Shown here one piece after another: positions 1-64,000 of a stretch of DNA of 64,000 bases (position 1 is its first letter; the number at the start of each line of letters is the position of its first letter). The stretch lies in assembly GCA_029204225.1 (NCBI GenBank), contig CM055095.1, positions 43,427,184-43,491,183 of the forward strand, written 5' to 3'. The stretch comes from Diphasiastrum complanatum. Its lineage: Eukaryota; Streptophyta; Lycopodiopsida; Lycopodiales; Lycopodiaceae. The translations under genes were made by a program, and so were the position numbers. The notes below the pieces were generated by a model. It saw nothing but the letters and a program-made list of their open reading frames with translations, had not been told where the DNA came from and ran no database searches.

Positions 1-45
1 AAAGGGAGCATCGTGAGGTTGACCCATTTGCCTCGTTAAATTTTT

Positions 46-872
46 TTGGAATCAAGTATTCAAGCAGCTTTTCAATTTTTTGATGAGTTTGATCAGCATT
101 GGTGGTTGGACTTTTTTGAGGAACAAAAAATCAGTTTGCTCAATCTTGAACACGCATCAACAACTGAAGAATTTCACTGGCCTCATAAATTGGGAACTTC
201 AACTACAGTTGTTGAATCTTCAAATCTCTCTCAACATAATGATTTCTTGGAGCTTGTGCAAGGTCAAGAAAAAAAAAATTATGTGGGCTCAAGAAAAAGT
301 AGGCAAAGTGTAAAAGTTGCAAAAATGAAGTGGCGCGGTGATCTCAATGAAATTCAAATTGGAAGTCTTGTTGCACTTCTAGGTTCAAAAAACAATGAAG
401 GGACATCCATTTTGGATTGCGAAAGTACTTGGTTTCATTCAAAATAGCAATCAGACAAAGTACTAGGTGTCCATTGGTTGCGCACCACTTCAACAAATGC
501 TTTTTTGGGAAGGTACGAACTTGAATGTCGCAAGTAGATCCAAAGGGCAAGAGAAAACGATTGCCAAAGAACCAACCCGAGGATTGATGATTTGGAGATG
601 TTTTGGCTTTTAATTTTGAGCTAACAATGTCCAATCATCTACGAAAATAAAATATAGCCTTACTGAATGAACGACATGGATTAATGAGACAACCATCGTC
701 GTCAACTCGTCAACAACAAAAGAAAATTGACTTACAAAGTTTTTTATCAACATTGGATGCGGATTCTGAGGACGATATGCCAGTGGACTCTAATGAAGAA
801 GACGGGTCTTCCACCTCATCGGCTGAAAACGAGTGTTCAAAATATGTCAAGTTCTGCATTGAGAGGCATTAG
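46..872 (+). pseudogene. Decayed 3' part of an unrecognised, probably transposon-borne ORF
   Basis: The first stretch reads about 130 codons from 46 to 447. After a frame change near 400 it continues as PFWIAKVLGF (about 409-440) and, after a second shift near 461, GVHWLRTTSTNAFLGRYELE (about 467-525), ending at TAG near 530. The pattern of a Trp-rich 'FWIAKV' strand, then 'V.W' and 'F.G.Y' strands, resembles the small beta-barrel of BAH or Tudor-like modules, but I cannot assign it. A further acidic Ser-rich ORF follows (684-872, with DADSEDDMP and SNEEDGSSTSS). At least two frameshifts and a stop show it is not a working gene. The 5' part lies outside the window. Confidence 0.35.
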
Positions 873-899
873 TGAAAATTCCTTAGAAAATGTACTTTG

Positions 900-1560
900 A
901 AAAAAATATATACATAATATAATTTAAGCCCTTTTGTATTTGAATGGGCGTTTGGACTTTCAAAAATCATGTGTTGTCTTGAAATGTTATGCAGCATGTA
1001 ATTATGATGGCTTTATGAAATTTGTAAAAAAAAAACCTGCAGTGCTTCATTAAAAATAGATACTTTCGACCATTTTTTTTTTATTGCAAGTTAGAGAATC
1101 CTTAAAAAAAACCATGATTTGGTCTAAAACTAGGATTATTAAAAAAATATCAAAAAATGTTACTCTTTTTTGGGTCAAAGTCCCAAAATAAATGTCATCA
1201 TGTCTATGCATAGATGGCGGCATCCTTCCTCATTCCAGCAGCGACTTCCTTTTCAAAAACTACATGAAAATTTTTAGAGGACTTGAGCGATTGAATGACA
1301 TGATAGTTGTGGCAAGGGAGAAAGTTTTCAATTTACAACACTGGAACAACCATCATCTCCCATCTCGATAGCAACAACAATCAGAATTCTCTACATCTCT
1401 CTTGTGAATCCCATCAAACGTTCTAAATAGCAACATCACGACCTAATGGAATAAGGGATCCCTTTAGCAACAAAGCAAGGCAATAAGACCGCTCTTTCTC
1501 TCTCTCTCAAAATATTTTTCTCATAGTTTTTGCAATAATATGGTAGTGTGAGCAAATTGA
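900..1560. other. AT-rich intergenic DNA, no gene seen
   Basis: The stretch is AT-rich with A and T homopolymers and a TC-rich tract near 1494-1508. I see no ORF with a recognisable motif and no RNA gene. Confidence 0.4.
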
Positions 1561-1577
1561 TCAGCATATATTAATAG

Positions 1578-1740
1578 AACCCCGTATCCGCTCCCTACCC
1601 CTTTGTAGCTCGCTCTCCCACCTCCCGGGTCGCGAGCCCGATTGGGGGTGCAGCGGCCCGGGGGCCCCATGGCACACACACGCCCTTCCAAGAAAGTGCG
1701 AGGGGGTGGGGGGTCCGGGGCAGCTCACGTTGTCCATGAA
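1578..1740. repeat. GC-rich island inside AT-rich DNA
   Basis: About 160 bases of very GC-rich sequence, with runs such as CGGCCCGGGGGCCCC and GAGGGGGTGGGGGGTCCGGGG, sit abruptly in AT-rich surroundings. Its G-run style resembles the cores of the dispersed repeats at 47.57-47.79 kb and 51.93-52.04 kb, but I could not align the flanks, so relatedness is a guess. Confidence 0.4.
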
Positions 1741-1799
1741 ACACTAAAATTTTAATTAATATAGATAAAGATTGGCATAGCAATATGATCTTAGTTCAC

Positions 1800-2130
1800 A
1801 TATGAAAAGGGAATAAAGACTCTCAATGCTACCACTATCTTGTTCTCATATCATATATATGGAAATTAGAAAAAAAGATTACCATAACAAAATCTTGTTT
1901 GCAAATGTAAAATAGAATAAAGATTCTCAATGGTGAAATATAAAATAAAAGTTTGTAGTACTGAGATTTTGTTTGCATATACAACATAGAATAAAGGTTC
2001 TCAATACAAAAATCTTGTTTGTAAATGCAGAATAGATCAGAGATACCCATACCAAAGTCATGTTCTCAAATGCAAAACAGAATACAAATTTGTAGCACTG
2101 AATTCTTATTCACAAATGCAAAACAGAAGA
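1800..2130. repeat. Degenerate tandem repeat array
   Basis: Diverged copies of a roughly 40-60 base unit recur. The unit combines TTGTTTGCAAATG, AAAATAGAATAAAG and TTCTCAAT; variants occur near 1810, 1905, 1970, 2010, 2065 and 2110. It looks like an old minisatellite. No coding role is seen. Confidence 0.5.
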
Positions 2131-2189
2131 AAGCGCGGACGCGAGGCTCCTCGCGAACACCCGTAATGCGCTAAGGCTCGAACGCCATC

Positions 2190-3990
2190 CCGATGCCTCA
2201 GCTTGTACGGCGAAACATAAAAATCAACCTGCCAATCGTCCACACAATCAATCGTCTATCAATTCCGGATCCTTCGTCCACAATGAATAGTCTACCTCCA
2301 CCTCATTTCTATCAGAGCAATCTTGGAGTCCGGAATCCTTGTGTAGGCACTCTCATCGACGTTCCCTTCACTATGGCCATGCCGAATGAGGATGATTTTT
2401 CTGCGACGAGGCGGGAGGTCACTGCCATGCCTGTGTTTGCCTTAAGCATTCAAACTGGCAATGAAGGGATTGGCATTTAGCCTTCCCAGAGCCATTCTGA
2501 TACGAGGTTTTGTGAGAGTGGGGGATGATGATACTGCGCTGCTGCGGTCAGTGGATGATGATGATGCTGCTGGCAGGAATTCTCTTTGACAATGCAAATG
2601 CAATATATTGCTCATACTGGATTGAATGCTTTCCCTCTGAAAATGCTTCAGTTTCTACGAGGAAGCCAAGGAGTACATTTGCCCGCCCAAGTGGGCGGGT
2701 AGCCAAAAATCGACTACCTTAAACACATTCCATAAAAATTTCTGAACCTGAAAGGATATTTATGTTATCCTAGAAGTATTGAGCTAAAAACCACCACAAC
2801 TATGGGTTCAGTGTTGCTGTTGTAGCACACAGCGAGTGTGAAAACTAATCAGAAAACCATAAGAAAAATATCTGAGCTGATATTTGCCGCATTAGGAACA
2901 GTATAATAAGTACCTCAAGAAGCTTTATAAGAATGTAAACTTCAGGAAGATCCCTCACCTCAACAATATGTGGTGCTTCCTCGTTGGAAGGTACGGTGCC
3001 TAAAGGTTGTCCCAACCACAAGGAAACCTTTCTATCCTCTCCTACACTCACCACCACCAAATCTACACCAACAGCTCTTAGAAAACACAAAGTATGTAAA
3101 ACTCTTTTCAAAAAAATCATATATAAAAGAAATCACACAAGTGGAAGGAGATGAGAAGAGTGACAACAGAAAACCTAAAGCAGAAGAAATGCACAACAAG
3201 AATCATGTAGAGGATGCCAACAGACGTACTAGTGTGATTCTAGCGAGCATAATTGATGTGCAGGCCAGGAGAGGGCATGTATTGCAATGTGCCCCCCCCC
3301 CCCCCTCTCGCACATCGAACAACTTGATCATGTTGCCACCGCAGACTGCAAGCAACGCCCTCGCGTACCTCTCTCTCTCTCTCATGATTAAATTTTCAAA
3401 AAAAGAGGGTTCACGGGCAGCGCTCACTTTGCCCGTCACGTGTGAGCGGGCAGCGTGAGCGCTCACGCTCAAGCACTAATCTTTTAATATATTTAGATGA
3501 TATGCAAAAGAAGAGGTGTTATTTAGAAAACAATAAATATGTTCATCTCATTTGTGTTTACATAACAAATCATTAATCCTTTAAATAAGTGAGCAATTGA
3601 GCTAGTGACGTAAATTCTCCCTAGAATACAGGTGTACTACATTTCCTTCCTCTCACAAAAACTACCAAGTTTAATAAAAAGGCAGGTACTAGGTACTAGT
3701 CTGGCTTGGATACTCAACAAACAGCCGTGACCCGTCTTCAGGGTAAACTTGCAGCACAAGCATCCTCAAGATTTGATCATCTCCACTCTCTACGGCCTGA
3801 GGCACTCACTCATACGGTATCAGCACTACAACCTAAGGCACCCATCCCATTTTTCTAGTTCCTACCCTCGGTGAAAAAATGAAAAGTTGTTACACTTTTG
3901 AAAGATATAAAATTAGCACGTTTTCTTCTGTTTTTACGGCACAAGGCTTTCTCGTATGTATCTTTCCATGATAATGGGATTCCAATCCAA
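2190..3990. other. Intergenic DNA with short unsupported ORFs
   Basis: Short ORFs occur (2193-2480, 2525-2722, 2970-3458) but none shows a known motif, repeated copy or convincing codon pattern. A C-run lies near 3293-3305 and a TC microsatellite near 3370-3383. I do not call a gene here. Confidence 0.4.
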
Positions 3991-4215
3991 CGGGGTTGGT
4001 TCAGCTGGTTAGCTTGGCATCCGGAGTTTCTTTGGTCCTAGGTTTGAGCCTCCCCTTGGAATTGGCATCTGAATTTTCTTTGGTCCCAAGTTCGAGCCTC
4101 CCCTTCGAAACCAAGAAGCATCGGGTACTTGACTTTACGTGCAGGAAAGGAGCAATCAGTAGAGGGGTGGAGCAACTGGAGGGTGATCCCCAACTATACT
4201 CTACTTTGAGGTTAA
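3990..4215 (+). mobile_element. tRNA-derived SINE-like element
   Basis: GGGGTTGGTTCAGCTGGTTAG (about 3992-4012) matches a Pol III A box, and GGTTTGAGCCTCC (4041-4053) matches a B box, with tRNA-like spacing. A second B-box-like copy, AGTTCGAGCCTCC (4089-4101), lies in a local ~48-base tandem duplication beginning TTGGCATC. There is no acceptor-stem pairing, so this is a SINE head, not a functional tRNA gene. The 3' end is uncertain. Confidence 0.55.
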
Positions 4216-4299
4216 GAAGTTAAGAAGAAAGCTTAGATTATTATCATTTATGTTGATGAGCAATTCAGTGAAAGAATCATGAATGCGAAGCAAGCGATG

Positions 4300-4443
4300 C
4301 AATGCAATTCGGATGGAGTTCGGATCTGATCGCTGGTCACTGCTAGCTGAATCGTTCCTACAGTCCTCCAGAATGTAGTCAAACACTGTTGATCTACGTT
4401 TAGAAATTAATGTAGCATTCAACAAGATTATACCAGGGTGCGG
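4300..4443 (-). repeat. Copia LTR fragment, reverse orientation
   Basis: Read on the minus strand, this matches the last part of the LTRs at 34531-35395 and 38359-39225. Shared blocks include AATCTTGTTGAATGCT, CTACATTCTGGAGGA and ATCCGAACTCCATCCGAATT, with scattered differences. It is a truncated relic of the same or a sister Copia family, joined to the SINE on its left. Confidence 0.65.
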
Positions 4444-5940
4444 AATTTAGTAGACACTTATGGAAGACCCTCCTTGCCATAAAAGGAGAGGTATTTGCAT
4501 TGTAACCAACACTTTTGAGATTAAGCTATCTTGCTCTCTATTTTGGAGAATTATCATTCTATGTCATTTGTGTTCCCTTTGGAAAGGTGCATAGCTTGAG
4601 GGAAGGTGCTCGGGCCTCCTCTTGCCTCCTTTTCATTGGTTTATTGTGGCATGTTCTTTATTGCTTATTTATTTAATATTAGCCGCAATATCATTTTATT
4701 ACCCTTTGAGTGTTAAGTAGAATTTACATTAATCACCTTGCTAGTTGGATAAGCCTTAGCAAGGGTTTGTATATTGTCACCTTAGATAGTTTCATTTTCG
4801 TTTTGAGCACTAGTTGGGTAAGCCTTAGTGCTTCCGTCATTACTTCTTATTTTCTCAATTCTGTTTGAAACTTGGTAGAAACTTAAAAAGTGGACAAACC
4901 TCTACATCCCTATACTACACCCGTAAGTAGATCTAGCCACCGCACACACTAGAAATACTTTCAACATTGGCGTCGTTGCCACTTTTTAAGTATTTTTTAC
5001 CTAGCTTCTTCTCCTTTTTCTTTTGTTTTTGCTTCCGTGTTGTATGTTTGCTTGTGTGCTTGTCTCTATCTACCAACAAACAGCACGCGTTGTCTCTCCA
5101 GGTCTTACACGAGCTACGGAGCAACTTCTCAAACCGGAGGGAAGCAACAAAAGAGTCAACTTGGGCATTTTCTTCGAAAGAAGTGACCCAAGTGACCTTT
5201 TTCACAACCAAAAAGGTATATCAGAATTTGCCAACCTGTCTGCAGCCCTAACAGACCCTGATCTTTCATTTTATCATATCCGCAAATTTTGACCACAGTC
5301 AAGTTTTGACAAAACAGCCTGATATATTGTCAAAATCTCTTATTTCTCACCCAAATCCTTGTCCTAGAATTCTTCGGCTTCACTGAGGCTAGATCTCATC
5401 AAGATCAGTCCTCCAGTAGCTCCGCGAATTCTATCTCACAGATTTTGCCCGTTTACTATTAGAAAATCACATTTTTTTCCATATTTCCTATCTGCCAGTC
5501 AAAATTCTCTATTAGAATTTGCCATCCAGCCTAAGAATTTGTTCTCAAAAAGCACAATTTTGTTGTCCTACCCTCGAATTTTGAAACTGCAATTTTTTCT
5601 CATAAAATCTAAAAAAATCACTATTCTGACATTCAAAAATCTTTTCAGAATTCGTGAGTCTTACAATTAGCTTTATCTGTCTCTCCACAATTTGTCAGCC
5701 TGTCTGCGAATTCTATCACCACCAGAAAGACCAGGTTTTGTCCTACACTATCCATTCTGCAAGCAAACTGCCCTTTTTGCCAAGTACAGTCCTACCCTGC
5801 TCATCTATATTCTACATCATGTCTCGTGACTATGCTAAATCTTCTAATCCGACTCCTCCATTAATGGTGCTAGTTGTGTTGTCATTCATAAACAAAGATC
5901 AAGAGATGATTTTGGATCTTAGTGATTAACAAAATCTTCA
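4444..5940 (+). other. Possible LTR and leader sequence, no gene
   Basis: No coding region is recognised. TTGGCGTCGTTGCCA at 4967-4981 resembles the plant Gypsy primer-binding site TTGGCGCCGTTGCC, and the preceding AT-rich stretch could be part of an LTR. A repeated phrase (GGATAAGCCTTAG near 4747 and GGGTAAGCCTTAG near 4814) suggests internal duplication. The assignment is weak. Confidence 0.25.
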
Positions 5941-5941
5941 C

Positions 5942-6440
5942 ATGGTATCAAAGCTTGTGTTGCAGATTATTGAAGGATCAGCCATATTTAGCAAGCATTT
6001 GGAGGAGTTACCAATTCTAGAGTGTGCTAGATTGATTTCTACTCAAAAATCAAGCATTTTCCATGTGTAGAACTAATTTTTGTAGGTCAAAACTCAATAT
6101 AGGATTAGGATCTTGAAGTAGGCCATTTTTCACTCTTCACTTATTGGATTTGGCCGATTTTATTGTATTAGGAAAGCTTCATTAGAGGCTACAAGATTCT
6201 AAATCAAGTTTTTGGCAATTGCATGTAGAATTTGGAAGATTCAATTTTTTTGTGATTTTTTTAAAACCCTAATTTTTATTGGATCTCTATTTTTTGAGGT
6301 TTCTAGACTTCAAAATAGTTTGTTCCAATCTTTAAAAGTGGAAAGATTCATTAGATTGTGGGTGGATCAAAGGTTGATCAAGATTTCTTTATTCTATGTG
6401 TTGATTTGCTAGTTATAGTGCTAGAAGAGAATTGAGAGGA
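5942..6440 (+). mobile_element. Copia 5' leader fragment with degenerate primer-binding site
   Basis: TGGTATCAAAGC at 5943-5954 is one base off the tRNA-iMet primer site. The following ~490 bases align along their length with the leader after 27802: both hold ATTCTAGAGTGTGCTAGA, TTTATTG with AGAAAG, and end at a GAGAGG stretch. The similarity stops near 6440, before the Gag start seen in the other copy, so this is a truncated leader. Confidence 0.65.
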
Positions 6441-9400
6441 TTTCCTCAAGGACTGAATATAGTCAGTCGAACTCTCCACAAGATTGAACAAATGACATAC
6501 TTCAAGTTCATTGATCTCTCGGTAGACAAATGGAAGAATAAAGACGACTATCTTATCAACACCGTAAACGATAATGAGTTGGCTGCTACTTGCGCATATA
6601 TTACCCGATATACACAATGTCATAGCTCCTTGATCAGACGTATTCCCATGACACTATTCCACATGATAGCTGATTCCAGATGACACAACCTATGATTGAG
6701 CACAATTCGTTTCAAATTGTCTGCATGATTGTATCTGAAGCAAGCAGCCCATTACCTACCTAGGATACCTTTGACAAATATCACTTTACAGCAGCTCAGT
6801 CACCATTCACATGTTCGAGATAACTTGCTGCTCGCTGACAAAGTCTGGGAGATACTTGCTGATCAGACACCCCAATCTACTACAAAGCTTGCATCACACG
6901 ACACCATGGCAACATCGTCTCAAAAAAGGAAAGGTGCAGCCTCTCCTAAAGGACCAGTCTCAAAACATGTCAAGACAGGGCCAGCAAAGCTTCAACTACG
7001 CAAGGCAACCACCTCCTCTACGTCTCAGACAAAGGATCCATCTGCAGCCAAGTCCTCGACTCAACCGCAATCCACCATAACACAAGTCCAACCACCACCA
7101 CAATCCAGGTCAAAGATGCTTATGTCGCACCATGCCTCACCTGACAAAATAGAATCGGACGGTACGGAGTCAGACAACGACTCCCAATACACAAGCTCGT
7201 CCACTCATACGGCATCACACCAATAGTCATCACCACCTCACGACACAGATGCTGCAGGCACATCCTTAGCAACAGACACAACTGTAGTGGACTCCCAAGA
7301 AATTGCACCAAATTCAGTGGTGACTCCCCCACTACTCGTCAATACGTAGACACCACCACATGCAACACAAGAACTGTTAACTCTAGCAGCTCAAATGACA
7401 ACAACCACAGACACACCACTTGAGCTACCCAAGGCCATCGACGCTGACACGCAACCCTACCACAAACCACCATTTGGGGTGGGGGGGGGGGGGGGGGGGG
7501 GGAGATGGGAAGGACATTCCCAAAGACACAGCAATGGAAGCAACTACAAGTCAATAGAAATTACTTCCATTCCATATCATCTTGGATGATTCAGCTTACT
7601 TCGATGCTGAAGACTTGATCTAGATAACAAATGACACCAACGAGACGAATGCAAAACAGCCTGGGGGAAGCTAGTACTCACCAGTTATTTGTTGCCACTT
7701 CCACTCAACTTCCCAATCCATCGATCACTCATGTTCCCACCACCACCATCTCTAGTCTTTCATCATTGCCTCTACCACATCCACCCACTCAAACCCCCTT
7801 CTTTGGACTATCGCCACTTGGCCACACCATCGATCATTACCCCACCATTCCTAACCCTGAAGAACTTCCAAATGCGACTAAGAAATCCATAATAAGCATA
7901 TCTGAGACCATATACCAACTACACTGGTTGGTGAGCCAACACAAAGAATTGGAAAACCAAGTCAACCAGCAGGAAAAGTTTATATCAAAGCAGCAGCAGC
8001 AGATAAAAAAAAAATACGAGGTTGAGGAGAAAAAGATATCACTCATGGAGCTCTCATGGAGCTGCAAGCCACTATGGGCAAGCAAGCCGACGAACTCAAT
8101 GCAATTCAAAATCAACTTAAGCAACAAATGAGCCAGATCGATCGTTTGATGCAATGATAGTTGACACGCCTCCTGTGAAGCCGAAAGACATCAAAGGTGC
8201 AGCTCCCTCAGGCCCTCGCAATACGAATGGAGAAATACATTAGGCTTATTCAAGAGAGAGAGACTGACAAGTTAAATTTTGAACGAGTTGCGGCGAAACA
8301 AGAGAAGGTCATTCTAGAGTCCCAGAAATAGTTGGTAGAAGTGACGAAGGCCCAGCAATAGGTTTTGGACAAAGTGAACCAGCTTTGGAACACTGCATGT
8401 AAAGCCCAACCAAGAATCTATGATCAAAAACCAAGGGACAACGACAGAGATAACGATGATGCGGAGATACGATGGGCTTGCTCACTAGTTGGATGGTAGC
8501 TCGGGATCAGGTGAAAAGGATTCCAAAGATGCTTCTGGGAGTTTTTCAACCCCCCCACCTACCCACAAAACCGTCCAATTCTCCATATTTGATTTCTCCC
8601 AAACCTACGTACCCGCACATGATGTCCCACAACCATCATTTTTCCATCTGAGCTGGCTTTTGAGACCACACCAAGGACCTCAGGCGACGTATAAAGCTCA
8701 ATTAGATGAGTTCTTAAAGCAACTTAGCTCTCCCGACGTCGCATACAACTTTGTAGAGAGTCCAATTCCTGGTCAACCTCCTAAGCTCACGCCACTCTCA
8801 CTAGCCACCTGATTCACTTGAATTTAACATTGATACTGGTGAGTTCAGTGACCCCCAGGATGTTCTACCATCCACGAGAAGTTTCTCACCGCCATCCGTG
8901 GGTTTTAATCCCGAAGAGGCAGGTCCCTCAATGAGTGAAAGGGCTACGAAAGATGACAAAGACACAAAGGCATTGGATGAATATCTGGCCGAACCTCCGC
9001 AAATGTCAAGGGTGACACAACCAATCGAGCCTCAACCCAGGATGGCCGATACTAGAGAATCCGAGAGATTCCAAAGAAAATACCCTCGAAGCATGAGGGG
9101 TAGACGAGAGGACCTGGACTAGACTTTATAATATCTTACGAGGTCAGATATAATTGTAGCCCTTCAGCCACAGCCAGAATGGAAAAACAAAGTCTTGAAG
9201 GACAATAGAAGACTACAAGAAAATATCTAAAGGCGTCTGTTTGGAAAAGAATTGACCTCTTTTACATGCCTATCATGAGGAGAAAACCATGGCCTGCAGA
9301 GCGAGGAATGAGGCTATCAATTGGCCAGTGATTCCAAGACTACCAAAAATTTGTCACTTGACGAGATCACGCTACAGCTGCTAGACTTCGGCCACAAGCA

Positions 9401-9570
9401 CAAATCCAGCGCCGACAGAAGTGTACAAGAAGCTGCGGATTATTGCCGATCCTTAGTCTTCCTCATGAATGAAAACTGTTACTGGGATCGAGGCCTAGAT
9501 CCAATTCGGATCAATCCCAACAAGGCCCTACACTCAAAAGATGACCACCGAATGGTGGCCCGACTCTAGA
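6441..9570 (+). pseudogene. Decayed Pro/Gln/Ser-rich ORFs, unrecognised
   Basis: Three partly overlapping ORFs lie in one orientation: 6729-7226 (basic, Ser/Thr/Gln/Pro-rich, with SSQKRKG), 7631-8131 (Pro/Thr-rich, then a Gln/Lys-rich coiled-coil-like tail around KFISKQQQQIKKK) and 8489-8812, with further open pieces to 9569. Stops and frame changes separate them. Low-complexity Pro/Gln tracts followed by a coiled coil are common in retroelement Gag proteins, and the block sits between a Copia leader and a Copia RT scrap, so a dead Gag-like region is possible. No diagnostic motif (zinc knuckle, protease) is visible. Confidence 0.3.
7481..7502. repeat. Poly(G) run of 22
   Basis: Twenty-two consecutive G residues, preceded by GGGGT. 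Such a run may form quadruplex DNA and is prone to length error in sequencing. Confidence 0.9.
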
Positions 9571-9574
9571 GTTC

Positions 9575-9665
9575 AAGATGCAAGATCTACGAGAAATCCA
9601 CTACATACTAGGCCTAGAGATTGACTTTCATAATGATCAAGTTTTGAATCTCATGTTCAACACCT
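9575..9665 (+). mobile_element. Copia reverse-transcriptase scrap
   Basis: An open stretch reads MQDLREIHYILGLEI, matching the conserved Copia RT segment usually seen as 'M.DLGE..YFLGIE'. Only about 25 residues are recognisable and stops surround it. Confidence 0.5.
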
Positions 9666-9779
9666 CCTACACGTCTTCTCTGAATTTTGTTTCTGTTTTT
9701 TCTCCTATTTGAATAAGAAAAAGTTTGAGCTCCACATTGTTGCTCCCCATCCCCCTCCCTATGTTTTCACCTTAGGCAT

Positions 9780-10765
9780 TTCATTTGTGCCCCATGGTAC
9801 AGTCACACGGCATTTGGGCTTCAATGTTTTGTCTATAAGCTAGTCTTTTAGGACTCTCACTTCATGTCATTTACGTCCATGGTTCTAGTTGTCCACCATA
9901 TTTTAGTTACCTATTCGGTCTTTTTCCCTTCCATCTTTGTTGCCCCCAAAGCCCTCCACAATCCCCTCCCTACTCTCCTTCGTCGCTTCCTTTGGGCTGG
10001 CAAACATCCCCTTGTTTCTTGGTCGGTCTGCGTGGCCACCATGGTTGATGGCATCCTCGACATTCTTCGTGCTTCGTCGCATCTCCTCCTTGGTCCACCC
10101 TTCTCAACACTGGCACTCCCTTCTTCTCATCTATATGACTTATGTTGTTGCCATTTGTCCTCTCCTTTCCTAAGCTGCTTTCCTTTGGTTGCTCCTTCCA
10201 CTTCAAAGGACCCTTTTGTGAAATATTACTTTAACCTTCATGGAGTTCGTCACCTCCTTTGTTGGTCCCCTCTTTTATGTCCATCCGCGCCTGTCTCTTG
10301 CCCTGTCTCGCAAAGGCCTCTCACCATGCTTCATCAGCTCATCCTTGTTCCCCCTTGACATCTCCTCTCGTCTTCTTCTCTAACTACTAATGAGCACTCT
10401 CTAGTCGATTATGCTTTCTTGTCTATTCTTGGCTTCCGTATTTCCCATGACTCAACCATCCTAGATGGCTAGGAGCCTTTTCTTGTGCTCCTTGTCTATC
10501 ATGCTTCTCACTACCATCATTATCCTTCTCTCCTTCCAGACTTTTTCAATACTCGTTGGTCTGACTTTGACTCCTTTCCCATTTGGCACAAAAGATTTCT
10601 CACTGCCCGTTCTCTTCTGGTAGGAAAACTTAGATATTTTGCTTACCACATCCTAAACAAGTCTTTTTCTCTCTTGGCCAAATGGCCCTTCCTTTCTGAT
10701 CACCTCTGCCCAGTTTGCCAACTAGAGGAGGAGCACCTATTCTTTCATTATCGCTGGGATCTATG
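9780..10765 (+). mobile_element. L1-type LINE, 3' end of ORF2 (left part)
   Basis: Translation matches the plant L1 ORF2 C-terminus in order. The thumb/connection region reads FPSIFVAPKAL then LLRRFLWAGKHPLVSWSVC (about 9915-10032). Further on is an RVT-type zinc-binding segment with HLCPVCQLEEEHLFFHY (about 10701-10751). Stops and frame shifts mark it as dead. The similarity ends exactly where the terminal repeat of E1 starts at 10766. The likely 3' remainder lies at 19679-20043. Confidence 0.7.
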
Positions 10766-10810
10766 CATTAGAGAAAATATGGGCCCCAAAGAGGGCCCTA
10801 TAAGAAATGC
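10766..10810 (+). repeat. E1 left terminal inverted repeat
   Basis: It starts CATTAGAGAAAATAT, then GGGCCCCAAAGAGGGCCC and AAGAAATGC. It pairs with 19634-19678 at roughly three quarters of positions, and shares its CATTAG start and CCCAAA..GGGCCC core with both ends of E2. Confidence 0.8.
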
Positions 10811-10970
10811 TATGTAGGATAGAGAAAAATAACTATAAAGTAGTTATAGTATCATTTTCTAACTTCTTTATGCATCTGCCCGCACTCCTTTCCATGTAAA
10901 TGAATGCACCTTAGTTTAGTCACATCAAACTTCACTGGTGCTTAGCCAAAGTTAGAATATAATTTTCAAA

Positions 10971-13960
10971 ATGATGAGATATTCCCTCCCAAAAGTTGGA
11001 AACACTCAAAAATTTGAATTAGGAGTGATCTCTGAAACAAAGTCTACGCCATCTCTATCTCCAGGGTCAAACAAGTGTTTAGCACCATCACTATCTCTAG
11101 CAGAGTTAGCGCCATCTCCAACTTTGTTATTGTCATTGTGTTGTTTGTTACTATACTATTGTATTGATGACAAAGCTTTATCATCTTCATGTGGTTTCAA
11201 TCACCAGAATATGCTCCGCTCAAGACAAGAAATTTAAAGCAACCCAAATTGACAACTTCTAATATGGTCCGATACAGAGAGGAAAAGCTAAAGCATGTAG
11301 ATTTATGGTCATCGGGAACATTGTATCCTATTGATCCATGTTCATTGCAACATCCGGATCTTCATTCAGTGAGTCAGTTAATAATCTATATGTGTCATGG
11401 GAAAAATGGTCTTTTGGGTTACTGTGAGAATTTGATGCTCTATGGGAATGCACATTCAATGCAAAGAATACATTATTTGGAAAAGAAATCAAGGAAAATA
11501 TCAAAGGAGTGCGAAGAAAAATCTACAAAGTTGAAAACTTGTTTGGATGAAAATGAGATGCTCAAGAAGGAGATCGCAAGGTTGAAATCTTCTTTGCATA
11601 TGAGATAAAAACTGCATTTCAATCCATGCGTATCTCATATTTGTCTCTTGTTAAAGATATGGATGTGCTCAACAGAAAGGTCCAAAGCAACAAGAGAAAA
11701 AGACTGTAACCAAGGATATATGTGATCTATTATCCAAAGGAGGTCATAGAAAAAGACAAATCCGTGCATTTAAGTAGGTTATAGCTTATTTGGTATTAAA
11801 TATTGCTTGAACTTTTTGATTCATCTATAATCTCTTGTTTTATTATTTATTCATTTCAACTTTCTATTGATTTTCTTATTATACTGCTGTGAATACTATG
11901 AGTGTCAAAATTTCTACTGACATTTTCATGAACATTATGTTTGCAATGCGGATCAGCATTTGTTGTTGAAGACCATTTGGCTGATGAGATTTTGATTGGA
12001 AACTCACTAGGCTCTATCTTGACTTCTAAATCTATGAAATCAATGTTAAACAATAACAAAATGAAAAAGATTAAGGCTTTAGTTATTGATAGCATTATGA
12101 ATGAAGTTGAAAAAATATTAGACACAACATTGCTTCAAGGGGCATGTGACTTTTCTAGCATTAGTAGAGAAGCATATGCAACAATGTTTAAGATGATAAA
12201 GGAGGCATTTGCACATGTAAGTATTAAAAAGTTTCTAATCCCACGACCATTTCATCTTTTAAGAAAAAAAGACATGTTAAACCAAGGTATGCAAACAATA
12301 GTTGGTAATCCATCTCATATCAATGAAGTGTATTGCTCAAAAGGAGAAAGTCTAGCATATAACAATTCCAATAATTTATTTATTGACATTAATCAGTTAC
12401 TAACATTCATCATAAATTTTTACGGTATTACAAATGAGAATGTCAATAACAAGTTGATAGTTGTTCTCAAGTTAGATGAGTCTGAAATCATAAAAAGACA
12501 AAAAATAGAAAGAGTCAATCTCACGATAATAAATGGAGCACTTTCAAATTCAGAAGACTTAGAAGGCCTCAATTTCAGGGTTCAATCAGAAAATGATATC
12601 TCGTGGTTGGCAGCATTTCAGGTATAGCAGTTCCTATCAATAGGGATAATCATTTTAATATGGATTTCATTTGGAAAATCTTCTCTTTGTTAATATTATG
12701 AGGCTAATCATGTTTTTGTATTCTCTTATAGGTGATGAAAGAAGACCATGACATTCTCTCGTGGATATTTAATAGAACATCATATCATGCCACCATAAAA
12801 AATCACATGGAGGGAGTTCCACTCAATATTCCTGGAATTGGCACTTTCAACATTGAATGGCATTTAACAGGAGATGTGAAGATATTAAAATATATGTTCA
12901 ATATATCACATGGCACTAACTCTAAACACCCTTGTCTGTACTGCATGAAGACAGCAAAAGACATGACAAGGAGTACAGGAATATAAAGAGATCGAGAAGA
13001 TCCTAATTGGAAACATGTACTACTGATTCCTCTTCAAAATGTTCATATCTGTACATTGCATGCGAAGGTGCGTATTATAGAAAAATAATCTATTTTCACA
13101 TCTTGTTTGCATGGAATTTCGAGTCAGAGGCCTCTGCGAAGGAAGCTATTTCTAGATTAGAGGATGTGTTGTCCAAAGAAGGCTTACATAAAGGCCACAT
13201 TAAAATTAAAAAAAAATGACAAGCTATCAGGTAAAACAAGAAATATTCCATGCAAGCTGAGCATTGGAGGACCTAAAGCTCGAATATTTTTATCAAATTA
13301 TTCTGGCAAACAATCCAAGATTCAATACACAATTTGGAAAGAAAATATTGCAACAACTCAAGATTTCGAAGAAGAAGGTTCTACTCGTATACACAAAGTA
13401 GAAGTTTCAAAAAAATTAGACAACATGGTGAAATACTTGAGAAAAGATAAATTTTCAAATACTGATGTACAAACGATACAGAAAACAACCAGTGAATTTG
13501 TGGATGTAGTTCAAAGTGCATGGGGTTTAGATCATATAACACATTATATGGTAAAATTTCGATGTTACACTACTATAGACAAATATGTGCAATTAAATTA
13601 GATACTTTTGGTACTGATTTAGACTATGTTTTTATGACATGCAACACATATTACGACATCATTCGACATTCTTTGCAAAAAATAGTGAAAGTCTTAGCAT
13701 TTGGTCATCGCAAGGAATGGAAAAATCTCATTGAGCAAGAGCGGCATTTCATAAAAGTACACAACATGGCGGGACTAGCACAAAAAACAGTTATATACTA
13801 CAACTTTTTCAATGATTTTATAGAAGAATCCAAATTCATCATAATACAAAATCGACGGATTATAAAAAATTTCAAAAAGCATGCAAATTTATACAAGCCA
13901 ATAGGCAATCGACACACAATAAAATTTTGTATATTAGATAAAAATATTTACAAATTATAA
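10971..13960 (+). pseudogene. E1 gene 1: candidate DDE transposase with HxCLYC insertion
   Basis: The N-terminal part (11189-11608) ends in a Lys/Glu coiled coil (KKSRKISKECEEKSTKLK). The main exon runs to 12621, then a GT-AG intron (12622-12731), then coding resumes in frame. Motifs in order: LKLDESE (about 12466), WHLTGDVK (about 12858), SKHPCLYCMK (about 12922), LHAKVRIIEK (about 13048). Two Asp motifs, a zinc-type CxxC insertion and a later Glu in a helix is the layout of RNase H-fold transposases, so I infer the element's transposase; this is a pattern match, not a family identification. Damage: TAA near 12985, frameshifts at A-runs near 13085 and 13210, and another near 13550. Its stop lies 14 bases from the stop of the convergent gene 2. 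Confidence 0.55.
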
Positions 13961-13974
13961 TTGAACAGTATCCA

Positions 13975-15287
13975 CTATGCTTTCGATACTTTCTCTAGTG
14001 AAAGTTGCAACTTAGAATCATGCAACAATTTGCTTCTTTCGTATGGATCCAACAACTCATAGTTTTCATGCTTACTCAGATCAACGTAAGCAGCATACAA
14101 TACAAAATGAGATGATCTGAACATGAAATTCACTGGTCCATATATTAAAATTTTAACCGCAATGGTTTTCTTTACAAAAATAATTTTATGCACCTTATTA
14201 AAATTATGTCCTCCAATAAAATGAGACAGTGCCTTGATTGTCATAATCATAGTCTCACCATGTTGATGAAATTTTGAATGGACAACACTTATCTCATTAT
14301 TTTTGAAGAACTTCAGATAGTGTCTCAATGCATGATCTCTTGAAAATTCTCAAGCAGAAGATCTTTGTCCTCCTCGACGAATTGTGAAATCATCAAGGAA
14401 AATTGTTTTCTGAAATGGGAAAAAAATAAAAATAAAGTAAGCTTTAGTATAGTCTGACATAATGAATCTACTAGTACATGATAAAATACAAAAACTTACG
14501 CATTCAGCTTTGTCTTCCCTGATTACTGTCTCTCCATCAATATTATGTCCACCTTTCTATGTCAATATTGTTGGTGAATAGACATTTGGTTGTGGAAAAC
14601 CAAGTTGACTTTGGATTCTGAAAAACTCCTCCTCAAAAGATAGATCACCTTCTTTGTTGCACGTTTCCTCCACAGCCATTTTCAAGCAATCTTTCCTTGA
14701 ATAAAACTTATCATTATGTACATCGTCAATACCAGAGAGAAGATCATCAGTATCAAAATCAATTATATCCAAAAATTCATCAAGCTCTTTGTTCAAAATG
14801 CAAAGATTCTCAACTTTAGTGAAATAAAAAAGATCCGATATATTTGATATTATCAAAAAAGAATTATTATCTATATTATAAGTAGGCAAAGTGATCAAAG
14901 ATGTATCAGAAGGAGAAAGGATAGTGGGTGTTTTAGGGCCTATAAATGATGTCCTATTTCGAGCAGGATCAAAATCTGAACAATCATCTAAATTAATGCT
15001 TGTATCAATAAAAAAAAGTATGTATATCTACAATGTTTGACTTTTTAAACTTTGTACCATTGGAAGAAGCATTTTCAGAAGTGGAAGTCCCAGCTTCCGA
15101 ATCGTCAGAAATATTTAACAAAAGAAAAAACAAATGCAGACCGAAAATCAACAAATCTACATTTTTTATTGTGAATTGGACACTCGTCTACAGACTTGAA
15201 ATCATTATGTAACTTGGTGAATATTCTGTCAAGCTTAGTTTTATAGCTATGCTTGTCGAGTGCCACCAAATCTTGATAATGAATCAT
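13975..15287 (-). pseudogene. E1 gene 2: unknown ~370 aa protein
   Basis: Read leftward: a start near 15287 (MIHYQDLVALDKHSYK), a frame change at a T-run near 15120, then a long acidic stretch with SDDSEAGTSTSENASS and DIIDFDTDDLLSGIDDV. A GT-AG intron at 14499-14410 joins DKAEC to KTIFLDDFTIRRGGQ in frame. The last exon is compact and basic-hydrophobic, with DHALRHYLKFFKNNEISVVH and GETMIMTIKALSHF. Two in-frame stops (near 14557 and 14350) disable it. I do not recognise the family. The last exon resembles a folded domain and the first half looks disordered. Its 5' end faces gene 3 across a palindromic spacer. Confidence 0.5.
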
Positions 15288-15337
15288 ATCCTTTTATTCT
15301 GAGATCTGAATAACGGAGTATTGAACAGAGACTTAAA

Positions 15338-15481
15338 TCTGAGATATATCTCAGAAAATGTCTCCACACCAAGAATAACAACGGTATCGGTATCGATACC
15401 AGAACTGAATATCGGTTTCTTTTATGAAAATAATTTGTGTATATCTTGCGCTCAAAACCGATATTCAATTCTGGTATCGAT
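15338..15481. promoter_or_regulatory. Divergent spacer with paired inverted repeats
   Basis: Between the divergent starts of genes 2 and 3 there is a perfect 18-base palindrome, TCTGAGATATATCTCAGA (15338-15355). There is also a 27-base inverted repeat: 15392-15418 (ATCGATACCAGAACTGAATA then TCGGTTT) against 15455-15481 with one mismatch and a 36-base spacer. A symmetrical binding site between divergent genes suggests a shared promoter or operator for an element-encoded protein, but this is inference from position and symmetry only. Confidence 0.55.
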
Positions 15482-15572
15482 CTCAAACGCTCTCTGATCG
15501 CAATCTTTTTTTGTTTTCATTCCATGCGCTTTTGTTCAAAGTTTATTTTTTTGATTTTTTTTTTTGAGAATG

Positions 15573-17496
15573 ATGGCCAGGACCAAATCCACTGCCCGTG
15601 CCATAACCACTGTACAGCCATCCCATGCCCGTGTTTTTCCTGGTACTGGCCGTAGACGTGGCAAGAAGCAGGTTTGGATGAGGGAGATTAGAAAACTCCA
15701 GAACTGAACTATTGATCCCTATAGCTCCTTTCAGTCGATCTATCATAAATGTCACTCTGTCACTTGGGCTAAATTTTTGTTCTGTCATGACAGCCATGCA
15801 AGCCTTACAAGGTGCTGCAGAGGATTTTTTGTCCCAATTTCTTGAGGATACCTATCTTTTGGTAGTACATGGTAAGCATGTCACCATCATGCCAAAAGAT
15901 TTCATCATTCTCAGAAGACTTCGGGACCGTTTTTCTGGTCTGCATGTTGATAACGCCAGCACCTCCAGAGACCTGCTCTGGATAGAACCAACTTGCCGAC
16001 TACCTCTAGCTGGAAAAGGAAGCAACCTATTCCCAAGAAAGCTCTAGAGTTATCCTGGCCAAGAGACCCCGGATCGCCTTGAGCTCTGAGTCAGATGCTG
16101 GAGAATCTGATTCAGATCGAGAATCGTCACCCCTTCCTTCTCCTGTTATTCGTTTAGCTCCTTAGCATGTTTCTTCACCAAAAGTGTTGATTACCCAAGA
16201 GGAGCTCAACAAAATAACAAAAAATTCTGTAAATATTGTATCTACTCTTCTTTTTTCTCCTGTACATAATCTTTTTGTTAGAATTCCATATGATCCTGCC
16301 CAAGTTTATTTTGATTCTGAACATTATAACCAGTACGAGGCCTTCCTAGGTAATAAAATTGATCTTCTCAGCAATTTTTTTGATTTTTTTTTTCCAAATT
16401 TATGTAAAAGCTTTAGATTAGGTCCCAAATTTTGTGTCGAGCTGAAAGATAAAACATCAGAACTTTCAAAATATAATAGTAGAAGCCGAAGGATTTTTTT
16501 TGCAGAATAGTATTAGTTTCGATTCTCATGGTATAGTTTTTGTTCTTAGTCCATTTTTCATGGAGGCAATAAAGGCAAAAGAAGCCGATTTTGAGAAGGC
16601 TGTATATTATATCGAATGCAGTCCTGTGGCAAAATTTTATTTGATTCCATATGAAAATAAGTAAGGATTGCTCTTTTGTTTTTGTTGTTTTAATATGGAT
16701 TGTTGCATGTGGCATTGCTTTAATAAGTACGGATTGCTTTAATAAGTTTGGATTTATCGATATTTGTATTTTGGTTGTTGCAGTCGGCATTGGAGCTTGA
16801 ACATTATATTAGTAAAGATAAATAAGGAGGGAGTATCAAATTTCTATGTATAAAATTAAACTCAGCTGCAAATACACATAGAGAATTTGATTCTCTACTT
16901 TATAATGTCGTTCAGAAAATACCGACAACGGCAACCTCAATTGGAGAGATAACCATAGATCTCTCAAGGTATATTCAATTTATCTTTGATATACATGTAT
17001 TCTTTTTTAGTTCAAATCTATCATCATAGCATAAATAAATTTTCTATCATAATATTACTAATTTTCGTTCAATATATGTAGTGTGTATAGCAAAAGAACT
17101 CTTTTAGTTGTGCATGGTTCGTCCTGTACAATATGAAGTTATTTTTTGAGTGGTATACTTTACAAGTGGATGTAGATATTGAAAAGGTAATATTCTATTC
17201 ATTTGTAGATCCTTTCATTCTAATTCATATTTCTTTACTATCATTGTTTGTAATTTGCTGATTCTCGTGTTTTGTGATGACATTTCACTCTTGAGTCGTA
17301 TACTCCTGACGATGTATATAGATTTCGACAAGAGTTGATCAAAACCTATGCTCAGAACGGTGTAAGCGTTGCACCTAAGATCGAGGGCCCTAAAAAACAA
17401 GCTACTCCTGCCTTAATAGCCTTTCAGATTGTTCAGGATGTAGATCTTATTATATATGATAAAAAAGGAATAGAAGTCCTTCCTAATACAGAGTAA
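15573..17496 (+). pseudogene. E1 gene 3: histone H3-like fold plus acidic linker and unknown C-terminus
   Basis: From the ATG at 15573 (another ATG lies 3 bases upstream) the protein starts MARTKSTARA, as histone H3 does, and reaches VWMREIRKLQ at the H3 alphaN helix. After a small frame-changing deletion near 15700 it continues TELLIPIAPFSR, ALQGAAEDFLSQFLEDT, HVTIMPKDF and RRLRDRF (to 15933), covering the whole histone fold. A second frameshift near 16040 leads to AKRPR and an acidic SESDAGESDSDRESS tract, a TAG near 16165, then an unrecognised domain (16184-16660). GT-AG introns lie at 16661-16783, 16969-17081 and 17187-17295; the last exon ends at 17496. Loop 1 length equals canonical H3, while LLIPIAPF recalls centromeric H3. 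No fusion of this kind is known to me. Confidence 0.7.
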
Positions 17497-17832
17497 GACG
17501 ATATTATAGTAGAGAGTCCTCTTGTCTTAAAAGGCATAGAGGCTCTTCCCGAAATAGAGACAAGATTATAGAAGGAGCTATTCCCTTATCAGTTCCTAAT
17601 ACTAATAAAGAAAGTATAGAAAAATTGACTAAATAGAGATCTATTTGTAAATAGAGATACATCAAAAAAAAAAAAAAAAGATACATGTAAACAACCCGTT
17701 TATGAATTTTTTTTTATTGATATCAATATAGATTCTAACAATCAGGTTGTGTCCATAGTGTAATACTGGAATGCAATTTTCTATATTGATAAAAAGACAT
17801 GATGATTGGCATGTATTTGCTGATAGTGAATC
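17497..17832. other. Convergent 3' spacer of E1 genes 3 and 4
   Basis: About 340 AT-rich bases between two facing stop codons, with an A-run near 17667-17681 and TTTTTTTT near 17708. This is likely the 3' UTRs and poly(A) signals of both genes. Nothing else is seen. Confidence 0.4.
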
Positions 17833-19199
17833 TTAGTGATCTTCCATAAGTTGGATTGTTTCGCCAATATCTCTGCATTTGATCTCGAGCTCATGTCCTT
17901 TACGTACCTACATAAAACTAATACAAAGTGAGTTACAATTAGTACAAAGATTGTATTAGAAAGTTTTGATTGAAACTATTCATAAAGGATCAAGTGTTTA
18001 CAGTTACTTACGAGTTTACCATTGAAAATGAATCTGAAGTCTGAAAGTACATCATCTTGTAGGAGCAATAGTTCCCACCTGATGTAATTTAGACTCCAAT
18101 TTTCTTCCACCTCAACACACGTCGAAACGGCATCATTGTATATAGTTTTAATGTTTTTTCATTTTGAATGTCCACTGGCTTCCAAGTCTTGATCAAGTGG
18201 CACCCATTTACCTTTATTTTTTTTTCATCTTTGATAATGGAAGCATAAGCTCAACATTTGTTTTTCAATTTGATAATGGAAGCACATGAAAGACATTTTA
18301 ATTCTGCATTCTATTTCTCCATCTGATCTTTTTGTCCCAACCTTCATCCATAAGTTCAGATAATAAACTATTTGATAAATTTTTGCATACAAACATCGTT
18401 AAGGTTTTGTGTACATTGACACTTGAAAAGAAATCCACAAATATATTCAAGGAAATAAACCAACTCAATCTGACTGTTTTTTATTTTGTGCTCATTTTTA
18501 ATGAATTTTTTACATCATTATATATCTTGCAATGAAATGATTCTGAAACTGTAGCATCTGGTGCAATCCATTCATCACTTTCAAAACTAGGTAATGGAAT
18601 TTGGACTATTTGTCCAAAATTTTCTTTTGTATCAAGAATGTACATTGATTCGTAAAAAAAAATCTCACTATCAACTAGATTTTTTGCAGTTCTACCTCGA
18701 TATTGCAGTTGTCCAATATCAGTGTGAATAACATCTAGCACATCTGCTAAAGATCCATTGGGCTCCCATTCATTTATGTTGGATGGATATAAATCTACAA
18801 GAGAAAAATGATCAGATTGGCAAGTTTACTATTAGATATTAATGAATGACAAAAATCTAACTATCAAAAATATCAATACTCACAATTGTTTTTTTTGTGA
18901 TCTTGACGGTTGAATCCTTGCACATTTATCTCTGAATGCATATGTACATGTTGGACTAGAATTTCAAAAATAGATTTTCCTCTTGATGATGTTCTGAAAT
19001 CCAAAATTCTGGCCTTCCAATAAGATCGAAATGATAGTTTTGATCTTTTGCTTTTTCGAAATGCTCCTCTTGATGATGGATGCATCAAAACCCAAGAGTT
19101 TTTTGAATATTTTCTTGGCACCCATAATCCATTATCATCTTTCTCGTTGAATAGAAGCATAGAGTCGATTGAGGAGCACGACTTCCTTGATGGCACCAT
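17833..19199 (-). pseudogene. E1 gene 4: unknown multi-exon protein, homologous copy in E2
   Basis: Exon 1 (19199-18884) reads MVPSRKSCSSIDSM and a basic SKRSKLSFRSYWKARILDF. A GT-AG intron (18883-18795) leads to exon 2, with YPSNINEWEPNGSLADVLDV, GQLQYRGRTAKN and IPLPSFESDEW. A further intron likely starts at 18513 and ends near 18422; exon 3 has TMFVCKNLSNSLLSELMDEG. After a decayed stretch with paired Cys residues (KCLSCAS) and CHLIKTW, the end reads RWELLLLQDDVLSDF, an intron (18011-17908), and KGHELEIKCRDIGE before TAA at 17835-17833. E2 carries matching pieces (IPLPDFSSEEW, TMFICKDLSDEIIAELLDDG, SHLIK), so the protein is shared by the element family. Function unknown; the Cys pairs might bind zinc. 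Confidence 0.5.
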
Positions 19200-19204
19200 T
19201 CGTA

Positions 19205-19320
19205 ATGTGCATGCAAAAATCTAAAACACTGAACTATGAATCTGAAAATTTGCGTAGACAAAAAGCCATGAATCTGAAAAAATGTGTTGGCATAAATTTG
19301 AAACACTGATCTGTTTGGCG
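19205..19320. repeat. E1 right subterminal short repeats
   Basis: Short direct repeats recur: ATGAATCTGAAAA twice (about 19234 and 19268) and AAACACTGAWCT twice (about 19222 and 19303). Subterminal clusters of short repeats are typical transposase-binding regions in large plant DNA transposons; the role here is inferred. Confidence 0.4.
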
Positions 19321-19633
19321 CCACAAATTAACTCTGGTTAACCATGTTAACCATGATTTGACAATGCATATACATTAATGGTACATCGATTTTCTCATCT
19401 CAACCATCTGTCATATTCATTTTCAATATTTTTGGGTCTCTTCGGGTAGTGATGAGCTGGAAGGGCAGGCCTCATCAACCAATAGCATTTCCACATGTTG
19501 CCCGACGAAATAGCAATATATTTTAATAGTTTTTATTTTATTTATATTTGGAAAATTCTACGTTACGTAGAACCCCGATTTCAAGGTTTCAATTGGTCCA
19601 CATGGCAACGAAATAAGAAAAATAAAAAATAAA

Positions 19634-19678
19634 GCATCTTTTTCAAAGGCCCTCTTTGGGCTCTAAGTTTCTCTAATG
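19634..19678 (-). repeat. E1 right terminal inverted repeat
   Basis: Read on the minus strand from 19678: CATTAGAGAAACTTAGAGCC, then CAAAGAGGGCC and AAAAAGATGC. It pairs with the left repeat at 10766-10810 and is close to the E2 ends. Confidence 0.8.
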
Positions 19679-20043
19679 GTTGGAGGTGGCACATCTTCTT
19701 CGTCGTTGGCAATTCCCCTTTGGCAGTTAGCAACATTCTCACATATTCAAAAGCACTCCTCACTTATGTTTTGGCATTTTTGCAGGCTCACGGTTCTTTG
19801 GCAAATATGATTGATATGGAATCAATAGGTTTACTTCCCCCGATCACATCAGTGTGCTACTTCTGGCTTGCTATGTACTTGTTTTGCCATTTAGCTGTGT
19901 TGGTAGGGTGCGAATTGTCCTTTTCTCTATTGTTGTATAGTAAACCCTTACGGGTTCTTTCACAGTTTCACCCATGGGTTGCTTGCACTCTTTGTACTTG
20001 TTCATTTGTGAGTATCTTAAAGTTTTGCAAAAAAAAAAAAAAA
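19679..20043 (+). mobile_element. LINE 3' tail with poly(A) (right part)
   Basis: Immediately outside the E1 right end is a ~350-base stretch ending in an A-run of about 14 (20030-20043) after TCTTTGTACTTGTTCA. This is typical of a plant L1 3' UTR. Together with 9780-10765 it makes one LINE split by E1. Continuity is inferred from position, not from an aligned intact copy. Confidence 0.5.
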
Positions 20044-20487
20044 GCTAAGCAATTTTATTCTATGTATTTTGACCTTCTAAACAAATTTTGTATAACGAAC
20101 TCTCAAACTATGTACTCTAGAGATGTGCTTCTTGGAAACTGCCGAATGCTTTGTTGCATACCAACTTATCGAAGCATCTTTCATGCATAGATGAAGCTTC
20201 GTATTAGAAACATTTAACATAACCACACCATTTTTTTAAATACTTGCTACCAATTACTTATTCTAAATTTTCCAATTGTCTTTGCCACTTCATGCACACA
20301 AGCTTTTTACAAAACAATAATCCATACTTACAAGGATAATCTTCTAAATGTCAAACTTTATAGAGCGTAATATCATAAATCTAGGAAAATAGTCTTCTAA
20401 CCTTCATAAAAGAGAAGCAAATCATCGGTTCCTTTGAAACTATTAGCCATTATTTTGCTAATATCATAAATGGGTATGTAGATGATA
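20044..20487. other. AT-rich DNA, no gene seen
   Basis: No ORF, RNA gene or repeat is recognised. Confidence 0.4.
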
Positions 20488-20817
20488 TGGTTACGTAATG
20501 GATTTTTGGTGACTATTCTGCCCATTTCTGAACAGATTAAAAAGCAGAATAGTCACCTGTTTTTTTAAAAAAAAAAAATTAGTGCAGATTATGCCTGCCA
20601 TCTACCACGTGGCAGCATTGGATTGGTCTCAAATTTTTTTAGTGCTGATTCTGCTTGCACCTGCCACGTGGCAATTAAGGATTGAATTAAAAAGGGGTCC
20701 AAAAATCCATTACGCAATGGAAGGGGCCGGGCAGAGGCCATTCTGCCCGGTACGGGCCTCGCCTAAAAAAATTCTTGAAAACCATGAGGGCAGAATGGCC
20801 TCTGCCCGGCTCCTTCC
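20488..20817. mobile_element. Foldback/MITE-like element with three inverted repeats
   Basis: Outer arms CGTAATGGATTTTTGG (about 20493) and its complement CCAAAAATCCATTACG (about 20699) enclose an inner perfect inverted repeat, GGTGACTATTCTGC against GCAGAATAGTCACC (about 20508 and 20545). Next to it, 20719-20748 and 20788-20817 form a 30-base inverted repeat with one mismatch and a 39-base loop (CCGGGCAGAGGCCATTCTGC). Two CCACGTGGCA motifs lie between. This is a short non-coding foldback element, possibly two joined. Confidence 0.6.
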
Positions 20818-20995
20818 ATAATACATCATATTTATAATGAAAGTCAGATCTACTCACAATTAAAATCGTTATCGGCTTTTTGAATAACTTTATCACTTTT
20901 TCAATATTCTCACAAACTTCAAGGTGATATACAACATCAAGGTAAACCAAACATTTGAATTAGATGCATGGTGACAAGAGTACTTTTTCAATGAC

Positions 20996-22330
20996 TTAAC
21001 ACTCCACACCATTGACAACTGCATCCTCTATGTGCAACTCATATACAGGAGGAAACCCACTATTTGAATAGCACATAACAGATTTCCTAAACCCACGAAC
21101 ATGTACCTTATTATTGCGATCACATGTTTTTAAGGAACCTGAACGATGTTTTGCTACTTGAGAAAGGAATGTCTTTATCCTCAAAAATTCAGCCTCACTA
21201 CACTCTACATCAGCTAGTGCAACGGTCCTAGCACGCAAATGGCATTTTCCTTCCTTAGGATTGAACCATGCTTCAACTATTGGGTTACTTCCAAAGCAGC
21301 ATGAGGTTTTTCCATTTTCTTCTTGCACTAAGGGGCTCATATCATCAGCACAGGCCACCGCCCCTTCCTTGTGGGTCTTTGCACCTCCACCTATGATCAC
21401 ACATATACTACCTCTCACAACCTTGAGAGCTATGTCATTGCAAGGCTTCAAGTTCTCCACCCAGCATCCAAAAGAGTAAATCTGTCTCCTTGTTGGACGA
21501 GACAGTTTGTCACATACGAGGTGCATGGCAACGCAGAAAAGCAGATTGATGTTGTTGTAAAGCACAACCCTCAGCGTTGTGCTGAACTCCAAAATTGCTG
21601 ACGTTAGACTCAACATGGTCGGATACAACCAATGCACTTGTTTTGTTTGCAGGAACAAACCCAGCAAATTCAAAAACTTCAGTAGTTTCTCCTCGGAGAC
21701 TGACAGGTTCACTGGCAGAAGCAGGTCATTGTCTAAACCCCTGATGATCTGGTTCTCTAATATTAAACTGTCAAGCACTTCTGTTAAGGTCATGACACCT
21801 CCAGTTGCCACTTGCTGCCAAAACTCTTTATAACCTTTTAGAAATGCGGTAGTGGGAGCTACTCTCTCCATTTCCAGAAGAGAGTGCCATATTTTCTCTG
21901 TTATGTAATATGACATGACCCCATTGAGGAACAACATATTTTCTCCCCTTCTCTCCAGAACAAAATCAACCTTCAAGTAGGACGACTTTATCTGTGTTCT
22001 GCCCTTACCAGCTGCGGATTCTTCTGCCTGTCTCCATTCGCCGGTACAGGTCACATGGCAACGCACCGTCTTGTATATCCGACCCTCGAACCCTTTCAGT
22101 TGAGCGTACGCTCGGGACAGGCCGAAGGGCAACAGCAACCAGCTCGCAACAAAGCTTTGTATGAGCGCCCCGACGGGTGTGAACTTACATATCTGCCAGA
22201 AACCAAGACAGAACTGCAAAGCCAAAAGCACGCTAGACAAAATCGTTTTTGCTTGAGATGGCGCCATACTTGACTGGTAGTGCGTGAGAACAACACTGAG
22301 AGTCAGAGCAACACTGAGAGTCTGGACCAA
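20996..22330 (-). CDS. Unrecognised 444-residue ORF with hydrophobic N-terminus
   Basis: This is the longest uninterrupted reading frame in the window. The first Met is at 22330, but residues 1-21 include a short repeat (TLSVALTLSVVLTH), and the second Met (22267, MAPSQAKTILSSVLLALQF) is a plausible start. A hydrophobic N-terminal stretch (residues ~28-75, with LALQFCLGFW and SFVASWLLLPFGL) suggests one or two membrane segments or a signal anchor. The rest is mixed, with a Cys-rich middle (SCCFGSN) and C-terminal NGVEC. I recognise no domain. No introns, frameshifts or stops occur, unlike the nearby transposon genes. It could be a real single-exon gene or the last exon of one. Confidence 0.45.
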   Translation of the reverse strand: MVQTLSVALTLSVVLTHYQSSMAPSQAKTILSSVLLALQFCLGFWQICKFTPVGALIQSFVASWLLLPFGLSRAYAQLKGFEGRIYKTVRCHVTCTGEWRQAEESAAGKGRTQIKSSYLKVDFVLERRGENMLFLNGVMSYYITEKIWHSLLEMERVAPTTAFLKGYKEFWQQVATGGVMTLTEVLDSLILENQIIRGLDNDLLLPVNLSVSEEKLLKFLNLLGLFLQTKQVHWLYPTMLSLTSAILEFSTTLRVVLYNNINLLFCVAMHLVCDKLSRPTRRQIYSFGCWVENLKPCNDIALKVVRGSICVIIGGGAKTHKEGAVACADDMSPLVQEENGKTSCCFGSNPIVEAWFNPKEGKCHLRARTVALADVECSEAEFLRIKTFLSQVAKHRSGSLKTCDRNNKVHVRGFRKSVMCYSNSGFPPVYELHIEDAVVNGVEC

Positions 22331-22379
22331 ACGTTTGTTCCAGTAGATCTAGAAGAAGATTCAAGCGTAACTTAAGCTA

Positions 22380-23180
22380 TGATCTTTTCAGCATGCAAAC
22401 CTGAGTAGATTATACTTAGGCCCGCTCAAATCTGGTTCTTCCATCTGCTGATTGAGCATTTTCTTTACGAGGAGTCGAGTACAGGGAATCACACTACCAG
22501 GTAAAGTTACAATATACGAAAAGGCAGTGATGATCTTGGCTCTGCTGATCGCATTTGTGGGAACCACTGTTGGCCTAACACAGAATCAAATTAATCAATG
22601 GTAGAGTGGTGATTTACATGAGAATCGAGCCTTATGCTTTGCTGGTAATTAGATCACAAAGGGTAGTTTCTCATGCAAAATAGCTAGTTTTATTGTGAAT
22701 ATAAAGCTTAACATAAAGATGCGTACTGCATACGCTGGTGGAGCAGGCTGTACAAGCTGCTCAACATAAAGATGCGTACCGCATGGCATCCACAAAAGCC
22801 TCAAAGTTCAAATTTCTCTTTTGCTGTGGCTGTGGCAGTAGAACATTCGCAGAGGCCAAAACCTGCCGGCTACGTACTCATCAGCATTAGCAATTACCAA
22901 ATAGTTCGATGTTGGCTAGTATTAGGTAGTTCGTAACTGGAAAATGTATAGCATCAAGAAACATGTATAGTGATCACTTATAAGTAGTAGTTTGATGCAG
23001 GCTAGTAACATAGGAGGACTACCCAAGGGAATCAACCCAAGGGAATCAGACAACAAATGAAGAGAAGAGACAAGTACATCTCTTTTTAAGCGACTTTGCA
23101 CAGATGTCATCAAGAGAGTCGACGATAGTGAAAGCACTAGCTCAGACTTTGATAACTCAAAGGTTTCTGCCCCGCTGCAC
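22380..23180. other. Intergenic DNA, no supported gene
   Basis: A local duplication is visible: CATAAAGATGCGTAC occurs twice near 22713 and 22766. No recognised motif is present on either strand. Confidence 0.35.
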
Positions 23181-23183
23181 GTA

Positions 23184-24150
23184 ATGAGTGTGGTAGGAGA
23201 ACCCAAGGCATCTACGATGCATGTATACATCCAGACCAAAGTGCAGAAAAGACTAGAGAAAGGACCAACCAAATCCGTTACTATAAGACCTGTTAGTGGC
23301 TCATCGAAATCTTTATATGGTGGTGAATACCACAATCCCACTGTTGAACAAGGGAACTTTAGATGAATGAAGAAATTGATAAGAGAAGCCCAAGCCAGAG
23401 AGACAGCCCAAGAGCATGACAAGGTCCAACCCAAGGGTGAAAACGATCGACGACCGAATGCTTCCCCCCGTTTTCCTAGTGAATCCAAGGTTACTGTAGT
23501 TCATTCATGAGACCTAATAGAATGCACATGAGCATTCTAGTTTGGAGATCTCTTTATATAACAAGGAGGTGGAAAAGGACCATACGAATGTCTTAGTCAA
23601 TCTATTGAGAGGAGATGTCTGATTATCATCGGGCACCTTGCTCAAAATGCATCCGACCCTCTAGGAAGGATTGAAAACATACATAGATGGACCAAGCAGT
23701 GATAGATCAAACATGCACCCTACCAATCTGGTGTCAGCGAATGAAAGAGTTGAAGGATCACAACCAGCCCACCAAGTAGAAGTAGGATGAGAAAAAGATA
23801 CGAAATACATCATGATCACAATCATGCATTGTGGGTTTCCACGAGAATCAGCCATAGTTGATAGAAGATCTGAAGTGAACATCATCTCCTCCAAGCTATT
23901 CCATGCATGGAGACTCACTCATATGGTGAGTGCTCTTTTTACGACAACCAAGTGTAAAATAATTAGGCATCACCAAGGAGGTACATATCAAGGTAGTAGG
24001 AATCTGATTCATGCTGGATTTTGCAGTCTTGGACTTGCTTGAATCCCCCCAATTCTATAGTGTCCTATTGGGAAGACAATGTCTCAGAACGTCACAAGCG
24101 CTTCTTCACGATTGGGGACAGAATCATATCATCTTGTAGAATCACAATTT
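23184..24150 (+). pseudogene. Ty3/Gypsy gag-protease remnant
   Basis: In the frame from 23812 a degenerate retropepsin core reads SAIVDRRSEVNIIS (about 23850), where the usual DTGS or DSGS has become DRRS. About 170 bases on come DFAVLDLLESPQF, VLLGRQCL and ALLHDWGQNHII (about 24022-24139, after a frame change), matching the 'VLDL....LGRPWL....A..HDW' region after plant Gypsy proteases. Upstream basic ORFs (23184-23366) may be Gag linker. The loss of the catalytic Asp-Thr/Ser-Gly motif and several stops show it is dead. Confidence 0.5.
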
Positions 24151-25330
24151 TGTAGTAAAGATCGATTCCAATATCTGGCCAAAACCAACCGACCAAAGAG
24201 CCATGGTTGCCAACTCTACCACAACAAACCATTTTGATGAGGAATCAGATGATGGATGTCATTGGAGGAGAATTGTCATACATGACGATTTGCAAACCGA
24301 TGTAGTAAACTGGACCGAAGCCTTGACTATGATGGATTGTTTGCAGTTTGATGTCACATCTAATGAATAATCGCCAAGCAAAGGTCAGCCATAGACGCTT
24401 CCTTTGATGAAGATGATATTCCGTTGAACAGACGAGTAGAGCAAACGAAAAAGTCCAGTGAAGAGCATCAAGATTCCGCACTGTCACACTTTATGATGAG
24501 CCTAGAGACTATATCCCATGAACCACTACTATAAAATTTGCAATGAAAAGGAAATAGAAGCTCTTCAGGTGTCTAGCTTGGAGGAAGGTTGTGAATATGA
24601 GGATGAATATTTTTTCAGATATGTTGATCCACATCATTTCAAGCCTGTCCCAAAATCACAAGGGAACATATCCACAAAAGGCTCCAATGAACAAAAATCT
24701 CATAGAAACAACTGAACCCCTCAAGGCAATGTTGTAGCAGCCGAATGGACACGGTATCTGAAGGATATATGACTAGTGTCCCGATAACCATGAACGATCT
24801 CTTACGAGAATGCATGGACTGGGACCTAGTCAAGGATGAAGCTCTATACAAGCTAGAAGTTTCACTGTGGGACAACAGTATCAAGATGGTGAAAGACCCA
24901 ACCACCAGTCATCGTTCGAATTCACTGAGGCATGCCAAAGGAAAAGGAGACTATCACTCTGGATCCCCTATTTGGAGGCTCTTAAAAAAGAAAAGCTCAT
25001 GTCCCCATTGCAGAGTTGAGTCCGAAGGCATCAAAGATATCAAGACTCCTGACAAAGCCTTGAAAAGGACAAGAATTAACAATGATAAGCCAACCACCAA
25101 GACGTCCCGAGAATGTAAGCCTCTCTACAAGGCTAAAACTGATGAGTGGAAAGCCAAGAGTGACAAACGAGGAATCAAGACGAAGATAATGACCTCCCAC
25201 CGAATGCACAAAAAATATGGCAAGACATCGTTGAAGAAGCCAAGCCTATGCACGATGTACCACAATACTTCAAGGACTATGAAAATGACACAGCATAGAC
25301 GATGTCATATTATGGAGAGAAATATTTAAA
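24150..25330 (+). pseudogene. Decayed ORFs, probably Gypsy pol linker
   Basis: Short plus-strand ORFs (24518-24715; 24745-25329) follow the Gypsy protease. The second is a 194-codon Lys-rich frame with a CPHC pair but no RT or integrase motif. Position suggests retroelement origin; the sequence alone does not prove it. Confidence 0.3.
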
Positions 25331-25980
25331 CAAATAAAATGTATATCAAATGAGAAAGCTATACTTCTAGAGAATATTTTCTTTGAAATAAGTCTAATTT
25401 TATTGCTTCCAAGTAAAGTAAAAACATACAACATGATCTAAACGAAAGTAACTAATTTTGTTTGTATTCTCACATTTTGCAAAAATGTAAGACTACATAG
25501 AAAATTAGACTTTGATTCAATCTCTCAATAAACTATCTTTTTGTAGCAACATCTATAAGAAGTGTACGCATACATGTGGACATAATAAGTCAATGCAAGA
25601 CATGAAACAAACTTATTGACTCCCCAGGCCTGCCTCCATAGAAATAGTGTAACATAATTAGTGGTGGGTTGCATCCAATCTTTATGAATATAGTGAGTTG
25701 ATTTCTTTCAAAGTCCTACTACTATAATTGTTTGTCATTTTATTCTAGTAAATGATGAAAATAATTCACCTTAAACATGTAGAAAACACATCAAAAGTAT
25801 GAGTTGTGAGCTACAAAACTGCACTAGAGCATATGCACTTATGGACTTTGTATTTATATGATCATCAACAAAGTTTAAATTTGAAAATCCATAAAGTTAA
25901 GGTGTAGATCCTCCATACATCATGCCAAAATATCTAGATCCCGAGATGTATCTCAATATACTTTTTCCTAGCTTCCAATG
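25331..25980. other. AT-rich DNA, no gene seen
   Basis: No motif or repeat is recognised on either strand. Confidence 0.4.
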
Positions 25981-25987
25981 AGCCTCA

Positions 25988-26751
25988 CTAGGATCTTGTC
26001 ATAAATTGGCTTAATCTAACACAATAGCCTAGATTGAGTCTTGTGATGGTTAGATATATAAGAGATCCTATTAGCCTTATATAGAGATTAATGTCCTTGA
26101 AGGATCTTTCATTATGTCTTATAGTTAGCTTTACATTAGATTCCATAGGTGTAGAAACAAGTCTGTAAGTATCCATATGAAATCTTTTAAGAATAGAATT
26201 AGCATGCTTCTCTTGACAAATGAAAGTGGTTATGGAAGTTCCACTCCTATTCTAAGGATATATTGCAAGTAACCAATATCTTGAACCTCAAACTCATTTT
26301 TGAGAGCTATCTTGAGATCATCTATATCTTGCTTATTACAACCACTCAAAATAATGTCATCTACATAGATTAAGAGGATAGTAACATCACTATCATTCAT
26401 TCCAAAGTAGAGTGAATGATCATACTCACTCATTATGAAGTTTTGAGAGAGTAGAAAAGAATTAAGCTTAACATACCAGCTCCTTGGTGCTTGCTTAAGC
26501 CCATAAAAGTCCGTTGAAGTAAGCACACCATATTAGGCTTGTCTTGAGATGTGTAGCCCTTGGGTTGCTCCATGTAAAACATTCCAATCAAAAAGTTTAG
26601 CAAGAGAAATGAGTAGTCGAATGCTTACCATATGTGCCTCATGTGCAAAGGTCTCATCATTGTCAATACCATACTCTTGGGCATATACTTTCTTTTGGAT
26701 GATTAGGAGATGCATGATGCAATTCCTTGATCCCTTTTGATCCACTATCAT
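25988..26751 (-). pseudogene. Copia reverse-transcriptase fragment
   Basis: Read leftward: YAQEYGIDNDETFAHEAHM (about 26680), then, after a frame change, DFYGLKQAPRSWYVKLNSFL (about 26510-26452), the catalytic ILLIYVDDIILSG (about 26370-26333), QDIGYLQYILRI, and after another shift STPMESNVKL and YIRLIGSLIYLT. This is the order of a Copia RT running into the RNase H linker. The YVDD box is intact, but frameshifts and the missing flanks make it non-functional. No LTR can be tied to it. Confidence 0.8.
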
Positions 26752-26789
26752 TTAAAGATTGAATTTTTTTTTTTTCATACCATCACCTT

Positions 26790-27798
26790 TGTTGGAGGGT
26801 TTGCAGATCCCAAGGCAACCCTAACCCTAGTTAATAAGTGAGAGGGATTTGGCACCCTGCATGTGTAAGTCCAACCCGATGATCACATAGTTATTTGATT
26901 AGTTACAAGTCAATACAAGGACTTTAGGCCTTTTTCCGGGACTTTTAATGTCGCATGGCCTAAATGTCAAGTTAGTGAATAAAGTTGGGTTTCCCTCCAG
27001 TTTGGATGGTTCCCACTCTTTTTTAAATTTGAATAATTAGGGAGGCAGAAATGGACCAATAGGATTCTGAGGCTAGGGTCCTCCTCTCTACTATGAAAAG
27101 GGACCAACTCGAGTTCCTACACATGTTTTATTTCTCCATTTCAATAAAGCAGATTGGTTCTCTTGTGAAATGGATTTATGAATGTCCTTGCTCTCTGTCA
27201 CTTTTCCTCCATCTCTCATGCTTTCTTTGGTTTTGCTAATTGTTGGATTTGATTGTTATTGGGATTGCATGTTATTATACTTTTACGAGAGAGAAAGAGT
27301 AAGCTATTTGTTGTGGATCTAGTGTTAGTGGATGTAGTGTTAATGTTTAGGGTTAATGGATGTTAGAGTTAGATGTGAATCTTCCATTCATGCTGAAATC
27401 TGAACTAGACTATCGCTCTCATGGGAACGAATCTATGCGTGAGAACTAACTTCATCTCTTTGATGCTAGATTGATTAGATCTTGGATTGAGGTTAGACAA
27501 AGAAAGAAACCCACTACAATTTTGGCACCGTTGCTGATGAAGTGAATTTTTGTGTATAGAATGTTGATTTTATCATGTATATGAATCCACATGTGTATGT
27601 ACTGATATTGTATGGTTGTTGTATGGACAAGGATAGTAAGATATGATATTTAAGTGTTTATGACAAGTTCTTGTTGATTTTTCATCTTAATGTGTACTTG
27701 ATGCATGATTTCTACATTGGTAATGAAGCTAGATGTGCTCTCCAAATCAGCTAAAGATCAAAGGGCATAATTAGATCATTTGGATCTGATTTTTTCAC
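26790..27798 (+). repeat. Candidate 5' LTR region before Copia primer site
   Basis: A stretch starting TGTTGGAGGG (26790) and ending TTTTTCA (27797) sits four bases before TGGTATCAGAGC (27802). TG...CA ends and the adjacent primer site suggest a ~1.0 kb LTR. It holds TTCAATAAAGCAG (poly(A)-type signal, about 27143). However, TTGGCACCGTTGCT at 27522-27534 looks like a Gypsy primer site, so this may be a Gypsy LTR plus a shorter Copia LTR. No second copy is in the window to decide. Confidence 0.4.
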
Positions 27799-27801
27799 AT
27801 G

Positions 27802-27813
27802 GTATCAGAGCTT
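27802..27813 (+). promoter_or_regulatory. Copia primer-binding site (tRNA-iMet)
   Basis: TGGTATCAGAGC is the plant Copia minus-strand priming site complementary to initiator tRNA-Met. It is followed by a ~560-base leader and a Gag start at 28373. Confidence 0.8.
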
Positions 27814-28372
27814 TGTTACAGGATATATATGGAGGAGAAGCCAATTCTAGTGGTTGATATGGAGACGCCATTAATTCTAGAGTGTGCTAGAGTGGTTCCT
27901 TGTCAAAATCAAGCATTTCCAAGTGTATAAAAAGGATCTTTGTGATCCAAAGCTCAATTTAGGCCAAAAGACTTGTAGTAGGCAAATTTCCTTCCCTACT
28001 TGTTGGATTTTGGCGAGTTTTATTGCATAAGAAAGGATTTAAATCATTCTCCAAGATTCTATATCTAGTTCCTAGCTTTTTCATATAGAATTTGTGTGAT
28101 TCAATATATCTAAAGTTGATAGGATCTCTTGATTTTGAAGTTGCTAGACATTTCAAGAGTGCGTTTCAATCTTAAAAGAGTGCAAAAATTCATGATATTG
28201 TAGGGTGATCAAGTGCCATCAATTTTATGTGTTGGATTGGCTAGTTTTGTGCAAGAAAGAGATTTGAGAGGTTTCATATCTTTGTGATTTCTTCTTGGAT
28301 TTACTTGTTGAATTTCAAGATAGTGCTAATTGCATTGGACCAGATTGAAAGAGGAGATCAAATCATTGCAAC

Positions 28373-29019
28373 ATGGCTACAGATGGAGGCTTTATGTTGG
28401 AGAGCAATGATAGGCTTACCTCAAGCAACTATTCAACTTGGAAGGTGAGAATGGAGTCTTTGCTTGATATGAATGAATTGATGGATATTGTTATAGGTGT
28501 GGAGGAGAGACCTTTGGAACCTCAAGAACAATTGAGTATGATAGGAGGACAAAGAAAGCTCTTCATGTGATCAAGATGAATGTGACAAATGAACTTCTCA
28601 AGGAAGTTGGTAAGTGCACTACATTTAGTAAGGCTTGGGAAACTTTAAAGAAGATTTATGAGTCCAAGTCTACATTAAGGATTCTAACCATTAGGAGAAA
28701 AATATTTGAAAGTGTACAAAAGAAGGATAACAGTGCGCATGCTTTTGTTTTGAGAGTTAAAGATTTGAATGATGAACTAGCATGTATTGGAGAGAGCATT
28801 AAGGATGTTGAGCTTGTGCAAGTAGTTCTTAATGGCTTATTGGATGATCATGCTAACTTGGTGCAAAGCTTTTCTATTCAAAATAAATTGCCAAGTATGG
28901 AGGACTTGCAAGAAATCTTGGTTAATGAGGAGTTTAGGCTTCTATCAAGAGGAGGATCCACTTTTTCAATAACTACTCACAAGACTATTTGTTTGGAAAC
29001 ACCAAATTGGAAGCTGTAG
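28373..29019 (+). pseudogene. Copia Gag (UBN2-type), truncated
   Basis: The start ATG lies in ACATGGCTACAG. The protein shows the Copia Gag pattern: RLTSSNYSTWKVRMESLL, a frame change near 28567, then TFSKAWETLKKIYESKS, RRKIFESVQKKD, VLRVKDLNDELACIGESI and LQEILVNEEFRLL. It stops after SRGGSTFS, before the Lys-rich and zinc-knuckle part present in the sister copy at 32.2 kb. The similarity breaks near 28970 and the downstream ~3 kb holds no pol. It is the same family as 32205-33150 and the reversed fragment at 40.87-41.29 kb. Confidence 0.75.
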
Positions 29020-30410
29020 TTTCTAGCATATCAACCAAGAATCCACATTGTATTATTACCATTTGACCTTGTAATTTCATATCACTATGCACTCTTTTTC
29101 ACTATTGGGCTTTGTGACTTAAGTATCAAAAAAGTCCCCCTGCAATCATGTAAAAAATTTCTTCAAAAAATATCATCCACAAACAAAACTCATTTCCATT
29201 TAGAATAAAGTTTGAAGACATTCATATCTATTCATCATGAGCCTTTATTATGATATTTACTTATGTCATGTAGCCCTTCTTAACCTCCACTTCACAATAT
29301 AACATGTTATCATTGCATCCAACATTGTATGTATCCTCATGACATGTCCATCCATTTGCATTCAATATAAATCTGTGTCCATCAACATAGCTTATTGCAA
29401 TGCTCGTGTATGTCTCATCTAAATTACATCTATACCATGTTGAAGAATCATCTGAGTGCATATGTCATCCACTTGAATTCTATCAGGTCAAATGTCAACA
29501 CTTGAAGCATTAGTGACTAGATTGAGTTCAAATAGACAAATCGACAAGTAATTTGAATAGATCCATACACAAATCAATGATAGATCTAAACCAAAATGGA
29601 TTGATCACATTGACACTTTCCATCAATTTAGATTTTGGCACTTGCACAACCTTGAACATGTTAGTTGGCACATCATTGTTAGCTGCCACTTATGTTGGCC
29701 ATGTCATTAGTATCAAGGGTGACTATAGTCATCTTGGAACTCACCACATCATATGCCACTTCAACATCAACACTATCTCAACTAAGTGTCTTTAACACTT
29801 AGAAAAGCTCCACGGAGTGGCTATAAATAGGATTAGGTCATGAATATATTTTTTCGATGAGCTCTTGCCAATTCTTAACAATACTTACTTGAAATCTAAA
29901 TGCTTTGAGCTTGCTACTTGCATACTGCTCACTCGGCCAAATATGAGGGGACTTGGTCACACATCCAATTCGAAGCCCTCAATTCTCCCATCATCACTAT
30001 TCCATCATCATTGAAACACTCCTTGCCAACACTTACTCCATAACAACTTATTTGCATAGTGTAAGCACAAATTTGGATGTTACAACTATAGGATTACCAA
30101 CATCACCCTAGACTCCAATCCATTTTCAACCCCAATATCAAGCACACTTCATACTCAAGTGGGTGCTCCACCTATCATATATCTTCACATGTGCCCATGT
30201 TCACCTACCTCCCTAACCTTTCAATTCTCTAGAGCTCTAAGTTGCCACTAATACTACCACTTCCTCCACCACCATCCATTGCGCAAAAAGCTATCACACC
30301 AAGACTTGAGATTGTTGTCTATGTCACAATGGCCCAAAGCCCTCCATATTATCCATCCACCTCACATGGAAGGACTCTTGTGCACTATTGAAGAAAATGC
30401 CACTTACCCC
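29020..30410. other. Intergenic DNA, no supported gene
   Basis: Many short ORFs on both strands carry no motif. CA-rich, cytosine-biased stretches (29.9-30.4 kb) contrast with the flanks but show no coding signature I can name. Confidence 0.35.
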
Positions 30411-30417
30411 ACCTCTG

Positions 30418-30464
30418 CCAAATCGTTGGTAGGGCAAAAAATTTTGCCTGGTAGGGACGATTTG
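30418..30464. repeat. Short imperfect palindrome
   Basis: Outer CAAATCGT against ACGATTTG and inner GGCAAAA against TTTTGCC surround AATT, making a ~46-base hairpin with two internal mismatched patches (TTGGTAG / TGGTAGG). Confidence 0.5.
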
Positions 30465-30972
30465 TAGGAGGGCAAAATCGGAAGTTGATTACTTCCATTT
30501 TGTGGATCGTTACCAAAACTTCTACAAACACTAGAGAAAAATTTGTAGCAAGAATTTGCACATCCAATGGAAAGTTAAAACAAATTCCATACCAAAAAAT
30601 CAAGACAGTAGCATGGTTGACTTAATCCAAGACTACAATTTCCATGCGACAAAGAATGCATGAACAAGTAATTGTAATATTTGTAAACAACAACATATTC
30701 AAACTTCCATAGTACAAGATAACTAAAAGATGCCATAACAAAATTTTGGTTGGCGAGGCATTTTTTTTGCCCTCTAGGCTATTATTCTTGTTTCTAAGTG
30801 ATTTAAACAATCTGCCTTTCTTTTTAATTACACAAACTAGGTAATCTAGAGTCAATTGTCACATTGGTACCTTCTGATTACACATGCAACTATCAATCAA
30901 CATAGAATTGAATGGTACTGTATAGACTCTAGAGAGGTTTCCACACTTTCTTGAATGTTAAAAATTACTTGT

Positions 30973-31037
30973 ACTTGATGAGCTGGTAATCTAGATTCAA
31001 TTGTTTGTATTGATTCTAGATTACCAACTCATCAAGT
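30973..31037. repeat. 29-base inverted repeat with 7-base loop
   Basis: Arms 30973-31001 (ACTTGATGAGCTGGTAATCT...) and 31009-31037 pair at 27 of 29 positions. This is a tight hairpin-forming sequence with no ORF. Confidence 0.7.
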
Positions 31038-31103
31038 GCTTAATCCTCTAACTTTGTTTTGAGTGCATGTCCATTGGCTAAAATAAAATTATCTAAATCT
31101 CAT

Positions 31104-31408
31104 CAACACATTCTCAAGTCTTGCAACAAAAGATGTTGCATTGTTTTTCAAATTCTCAAAATGCATAAGCAAGCCTGTTGTAGGCAATTTGTTTTTCCTT
31201 ACAACTATACTCATTGGCAAGTAGGGCTAGAGGGCAATTTTTTTGTGCTAGTGATCTGGCATGGCAATTTTTGTTTTCCCTGTAGCTCTACTTGCCGGTG
31301 AGTAGAGCTACAAGTCAAAACAACATTTCCTATAATAGGTTTGCTTATGCATCTTGAGAATCTTAAAAAAATGCAATTGCTTTTCTTGCAAGACTTGAGA
31401 ATGTGTTG
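31104..31408. repeat. ~305-base foldback with ~145-base arms
   Basis: The left arm starts CAACACATTCTCAAGTCTTG (31104) and the right arm ends with the complement, CAAGACTTGAGAATGTGTTG (31389-31408). Pairing continues inward through GCATAAGCAA, TAGGMAAT, GGCAAGTAG and GGCAATTTTT to a centre near 31256. It is a long, imperfect near-palindrome, hence a foldback element or small-RNA precursor-like hairpin. Confidence 0.7.
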
Positions 31409-32204
31409 GTAAGGGTTTGGAAAAGGAAGAGCTGCCAACACTGGTAGATGAATGGGAGCCGCTTGAAATGGTCCTGCTGAATGGGAGTAGCTTGTTGGAA
31501 CCTACACTAAGAATAATAAAGCCTTGCCGAACAATGACTATATTGAGAAGAAAGAGCAAGAAGAAAGAGCAACATTACTTGTTGGTAGAAATGTCTAGTG
31601 AGTAGAGCCGGGGGCAAATTGTTTTTGCCCTATCAACAATCTACTAATGTTGAATGATTTTTTTTTACTGCTTGCATCCATTTTGTTGAATGATATTATT
31701 TTTCAATTGTTGATGAAGTTTATTCTTGAAAAAAGAGCTAATTTAAGAAGTTATAAAAGCTCACTAGGAGAGTTCAGTTACTTGTGGATGAAGCAAAAAA
31801 TACAACTTAATCTATAGCATTTGTAAAATTTGCCTCTTCAACAATGATTCCAGTGGCATCATTGGAAGAGTCTAGACCATAGTAAAAAATAGAGAATCAT
31901 AGGTAGGAGGAGGCTAGAACATTGATGGAGATCGAGCTCTACTTTGCAAAAGATAAATAGCCTAAGATTAAGGATGTGGATAGAGAGTGCACTATATTAA
32001 ATAATGTGCATTAAAATTTAGCGATAGTGTCAAAGCCATTAGATATGACTTTGGAGTTGTTGGATCAATCAGTTAAGCAAGATAATGGGCTAGAAAAACA
32101 TGTGAAGTCATAGATCAAGGATGATGAGTTTACACATGCTCAAACTATTGAAGATACTAAGCTTATACTAGATGACATGATTTTATTGACAAAATATGTG
32201 TGTG

Positions 32205-33794
32205 TGAATTCTATGCAAATTGCAAAAGAAGGAAGAGAGTACTCATGCTTTTGTTTTGAGGGTTAAAGCATTCAATGACGAGTTAGCATGTATTGATGAA
32301 AGCATTAAGGAGGTAAAACTTGTTCAAGTTATACTTGATGGCTTGTTGGATGATCTTGTTCAAAGTTTTGCTATTCAAAAGACTTTGCCAAGTGTTGTGG
32401 ATTTGCGAGAGATCTTGGTGAATGAGGAATATAGGCTTTAATCAAGAGGAGGTGGATCTACATCATCATCTCAATATGAAGCGGATGCTATGTCCATCAA
32501 AGGCAAGTTCAAGGGCAAAGGCAAAGGCAAGTGGTCTAAAGGGCAAGATCAAGGTGAGACTTTCTCTTTCGAAAAAAAGAAAGATACGTCTAAGTTGAAA
32601 TGCTTTTTTTGTGGAATCAAAGGGCATTTTGCAAATGAATGTTTGAAGAAGCAAAGAGATGAAGGTAGCAAGCAAATCAACTTTACTACTAATGATGAGG
32701 ATCTAGGTGGTGGTACTTCTCTTTTGATGTTTTCTTCAAGTCCAATATCAAGTGAAGGTGACAGAGATTCATGGTGGATTGATAGTGGAGCTAGTTCACA
32801 CATGACTAGTCACAAGGAGTTCTTTACTTTTGTGGTCACTTATGATGGAGCCAAGAAAGCAATTCACATGGCCAATGGTGGTGAGTGTGTGATTGAAGGT
32901 ATTGGTTCAATTCCTATTTGTCATTATATTAATAGGAAAGCAAGACTTGATGGTGTTCTTTACATTCCTTCACTTTCAAAGAATTTGTTGAGTGTTGGTC
33001 AAATGATAGAGAAAGGATACACAGTAAAGTTTGGTGGTGATGTTTGTTTTATTACAAAGGAAGAAATCTTGGTTGCTAGAGGCAATAGACAAGGTAGACT
33101 TTTCAAGCTTGATGCTTTTGTTATGGCTAAAAAAAAGATGAAATGGAAAAGGAGATTGGTCTCAACTTTCCAAAGCTACCTTTTAGCATCAATAAGACTG
33201 GTGGATTTTATGCAAAGTCTAACAAGCTTTCTTATGCCAGATCTAGGTCAAGATCTAAAATGCTTCTTGGAGATGTTCATCTTTTGTGCTAACTTGGCAA
33301 GTTATGAGGATAATGATGGTTCTTCAATGGTTCTTCGTGGCAAGTGCAAGTATGCCAAAGGTAAGAAAAGAGCTAACTTCATCAATGGAGGTGAAGGTTC
33401 TTCCTTGGAAAATATTGTTGCTAATGATTTCTTTGATCATATGGAAAAAGATGTTGCTAGGTGCATTCATGGAGGTGGTTCTTCTACATTCGTTTGTGAT
33501 GAGTCCAAAAAAGTCATTTTTGCAGCAAGTGGAGTCACATGTCTTCATAATGAGAGTAGATCAAATTGTTCTATCAAGAGACTTGGTGAGGGAGATAGTC
33601 ACAAGTCAACAAGAAGAGAAGTATGTGAAGAGTTCAAAGTAGGATGTACTTTGAATGATGTCATTGTGAATGATAGTGAGGAAGAATCATTATCAAATGA
33701 GTCATTACCTAAAACATTGAATAGAAGTTCTTGTTTGAAAAAAGTCAATCATCCTTATGTTGAAGGTACTAATCATTTTTTTCATGGCTTCTAA
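32205..33794 (+). pseudogene. Copia Gag-protease ORF with unknown C-terminal half, pol missing
   Basis: Gag resumes at HAFVLRVKAFNDELAC (32240), parallel to the copy at 28.7 kb. After a TAA near 32441 a 434-codon frame opens at 32490: a Lys/Gly tract (KGKFKGKGKGKWSKG), a CCHC knuckle CFFCGIKGHFANEC (about 32602-32643), a retropepsin motif WWIDSGASSHMTSH (about 32773-32814), and the 'LYIPSLSKNLLSV' and 'RQGRLFKL' segments. From about 33150 to 33794 the frame stays open, but integrase does not appear. Instead there is a ~210-residue stretch with no match to pol (GGEGSSLENIVANDFFDH). A 5' LTR and 3' end are not visible. It is probably a non-autonomous or rearranged Copia. Confidence 0.65.
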
Positions 33795-34348
33795 TGTCTT
33801 TGAGGTTTCTACTTCTTATGAGGCAATCATTAAGAGGGAGCCTTATGAAGGAAAGAGCAATGGAAGATTGATTCTTGGGAAGATCCAAGGCATGGATCTC
33901 ACATCTCTTCAGCAACTCAAAGGATTCTATGATTGTGAATTGATCACTCATGATCAAGATGGCAAAAGGTTGGTTGGAGAAGACTACATGGAGCAAATCA
34001 AGAGGCAATTTCTTCAAGGCAAGGGATATATCATTCGTGAGCTTGTTGAGGTTTGTTATGGACTCAAGAGGGCTGGATTTATTAGGTTTGATACTCATCT
34101 TCACCTACTCTACTTCATGTTGGATGAAAAGTTTGGAATCTATCTTTTGATTTATGATGGTGACGTTGGTGACATTGTTTACTAACCTTTGTGGAAATTC
34201 GAGATCAAGCATTGATGAGATCTTGTTGGATCTAGATCATATGTTTGAGAGGGACTATTTCCAGAGGTTCATGTCTAAAGATATTCATATCTTTGATATC
34301 TTTGATGATCAAGAGAAAGCTAAGCAAGTGGAAGCGACTCCTTATTGA
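33757..34348 (+). pseudogene. Decayed RT-like segment of the same Copia copy
   Basis: The frame from 33757 reads EDYMEQIKRQFLQGKG, VCYGLKRAGFIRFDTHL and IYLLIYDGDVGD. This echoes the Copia RT run 'YMEQP.GF..GKE', 'LYGLKQAPR.WY.R.D' and 'LLLYVDD', but the catalytic YVDD has become YDGD. The tail (34154-34348) is unassigned. The RT call is by pattern only. Confidence 0.4.
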
Positions 34349-34389
34349 CATAAAGAAATGTATCTCTAAGTTTAAAATTCACTTTGGTC

Positions 34390-34530
34390 TCCAAATTGCC
34401 AAATTAGACAACTTAGCTAGTTGAATTAGACCTCCCTTACAATCTTGAACTTGACAAAGATATCATACACCTCATCCTTGCTCTTTAGTAGATACACCCA
34501 ACAAATATACTAAAATCATCAATAAAATAC
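34390..34530 (-). pseudogene. Copia integrase fragment (right of a nested insertion, reverse strand)
   Basis: Read leftward from 34530, with a small frame shift: FIDDFSIY and YLLKSKDEVYDIFVKFK, the Copia integrase core after its first catalytic Asp region ('FIDDFSR.TWVYFLKSKDEVF'). Its missing N-terminal half lies at 39484-39226, on the far side of the inserted Copia element at 34531-39225. Confidence 0.7.
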
Positions 34531-35395
34531 TGAAGAAACAAAGTGTTTCTATCACCAAAGCTCTGGTAGCTCTCGACTCCCAACCTGACAAATATCTCGA
34601 AGACCTTGAAAACGAAGACCTTGAAGACGAAATGTTCACGAACAACATGAACAACAGGAGAAGGTCGAATGACATGAAACGAAAATGTTTGAGACACCTG
34701 AAGGTCGAATACTTTCGACATCTCAACTCGAAAGGACCCAGAAGATCAAAGCAGTACCGTAAAGTACAAATCCCTGCTATGATATGATGACATCCGCAGA
34801 AGAGTATTAGGACGTGTCTAATCCGTCGCTCTTGTAATATGTGATTAGTCGTAGATTGTTTAATCTATCTAATCAAGATATTACTTTGAATATATGCAAT
34901 TGCTAGATGCATCAAAATATACACACACATATAGACAAAAAAAATATAGAATAGAGAAGTCCGCCAGTGAGTGAGATAATTGTAAGTAGGATCCACAGAG
35001 ATCCAAGTAGTCCGCTAGTAAGCGAGACATTGTTCGTGGGAGAACATCGCTTCTCTCATGCCAATGCACTATGGGGATCTGTCACACAGTGGTTAAAACC
35101 AAGAGAATCAATAGATGATGTTGTAGCCGTTATGCACATATCATTCTAAATTGTCTGATCTCGATTGAATTATTGTCTACTTATTGTTCCTGTGTCTCAT
35201 TCGCTTTGTTTTATCTATTCCGCACATAGGTTCAATCTTGTTGAATGCTGAATTAACTTAATGTAGGTCAGTAGTGTGTGTCTACATTCTAGAGGATTGT
35301 AGGAATGATATAGCAGGCAGTGACCAACAATCATATCCGAACTCCATCCGAATTCATTTGTAATTCGTTCGTTTTGGCTTCTTTGTTTCGCTTCA
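34531..35395 (+). repeat. 5' LTR of nested Copia
   Basis: TG...CA ends. It aligns with 38359-39225 over its full length with substitutions and few indels, suggesting an insertion of some age. Its 3' part also matches the reversed fragment at 4300-4443. Confidence 0.9.
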
Positions 35396-35396
35396 G

Positions 35397-35408
35397 TGGT
35401 ATCAGAGC
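35397..35408 (+). promoter_or_regulatory. Primer-binding site of nested Copia
   Basis: TGGTATCAGAGC, complementary to initiator tRNA-Met, begins two bases after the LTR end (35395). Confidence 0.85.
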
Positions 35409-35525
35409 GTCACCATGACAGGCTCATATCCGAGACCTGATATAACTCAAGAGCTATCAGATCCAAGAGACAAGCATTTAGAACAAGAAACAAGAAAGAA
35501 CAGCTGAAGAACACAATCTACAACA

Positions 35526-35930
35526 ATGGCTTCAATAAGTAGTATACAATCAACGATCTATACAATCCCCGACTCAACTGGGTCGAACTTCCTAGCATGG
35601 AAGATAAAGACCTCTCTCATATTGAAGGGAGAAGGGCTATGGCCCTGGGTAGACAACACCGAGAAGATTCCTACAAGTATAGGCAAAGAGCTACGTGAAT
35701 GGAGAGTGAAGAACGACAAGGCAGTAGCCATGTTGTCATCATCCATCAAGGATAGCTTGACGCTTGACCTCACGACACTCTCTAATGCAAGAGAGATGTG
35801 GGGTACATTGCTTACCAGATTTCAGACGAAATCATGCAGCCACATCATGTTTCTTGAAGATCAGCTGACAAATTTGCGATGGGATGGCAGAGACCATGCA
35901 TTCGACAAGTTCACAGAATATGTGAACTAG
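35526..35930 (+). pseudogene. Copia Gag N-terminal part
   Basis: The 134-codon ORF shows the Copia Gag start: IPDSTGSNFLAWKIKTSLIL, a Trp-rich LWPWV, ALREMWGTL-like NAREMWGTLLTRFQTKS, LEDQLTNLRWD and FDKFTEYVN, then TAG. In full-length relatives Gag is about twice as long and ends in a zinc knuckle, absent here. Confidence 0.75.
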
Positions 35931-35939
35931 GCAGAGAGA

Positions 35940-36760
35940 TGCACATGAAATAAGGTGAAGCAGATCCGAATAGATTGGGGTGGAGAATACATCTCAAACC
36001 GATTTACTGATTTCTACAATGACCGATGAATCATTCATAGAAGGACAACATCCTATACAATGCAGCACAATGGTATTGCAGAAAGAAAGAAAAAGACTCT
36101 CATGGAAGCCGCTAGGTGCATGATGGCCGATTCAAAGGCTCCAAGAGTGATGTGGGCTGAAATAGTAGCTACAGCTGCCTTAATTCAGAACAAGACATGA
36201 AAATCTGGTGTTCCTCACACAACACCACAAAAACTATGGTGGGGTAGAAAACCCAATCTGACTCATATTTGAATCTTTGGTTGTGCAGCATATGCACATG
36301 TTCCTGACAAGCTTCAAAAGAAGCTTGATGAGAAAGCAGAACAAGGATATCTTGTAGGATATGACAATCATTCATCATACTACAAAATCTATATGCCAAA
36401 GACAAACATAGTGAAGACAGTCAGAGACGTCAAGTTCAATGAGACAAGAACAATGGCCAACAATGATCCTGTCAATTATGAAGTTCTTGGAAGACAATAT
36501 TATGATCTACCAACCGCGATAGAGGGAGCATGGGACGAACACTTAGACAAAGATGTTCAAGTCGCACCTCAATCAAGCAACGAATTAGACGAAGAAAGAC
36601 TCGCAAGCCTGCCTACTGCTACTACACCTATAAACTGAAATGGTTCTGGACCTAGCATAACAGATAAAGGCAAGAGCATTGCAGTACCAGAAGGATCTCC
36701 CAGAAGATCAACAAGAGCGAAGAGCGCCAACAAGATTTGTGCCAGATAGCTCAACTTCTA
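35940..36760 (+). pseudogene. Copia integrase C-terminal half
   Basis: Directly after the Gag stop the frame reads KVKQIRIDWGGEYIS (second catalytic Asp) and QHNGIAERKKKTLMEAAR (catalytic Glu), then FGCAAYAHVPDKLQKKLDE and GYLVGYDNHSSYYKIY. The integrase zinc-binding domain and first Asp are missing, so Gag is joined to mid-integrase by an internal deletion of roughly 1 kb or more. Several in-frame stops are present. Confidence 0.75.
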
Positions 36761-37300
36761 CATCTGAAGAGTTTTGTGGATTTGGTGGAGAACCACAAAC
36801 ATTTGAAGAAGCAATTGATTGTCCAGAGAAGGATCTAAGCCATGAATGAAAAAATCGAATCCATGAAAAAGAATGAGGTCTGGACACTGCAACCAATGCC
36901 TAAGAAATGAAAAACAGTGCAATGCAAATGAGTTTACAAACTCAAGTATGAACCGAATGGAGATGTTTCGAGATACAAGGCCAGACGTAGCGAAGGTTTT
37001 TTCTCAGAAGTACGACATCACCTACACTGAGACCTTTTCTCCAGTGGTGAAACATGCTTCCTTACGCCTACTATTTGTATATGCAGCTGCATACGACCTC
37101 AAGATTCACATTGTTGATTAGAAGACAACATTCCTACATGGCAAATTAGACAAAGAAGTCTACATAGATCAACCTCCAAGTTATACCTCCGAATCACTTC
37201 CTACATATGCATGCCGAATGCACAGGAGTATCTATGGTCTGAAGAAACCAGCACGACAATGGTATAAGCAGAAATATTAAGCCCTAAAATCCTTAGGATT
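36760..37300 (+). pseudogene. Copia RT first half, frame-broken
   Basis: In shifting frames: EPQTFEEAIDCPEKD, YDITYTETFSPVVKHASLRL, LFVYAAAYDLKIHIVD, then YIDQPPSYTS and SIYGLKKPARQWYKQ. These are successive Copia RT blocks, interrupted by several stops. Confidence 0.75.
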
Positions 37301-37307
37301 TGAGCCA

Positions 37308-38340
37308 TTGATAGCCGATTCCAATGTTTATGTGAGAATCACAGATGGGAAGATCATCATTGTTGATGTGTATGTGGATGACACCCTAATACTATGCAGA
37401 AGCGAAGGCCTGATTGTAGGAGTGAAGAATGAGATCTCAAAACATTTTGAGATTACAGACCTAGGAGAAGCCAGATGTTATCTTGGCTTACAGAGTGACA
37501 AAGACTATGACGAAGGGAAATTGTACCTTCATCAGTCCAAATATACCCAAAAAATGCTAGAAGATTTTGGGATGATGAATTACAAAGGAGCAGATACTCC
37601 AATGCTTGGAGGAACAATCCTGACGAATGAAAATTGTTCGAAGACTGAAGAGGAAAGAGAATTGATGCAACATACACCATACAGGAAGCTAATCGGATCA
37701 CTAATGTATCTTGCAAATTACACATGCCCTAACATTGCTTATGCCGTGTTCAAGATGAGTCAATTCAGTACGAATCCAGGCTCGACTCATTGGAAGATCG
37801 TGAAGCAAATCTTGCAGTTCCTTCAACTAATGAAGGATTTTGAATTGTGTTATTCTCATGATGTAGGATTCCAGATGCTTTCATACAGTGATGCTAGCTG
37901 AGCATCTCTCAAGGATGATTGCAAAAGTGTCTCAGGAGGATGTACCATCGCATCAAGAGCAACAATTCTCTGGGTCAGCAAAAAGTAAACCACCGTATCT
38001 CAGTCATCCTATGAAGCAAAATACGTAGCAGCAACGAAGATGGCCAATGAAATCACTTGGCTCAAATAGTTCCTTGACGAACTAAGTGAAACGAGGAATG
38101 AGCCTCTGATTTTGTAGATGGACAATACATCCACAATACACCTAATGAACGTTCCTGTGTTTCACTCAAGGACGTAACACATTGCAATCAAGTACCACTT
38201 GATAAGGGATCTGATAAAAAAGAAGAAGCTGCAGACTACTTTCATTGGAACGAAGAAGATGGTTGCTGACATCTTCACAAAGGCCTTAGACAAAGGTTTG
38301 TTCGAGAAACAGAGGAGCAGCCTTGGAGTCATAAAGCTAC
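37308..38340 (+). pseudogene. Copia RT second half and RNase H
   Basis: A 198-codon stretch keeps the catalytic IIVDVYVDDTLILC, EITDLGEARCYLGLQ, LHQSKYTQKMLEDFGM, YRKLIGSLMYLANYT and the RNase H start MLSYSDAS. After TGA the RNase H continues (SSYEAKYVAATKMANEI, KMVADIFTKALDKGLFE) with further stops, up to the purine tract before the 3' LTR. Confidence 0.85.
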
Positions 38341-38358
38341 CACGCTTTGAGAGGGAGC

Positions 38359-39225
38359 TGAAGAAACAAAGTGTTTCTATCACCAAAGCTCTGCTATCTC
38401 TCGATTTCCAACCTGACGAATATCTCGAAGACCTCAAAAACAAAGACCTCGAAGATGAAATGTTCGCGAACAACACGAACAATAGGAGAAGGTCGAACAA
38501 CATGAAACGAAAATGTTCGAGACACCCGAAGGTCGAATACTTTCGACATCTCAACTCGAAAGGATCGAGAAGATCAAAGAAGTACCGTAAAGTAAAAATC
38601 CCTGATATGATATGATGACGTCAGCAGAAGAGCTGTAGGATGTGCCTAATCCGCTGTTCTTGTAATCTATGATTAGTCTTAGATTGTTTAATCTATCTAA
38701 TCAAGATATTACTCTGAATATATGCAATTGCTAGATACATCAAAATATACACAGACACAGCTAGACAAAAAAAATACAGAACATAGAAGTCCGCCCGTGA
38801 GTGAGATAATTGTAAGCAGGATCAACAGAGATCCAAGTAGTCCGCTAGTAAGCGAGACATTGTTCGTGGGAGAACATGGCTTCTCTCATGCCAATGCGCT
38901 GTGTGGGTCTATCACACAGTGCTTAAAACCAAGAGGATCAATAGATGATGTTGTAGCCGTTATGCACATATCATTCTAAATTGTCTGGTCTCGATTGAAT
39001 TATTGTCTGCTTATTGTTCGTGTATCTCATTCGCTTTGTTTTATCTATTCCGCACATAGGTTCAATCTTGTTGAATGATGAATTAACTTAACGTAGGTTA
39101 GCAGTGTTTATCTACATTCTGGAGGATTGTAAAAATGATATAGCAGGCTGTGACCAGCAATCATATCCAAACTCCATCCAAATTCATTTGCGATTTGTTC
39201 GTTTTCGCTTCTTCGGTTCGCTTCA
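38359..39225 (+). repeat. 3' LTR of nested Copia
   Basis: Partner of 34531-35395; starts TGAAGAAACA after AGAGGGAGC and ends CGCTTCA. Confidence 0.9.
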
Positions 39226-39484
39226 CATACACCTTAGCACCACCATTGCTAATTGTAGTAACCACAAGTTGGAAAGGCCTAGTAGATCTAGATATATATC
39301 TCTTATAAGGCAATCTATGTGACTTTGATAAAGCACATTGCTCACAAACATAATTCATGCTAGTTAGAGATTTTGGAAGACCAAACACAACTTGTCTCTT
39401 TGCCATCACCTCCAATGACCTGAAGTTGAGATGCCCCAATCTCTTGTGCCATATCTCTTGCATTGACAATTGCTCCTTTGCCAT
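39226..39484 (-). pseudogene. Copia GAG-pre-integrase and integrase start (reverse strand)
   Basis: Read leftward from about 39486: SMQEIWHKRLGHLNFRSLEV, CEQCALSKSHRLPY and TRPFQLVVTTISNGGAKVY. These are the HHCC zinc-binding domain and the start of the integrase core. The frame is cut at 39226 by the nested Copia element; the next residues (FIDDFS) lie at 34530. Its upstream side is cut at 39485 by the left end of E2. Confidence 0.8.
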
Positions 39485-39528
39485 CATTAGGGGATATTAG
39501 AACTCAAAATGGACCCTTTATCAAGATG
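39485..39528 (+). repeat. E2 left terminal inverted repeat
   Basis: Starts CATTAGGGGATATTAGAACT, then CAAAATGGACCCTTT and AAGATG. Pairs with 43728-43771. Confidence 0.8.
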
Positions 39529-39810
39529 TTTTTCTTGACTTCGCACGCTTTCAACGCTAATGTGTCCCAATTAATGGTGTCCATCTGTGACGAACTGTGA
39601 CAGTGGTTGACGGACGGAAATTGTTTTTGCCTTGCTCGGCCAAATTTTTGTGATTTTCAAAAATCCCGCCTGGCAGAACAAACGATTGTGATTGGACCAC
39701 AATTACTGCCCGAATAATCTTTTGCTGCATTCCTTTGTACACTCGAGGTTGATTTGACGTCAATAGTCGTAAACTATAGTTAACTAATTGTTGTAGTTTA
39801 GGAACTTATC

Positions 39811-39950
39811 GTCATTCTTAGGTATACCTCTCATTCTCTTCGTTCTCTCTGTCATAGCTTCCATAGACATATTTTGGATTGTCATTCATAGGTATACCTC
39901 TCATTCTCTTCATTCTCTCTGTTCTCAACTTGCGTAGACATATTTTGGAC
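39811..39950. repeat. 70-base tandem duplication in E2
   Basis: GTCATTCTTAGGTATACC (39811) and GTCATTCATAGGTATACC (39881) begin two units that each continue with CTCTCATTCTCTTC and GACATATTTTGGA. The period is 70 bases. It lies between the E2 end and the gene 4 homologue, where transposase-binding repeats might be expected. Confidence 0.75.
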
Positions 39951-39954
39951 TAAT

Positions 39955-40505
39955 GGCTACACATAATCGGAGACCAAGAGGAACCATTAGAGCCGATTCC
40001 TCTACCAGATTTTTCAAGTGAGGAATGGATTTTTCCATATTCAACAATCTCATAAAGTTTTCGATCTAGACTTTATATGGGTATTCAGAGTATATTAAAA
40101 TGTAGCACTGGTTCAAAGAATAATAGATTAAGGTGGTATCTCTCTTTTTCTTATTTTGTTGATTTTTTCCAAATGCAATGTTCAGCGAACGAAAACAATG
40201 TTTATTTGTAAGGACTTGAGTGACGAAATAATCGCCGAGTTGTTGGATGATGGTTGGGATACGAAACAAAATCAACAACTTGAGTGTAGAGAGTATGTAA
40301 CTCATCAATGGCATTTGGATATCACATCAAAAAACAAATGCTCACTTTGTTGTTGTATTATAGAAGATGGAGAAAATTCAAAAATGAGTGGAAGCCACTT
40401 GATCAAGATTTTGCAATAAACCATGGAGGGGTAAGAAGAGATAAATATAAATGTCTCAATCTATCATTCGGAAAAAAAAGTATTGATTTGCACATTAAAA
40501 AATGA
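39955..40505 (+). pseudogene. E2 homologue of E1 gene 4
   Basis: Blocks in order: EPIPLPDFSSEEWIFP (about 39985-40033) matching IPLPSFESDEWIAP of E1; an intron-like gap ending at a TTCAG acceptor near 40185; TMFICKDLSDEIIAELLDDG (about 40198) matching TMFVCKNLSNSLLSELMDEG; then KNKCSLCCCIIEDGE and SHLIK, matching the Cys-containing stretch and CHLIK of E1. A stop after the first block and frame changes show decay. The upstream exon of E1 gene 4 is not visible here. Confidence 0.65.
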
Positions 40506-41072
40506 AAGCCGAGGTGGAGAAGAGAGTTGTCCAGACTGTTCAATAGATTTTGGAGAAGATTTGAGAGGAGATTTGTGAGATTTAGAAACTGATTTAGGAG
40601 ATTTGAAATGAGATTTGGAAGGAATTCTAGAAATTGATTTGGGAGGAAAATTTGATACTGATTTGGAAGGAGAATTGGAACGAAAATTGGAAGGAGATTT
40701 TGATGTTGATTTTTGAAAAGATTTGGAAGGAAATTTCTGTATCTTGGGGGGAGATATGAGAGGAGATTTTAGTGTTTTGGGGGGAGATATGGAAGGAGAT
40801 TTATGTGTCTTGGGATGAGATCTAGAAACTGATTTCTGTGAAGAGGATTTGGAAGAAGAAGACGAAGAAAAAGAGCTTGCTCCACTATCAATCCACCAAG
40901 GATCAATATCTTCATCATTAGCAATCAAACATGAAGACATCACAAGAGCATGATCATTTGAGTTTTGATCATCAACACCATCTTTATCTAGAGTTAGATT
41001 TGTTTTGCAGTTTCTCACCTTGATCTCTTTTCTTCTTGAAGCACTCACTATCAAAATGTCCTTTGACTCCAC
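40464..41072 (-). pseudogene. Retropepsin start fused to Ser/Pro/Lys-rich repeats
   Basis: Reading leftward, a 202-codon frame starts after the zinc-knuckle region, contains SSCLIANDEDIDPWWIDSGASS (about 40930-40865), then changes abruptly into about 110 residues of imperfect repeats such as SPPKTLKSPLISPPKIQKF and SKSPSNFRSNSPSKSV. At DNA level this is a purine-rich minisatellite of GATTTGGAAGGAGA-like units. The KSP/SPPK style recalls DNA-binding tails of linker histones, but a repeat expansion translated by chance is equally possible. Confidence 0.5.
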
Positions 41073-41289
41073 AATATAAGCATTTTAGCTTAGATCTATC
41101 TTTCTTTTTGCCAACAAAAGTAGAAGGCTCATCTTGATCTTGCCCTTTAGACCACTTGTCTTTGCCCTTGCCCTTAAAATTGCCTCTTGCAAACATAGCC
41201 TCCTCCTCTGCAACTTGAGAGTTCAGACATTCTATGAGTAAATGAAAAGCAAGTTTTGCAAGTTTTCTTTCACACAATCTATTACTCAT
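40984..41289 (-). pseudogene. Copia Gag C-terminal part with zinc knuckle (reverse)
   Basis: Reads MFARGNFKGKGKDKWSKGQD, then CLYCGVKGHFDSECFKKKRD (CCHC knuckle). It is close to the Gag at 32.49-32.66 kb, so the same Copia family. A frame change near 41000 leads into the protease start. It lies inside E2 and in the same orientation as the Copia integrase just left of E2, so it may be captured or displaced. Confidence 0.7.
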
Positions 41290-43727
41290 AGCTAGCTAAA
41301 CAGAATCTGCCACACAGGTTCTATTATTGACTAGACTGCCTCTGCCATGTAAAACTACACATAGAATTTAACCAATGGATTTGTGTCACCCAAGAAACTA
41401 TTCTACTGACTTAAATGTGCTATAACGATTGAGATATACAATGGAAAATGGGCATGTAGATAACTTCTGAAGTGTAAGGTTGGATTTTTCGAATAGGGTA
41501 AATGCGCTCAAAATTGAAAATGCAATTTTTAATTTGTTTTCTTCGTGCATGTGATATCAATTTCAAGCACAAATAGGGTGGTATTTGAAGCTTTCAAATA
41601 GGCAAATAGACTAAGCGATATTGCAAACTTTAAAAGATTAATATATTATTTGTGTATTCAATATTAAATGTAGGTGCAGATAGATTATTTGAAAGTATTA
41701 AAGAAGACAAATGCATTTGAAATAAAATTGCCAAAAAAGAAAAACAAGAATATTATGCTCTACTAGACATGCATACATTCAATGTCAAATGTGCAAACAC
41801 CAGAGCACGTGTCAATTTAAACTCAACGTATGTGCACAAAATTGATGTCTTTTTTTTTTTCAATGGAAAACTAAGCAAACTAAAAAAGAAAAGAATTAAA
41901 TTTCTCTGTAGAACTCAATGTAATGTGTAATTTCAATGGATTGAACAAATTTATTAGAAGTATTTGATTTCAAATCACTCCAAATAACAAAATTAAGAAA
42001 AAGACAAACTACTTTTCTATTATGAAACAAATAGAACCAGAAGCACTGTCAATAATCTATATCTATAGTTATTTAGAGCAACCAAAAAATATCCACAATA
42101 CCTCTCAACAAATAGGATAGAAATATGTTTTGATACCAAAAATGTCATATTCCTTTGTATCTACCATCATCGTCACCAAACAAGAATTATGAAATAGCAG
42201 AATAAAAACAAAAGAAGTTTGAAATACTACTTGAAGACCATGTATCTAAATATTATGCTCCAAAATTACAACACGTTAGAGATGATAATGCAATAAAAAT
42301 AGAGACATAGGTAGAAATGCTCACGTTGATTCCCACATTGAAAAATCATGTTGGCTCTCATTTACAAGAGGAAGAGAAGAGATAGAACTCCAAGTTCACT
42401 GAATTGCATTTGATCCAAAAGATCTTGAAAATTGATGTCTATTGTCTATCTATTGGCAAGGTTAATGTCTTAATTAAACTTTTTCATTTGTAAGTCCAAT
42501 AGGGCCATTGTTAAATCTAATTTAAGCTTTTTTTGGGCTTGTTATCCTTCTTTAGGGGTAACTGCCTTCATTTTTTAAGGCTAATAATTCCTATTGGGCC
42601 CAACAAAGCTTACAATGGATATTATTATTCTTTTTTGAGCACCTATGTTTAAAGAATGCATGACAAGTCTACAAAAATAATCTAACAGTTAAAACAAAAA
42701 ACTATCAAATTTGTATTGACAGATGATATTGATTCGACCCAATAATGACAATGTTGACCTTCTACATCAACCTCCATGATATTGACCCTTGTTCACCATT
42801 TTGACCTCATGACTACTTTTTGATTAGATGTTGATAGCGACTGATTCTGTGATTAGTTAGCATCTATTACAAGATTGATTAGACAATAAACATCTTGTAA
42901 TTAAAAGATTTCAATAAACTATCTTGTAACTACATTTGTATAAAGATAGATGATGAGACACACATTATCTAGAATTTTCCTGACATTTGTTTTTGTATGC
43001 ACCTTGTCGATTCTAGTTATTATGGGTGTTGTATCTAGCTCAAGAAAATGCTTTGATGATTTGCAACAACCATAGCCCTGCATGTATTTAATGCTTTCAA
43101 GTTTTTGAGTTGTGTTTGTAAATTGCTCTAGCATTCTCACATTTTTTGCTTCCACACTCTACATGATTTTGATTGTATATATCTTAAATCAAAATTCATG
43201 ATTGGTTGAAAGTTTGATGATATTAAAAATTGGAATTTTCTAGTCCTATTTTTGATAGAATCAAATTGAAGCTACAATTTTAGTGGTATAGACTATCTGA
43301 TTTGAACTCTTTGTCGATTCACTGAAAAACTAGGGAACACCTTTAGTTTATGACAACATCATCAATGGTGCCTCTTGATATTTGATTATGAGTCGCCATG
43401 TCTATGCAATAGGTCTAAACAAAGCAAGTACCAAAAGAATGAAAAGAATATGTTTAAATGGCTAGATATCCTAAACCATAAAGATTAGTTTAACTATAAT
43501 TTATAGAAAAGACCAAGAGTTTGCATATGTAAGCAATGAAAATGCATACTTGCAATAACTATGATTCAATCAAAATGTTTTCTGCTGTCTGATGAAATTT
43601 CTAAAATAACAAATTGATAGTTGAGAAAGATAAAAGTTTCCGTTCGTCAATCACAATGACAATTTTTTACAAATAGATGAAGCTTATAGGCCCTTTTGGA
43701 CATCAAAAGTGTGCGAGTTAAAACTAG
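41290..43727. other. AT-rich interior of E2, no supported gene
   Basis: Very AT-rich. A reverse-strand ORF at 42919-43155 (78 codons, with a GCC pair) is unassigned. No homologue of E1 genes 1-3 is recognised. Confidence 0.4.
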
Positions 43728-43771
43728 TATTTTTAGAAAGGGCCCATTTTGGGCTCTAATATCCCCTAATG
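43728..43771 (-). repeat. E2 right terminal inverted repeat
   Basis: Read on the minus strand from 43771: CATTAGGGGATATTAGAGCC, then CAAAATGGGCCCTTT. Near-identical to 39485-39528. Confidence 0.8.
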
Positions 43772-45570
43772 TCTAAGTGATAGGCCACACATATTTCGAA
43801 GGGTTTTCCCTTGGATTAACTATTCCTACACCTTGCTTTGTAAAGGCTAATACTATGTGTTTTGAAGTGCATACTACCTATTGGATCATATGGTTTTATT
43901 TATTTATAATTTCCACATGACGTCTGTGTTTCATGTTTACCTTTCTAGAATCTTGTTTTCAAAAATATAAACATTTCTAATTCACAACCTTTTTGTGTCG
44001 TTAAGAAGAGAAGTTTTTAGATTTTGGAATGTAAATATAAAGTACTTGTTAAGTTTGTGCTACAATCTACAAGTTAAAAAATCTTTTGCCTTCTTTGATA
44101 GGAAAATAATTCTTTGATATGCATTTTGAATTCGTCAACATCATTGTGATTAGAAGAGCTCTTTTTAAAAATATATCTCGAGGCAAAACCTAGACCAAAA
44201 TGTATGAATAGATACTAGACTTTGCTAGGCTTGGTGACTATGAAACATTTGATATAATTGTTAAAAGCTCAAAAGCCACTATTTAGCAAAACTTCACCAA
44301 ATTAGGCAAAGTAATCATTCATTATTTATGAATGGAGATCATGCAAAGGATAAGGCCTGTAACTAAAGCATGATCATAGATCTCATGTGATTGGAAGCAC
44401 ATGAACCACCATTCCATTCAAGAAAGCTCTCAAAGAGAAGCTTCAAGAACACAAGAGAACACGTAGAGTTCAAAATTAGACAAATGAATAATAGCTTTCA
44501 AATTTAGCACGACCTCAACTATTTATAGTGATCATTTGTGCCTCTACTATAAGTTTGGGGCCTTGTTAAGCTAAATTGGGCTTCACGACCATTATTACAA
44601 TTTCGCTATTTACAAATATAGCGAGATTATTCGAGCCACTTTATAACTGTCCTATTGACTAAATCTAATTTAATTTAGCTCCATGGCTATATGGGCTAAT
44701 TACATGCAGCACATGACAATTTCACTTCTCTACCCACTTAAAATTTTTGCATCCTTATAAAATAATATTTATTACAAATAAGAGCAAAAAATATAGTGTT
44801 AATGGCATATAAAAAATGTCAATCATGCAAAGCTCATGAATTTTGCTTTTTATTGTGTTGAAAGCTGAGCTCAAACGGAGGCGACATAGAAGTTCAAAAA
44901 TCATTAAAAATAATTAAGGAAATTGCAACTTTAAAAAAGTGCTCTATTTTTTTTTTAATTAGTGATTACTAAACTAGAAAAATTGTTTGAGTGTCAAGCC
45001 TGTGAATTGATTGCTATTTTGGGGCCTTGCCTTGGAAGAACAAGAGCATGTGTTGGTCAAGGAACTTTGTGAACAAGTTGTCGCTGAAGGAGTTTTGAAA
45101 TGTAGCTCATAATCTTTTTGAAATGTAGCTCATTAAAAGATCCGTGGTGACAGTTGGTATTTAATATGCACTTGTTTTTTTATTTTTTCATGCACAAATG
45201 TGAAATCTTAGAATTTTTGATATGATTATATATTTTAAAAGGGGGGGGCAACGTCACCCTTTGAGGCCATTTTGCTAGGGAAGGGTCTTCGGCCGAGGAT
45301 GGTAGCCAAAGGTGAAAGGCCTTTCCCACGGCGGAATGGCCGAGAAGGTGACCTTCCGAGACGTGAATTTTTTTTTACTTTTCTTTTGCAGTAAGTTTTT
45401 TTTTACATCCACCTTCCGAGTAGAAGGTCATGTAATTTTATTTTACATACACCTTCGGCATTCCGAAAGTTGCATATAAAAATTTGGAAAAAAAGAAGAA
45501 GGGAATCATAGGTTTGGGGAGAAAGCAAAAAATGATTTTACTAAAGTTGTACAGATTTTGAGTTATGCAT
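43772..45570. other. Intergenic DNA upstream of ABC1K gene
   Basis: No gene is recognised. A GC-rich patch near 45240-45370 (GGTCTTCGGCCGAGG, CACGGCGGAATGGCCGAG) contrasts with the AT-rich flanks. TCTACTCGGAAGG-type repeats (CCTTCCGAG near 45352 and 45410) recur. The ABC1K promoter probably lies in the last few hundred bases before 45904, but I cannot point to a TATA box with confidence. Confidence 0.35.
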
Positions 45571-45903
45571 AAAGCTGCTCATGTTATCCAGATGTGGCAC
45601 ATTGGGAGCCAATCAGCATATAACCAGCCAATCTTCACAAACTTTGGTTAATTCTCATCAAATCAGTATGCAGCAATGCAACCCCAGTTCATGGCTGTAT
45701 GTGGAGAGAGTGAGCAGGGAAAAATGGCTTGTAGCAGCATGGAGGCAATCGCTGCTGCTGCTCTTTGATTCTTATGCAGAATCACTATCCTTGTAAGCTT
45801 CAAACCCAAATGGTGAGTCTTGAGAGATGGTAAGAAGAAGAAGGCTGATAGAAATGGAATTGGTTCTTGTAGTGTTTGATTAGAAAAGCACAGCAGATCA
45901 ATA

Positions 45904-48341
45904 ATGGGAATGGGGCAGTGCAGTGGGAGCGTGATCATGTGTTTGCCCAGCTTGGATGGAACTGGGTTTGTGGGCTTGTGTGTCTCCTCCTTGGAGCGTG
46001 GGCTACATCATCATTGTAGCAAACCCAGTAGAGTAGCAGCCGCAGTGAATTCTCAAACTGCAGCTTCTTGGCATCATCATAATTCCACAACAATCTGGAA
46101 CTGCTCCTATAATCATATCTCTTATTTTTCTTCTAAGCAATGCAGCTTGACTATACAATGCGCAGATACTGGTGCTTTGCAACAAGAAAAGGACGACATT
46201 GAGGCGTGTAGGAGGGGCCAAAGCCTGGTCAGAATTCCTGCTACCTCCAACCGTACTTCTGTGAGAAAACCCCAGCCGCAGCCTAAGATGGACTACAGCT
46301 TAGAAATTCCACTTTCTGAAGTTGATGGGAAGAGGGCGTTTGCAAAATCATGGCAAGAAGTGAAGAACCCATTCAAGAAAGTGGGTGAAATTTGGGAGAA
46401 AGACAAGCAATTCATGAGACATTGGCTCAGAGAAGTTGGCAAAGAGGTGCATATTGCAAGGGTGTTTGAGAAAGACAAGAAGGTTTTAGCAGATGGAGTT
46501 AATTTCTTGAGGAAATCTTCTGTTTCCACTCTAGCTGAAGTTCTTTCTCTTAGAATTTTCGAGGATCCTTGTGCAGTTCCAAAGCCACCACAACCTTGGC
46601 CACGGCCCTTCTATCCTGGTATTTTTACACGTGTTTGATCCTTGTCATGATCTCAGCAGTTTTGGCATTCTGCGAGTAGTTTGATTGTGAGCTTTGCAAG
46701 TAGCTAGCAACAAATTTTTGTGAGTTTCGCGAACAACTTGCAAATGCGCAAAATGACGAAGCCCCTTTGGGATTTAGGATTTTCTAGAAAGCAATCAAAT
46801 CATGCAGCATCTGGAGCTTTGTATGTGAGATAAACGCTGGTAATATTTAGGTTTGTCAGGAAAAGCCTTGGTCGCAGCTGATATCTCAACTACTATGGCA
46901 TATTTCAAGTACATCAAAGAGTGGTTTGCTATTTGGGGAGTTCCTTTGCAGAACAGATATGATCCAAGAGTACTTGCAAGCTATTTCAATAGGAGGCCTC
47001 ATGTCGTGGTTTTTCGTACAGCACAGGTACTGGTTAAACTTATGTATTCCAAGAAGATGCACAAGACTCATTCTTTCTGTGCAAGGAGGGTGGATCCTCC
47101 ATCAAAATCTTATAATATGCTAATTTTTTTCATGTCATTTATGTAACAATTCAGTAACAAGAGAATGAATCAATGGAATGGTCTGATACTTTGTAAATTC
47201 TGGAAAGTAAAACTTTCCTTAGATGTGCGAACCTTAATCAACAGGACAGTCCATGTCAAAAGTTACTATCATTCATAGTTGCAGTGAATCGCGATTCTCA
47301 CGATTCGGGACCCAGAATCGTGAATTTTTTTTTTTTTTTGGAAAAATAGCTTATGGCTGAATTCTTTTAGGGGAGCAATGATCAAACCAGCGTTTTGCCT
47401 CCCATAAGTGCAGTAGATAGGGCACAAACAGATCTTATTTTCAGTAGCTATTTGGTTGTTATTTGCTTTGGTTCTCAGTAAATGTTAATGCTACAGTTTG
47501 GGCTATCAACTCTATGGATGATGATCACTTTTGCAATCATTTCACTGGAGATGTGAGTGCAATGTGCATATAGTTGGGGGGTCGGGGCATAGATATCGGG
47601 CCCTTATTGGCGCGTTGGACCCCCATTTTTATCTACGGGGGGTGCGGGGGGACAGCACCCCCCTCCCCATGTTACTGTCGCCGGGGGGGTCCAGGGGGGG
47701 CCAGCAACAGCCACCTAGGTCCCCCCTGGCCTCCCTTGGCAGGGGGGATCGGGCAACAACGCCCCCCGAAGCAAAAAGCGAGGTACAATTGCTCTACAGT
47801 TCTCTGTCTCTGTCCCACTGGAACCATCTGTGATCGTAACGAACAGGCTATCCTTGACAGAACCCAACATGGATTAATGCACCTGAACTGGACCATCTTG
47901 TACCCGAAACATTCGGCAAACTACACAGTAATAATGCTCTTAATTAGAGCTTTCATCTACTCGTGGGTCCACAAGGCCTAATTATGACATCATGTACCCC
48001 AACTTGACATTTGGGGGTACCTTACTTTTTGTAAGTAACTTGTAGGAGAAGTTAGGTTATACCCTCTAACTTATAGGAGAATTATACCCTCCAACTTGTA
48101 GGAGAAGTTAAGGGTATATATATGTATGCTATTCCTTTGTATTTCATTATTGTTGTAAGCATCATAACTATTCTCTTGGAGGTCCATGAGTGTTTACAAG
48201 AGGGCGACCAACTATCTCACTCTTTCTCTTTGGAATGCTTTGTGTGATTGAATAGTTGAGATCCTGGATCCTTTGGTTTCTATTTTCCTACAACAAAGTC
48301 TTTGGATAAGCAGTGAGAGCGAGATAGAGAGAGAGCGAGCG

Positions 48342-48396
<55 letters not shown>

Positions 48397-51300
48397 CATT
48401 TTGTAAGTGTAACTCATATGAATACCCTTTGGTGATCTGCTAGGTGTGTGCAGCATTTAGCTTATTGTATATAAGGTTGAATCTTGACAAACTGATCAAA
48501 AGTCCATTCAAGAAATCAGAAGAAGATGATGGCAAAAGTGCAACCAAAGTTGCTGAAAGGTTCAAGGAGGTTGTGTTGAAACTTGGGCCTACTTTTATTA
48601 AAGGTAACATAAGCTAATACTCATTAAATTTCAGCTAATTTTAGTATTGTACTAATCACCCAAGATTACATTCTTCCTTCCATTTAGTCTCAGATGGTGC
48701 ATATAAGCTCCCCTATTTGAAAGTTAACTTTGCATTTCACACGTTAACTTTGTTTAAGATTTTCCCATAGCTACAATTACTAATGTTTGGCTTCAGTCTT
48801 ATCAATTGTCTCATGTGTAGGATGTTAATCATATTTGCATGCTCAAGTAGCTGAATCCATTTATGTATATGTTTTTAAACTGACCCGATTATCAAATTGT
48901 TTCTCAATGAAAGGAAGGTGTGTTGCCATTTTTACATAATCAAATCATCAAGGTAAGGAGTCAAGTTATCATAATTTGGAAGCCTTTTTCTTACGCTGGA
49001 TATTCAAAATCATTTTAATGTGACCTATCAAATCCAAGACGTGATTCAAACAATGAGGACTATTGAAGTAGCATCCATGTAATTGGTCGAGAGCATTTAA
49101 AATAACAGTCTCCTAAGCATGGTACATGCCTAATCCCTTAATCACTCAGTGAAGGTAGGTAAACATCTTGTTGGAACTGCATTAGTCTCACTCACATGTG
49201 GTTGGAAGTTGCTGAATAGTTCTGATAACCTTCTCAAGGCTGTATTCTTATTTGATGATTTGTAGGATAGTTCACATTAACGAGCTTTTTTGGCATCCTT
49301 GAACAAATCATATAATGACTTGAGCTACATTTCGAAAGAATATTTTTTTTTAACAAAATTCTCAATGAATCTGACTTATCATACTTATACTTATCAATAG
49401 TTGTGACTCCATGAGAGATGTTTCTATAATAGTCCAAACTATAGTCATATGATGTGGGACCTTTTCATCTTGCTACATTGGGGCTGGCTATCTACATATG
49501 TGCAACTGAGCCGCACAACTATGCTAGTCCTTCGCATAATTCAGTAGACAGTACAACAGAGTATTACATAATCCATGGTTTTAGGAAGTCTTCCCCAACT
49601 AGGCATGAGGCATATTGTGCACCAGTATACCTAGTAGAGTAGGTTAAAGTTTGGTAGCATTTATGCCTGTGAATGGAAGGGCCACGATCATGATGTACAA
49701 TATTTTACAAAAACTACCTTCCCGCAGGGACGGAAACCAGGAAATAGTATAACTGATGCAGACATCAACATCCGTCCTTACGGTCCTTAATGGTTTCAAG
49801 TGACTCAAATTGCAAGTCATTCTCACCACTTAAGTTCACGTGCGAACCTTTTTGAGATTATGAGAGCCCATAAATGCCCATCTAACAGGCTCATCTATGA
49901 GTTATGTTTTGGCATTTTGAATGTTGTTTCATAGAATACTCTTGTGGCAAGTTTGGTTGTTGGATGTCATTGTGAAGCAATCTATTGTGAATTTGTTGTA
50001 TTCTTTGTTGGAAAATCATCATATGACGCGGTTACTTCGTGTGTTGGTGGTGCTATTCTATCCATGTATTCATGGTTGGTGGCTAATTATTAGTCCATTT
50101 CGTTCTCTTTACAGTGGCTCAGTCATTGTCAACACGACCAGATTTTATTGGTCCCGATAGTGCAAAGGTAAATGCTATTTTGGGTTGTTGCACTAATTAG
50201 TGTACCCTTTCATTTCTAGTAGTAACATTGATACTTATGTTGAATTTAAGTAGATTTTTTCCATTTAGGTTTCTGCAGATTAAATTTCTACTTATGTTGA
50301 CAAAGTTCCTGGTGCCCACATCAGGTGATTGCTTGCTTTAGTTCCTAGTAGCATCTTTGGAGACACCTCTTTGTTCAGATATCTCCCCTTCCAAACCTTA
50401 CACAAGCAGTCCTTATATTTGTAAAGCAGGTTTTAGCAGAGTTGCAAGATCAGATGCCTCCTTTTTCAAATCAGGAGGCCATGGGAGTCCTCGAGAAGGA
50501 ACTAGGCTTTCCCGTGACGAATATTTTTGAATACTTGTCAGAAGATCCTATTGCAGCTGCATCACTTGGGCAGGTATATATTGCACTTCCATCTTTAGTG
50601 TCATTATTTCTTGCTAAATGCCAAAGGATTGGTAGCGATACTGGTTTCTGGTCAAGGTTCTAGCTGAACATTTTAGTTGCTTGTTCTCTTGTATCTCTTC
50701 CTATGATATAAATGGTTATCCCTTAGAAGTTATGCAAGAGCAATTAAGTGCAAGATTTTTTGTTTCTAAAATAAAGTTGTCTTGGGTTCAATAATAGGTC
50801 TACAAAGGGCGAACGAAAGATGGTCAAGATGTTGCTGTCAAAATTCAAAGGCCAGATGTCCTATATTCGGTTTCTTGTGACATTTACATTCTTCGTCTAG
50901 GAGTAGGCTCTGGACTTGTGGTTTTCTTTCTAAATGAGATTTTAAGTAGCAAAAAAGTTATGCATTTTTGTGATGGTCTATAAACCTTTGAACCTCCACC
51001 TTTTCTCTCTTAAGTTTTGACATGCTTGTCTTGAGAAAGATTTGAAAAACAGCCTGCAAACGTAACCCATATATGCATTTCTATGGCATAAGGTTGATCC
51101 TTCTGCATTGATAGTACATTCTATGGAATTTTTATACGTGCTTGATTAAATCATGTCGTATGCACAATGGAACTGCTTCTAATTATCTGTCCAATTTCAA
51201 GATTTAGAATATTTTTAGAATGTATGTGTTGTGTATCTTTAGATGCATTTACAGAAGTGTTATGGGCTTTGAGACTTTTAGAAGCAATTTTGCATTATAG

Positions 51301-54300
51301 CGTTGGTCTCAATTTTGTGGAGAGTTTTAGGATTGCATGTATCCTAGCCACTAGAAATGCAAAATCTAACTGTTTCCAAATGACAACTTGAATATTGCAG
51401 CTAGCGTTGGTGAGGAAGTTGGCAAAAATCAACTCCGACCTTTCGATATTTGCTGATGAAGTTGGAAGGGGTTTATACGGAGAACTAGATTATACTTTGG
51501 AAGCATCAAATGCGTCTGAATTTGCAGTAAGCCTAGTTCGAAGGGCATCACCATCATAATTTGCACTTGTTTTTTCTTTTTTAGGGCTATTTGATTTAGT
51601 CTTCTTAATTTAAATTTTTTGTGATGTGAGCTTTTGGCAGCTTATGCATTATAGCAAACCACAACCATCAATGTTACTTTATGCTTGGTCATCATCTTGG
51701 GTAAACTGTAACTAGGAGGAGACGTTTCGGAAACCGCGTTTCTCCTCCCAGAATCGCAAAAAAAAAATTTCTTTTTTGGAAAAATAGCTTATGGCTGAAA
51801 TTTTTTTAGGGGATTAATGGTCAAACCAGCGTTTTGCCTCTCAGAAGTGCAGTAGATGGGGCACAAACAGATCTTATTTTCAATAGCTATTTGGTTGTTA
51901 TTTGCTTTGGTTTTCAATAAATGCTTAGGGGGTTCGGGGGGGGGTCCGGGGGGCAGTAGCCCCCCAGTGGGGGGTTTGGGGGGCAACGCCCCCCAACGGC
52001 AGGGTCTGGGGGCTGCCGATAGACCCCGGCCCCGACGGTAAGGCTTTTTCATGACTTGGCCTTCCAACTCCCTGAGCGAAAACACACTTAGTGGGACCAT
52101 CTGTGATCGTAACAGACAGGCTAGAGGTTAGTTTTGAATTTTTATCCTTGATAGAACCCAACATGGATTAATGCACCTGAACTGGACCATCCTGCACCCG
52201 AAATAGTCGACAAACTACACAGTAATTATGCTCTTAATTAGAGCTTTCATCTGATACCCATATTGCCCATAAAAAAACCAAAAATATAGATATATATAAA
52301 AAAACGTTTCTGGAATTTTTTTTAAAATTTCAGAAACGCGTTTCTGAACTGCGTTTTCGAACACGATTCTGAAACGCGTTTCAGAAACGCAGTGCATCTA
52401 TGGTATCTAGGCAATGTTAGCTCAAAAACTGCCTGTACAAAGTGTACCAGAAAACACAAGTTTAGATTAGTGCAAATGGAGATTAGATAAAGTAGCTTGG
52501 AAAATGCAACATGTAACATGGTTGCATGTACACAAAGATCACATTTGAGAGAAGAGGACAAAGGAAGGTTTTGTTCTTGGCCCGAGGAAGTTTCTCAAGT
52601 ATTTAGTGTTGTTGTGGTGTTCTGATTTGGGGATGGTCTCAATCTAGATATTTGAGTTCGAGGTTTCTACATCAATTGTGGATCTTGTGATCTGCAATAG
52701 GTGTCTTATGGTTGTTGTGTCTACATCGTCCTTTGAGTGTAACATCTCTCTTCATTGTATGGAGAAGAAACGGGTCAGCCAAAACTGAAAAGTGCTTACA
52801 ATAAATGTGTCCTTTTGGCTGTGAATCGCTTAAAAAAAAAGCCATCTCTCATGGCATTAAAACCTTGTACCTATGGACCTCATATAAAATTAAGGACCGA
52901 ATAGTGATCACATCATCTATGACTATAGACCAAAAGACATCACTTAGAATAGGTTGTGCATGTGAAGGAAGACAAAGTGCTACTCAGTCATCATCTTTCG
53001 AAGTACATAGTATGCAGATTTGATCCTTGGGGGAAATCCTCTTAAATCTTCTGATGTCCAATTGGGGCTGATACTAAAAAAATGTTAGCTGACCCAATTG
53101 TATCAAGACTATGTGGTAGGACAATAACCAAACACCTCAAAACTACTGAGGTCCATGTGTCAGTCGATTGGGAGTGTGTCCCAATTAAATATGGCACATA
53201 TTGGCTGCCCAAAATCACTAGATATATGATTAGATACGTTGTTGGATTTAGTGATAACTCCCCTTCGGAAGACATATGTATGTTCTCACCTCAGTTGCAT
53301 TGGAACGGTGTTCCAAGGCCCTGTGTTCCGGAACCCAGAACGTTGTGCCAAAAAAAACCTTGAGACTTTTTTATAAGTCCCATGACCCTCATTTCCAGCG
53401 CACTTGTTTTGGAGTTTCTTGAGATTGTGGAGAGAGCAATAGGAGGCCAAATAGGTTGTGTGAGCACTCTATGTGAAGGCCATGATGTGTGGAAGGTGAC
53501 TGTAGCACATAGAAGAGGGCAAAAGTGAGTATGTGGAGATTTGCAAGCAAAACAACTTCTTGAAGCTTTTTTTCACCCTTTTTGTCTTTGCTTTGGTTGG
53601 AGGCCATAGTGCATCATTTTGAGTGAATCCTGTTGCTAGGATTGGCTGTAGGGTTGCTACGGAGAGAGTGATTTCCGAAGCTTCTGTTTGCATAGGTGGT
53701 CACCATGAGCATTCTGTGATTGATGTACATGAGTCCCTTTTGCATAGTTTTTGTTTCTAGGTTTAGGGTTTAGGGTTTAGTGATTCAGATAGGTCTTAGG
53801 CATCTATTGGCATTACGGTTTAGGTCTTAGGCAATTTTAGGGTTGTTTTAGCTCCCTTTTTTCCACTTATCCACTTTGCATTGAGTTTTTGACCTTTTTT
53901 ATAATGTTTTGAGGGTTTCTATAGCCATGCCTGTGGTGGGATGAGGTGTGTGGGAGGAGGTGGATCTCTTGGAGGGAGACCGTAGTTGGTGCACGCAGAT
54001 GGCGTTGCTGTATGGTAATTCTTGCACCTGAGCGAGAGTGCCTACTGAGCACATATGGAGGAGCAGCAGCGATTGGGCCCAGGCTACAGATTGGTGGGCA
54101 GCTAGGTTCTATTGGCACAGGATCAGAGGTTGTGGTGTACCTTCTAGCACCAGGGTTGGTTTAGGACGACTTGTTTCACCATCAAGTCATCAACAAAAGG
54201 CCCATCACGGCCTAGTCCATTAGTAGCAGGGCCATCACAAACTTCATTAGCAGAGGCAGGCTCATCACGACACCATCAATAGCAGCAACAGGGCCATCAT

Positions 54301-57300
54301 CTACAGGAGAGGCTTGTCCATCAGGGGGGTCAATTGGGGGAAGGCCTACTGAGGTTAGTGGCCTAGGTTCAGCAGAGGTGGTAGTTTCTATGGCGGCTAT
54401 GGGAGGTGTTGGGGAGAGATCACAAGCTGGAGCACACTCATGCCCTAGAGTCAGGCCATGACCACTTGCACCTACATAGGCAGGGTGGGCAGATATTGAT
54501 AGAGCACAGTGCCTGCAAGGTGGCAGCGGACACACCATGAGGTAGCCACCAAACTTACACGCTAGTGGTTTTTGACAATTGCTACCTTGCATTTGCCTTG
54601 GCCAACACCACCATCTTTTGTGACATGATGAGGGAGATTGTAGCCTGTGATGCCACTTGGAGACCCCCCACATGCAAGGCTCTTCATACTCGCCATTTGA
54701 GAGAGGAGTATGCATGCATCACAAGAGAGCTTAGCCCCGTACGACATGGCTGGGCCACATATGGTTGCTCTATTCTATCGGATGTGTGGATTGATATTTG
54801 GCATAGGCCTGTTATAACATGTTGGTTTCATGTCCGTTGGTCACTGTTTCTTAGGGGTGTGGATGCTTCCCGAGTTAGCAGTGTTGAGTTGGGAGAGTTT
54901 ATTTATGAGCATTTACGTGCAGTAGTCATCGAGGTGGGGGCGCAACATTTAGTGCAGGTGGTCACTGACAATGCCAGCAATTGTGTGGCTATGGGTGAGC
55001 TTTTGGAAAGAGACTATCCTCCTATTGTATGGACCCCGTGTGTAGTACACTACATCAATCTTTTGATGCACGACATAGGAGGCCTCCCTTGGGTTTCCAC
55101 CATCACATCCCATGCCATCTTTCTTTTGTAGCCAGGAAGAAGAGGGCCCTGGCCTTGTTCAGGACATATAGCCTCCTAGATCTGAAGAAGCCAGCACCCA
55201 CATGCTTTGCCTACCACACTGTCATCGTGTTGGAGTGGTTGCTTCGACTTGCATACGCCAGATGGCAGCCAGCCTTGAGTTCACATAGTGGCATTGTAGT
55301 AGAGAGCCAATTGGACTTAGGTTTCAGAGGATTGTTTTTGGAGATGATTTCTACAGGCTGAGCAACTGGTTGAGGTCTTGCAGCCAGTGGACCGTCTCAA
55401 CTTCATGGAAGACGTTACAGGATATCTCATCCACCAGAGGCGGTCCAAGAGAGGTACTTGTGCCAGAGCACAAATGAAAGAAAGGAATTGTCTCAAAATT
55501 GCATTTTTTGAACGCTAAGGTGTTGCACACAAGCTCACAAACCCTAAGTAAATACACATAATTACCCAGCAAATCCGTCACTTTATTAATCTCAAGCAAA
55601 TGTACATAGATCAGCAAGCAAACATGAGAGCTCTGCTGCAAGTCTCCTCCCAACCAATGCTGCATAGGAATACCATAATCAGGAATGCCTGACAAGGCTC
55701 ACACTATATCCCCTCAAGCACCCCTTAACCCTGACACATCCTTACGTCGACACATGGCAAACTCCATGCACAATCGACACTTGCCACTTGGCAGTACCCT
55801 GACACATAGGCAAGCTAGTAGGTGGACAGTCTGACAAGTGTCACTCTGCATTGGACCAAGTGTCCCAATGAGCATATGACACATGTCCTGTTGACCCGTC
55901 CATTGACCGTCCGACAAGTGTCACTCATGCACTGGACCAAGTGTCCCAGTTAGCATATGACACGTGTAATGTTGACCAGTCAACCCTTCCTACTTTTTAG
56001 GAGGTCAGTCCAGCAGCAGACTCTCATGAGACCTAGTACCCCCTTGGCCATCTCGGATTTAGTCACTATAACAGATATTTACATTGCAATTTACAATTGT
56101 CTCCACAGGCCGGTGACTTAGCCATTTACAATTTAATAATTACAATTTACCATTTACATTGGGCAAGGAATTCAAAGTACATGTGACTTGAGGTTGGTTG
56201 ATTGAGAGGGTTCTACGCTTGGCCTCATTTATGAGTTTATGGACAAGATTAGGGAGACCCTTCAGAGACCCTTTTTTGATGAGCGGAGATATATATTTTT
56301 CTAACTTGCTTGGTGCATCTGTTTTGTAAAAATGTTTTAGCATTGTTGAGTTGTTTCTTTTGCAATGAAATGATTATTTTTTTGGTTTCTATAGGATGTT
56401 GATTATCCAAGAGAAGTGGCTTGACCGATGGAATTTCTTCTACAAGTCCATACATGCAGTTGCTCATTTGCTTCACCCTATGTGGGTTACTGGAGCCATA
56501 CCCACAGACGCTGAGCCTGTGGACAGTTGCAGGACATACACGCAAAATGTGTGTCCAGGTTAGGGTTGTGCCCCAAAAGGGCTATCTAATCCATTTCGTT
56601 TTTAGCACTTGTCTAATTGTCAACACTTTTTGTATGCTTTTTGATGATTTATTCTTTCAAGAATCTGACAATGTCCCTTGTTTTTGTATAGGTCATGCCC
56701 CCCTTGTTGCTTAGGATCGAGAGACAAATGTTGAATTTTGTAAGCAAACTCCAACAATGGTAGGTATGTCCCCCATCGAGTTTGCTTATCCCCAACAAAT
56801 GCCCTAAGCAATATCTCTAAGGTCTAGCTGACTCTCTCAGTTTGGCCATCTATTTGAGGATGCTCCATACTGCTCATTCTCAATTGGACTTCAGTTTGTT
56901 CATAAATGTACTCCAAAAGTTCCCATTAAATCGAGTATCCATGTCAGACACTATGGATGATGGTAATCCATGAAGTCTAAACACATGCTCAATAAACATG
57001 CTAGCTACTCCATATGCATCTATCTTTTTACGTGTTGGAATAAAGTGAGTCACCTTACTTAGGCATTCCTCTGACAAGTCCAATAGACCTCAACAACCAA
57101 GATGATCCCCTTCACGTAGACTTTTCTTAAGTCGAGTTACGTGAAAGACCGGGTGTACCTGAGTTCCTTCCGGGAGGTCTAGTTGGTAAGCCAAAGATCC
57201 TATCCTTTTCAGGATTTTATATGGTGCTCTGTATCTAGCGGACAGTTTGTAATGCTTGCTGATATGCATTACATTTGAATCCTTTGGGATTTGCATTTAT

Positions 57301-59881
57301 ATACCAAATTCCCTTCTTGAAAATTTCGAGGCGATATTTTCATATTAGCGTAATATCTATCCTGGTCTTGTTGGACATTCTCCTATGCTATTGGTAGCAT
57401 TTCTTGCATATCATGCATGAAATTTGCTACCTTATGATACTTTATCGTTTGAGTTTCAATTGAAATGGGTGATCTAGTTTCATAATTGTACATAAGCATA
57501 AGCGGGCTATAACTGGTAGCCGAATGCTTACTATTATTAGAGGCAAACTTAATCAAGGGCGAATACTTCTCCCCATGAGATTGTCGTCAAGATATATATA
57601 CTCGTGGAAGCTGTTCCATTGTCTGATTAGTTCTTTCCGTTTGACTGTTTGTATCGGGATCAGAAGAATTGAAGCTCAGTGTTGTTTCTAGTTTAGCAAA
57701 TACGATTTACCAGAAGTGACCGGTGAACTTTGGATCACGATCGCTCACTATGTCACTTGGTAATCTATAAAGTCTAAATAGAGGTTCAACAAATATTTGA
57801 GCTAAATCAGAAGCCTTCGTGGTGGTCTTTACTGAAGTAAACATAGCCAATTTGATAAGACGGTCGACAACTACCCAAATTGTATCATTTTGTTTATTCA
57901 TCCGCGGTTACCCAACCACGAAATCCATCAAAATACTATCCCACTTTTTATTAGGGATATTCAATGGATGTGAGAGTCCACTAGCCATAAGACGTTCAGC
58001 CTTATATAATTGGCATAGTTCACACTTGACCACATAAGATTCTATAAAAGGTTTAAGTTTTGGCCAATAAAAATCTCTTTGTACTAAATCTAATGTACGA
58101 TGTATGCTTGGATGCCTTGCACAAGGTGAGTCATGACACTCATAAAGAATTTTCTCTCTATTGCATCCACATTGGGGACGCATATCTTCCCTTTCTTGAG
58201 CAAAAGTCCATTACGGATAGAGAAGTCATCAACACTCTTTTTGTCCTTTCTCCCAGCTTGCCTACACTTTCCCTACCTCTATCTTCTCTCTCTTTCTCAC
58301 ATTTTGGACTACATTTCTATCTCTAATTCAAAGGAAAACTAATTTGAAGGTATGATTGAATGAGAAGTTTGGATTTAAGCATACTTGTTGCATGAGTTTT
58401 ATTTTAGATCAAATCCCTATTGGGATTTTCAGTCGAATGTATACTTGATCAATTTAGATCAGAGGTTAGTTGCATAATAAGATTTTCCTAATGGGAGGTG
58501 GTGGGTGCCCATCTTGACCCATTTATGTGAGTCGATATGTGAATGCTTTGATAAAATGTGGAGTTCTTCTATTAGCATTCTCTATTGCATGTATGAGCTC
58601 TTTCTAATTTTTTATTTTATTCTTTTACTATGAATTCAATGCATGAAGCATGTGTTGTCTTTCCACAAGTTATAGTACATTGATAAGATACGATACTTTT
58701 GCGAGTTCGTTGACATACTGATTCTTTAATGCATGTTTTATTGCATATGTGATCCAAGTGACAAAGAGGTGACACTTAGTCCTTACGTCCTATATATGAT
58801 TCGAAAAAAAGAACTACTCCATGAAGATTGGAGATGATTGGCCCTTTGAAGTCCAACTAGTAACTTTTCTCCTCATGTTAAAAATAGGTTTCAAAAGAGT
58901 ATACCTAGTTAAGTATAAAAAGAAAATAACTTCCATTAGTTGGCCACCTAAGGTGAAAGTTTAACTATGCATTGATATGTTCAAGACTATCGCCTTGTTT
59001 ATTTTCATATTAACCTTCGAGCGTCTCTCCTGAAAGAAATGAAACAAGCTGTTAATGTGCCACTATAGTCCCCCTTGAGATGAAGATAGTAGAACTACTT
59101 CATTTGCGTAGAAGAGAATGAATCACAATATCCTTCATTGAAGTTAATAAGTTCCTTCGAGCTCACCAACGTACAAGTCAAAAACCGTAGGGGATAATGG
59201 GCATCCTTAATTTGGTTCGATAGTAATAATGTATGTCTCTATTGTTACCTATCAAAATTTGGAAGGACCCACCATGCTCTCGTAAAATATGAAAACAAAA
59301 AAACACTTTCATTGGAAGTTGCGAGTCATGCAATTGCTAGATGAGCATGTAGCATGAGACTGAGTCAAAATTCAGATGAGTGTCAGAAGCATATGGAGCA
59401 GCAAATATACTCTATCTACTAGTCTTCCCTCATCAATTGTGGCCTTGAGAGTGAGAACATGATATACAGTAGAATGTGATATGTATCCTACCTAACCCAG
59501 TATACGAAGAGGTATAAGCTAGTTGATGAATCTAATTAAGGGCTCTTGTGGTAAATGTGTATTTCTCCAACTTTAGATTCTTTTGATAAATACTCAACAT
59601 TTTTTGGTTGCTTGAGTTGTCTATATTTCAAGCTTAGGGGCTTAATACACATTATATCATTGATTCAGCTGAAAATCACTTTCTTTTAGGCTGCACTTTC
59701 ATCAAAATTGGACTTCGTCGTTGTTCCTAGAGCCATTTTGCATCTTACGACGAGGCGAGTATTGACTATGGAATGGATCAACGGTGTTCGTCCCTTGGAT
59801 TTGCAACGTATTGCAAAAGGAAAAGATGGAGGCTATAGCATCTTGGAGCAACACGCTGCTAAGGAACGACTTCTCAACATG
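45904..59881 (+). CDS. Plastid-type ABC1K atypical kinase gene, exons 1-8 (3' end missing)
   Basis: Exons by GT-AG borders: 45904-46618, 46851-47026, 48444-48603, 50115-50167, 50430-50573, 50798-50902, 51401-51526, 59690-59881; all joins keep frame. Exon 1 begins with a Ser/His-rich leader that fits a plastid transit peptide, then LSEVDGKRAFAKSW. ABC1 hallmarks: KLGPTFIKVAQSLSTRPD (KxGQ region), PIAAASLGQVYKGR (Ala-rich loop), DVAVKIQRPD (lysine), IFADEVGRGLYGELDY (ExD region), and VLTMEWINGVRPLDLQ. ABC1K/UbiB proteins are atypical kinases or ATPases that in plastids affect prenylquinone and plastoglobule lipid metabolism. The KxGQ glycine is Ala here. The DFG-type C-terminal exons are not in the window up to 64000 or lie beyond it. 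Which ABC1K subgroup it is remains unclear. No stops or frameshifts are seen, so it looks functional. Confidence 0.88.
47300..47965 (+). repeat. Dispersed repeat with G-rich core, copy A (ABC1K intron 2)
   Basis: Shares with 51720-52255: GGAAAAATAGCTTATGGCTG, CAAACCAGCGTTTTGCCTC, GTGCAGTAGAT, TAGCTATTTGGTTGTTATTT, a G-rich core, GACCATCTGTGATCGTAAC, CCCAACATGGATTAATGCAC and GCTCTTAATTAGAGCTTTCATCT. The core here (about 47573-47770) is very GC-rich with runs of seven or more G or C. Non-coding; possibly a non-autonomous retroelement or LTR. Confidence 0.75.
48300..48394. repeat. GA/GAGC microsatellite
   Basis: GAGAGCGAGATAGAGAGAGA, then about 60 bases of nearly pure (GA)n, just before exon 3 of the ABC1K gene (48444). 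Confidence 0.95.
51720..52255 (+). repeat. Dispersed repeat with G-rich core, copy B (ABC1K intron 7)
   Basis: Homologous to copy A at 47.30-47.97 kb in the same orientation. The core (51928-52040) reads as runs such as GGGGGTTCGGGGGGGGGTCC and TAGCCCCCCAGTGGGGGGTT. Compared with copy A it has an extra ~25 bases near 52112. Both copies lie in introns of the same gene. Confidence 0.75.
52260..53750. other. Intron 7 filler, no supported gene
   Basis: An 'AACGCGTTTC' motif recurs near 52330-52390 (GAAACGCGTTTC), forming short palindromes. ORFs at 52805-53023 and 53082-53363 show no convincing family motif. Confidence 0.35.
53761..53780 (+). repeat. Short telomere-type repeat
   Basis: GTTTAGGGTTTAGGGTTTAG is nearly three units of the plant telomere motif TTTAGGG. 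An interstitial remnant; consistent with a plant genome. Confidence 0.8.
54565..55450 (+). pseudogene. hAT-type transposase (DUF659 region), part 1
   Basis: Blocks: DATWRPPTCKALHTRHLREE, GCSILSDVWIDIWHRPVITC, FLRGVDASRVSS, HLVQVVTDNASNCVAMGELL and IVWTPCVVHYINLLMHDIG. This is the DUF659/hAT order ('SDGWTD..GRP.IN', 'VDAS', 'VVQVVTDNASN', 'PCAAHCI.L.L.DI'). After a frame change near 55130: TCFAYHTVIVLEWLLRL, and then EQLVEVLQPVDRL. The N-terminal zinc finger is not seen, and stops and shifts make it dead. It sits in ABC1K intron 7. Confidence 0.75.
55451..56160. other. ~700-base insertion splitting the hAT gene
   Basis: The stretch between the two hAT parts has no transposase match. It contains the 80-base tandem duplication at 55829-55990 and short AT-rich repeats near 56085-56160 (CATTTACAATTTA). 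Borders are approximate. Confidence 0.4.
55829..55990. repeat. 80-base tandem duplication
   Basis: CTGACAAGTGTCACTC (55831) and CCGACAAGTGTCACTC (55911) start two units that each continue GGACCAAGTGTCCCA, AGCATATGACAC and GTTGACC. The period is 80 bases with a few substitutions. Confidence 0.85.
56165..56560 (+). pseudogene. hAT-type transposase, part 2
   Basis: VYEFMDKIRETLQRPFFDER (about 56225-56285) then, after a gap, IIQEKWLDRWNFFYKSIHAV and AHLLHPMW (about 56402-56480). This matches the hAT segment 'YE.MD..K..I', 'I..RW......HAAAY.LNP'. It continues part 1 after the insertion; the dimerisation domain is not found. Confidence 0.6.
56615..57085 (-). pseudogene. Ty3/Gypsy integrase fragment, copy 2
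   Basis: Read leftward: CLSKVTHFIPTRKKIDAYGV, FRLHGLPSSIVSDMDTRFNG (catalytic Asp region), HPQIDGQTERV (catalytic Glu region) and LLRAFVGDKQTRWGTYLPLL. The first integrase Asp and upstream parts are missing. It starts directly at the end of the other Gypsy fragment, so two Gypsy pieces are fused head to tail. Confidence 0.75.
57090..58183 (-). pseudogene. Ty3/Gypsy integrase to C-terminal domain, copy 1
   Basis: Read leftward: HPSIHRTLDLVQRDFYWPKL, CELCQLYKAERLMASGL (zinc-binding domain), WDSILMDFVVG (first Asp), DTIWVVVDRLIKLAMFTSVK, LPSDIVSDRDPKFTGHFW (second Asp), a decayed stretch, then KLSARYRAPYKILKRIG and EGTQVHPVFHVTRLKK, the region before the chromodomain of plant Gypsy elements. 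Stops lie between 57300 and 57700. Confidence 0.8.
58184..59689. other. Intron 7 end, no gene seen
   Basis: AT-rich DNA up to the TTTTAG acceptor at 59689. No ORF with a known motif. Confidence 0.4.
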
Positions 59882-61330
59882 GTACATAATACCAATAGAA
59901 TTTAGTCTTATGTTTTGTCAGCTAAGATTATTGCACTTTCTTAATCCTCTAAGACTATTCATTAGAAAAGTAATTTCTGCGTAGCGTTGTTTATTGTTAG
60001 TTTGGGCGTTATGAATTTTAATCATGTTGTTTATGTAGAATTTTGAAATAAGCTATCACGTCATTAACTTATAGTTCTCCAATTATGAGCATAAGCACAC
60101 AAGATCATCACATGATAAGAAAGTAGACTATAAACTTATGTCGTATAGCAATCTTCAATTAATAACATTCTACTAATGATAAGAAGTTGATATGTGGGTC
60201 CTACAATTGAACACTTCTAGAGCATTTGCTACAAAGGCACTTGTAGTAGTATTTTCAAACAAACAATGGTAAATGGATGCGTAGGTCCTTTTAGAGGAGG
60301 ATTGTTGGAGCATTTCCTACCAAGACACTTAGAAGAGTCTCCTAGAGACAATTCTCAAAAACTAGGATCATTAGTTTTAGGATGACTAGTAGAATTCCTA
60401 CCTATACTATTTGAAGGAGTCTGCATGCTAGAAGGTTCCACTAGGCCTATAGCATGGGTTTCAAGACTACTTTTGCCATCTCAGAAGGTCACGTGGCATG
60501 TACCACTTAATGTTGTCATAAGAAAACAAGGTTTTAACATGTACACCCCACTAGTCTTCTAAGGTACGAATTAGATGTTAATAGCTTTACTCTACTGATA
60601 GAAGCATTGCCCTCAAGTTTGGCAATATATAGAAGAGATACATTTACAAAAAATGAAAGACAAAAAGCTAACGTGGACGTCAAAAAATGTATTGCCAACT
60701 AAAATAGTTAAAGGAATATCCACACCGTATCAATACTTTTGTATTGTTTTTATTAGCCATCTCGACTGTGTATCAATATTTGTCATGAACACATTGCAAA
60801 TAATGGCATCACACATGAATTGATTATTAAAAGAAAACCTCCTACAAAGAATACCCCACAATGCACTTCCTCCTATAAGGAACACACTACTAAGTATCTC
60901 CTATAAAGACACTCATAGACTTCAGATCTATAAATTATAGAATGACTAGTGGATAGCCTGTTTATCCTAGTTTGAAGGCCCTTAGGGAAACCTCCCAAAA
61001 ACTATTGCTAAAACTAGGGCTAAGAGCCTCCTATGCTATGCAGACTGTTAGAAGCAAATGAGTGTACCCAGGGTTTATTATTCAATCAATGGGGTCATCA
61101 ATATAGCATTGACGTAAAGACCACAAAGGTCCTCATAATCCTGTGTCCATAACACTCTCCAACTAAACAAAACATTACTGAAGGTGGTGTTGCAAACTTC
61201 AATGTCTAATTGCTCCTGACATAAATACATTTGCTAAATTTGTAGCTGTCTCCAAAAGTGTGGACACGTCCCAACTAACAAAAACAATGCCATGAATTTT
61301 GCAATACGTTAAAGTGCTTCAAGATCCAAA
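59882..61330. other. Probable ABC1K intron 8, no gene seen
   Basis: It starts with the donor GTACAT at 59882. Two similar phrases, GTAGTATTTTCAAACAAAC and GAGTCTCCTAGAGACAATTC, belong to a mildly repetitive stretch (60.2-61.0 kb) with repeated 'ACTAGT..ATTCCTACC' wording. No further ABC1K exon is recognised. Confidence 0.35.
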
Positions 61331-61369
61331 GCACTTAATTTTGCATTAGGTGCTTCATCTTCTTCAGCA

Positions 61370-61625
61370 AAATTCATGCTGCTTCTTCTTGAACTTGTTG
61401 TGCCAGCACTCCTTTGCATAATGCCCTGATTTGCCGCAAATGAAGCAATTTCCCTTTCGAACTACTTTCTTTCCATCTTTTGATCGATTTGATTGATTCT
61501 CCTCCGTATCTAGCTGCTGCTTCTTCTTCTACTACTTCCCTTTGCCACCCTTCTTGGAACTTTGCTCTTGCTTCTTTGCCAGGAATGCCTGTTCCTTGAA
61601 ATCGTCCCTGTTGACAATGTTGTGT
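61370..61625 (-). pseudogene. Copia Gag tail with zinc knuckle, inverted
   Basis: Read leftward: DFKEQAFLAKKQEQSSKKGG, a Lys-rich stretch with two stops, GKKVVRKGNCFICGKSGHYA, KECWHNKFKKKQHEF. CFICGKSGHYAKEC is a CCHC knuckle. It points away from the Copia pol that starts at 61640 on the plus strand, so the Gag piece is inverted or from another copy. Confidence 0.7.
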
Positions 61626-61639
61626 CGTCTCATTTCTTC

Positions 61640-64000
61640 ACAAGGTTTGTGAAGGCTGTGTCTTAGGCAAGCATCATATGAAGAAATTTTTGCCTAGTAC
61701 ATTCGGGGCAAAAAATGTTCTAGAACTTGTTCATATAGATTTGTGTGGTCCTATGAGGACTTAGTCTTATGGGGGAGCAAGTTACTTCATGGTGTTTGTG
61801 GATGACTATTCTAGGAAGCCGTGGATCTATCTTCTCAAGAATAAGGGTGAAGCATTCAAGTATTTCACCTGGTTTAAGACACAGGTGGAGAAAGAAACAG
61901 ATAGACAAATCAGGATAATCTGCTCGAACAAAGGGGAGAGTATATTTCTATGGAATTTCAGACGTTTTGCAAGGATCATGGTATAAAGAGACAATTTGCA
62001 AACACGGACACGCCTCAACAAAATGGAGTCGCGGAAAGAAAGAACCGGTCTATAGTGGAAATTGCGACGAGTATGCTCAAGAGTAAAGACCTACAAAGAT
62101 TGTAGAGAATTGGACTCCAGAGGAAGCTTACATGGGTCGAAAACCAGATGTAAGTCATCTGAGAGTGTTTGGTAGTATTGCTTATGCTCACATACCTAAG
62201 GATTCCAGGAGCAAATTGGATATTCCTTGGATATGATAGTCAAGAGAAGGGATACAAGTTGTATGACTTGGAGGGTAAGAAAGTCATCATAAGTAGGGAT
62301 GTAATCTTTGATGAGGAGGCAACTCATAAAGATACAGAGATACCTTATGATAGGAATCAAGATGGAGGAATCCCTATATTGAATGACGAGTTATTACAGG
62401 AGCCTGAATTGACACATGTATCGCCTGCGCCAATCCAAGTACCTAGAGTGACCTTGGTTGAGAAAGGAAAGAGGAAGGAGAGATCAAGTATATGGGATAT
62501 TTTTTCACCTCCTACTTCACTAGGCAGGAAGCATCCTACATCAGAAGATAGAAGATTGCCTAGATGTTACTATAAAACTATCAAGGATAGTGTCATTATG
62601 GAACTAGGAGATCGGCTAGGCTTGAAAAGCAACAGGAAGATCAGGATCGACAAGAGGATCGACAAGAAGATCATCATGAAGATCAAGATTGACAAGAAGA
62701 TCATCACGAAGATGGGGATGTACATTTTGCATATATGGCCACAATATTGGAAACCAAGGATCCATCTACTTTCAGAGAGGCTGAAAAAGAGTATTTGGAA
62801 GAAAGCTATGGATGAGGAGTACGACTCAATCATGAAGAACAAGACTTGGAGACTTGTTTGATTACCTACAGGTAAAAAGGCCATTGGATGCAAGTGGGTC
62901 TATAGAACTAAGTACAAATCAGATGGTTCTATAGATAAACATAAGGCAAAATTGGTGGCAAAAGGTCATGCTCAATAGGAAGGGATTGACTATGAAGAAA
63001 CTTTTGCACCAATTGCTAAGTCTACTACTATAGAGTGCATTTTTGAATGGATTTCTAGAGGAGGATGTCTACATGGAGTAGCCAGATAAATACATAGTAG
63101 CAGGACATGAAGACAAGGTTTGCAAGTTGGACAAGGCAATATATGGACTTAAGCAGGCACCTAGGGCGTGGTACACAAGGATTGACACATGCTTTGAGGA
63201 GCTTGGCTTTCAGAGGAGTAGTTCGGAGCATACACTTTATGTTTTGATTAGGGATGTTCATATTGTGATTGTAGTGATGTATGTGGATGATCTTGTTATT
63301 ACAGGATTAGATCATGGTGTGATTCAGGTTATCAAGAAAGATCTCTCATCGAAGTTTGACATGAAAGATCTTGGTTCACTACAATATTTTCTTGGGATTG
63401 AGGTATGGAGAGTAGCACAGGGGTTATTTATTTCTCAATCTAAGTATCCTCATGAACTCCTTGAAAAGTTCATTGTTGGAAGCTTAATCTATCTAACTAC
63501 GATGAGACCAGATATTGCTTATGTTGTGAGTATGGTTAGTCAGTTTATGGCTAAGTCTAAGCAGATTCATTGGAGAGCTGCTAAGCGAATATTCAGATAT
63601 ATCCAGGGTACATTGAGTTTTGGTATTCTCTATGGGAGACAGGATGATTTGAAGTTCCAGGGATATGTGGCCGCTGATTGGGCTGGAGATGTGGAAGACC
63701 GAAGATCTACTACAGGGTATGCTTTTAGTCTTGGGTTTGTTGCTATCTCTTCAAAGAAGCAGCATACTATTGATTATCATCCACAGAGGCAGAATACCAA
63801 GCTACTACGAGTGCGGCAAGTGGCACATTGAAGTACAACAATACTTCATCAGAGAGAAGATTCAGAGTGGTGGAGCTTATCTATTGTCCTACGGAAGAGC
63901 AAGTTGCAGATACCTTTACCAAAGGACTTGGCAAAGAAAAATTTCAGAAGTTTAGGGAACTTCTAGGAGTAATAGATAACAAAGTAAACATTAAGGAGGA
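61640..64000 (+). pseudogene. Copia pol: integrase, RT, RNase H; cut by window end
   Basis: Integrase: CVLGKHHMKKF, LELVHIDLCGPM, YFMVFVDDYSRKPWIYLLKN (about 61780-61840), then a degenerate second Asp region IICSNKGES (Asp to Asn), and WIFLGYDSQEKGYKLYDLE (62215). RT: KKAMDEEYDSIMKNKTW, KAIGCKWVYRTKYKSDGSID, KAIYGLKQAPRAWYTRID (63134), VVMYVDDLVITG (63274), KDLGSLQYFLGIE. RNase H: AADWAGDVEDRRSTTGYAF (63672), AISSKKQH, then frame-shifted KLQIPLPKDL-like text. At least five stops or shifts. The window ends on a purine-rich ATTAAGGAGGA, a likely polypurine tract, so the 3' LTR should start just past 64000. No primer site or 5' LTR is seen. Confidence 0.85.

Follow-up and report, generated by a model that had tools for sequence, protein, structure and literature searches.

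A putative captured histone H3 gene, deeply diverged, in a broken inverted-repeat transposon of Diphasiastrum complanatum

In the fungus Pyrenophora tritici-repentis, a histone H3-like open reading frame, H3L, lies inside a hAT element with terminal inverted repeats (TIRs; PMC3538342), and histone H3 has been described in a 9.5-kb hAT element of Pseudocercospora fijiensis and in five more fungal genomes (PMC6710886). The Helentron of Culex carries gene fragments of H4 and of H15, the linker-histone type (PMC4067079). Other transposons encode anti-silencing accessory proteins, namely the VANC proteins of VANDAL elements (PMC10398659) and transposon-borne TET/JBP (PMC12730594). The CMCT clade has been set out as comprising EnSpm/CACTA, Mirage, Chapaev, Transib, Plavaka, ESTA, Lanisha and RAG1 (PMC12730594), and a target site duplication of 2–5 bp is a criterion for it.

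Here we describe E1, an 8,913-bp element (10766–19678) in a 64,000-nucleotide stretch of the Diphasiastrum complanatum genome (hereafter the window), which carries an H3-like gene. It resembles the P. tritici-repentis element in having an H3-like reading frame between the TIRs of a multi-ORF DNA transposon, but the latter is fungal, uses a hAT transposase and has a long form of ~5.6 kb; its copies are near-identical, most with intact H3L, and the passages describing it mention no long C-terminal extension (PMC3538342). The P. fijiensis element is likewise a TIR transposon with a captured H3 and broken copies, viewed as a case of gene amplification, but its H3 comes from the host’s ordinary H3 and was inactivated by RIP, and the element is a hAT with an 8-bp target site duplication (PMC6710886), whereas the H3 of E1 is deeply diverged and its transposase CMCT-like. 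The Culex Helentron shares with E1 the presence of histone sequence within a transposon; it differs in being a rolling-circle element, with fragments 83–84% identical to the presumed parental gene (PMC4067079). The initial annotation of this DNA had regarded H3 as transposon cargo as unprecedented, which does not hold, as fungal hAT elements already carry H3 (PMC3538342, PMC6710886). Our literature search, largely outside subscription journals, found no plant case of transposon-borne H3 among the papers listed, and what is new relative to the fungal captures is the different kind of transposase and an H3 that is deeply diverged and has no Lys9.

The H3-like gene is encoded in two reading frames, followed by stretches that may belong to the same gene (together termed G3):

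15573..15701, + strand: H3-like N-terminal tail and αN (MARTK...REIRKLQ); translation, Pfam and tail alignment
15703..15924, + strand: H3-like histone fold, in a frame different from that of the tail, the open frame continuing to 16044; translation, Pfam and PDB search
16028..16162, + strand: KRPR and a Ser/Asp/Glu-rich stretch, probable linker of the H3-like gene, presumably joined to the fold; translation
16166..16660, + strand: AT-rich open stretch, probable C-terminal extension of the H3-like gene, with frames changing at ~16465; open frames and codon GC
16782..17500, + strand: possible further exons of the H3-like gene, with GT-AG-like borders at ~16660 and ~16781; sequence and frames

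Three-frame translation places MARTKSTARA...VWMREIRKLQ in the frame of 15573–15701, and a second frame from 15703, open up to 16044, encodes TELLIPIAPF...ALQGAAEDFLSQFLEDT...HVTIMPKDF and then ...RLRD; the motifs on which the initial annotation had based its H3 call are all present and in H3 order. Owing to the frame break at ~15702, between the tail and fold pieces, the copy in E1 is broken. Against Pfam Histone (PF00125, curated cut-off 26.4 bits), the fold piece alone (15682–16044) scores 50.5 bits (E 3.2e-13), and tail plus fold, read through the break, 61.2 bits (E 1.5e-16) over profile positions 7–122 of 122, a clear outcome for the HMM check that the annotation had suggested. In the PDB, the best 60 of 174 matches are all named H3 or CENP-A (best E 4.5e-17), and in a further search the best 60 of 176 are likewise named histone H3 or CENP-A. 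Given these Pfam and PDB matches, the resemblance to H3 is not due to chance, and the H3-like gene within E1 is real. The H3-type N-terminus and αN are present as ARTKSTAR and REIRKLQ (ARTKQTAR and REIRKYQ in H3); because an extra ATG at 15570 directly precedes that of MARTK, the mature N-terminus is uncertain. An AF2 model of 15682–16044, made with no alignment supplied, had a pLDDT of 36.6, too low for use.

Alignment of the tail to H3 shows A1-R-T-K4 and T6-A7-R8 kept and K9 replaced; 22 H3 residues are deleted and 9 inserted, with K27 among the deleted ones and nothing aligned to Lys27. The fold aligns to Quercus H3 (P0013) gaplessly, with 32 of 75 residues identical. Over 87 columns, identity to a panel of 11 H3 and CENH3 sequences is 38–46%, from 0.38 (P0024) to 0.46 (rice CENH3), with 0.45 each for H3.1, H3.3, P0015 and CENP-A, 0.44 for maize CENH3 and 0.41 for Arabidopsis CENH3. 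Identity this low rules out a recent processed pseudogene of host H3, the explanation that the initial annotation had singled out for exclusion. The fold contains 6 Lys/Arg as against 12 in H3, and some of those lost occupy DNA-contacting positions of H3, which makes nucleosome formation by this protein doubtful.

The fold has some CENH3-like residues (LLIP-APF, AAED, KDF). The longer loop 1 of CENH3 type was not found: by manual count, the stretch that starts after the Phe of APF and ends with the Asp of AAED holds 31 residues, the canonical H3 number, and the panel alignment shows a gap; plant CENH3 sequences have 32–33 there. The canonical loop length claimed earlier is borne out, our count being 31 where 32 had been given. 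In trees the H3-like protein sits on a very long branch (2.44) without a supported place, and the clade of plant CENH3 sequences (90/93) excludes it. Of the other proteins compared, P0015, 294 aa long, is H3-like and ends in a long acidic tail; it has APF, FLED and HGK in common with the E1 fold, and it weakly joins the E1 protein (70) in one tree. P0024, P0026, P0027, P0029 and P0030 are ENA proteins of 386–438 aa in which a long insert, acidic and rich in glycine, separates an H3-type start from an H3 fold; they come in several diverged versions, as if from a multicopy family.

The H3-like gene had been described as lying inside a TIR DNA transposon and flanked by element genes, and the element context agrees on both points:

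10766..10810, + strand: left TIR of E1 (CATTAG...), inner border approximate; local score of 23 against the right end
13978..15027, − strand: G2, presumed element gene of unassigned function, with long open pieces at 13978–14349 and 14560–15027; open frames
15392..15481, no strand: 27-nt inverted repeat, 96% complementary, with a 36-nt spacer, between the divergent G2 and G3; inverted-repeat search
17840..19220, − strand: G4, element gene of unassigned function, in several open pieces; frames and a relative in E2
19634..19678, − strand: right TIR of E1; end comparison
39485..43771, + strand: E2, a second element with similar ends and part of G4 kept; repeat and end comparisons, protein search

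The ends of E1, at 10766 and 19678, are inverted repeats (CATTAGAG...) whose score of 23 was reached by none of 2,000 random 60-mers from the window. The right end of E1 matches the right end of E2 with a score of 22 (0/2000 random) and its left end with 20 (3/2000); the left end of E1 is less like the E2 ends, at 16 (3/2000) and 11 (29/2000). Both elements terminate in CATTAG...CTAATG, of the 5'-CA..TG-3' type. No exact repeat of 4–9 bp was found near E1 or E2 as a target site duplication, nor, by eye, any 2–3 bp repeat in the flanks abutting their CATTAG ends; a TA or AT repeat within CATTA/TAATG would be indistinguishable from the ends, and short repeats are easily lost.

Open frames, read as element genes, flank the H3-like gene on both sides, G1 having transposase relatives and G4 a relative in E2, at 39996–40142 and 40159–40266 (E 1.2e-7 and 1.3e-8). 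Between E1 and E2, G4 has a pN/pS of 0.38 (bootstrap 0.26–0.55, 67 codons), a value from two hand-chosen aligned stretches with one stop codon dropped and with synonymous sites saturated. The G2 pieces gave nothing above the cut-off in Pfam. E2 is a 4.3-kb copy without the transposase as well as without the H3-like gene, and its comparison with the H3-like protein, the transposase and the G3 extension gave no match at E≤1. It also holds a Copia-like gag fragment (~40467–41295, minus strand, by translation) beside the G4 remnant. On either strand, GGTATCGAT occurs three times in E1, all within 15392..15481 and two of them overlapping, where base shuffles expect 0.04; this inverted repeat is a possible shared regulatory or transposase binding site.

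The transposase gene occupies the left part of E1:

11207..13957, + strand: G1, broken multi-exon transposase gene; relatives among P0001–P0012 align to stretches of it
11207–11599, + strand: N-terminal part of G1; alignment to relatives
12001–12624 and 12732–13553, + strand: catalytic part of G1; alignment to relatives
13496–13957, + strand: likely further exon of G1; alignment to relatives
~12470 (KLDESE), ~12875 (TGDVK), ~12934–12945 (CLYC) and ~13040–13064 (VHICTLH), + strand: motifs of G1; translation

A protein search with G1 returned 12 relatives, P0001–P0012. The family is present in the window and in further Logan/ENA sources; its longest members include an N-terminal domain as well as a long predicted helix. 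P0005 and its relatives share D411, D508, C528/C531 and H586/H591, with the same motifs in E1, and the last acidic residue in P0005 is E598 or E625. The acidic residues typical of the CMCT clade, to which CACTA/EnSpm, Mirage, Chapaev, Transib and RAG1 belong, are present in the family, as are the C(2)C and H(4)H motifs of that clade. The predicted fold of P0005, a modest-confidence model of a relative and not of E1’s broken protein, matches RAG1 and Transib best. This match is one of fold: the family had no match among Pfam and PDB sequences, Transib and RAG1 included. E1 is like the described CMCT transposons in its D, D, C(2)C and H(3-4)H motifs, the RAG1-like predicted fold of its transposase family and its CA..TG ends (PMC12730594), and unlike them in having no recognised target site duplication and no Pfam or PDB sequence match. 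By this model, E1 would be a CMCT-type transposon with a transposase family of RAG1/Transib fold; the family, which Pfam does not match, is relevant to the broader relationships of RAG1. Membership of EnSpm/CACTA was rejected, as the ends are CATTAG and not CAC..GTG and there is no 3-bp repeat, and so was membership of hAT, as G1 has no DUF659 or hAT dimerisation match and there is no 8-bp repeat.

Some large DNA viruses carry histones, and an endogenised histone-bearing virus would account for the gene in this way. The inverted-repeat ends, the transposon-clade transposase and the intron-like gaps speak against it, and IMG/VR yielded no relative of the fold, of a piece of G4 or of the transposase in a search sensitive to close relatives only; we give a viral origin hardly any credence.

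The H3-like gene seems, from its downstream frames, to run past 16100. Codon-position GC is 0.556/0.578/0.333 in 16028–16162 and 0.44/0.27/0.21 in 16166–16465, the latter a strong codon periodicity, and a stop separates the acidic stretch (to 16162) from the AT-rich frames (from 16166). A database search with the AT-rich extension (16166..16660) found no relative, and searches for an H3-like relative carrying the same extension found none. G3 would be a single multi-exon gene that begins with the H3 module, though two genes may be involved. The H3 part has a GC content of 0.44–0.53 against 0.31–0.37 in the other element genes, an island that fits capture of a foreign gene and to which amino-acid make-up may contribute.

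The same island would fit a host-derived CENH3 or H3 retrogene nested in E1 after the element had formed, a reading also favoured by the CENH3-like residues of the fold, by its nearly equal identity to CENH3 and H3 and by a run of 16 A at 17664–17679, ~1.7 kb downstream. It is nevertheless very improbable: the AT-rich frames, which have splice-like borders, look like a continuation of the gene, the divergence looks far too great for an insertion younger than E1, and the plant CENH3 clade leaves the protein out.

The age and constraint of the gene were assessed by neutral simulation, in which H3 was evolved down to the observed identity with indels at an assumed 0.1 per substitution. The frame stayed stop-free in 239 of 2,000 runs (32 of 300 in another run), and hydrophobic sites were kept equally well in 148 of 2,000. 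The observed replacements show no excess of conservative changes over neutrality, with 117 of 300 runs scoring as well by BLOSUM. None of 2,000 runs was free of indels, where the observed fold combines 57% amino-acid change with 75 gapless codons. The absence of gaps is the sole clear signal for selection, at the assumed indel rate. Counted by eye, frame breaks and stops number ~5 in the ~2 kb of G1, 1 in tail plus fold (352 nt) and ~5 across the 1.3 kb of G3 as modelled with its extension, where they are more closely spaced than in G1. Tail plus fold are damaged at about the density of the transposase. At the time of E1's insertion the H3 part would thus seem to have been about as intact as the transposase, with the bulk of its divergence older than the death of this copy.

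A passenger, that is, an H3 or CENH3 gene transduplicated into the element and drifting there without use to it, is a serious rival, which we hold to be possible rather than probable. The counts of stop-free frames, of hydrophobicity and of BLOSUM similarity do not reject neutrality, E2 has no H3-like gene, and the GC island would be explained; there are also the fungal hAT precedents, with the amplified P. fijiensis copies inactivated (PMC3538342, PMC6710886). The gapless codons, unmatched in the simulation at its assumed indel rate, stand against a passenger, as do the transposase-like damage density of tail plus fold and a divergence that seemingly came before the copy died.

The explanation we tentatively prefer, short of calling it probable, is an old capture of H3 that was long kept as an element gene and is now seen in a dead copy, perhaps of an anti-silencing histone. 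E1 would then be an old, broken cut-and-paste transposon with ~4 genes, one of them for a highly diverged H3 that apparently continues into an acidic C-terminal extension encoded by AT-rich sequence. Capture of an H3-type gene would have taken place in an ancestor of E1, and the lineage would have kept the reading frame as the protein diverged; E1 would then have inserted at its present site and decayed as a whole. The protein, paired with H4, would take the place of H3 on element DNA. With Lys4 and without Lys9 or a recognisable Lys27, its tail could not receive the modifications by which plant transposons are silenced, while the acidic extension would serve to loosen chromatin or to recruit. 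We propose anti-silencing as the most likely function, at roughly even odds against a passenger. VANC and TET/JBP are alike in proposed role, as accessory genes countering silencing, and unrelated as proteins (PMC10398659, PMC12730594). Against a kept gene weigh the weak neutral tests, the loss of Lys and Arg, the lack of an extension-bearing relative, the gene’s absence from E2, the ~5 breaks in G3, a GC island that fits a passenger too, and the broken state of the copy. The fullest form of the proposal, in which a plant CMCT lineage encodes its own H3 variant, with an acidic extension and without Lys9 or Lys27, and so builds a transposon-owned, unmarkable nucleosome, is rather unlikely to hold in every part.

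The tail or the fold might instead help the transposase to choose targets or to build the transpososome. The ARTK peptide is read by PHD fingers, and RAG2 reads H3K4me3 for RAG1; in E1 the ARTK-TAR start is retained and much of the remaining tail lost, next to a transposase whose family has a predicted RAG1-like fold. A Pfam scan of pieces of the element found no PHD domain, however, and the adjoining in-frame upstream ATG, if used, would hide a free ARTK end, so that a targeting or assembly factor is quite unlikely.

With E1, H3 is now known from TIR transposons of two unrelated kinds: the hAT elements of fungi and a plant element with a transposase family of RAG1-like fold. That one and the same histone was captured more than once suggests that a transposon may gain from having its own H3. 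Should sister copies prove to retain the frame under selection, evasion of silencing through an unmarkable histone would become directly testable.

A Pfam scan of the window identified a Copia reverse transcriptase, an integrase zinc domain, hAT DUF659 and an ABC1-kinase domain; this remaining content, with its intron-rich genes, looks like plant genome. LTR-like direct repeats, 3.8 kb apart (34530–39191), surround Copia-type coding pieces, and a third LTR-like piece lies inverted some 30 kb off, at 4299–4446. A hAT transposase fragment is found at 54541–55128 (DUF659, E 5e-34). At 20717–20819 there is a MITE-like 32-nt inverted repeat, 97% complementary, with a 39-nt spacer. Two stretches, 45880–46635 and 50352–50660, may belong to one plant ABC1-kinase gene that is split by a long intron; the second has the Pfam ABC1 domain, and the first, which has no Pfam match, is linked to it by reading of the sequence.
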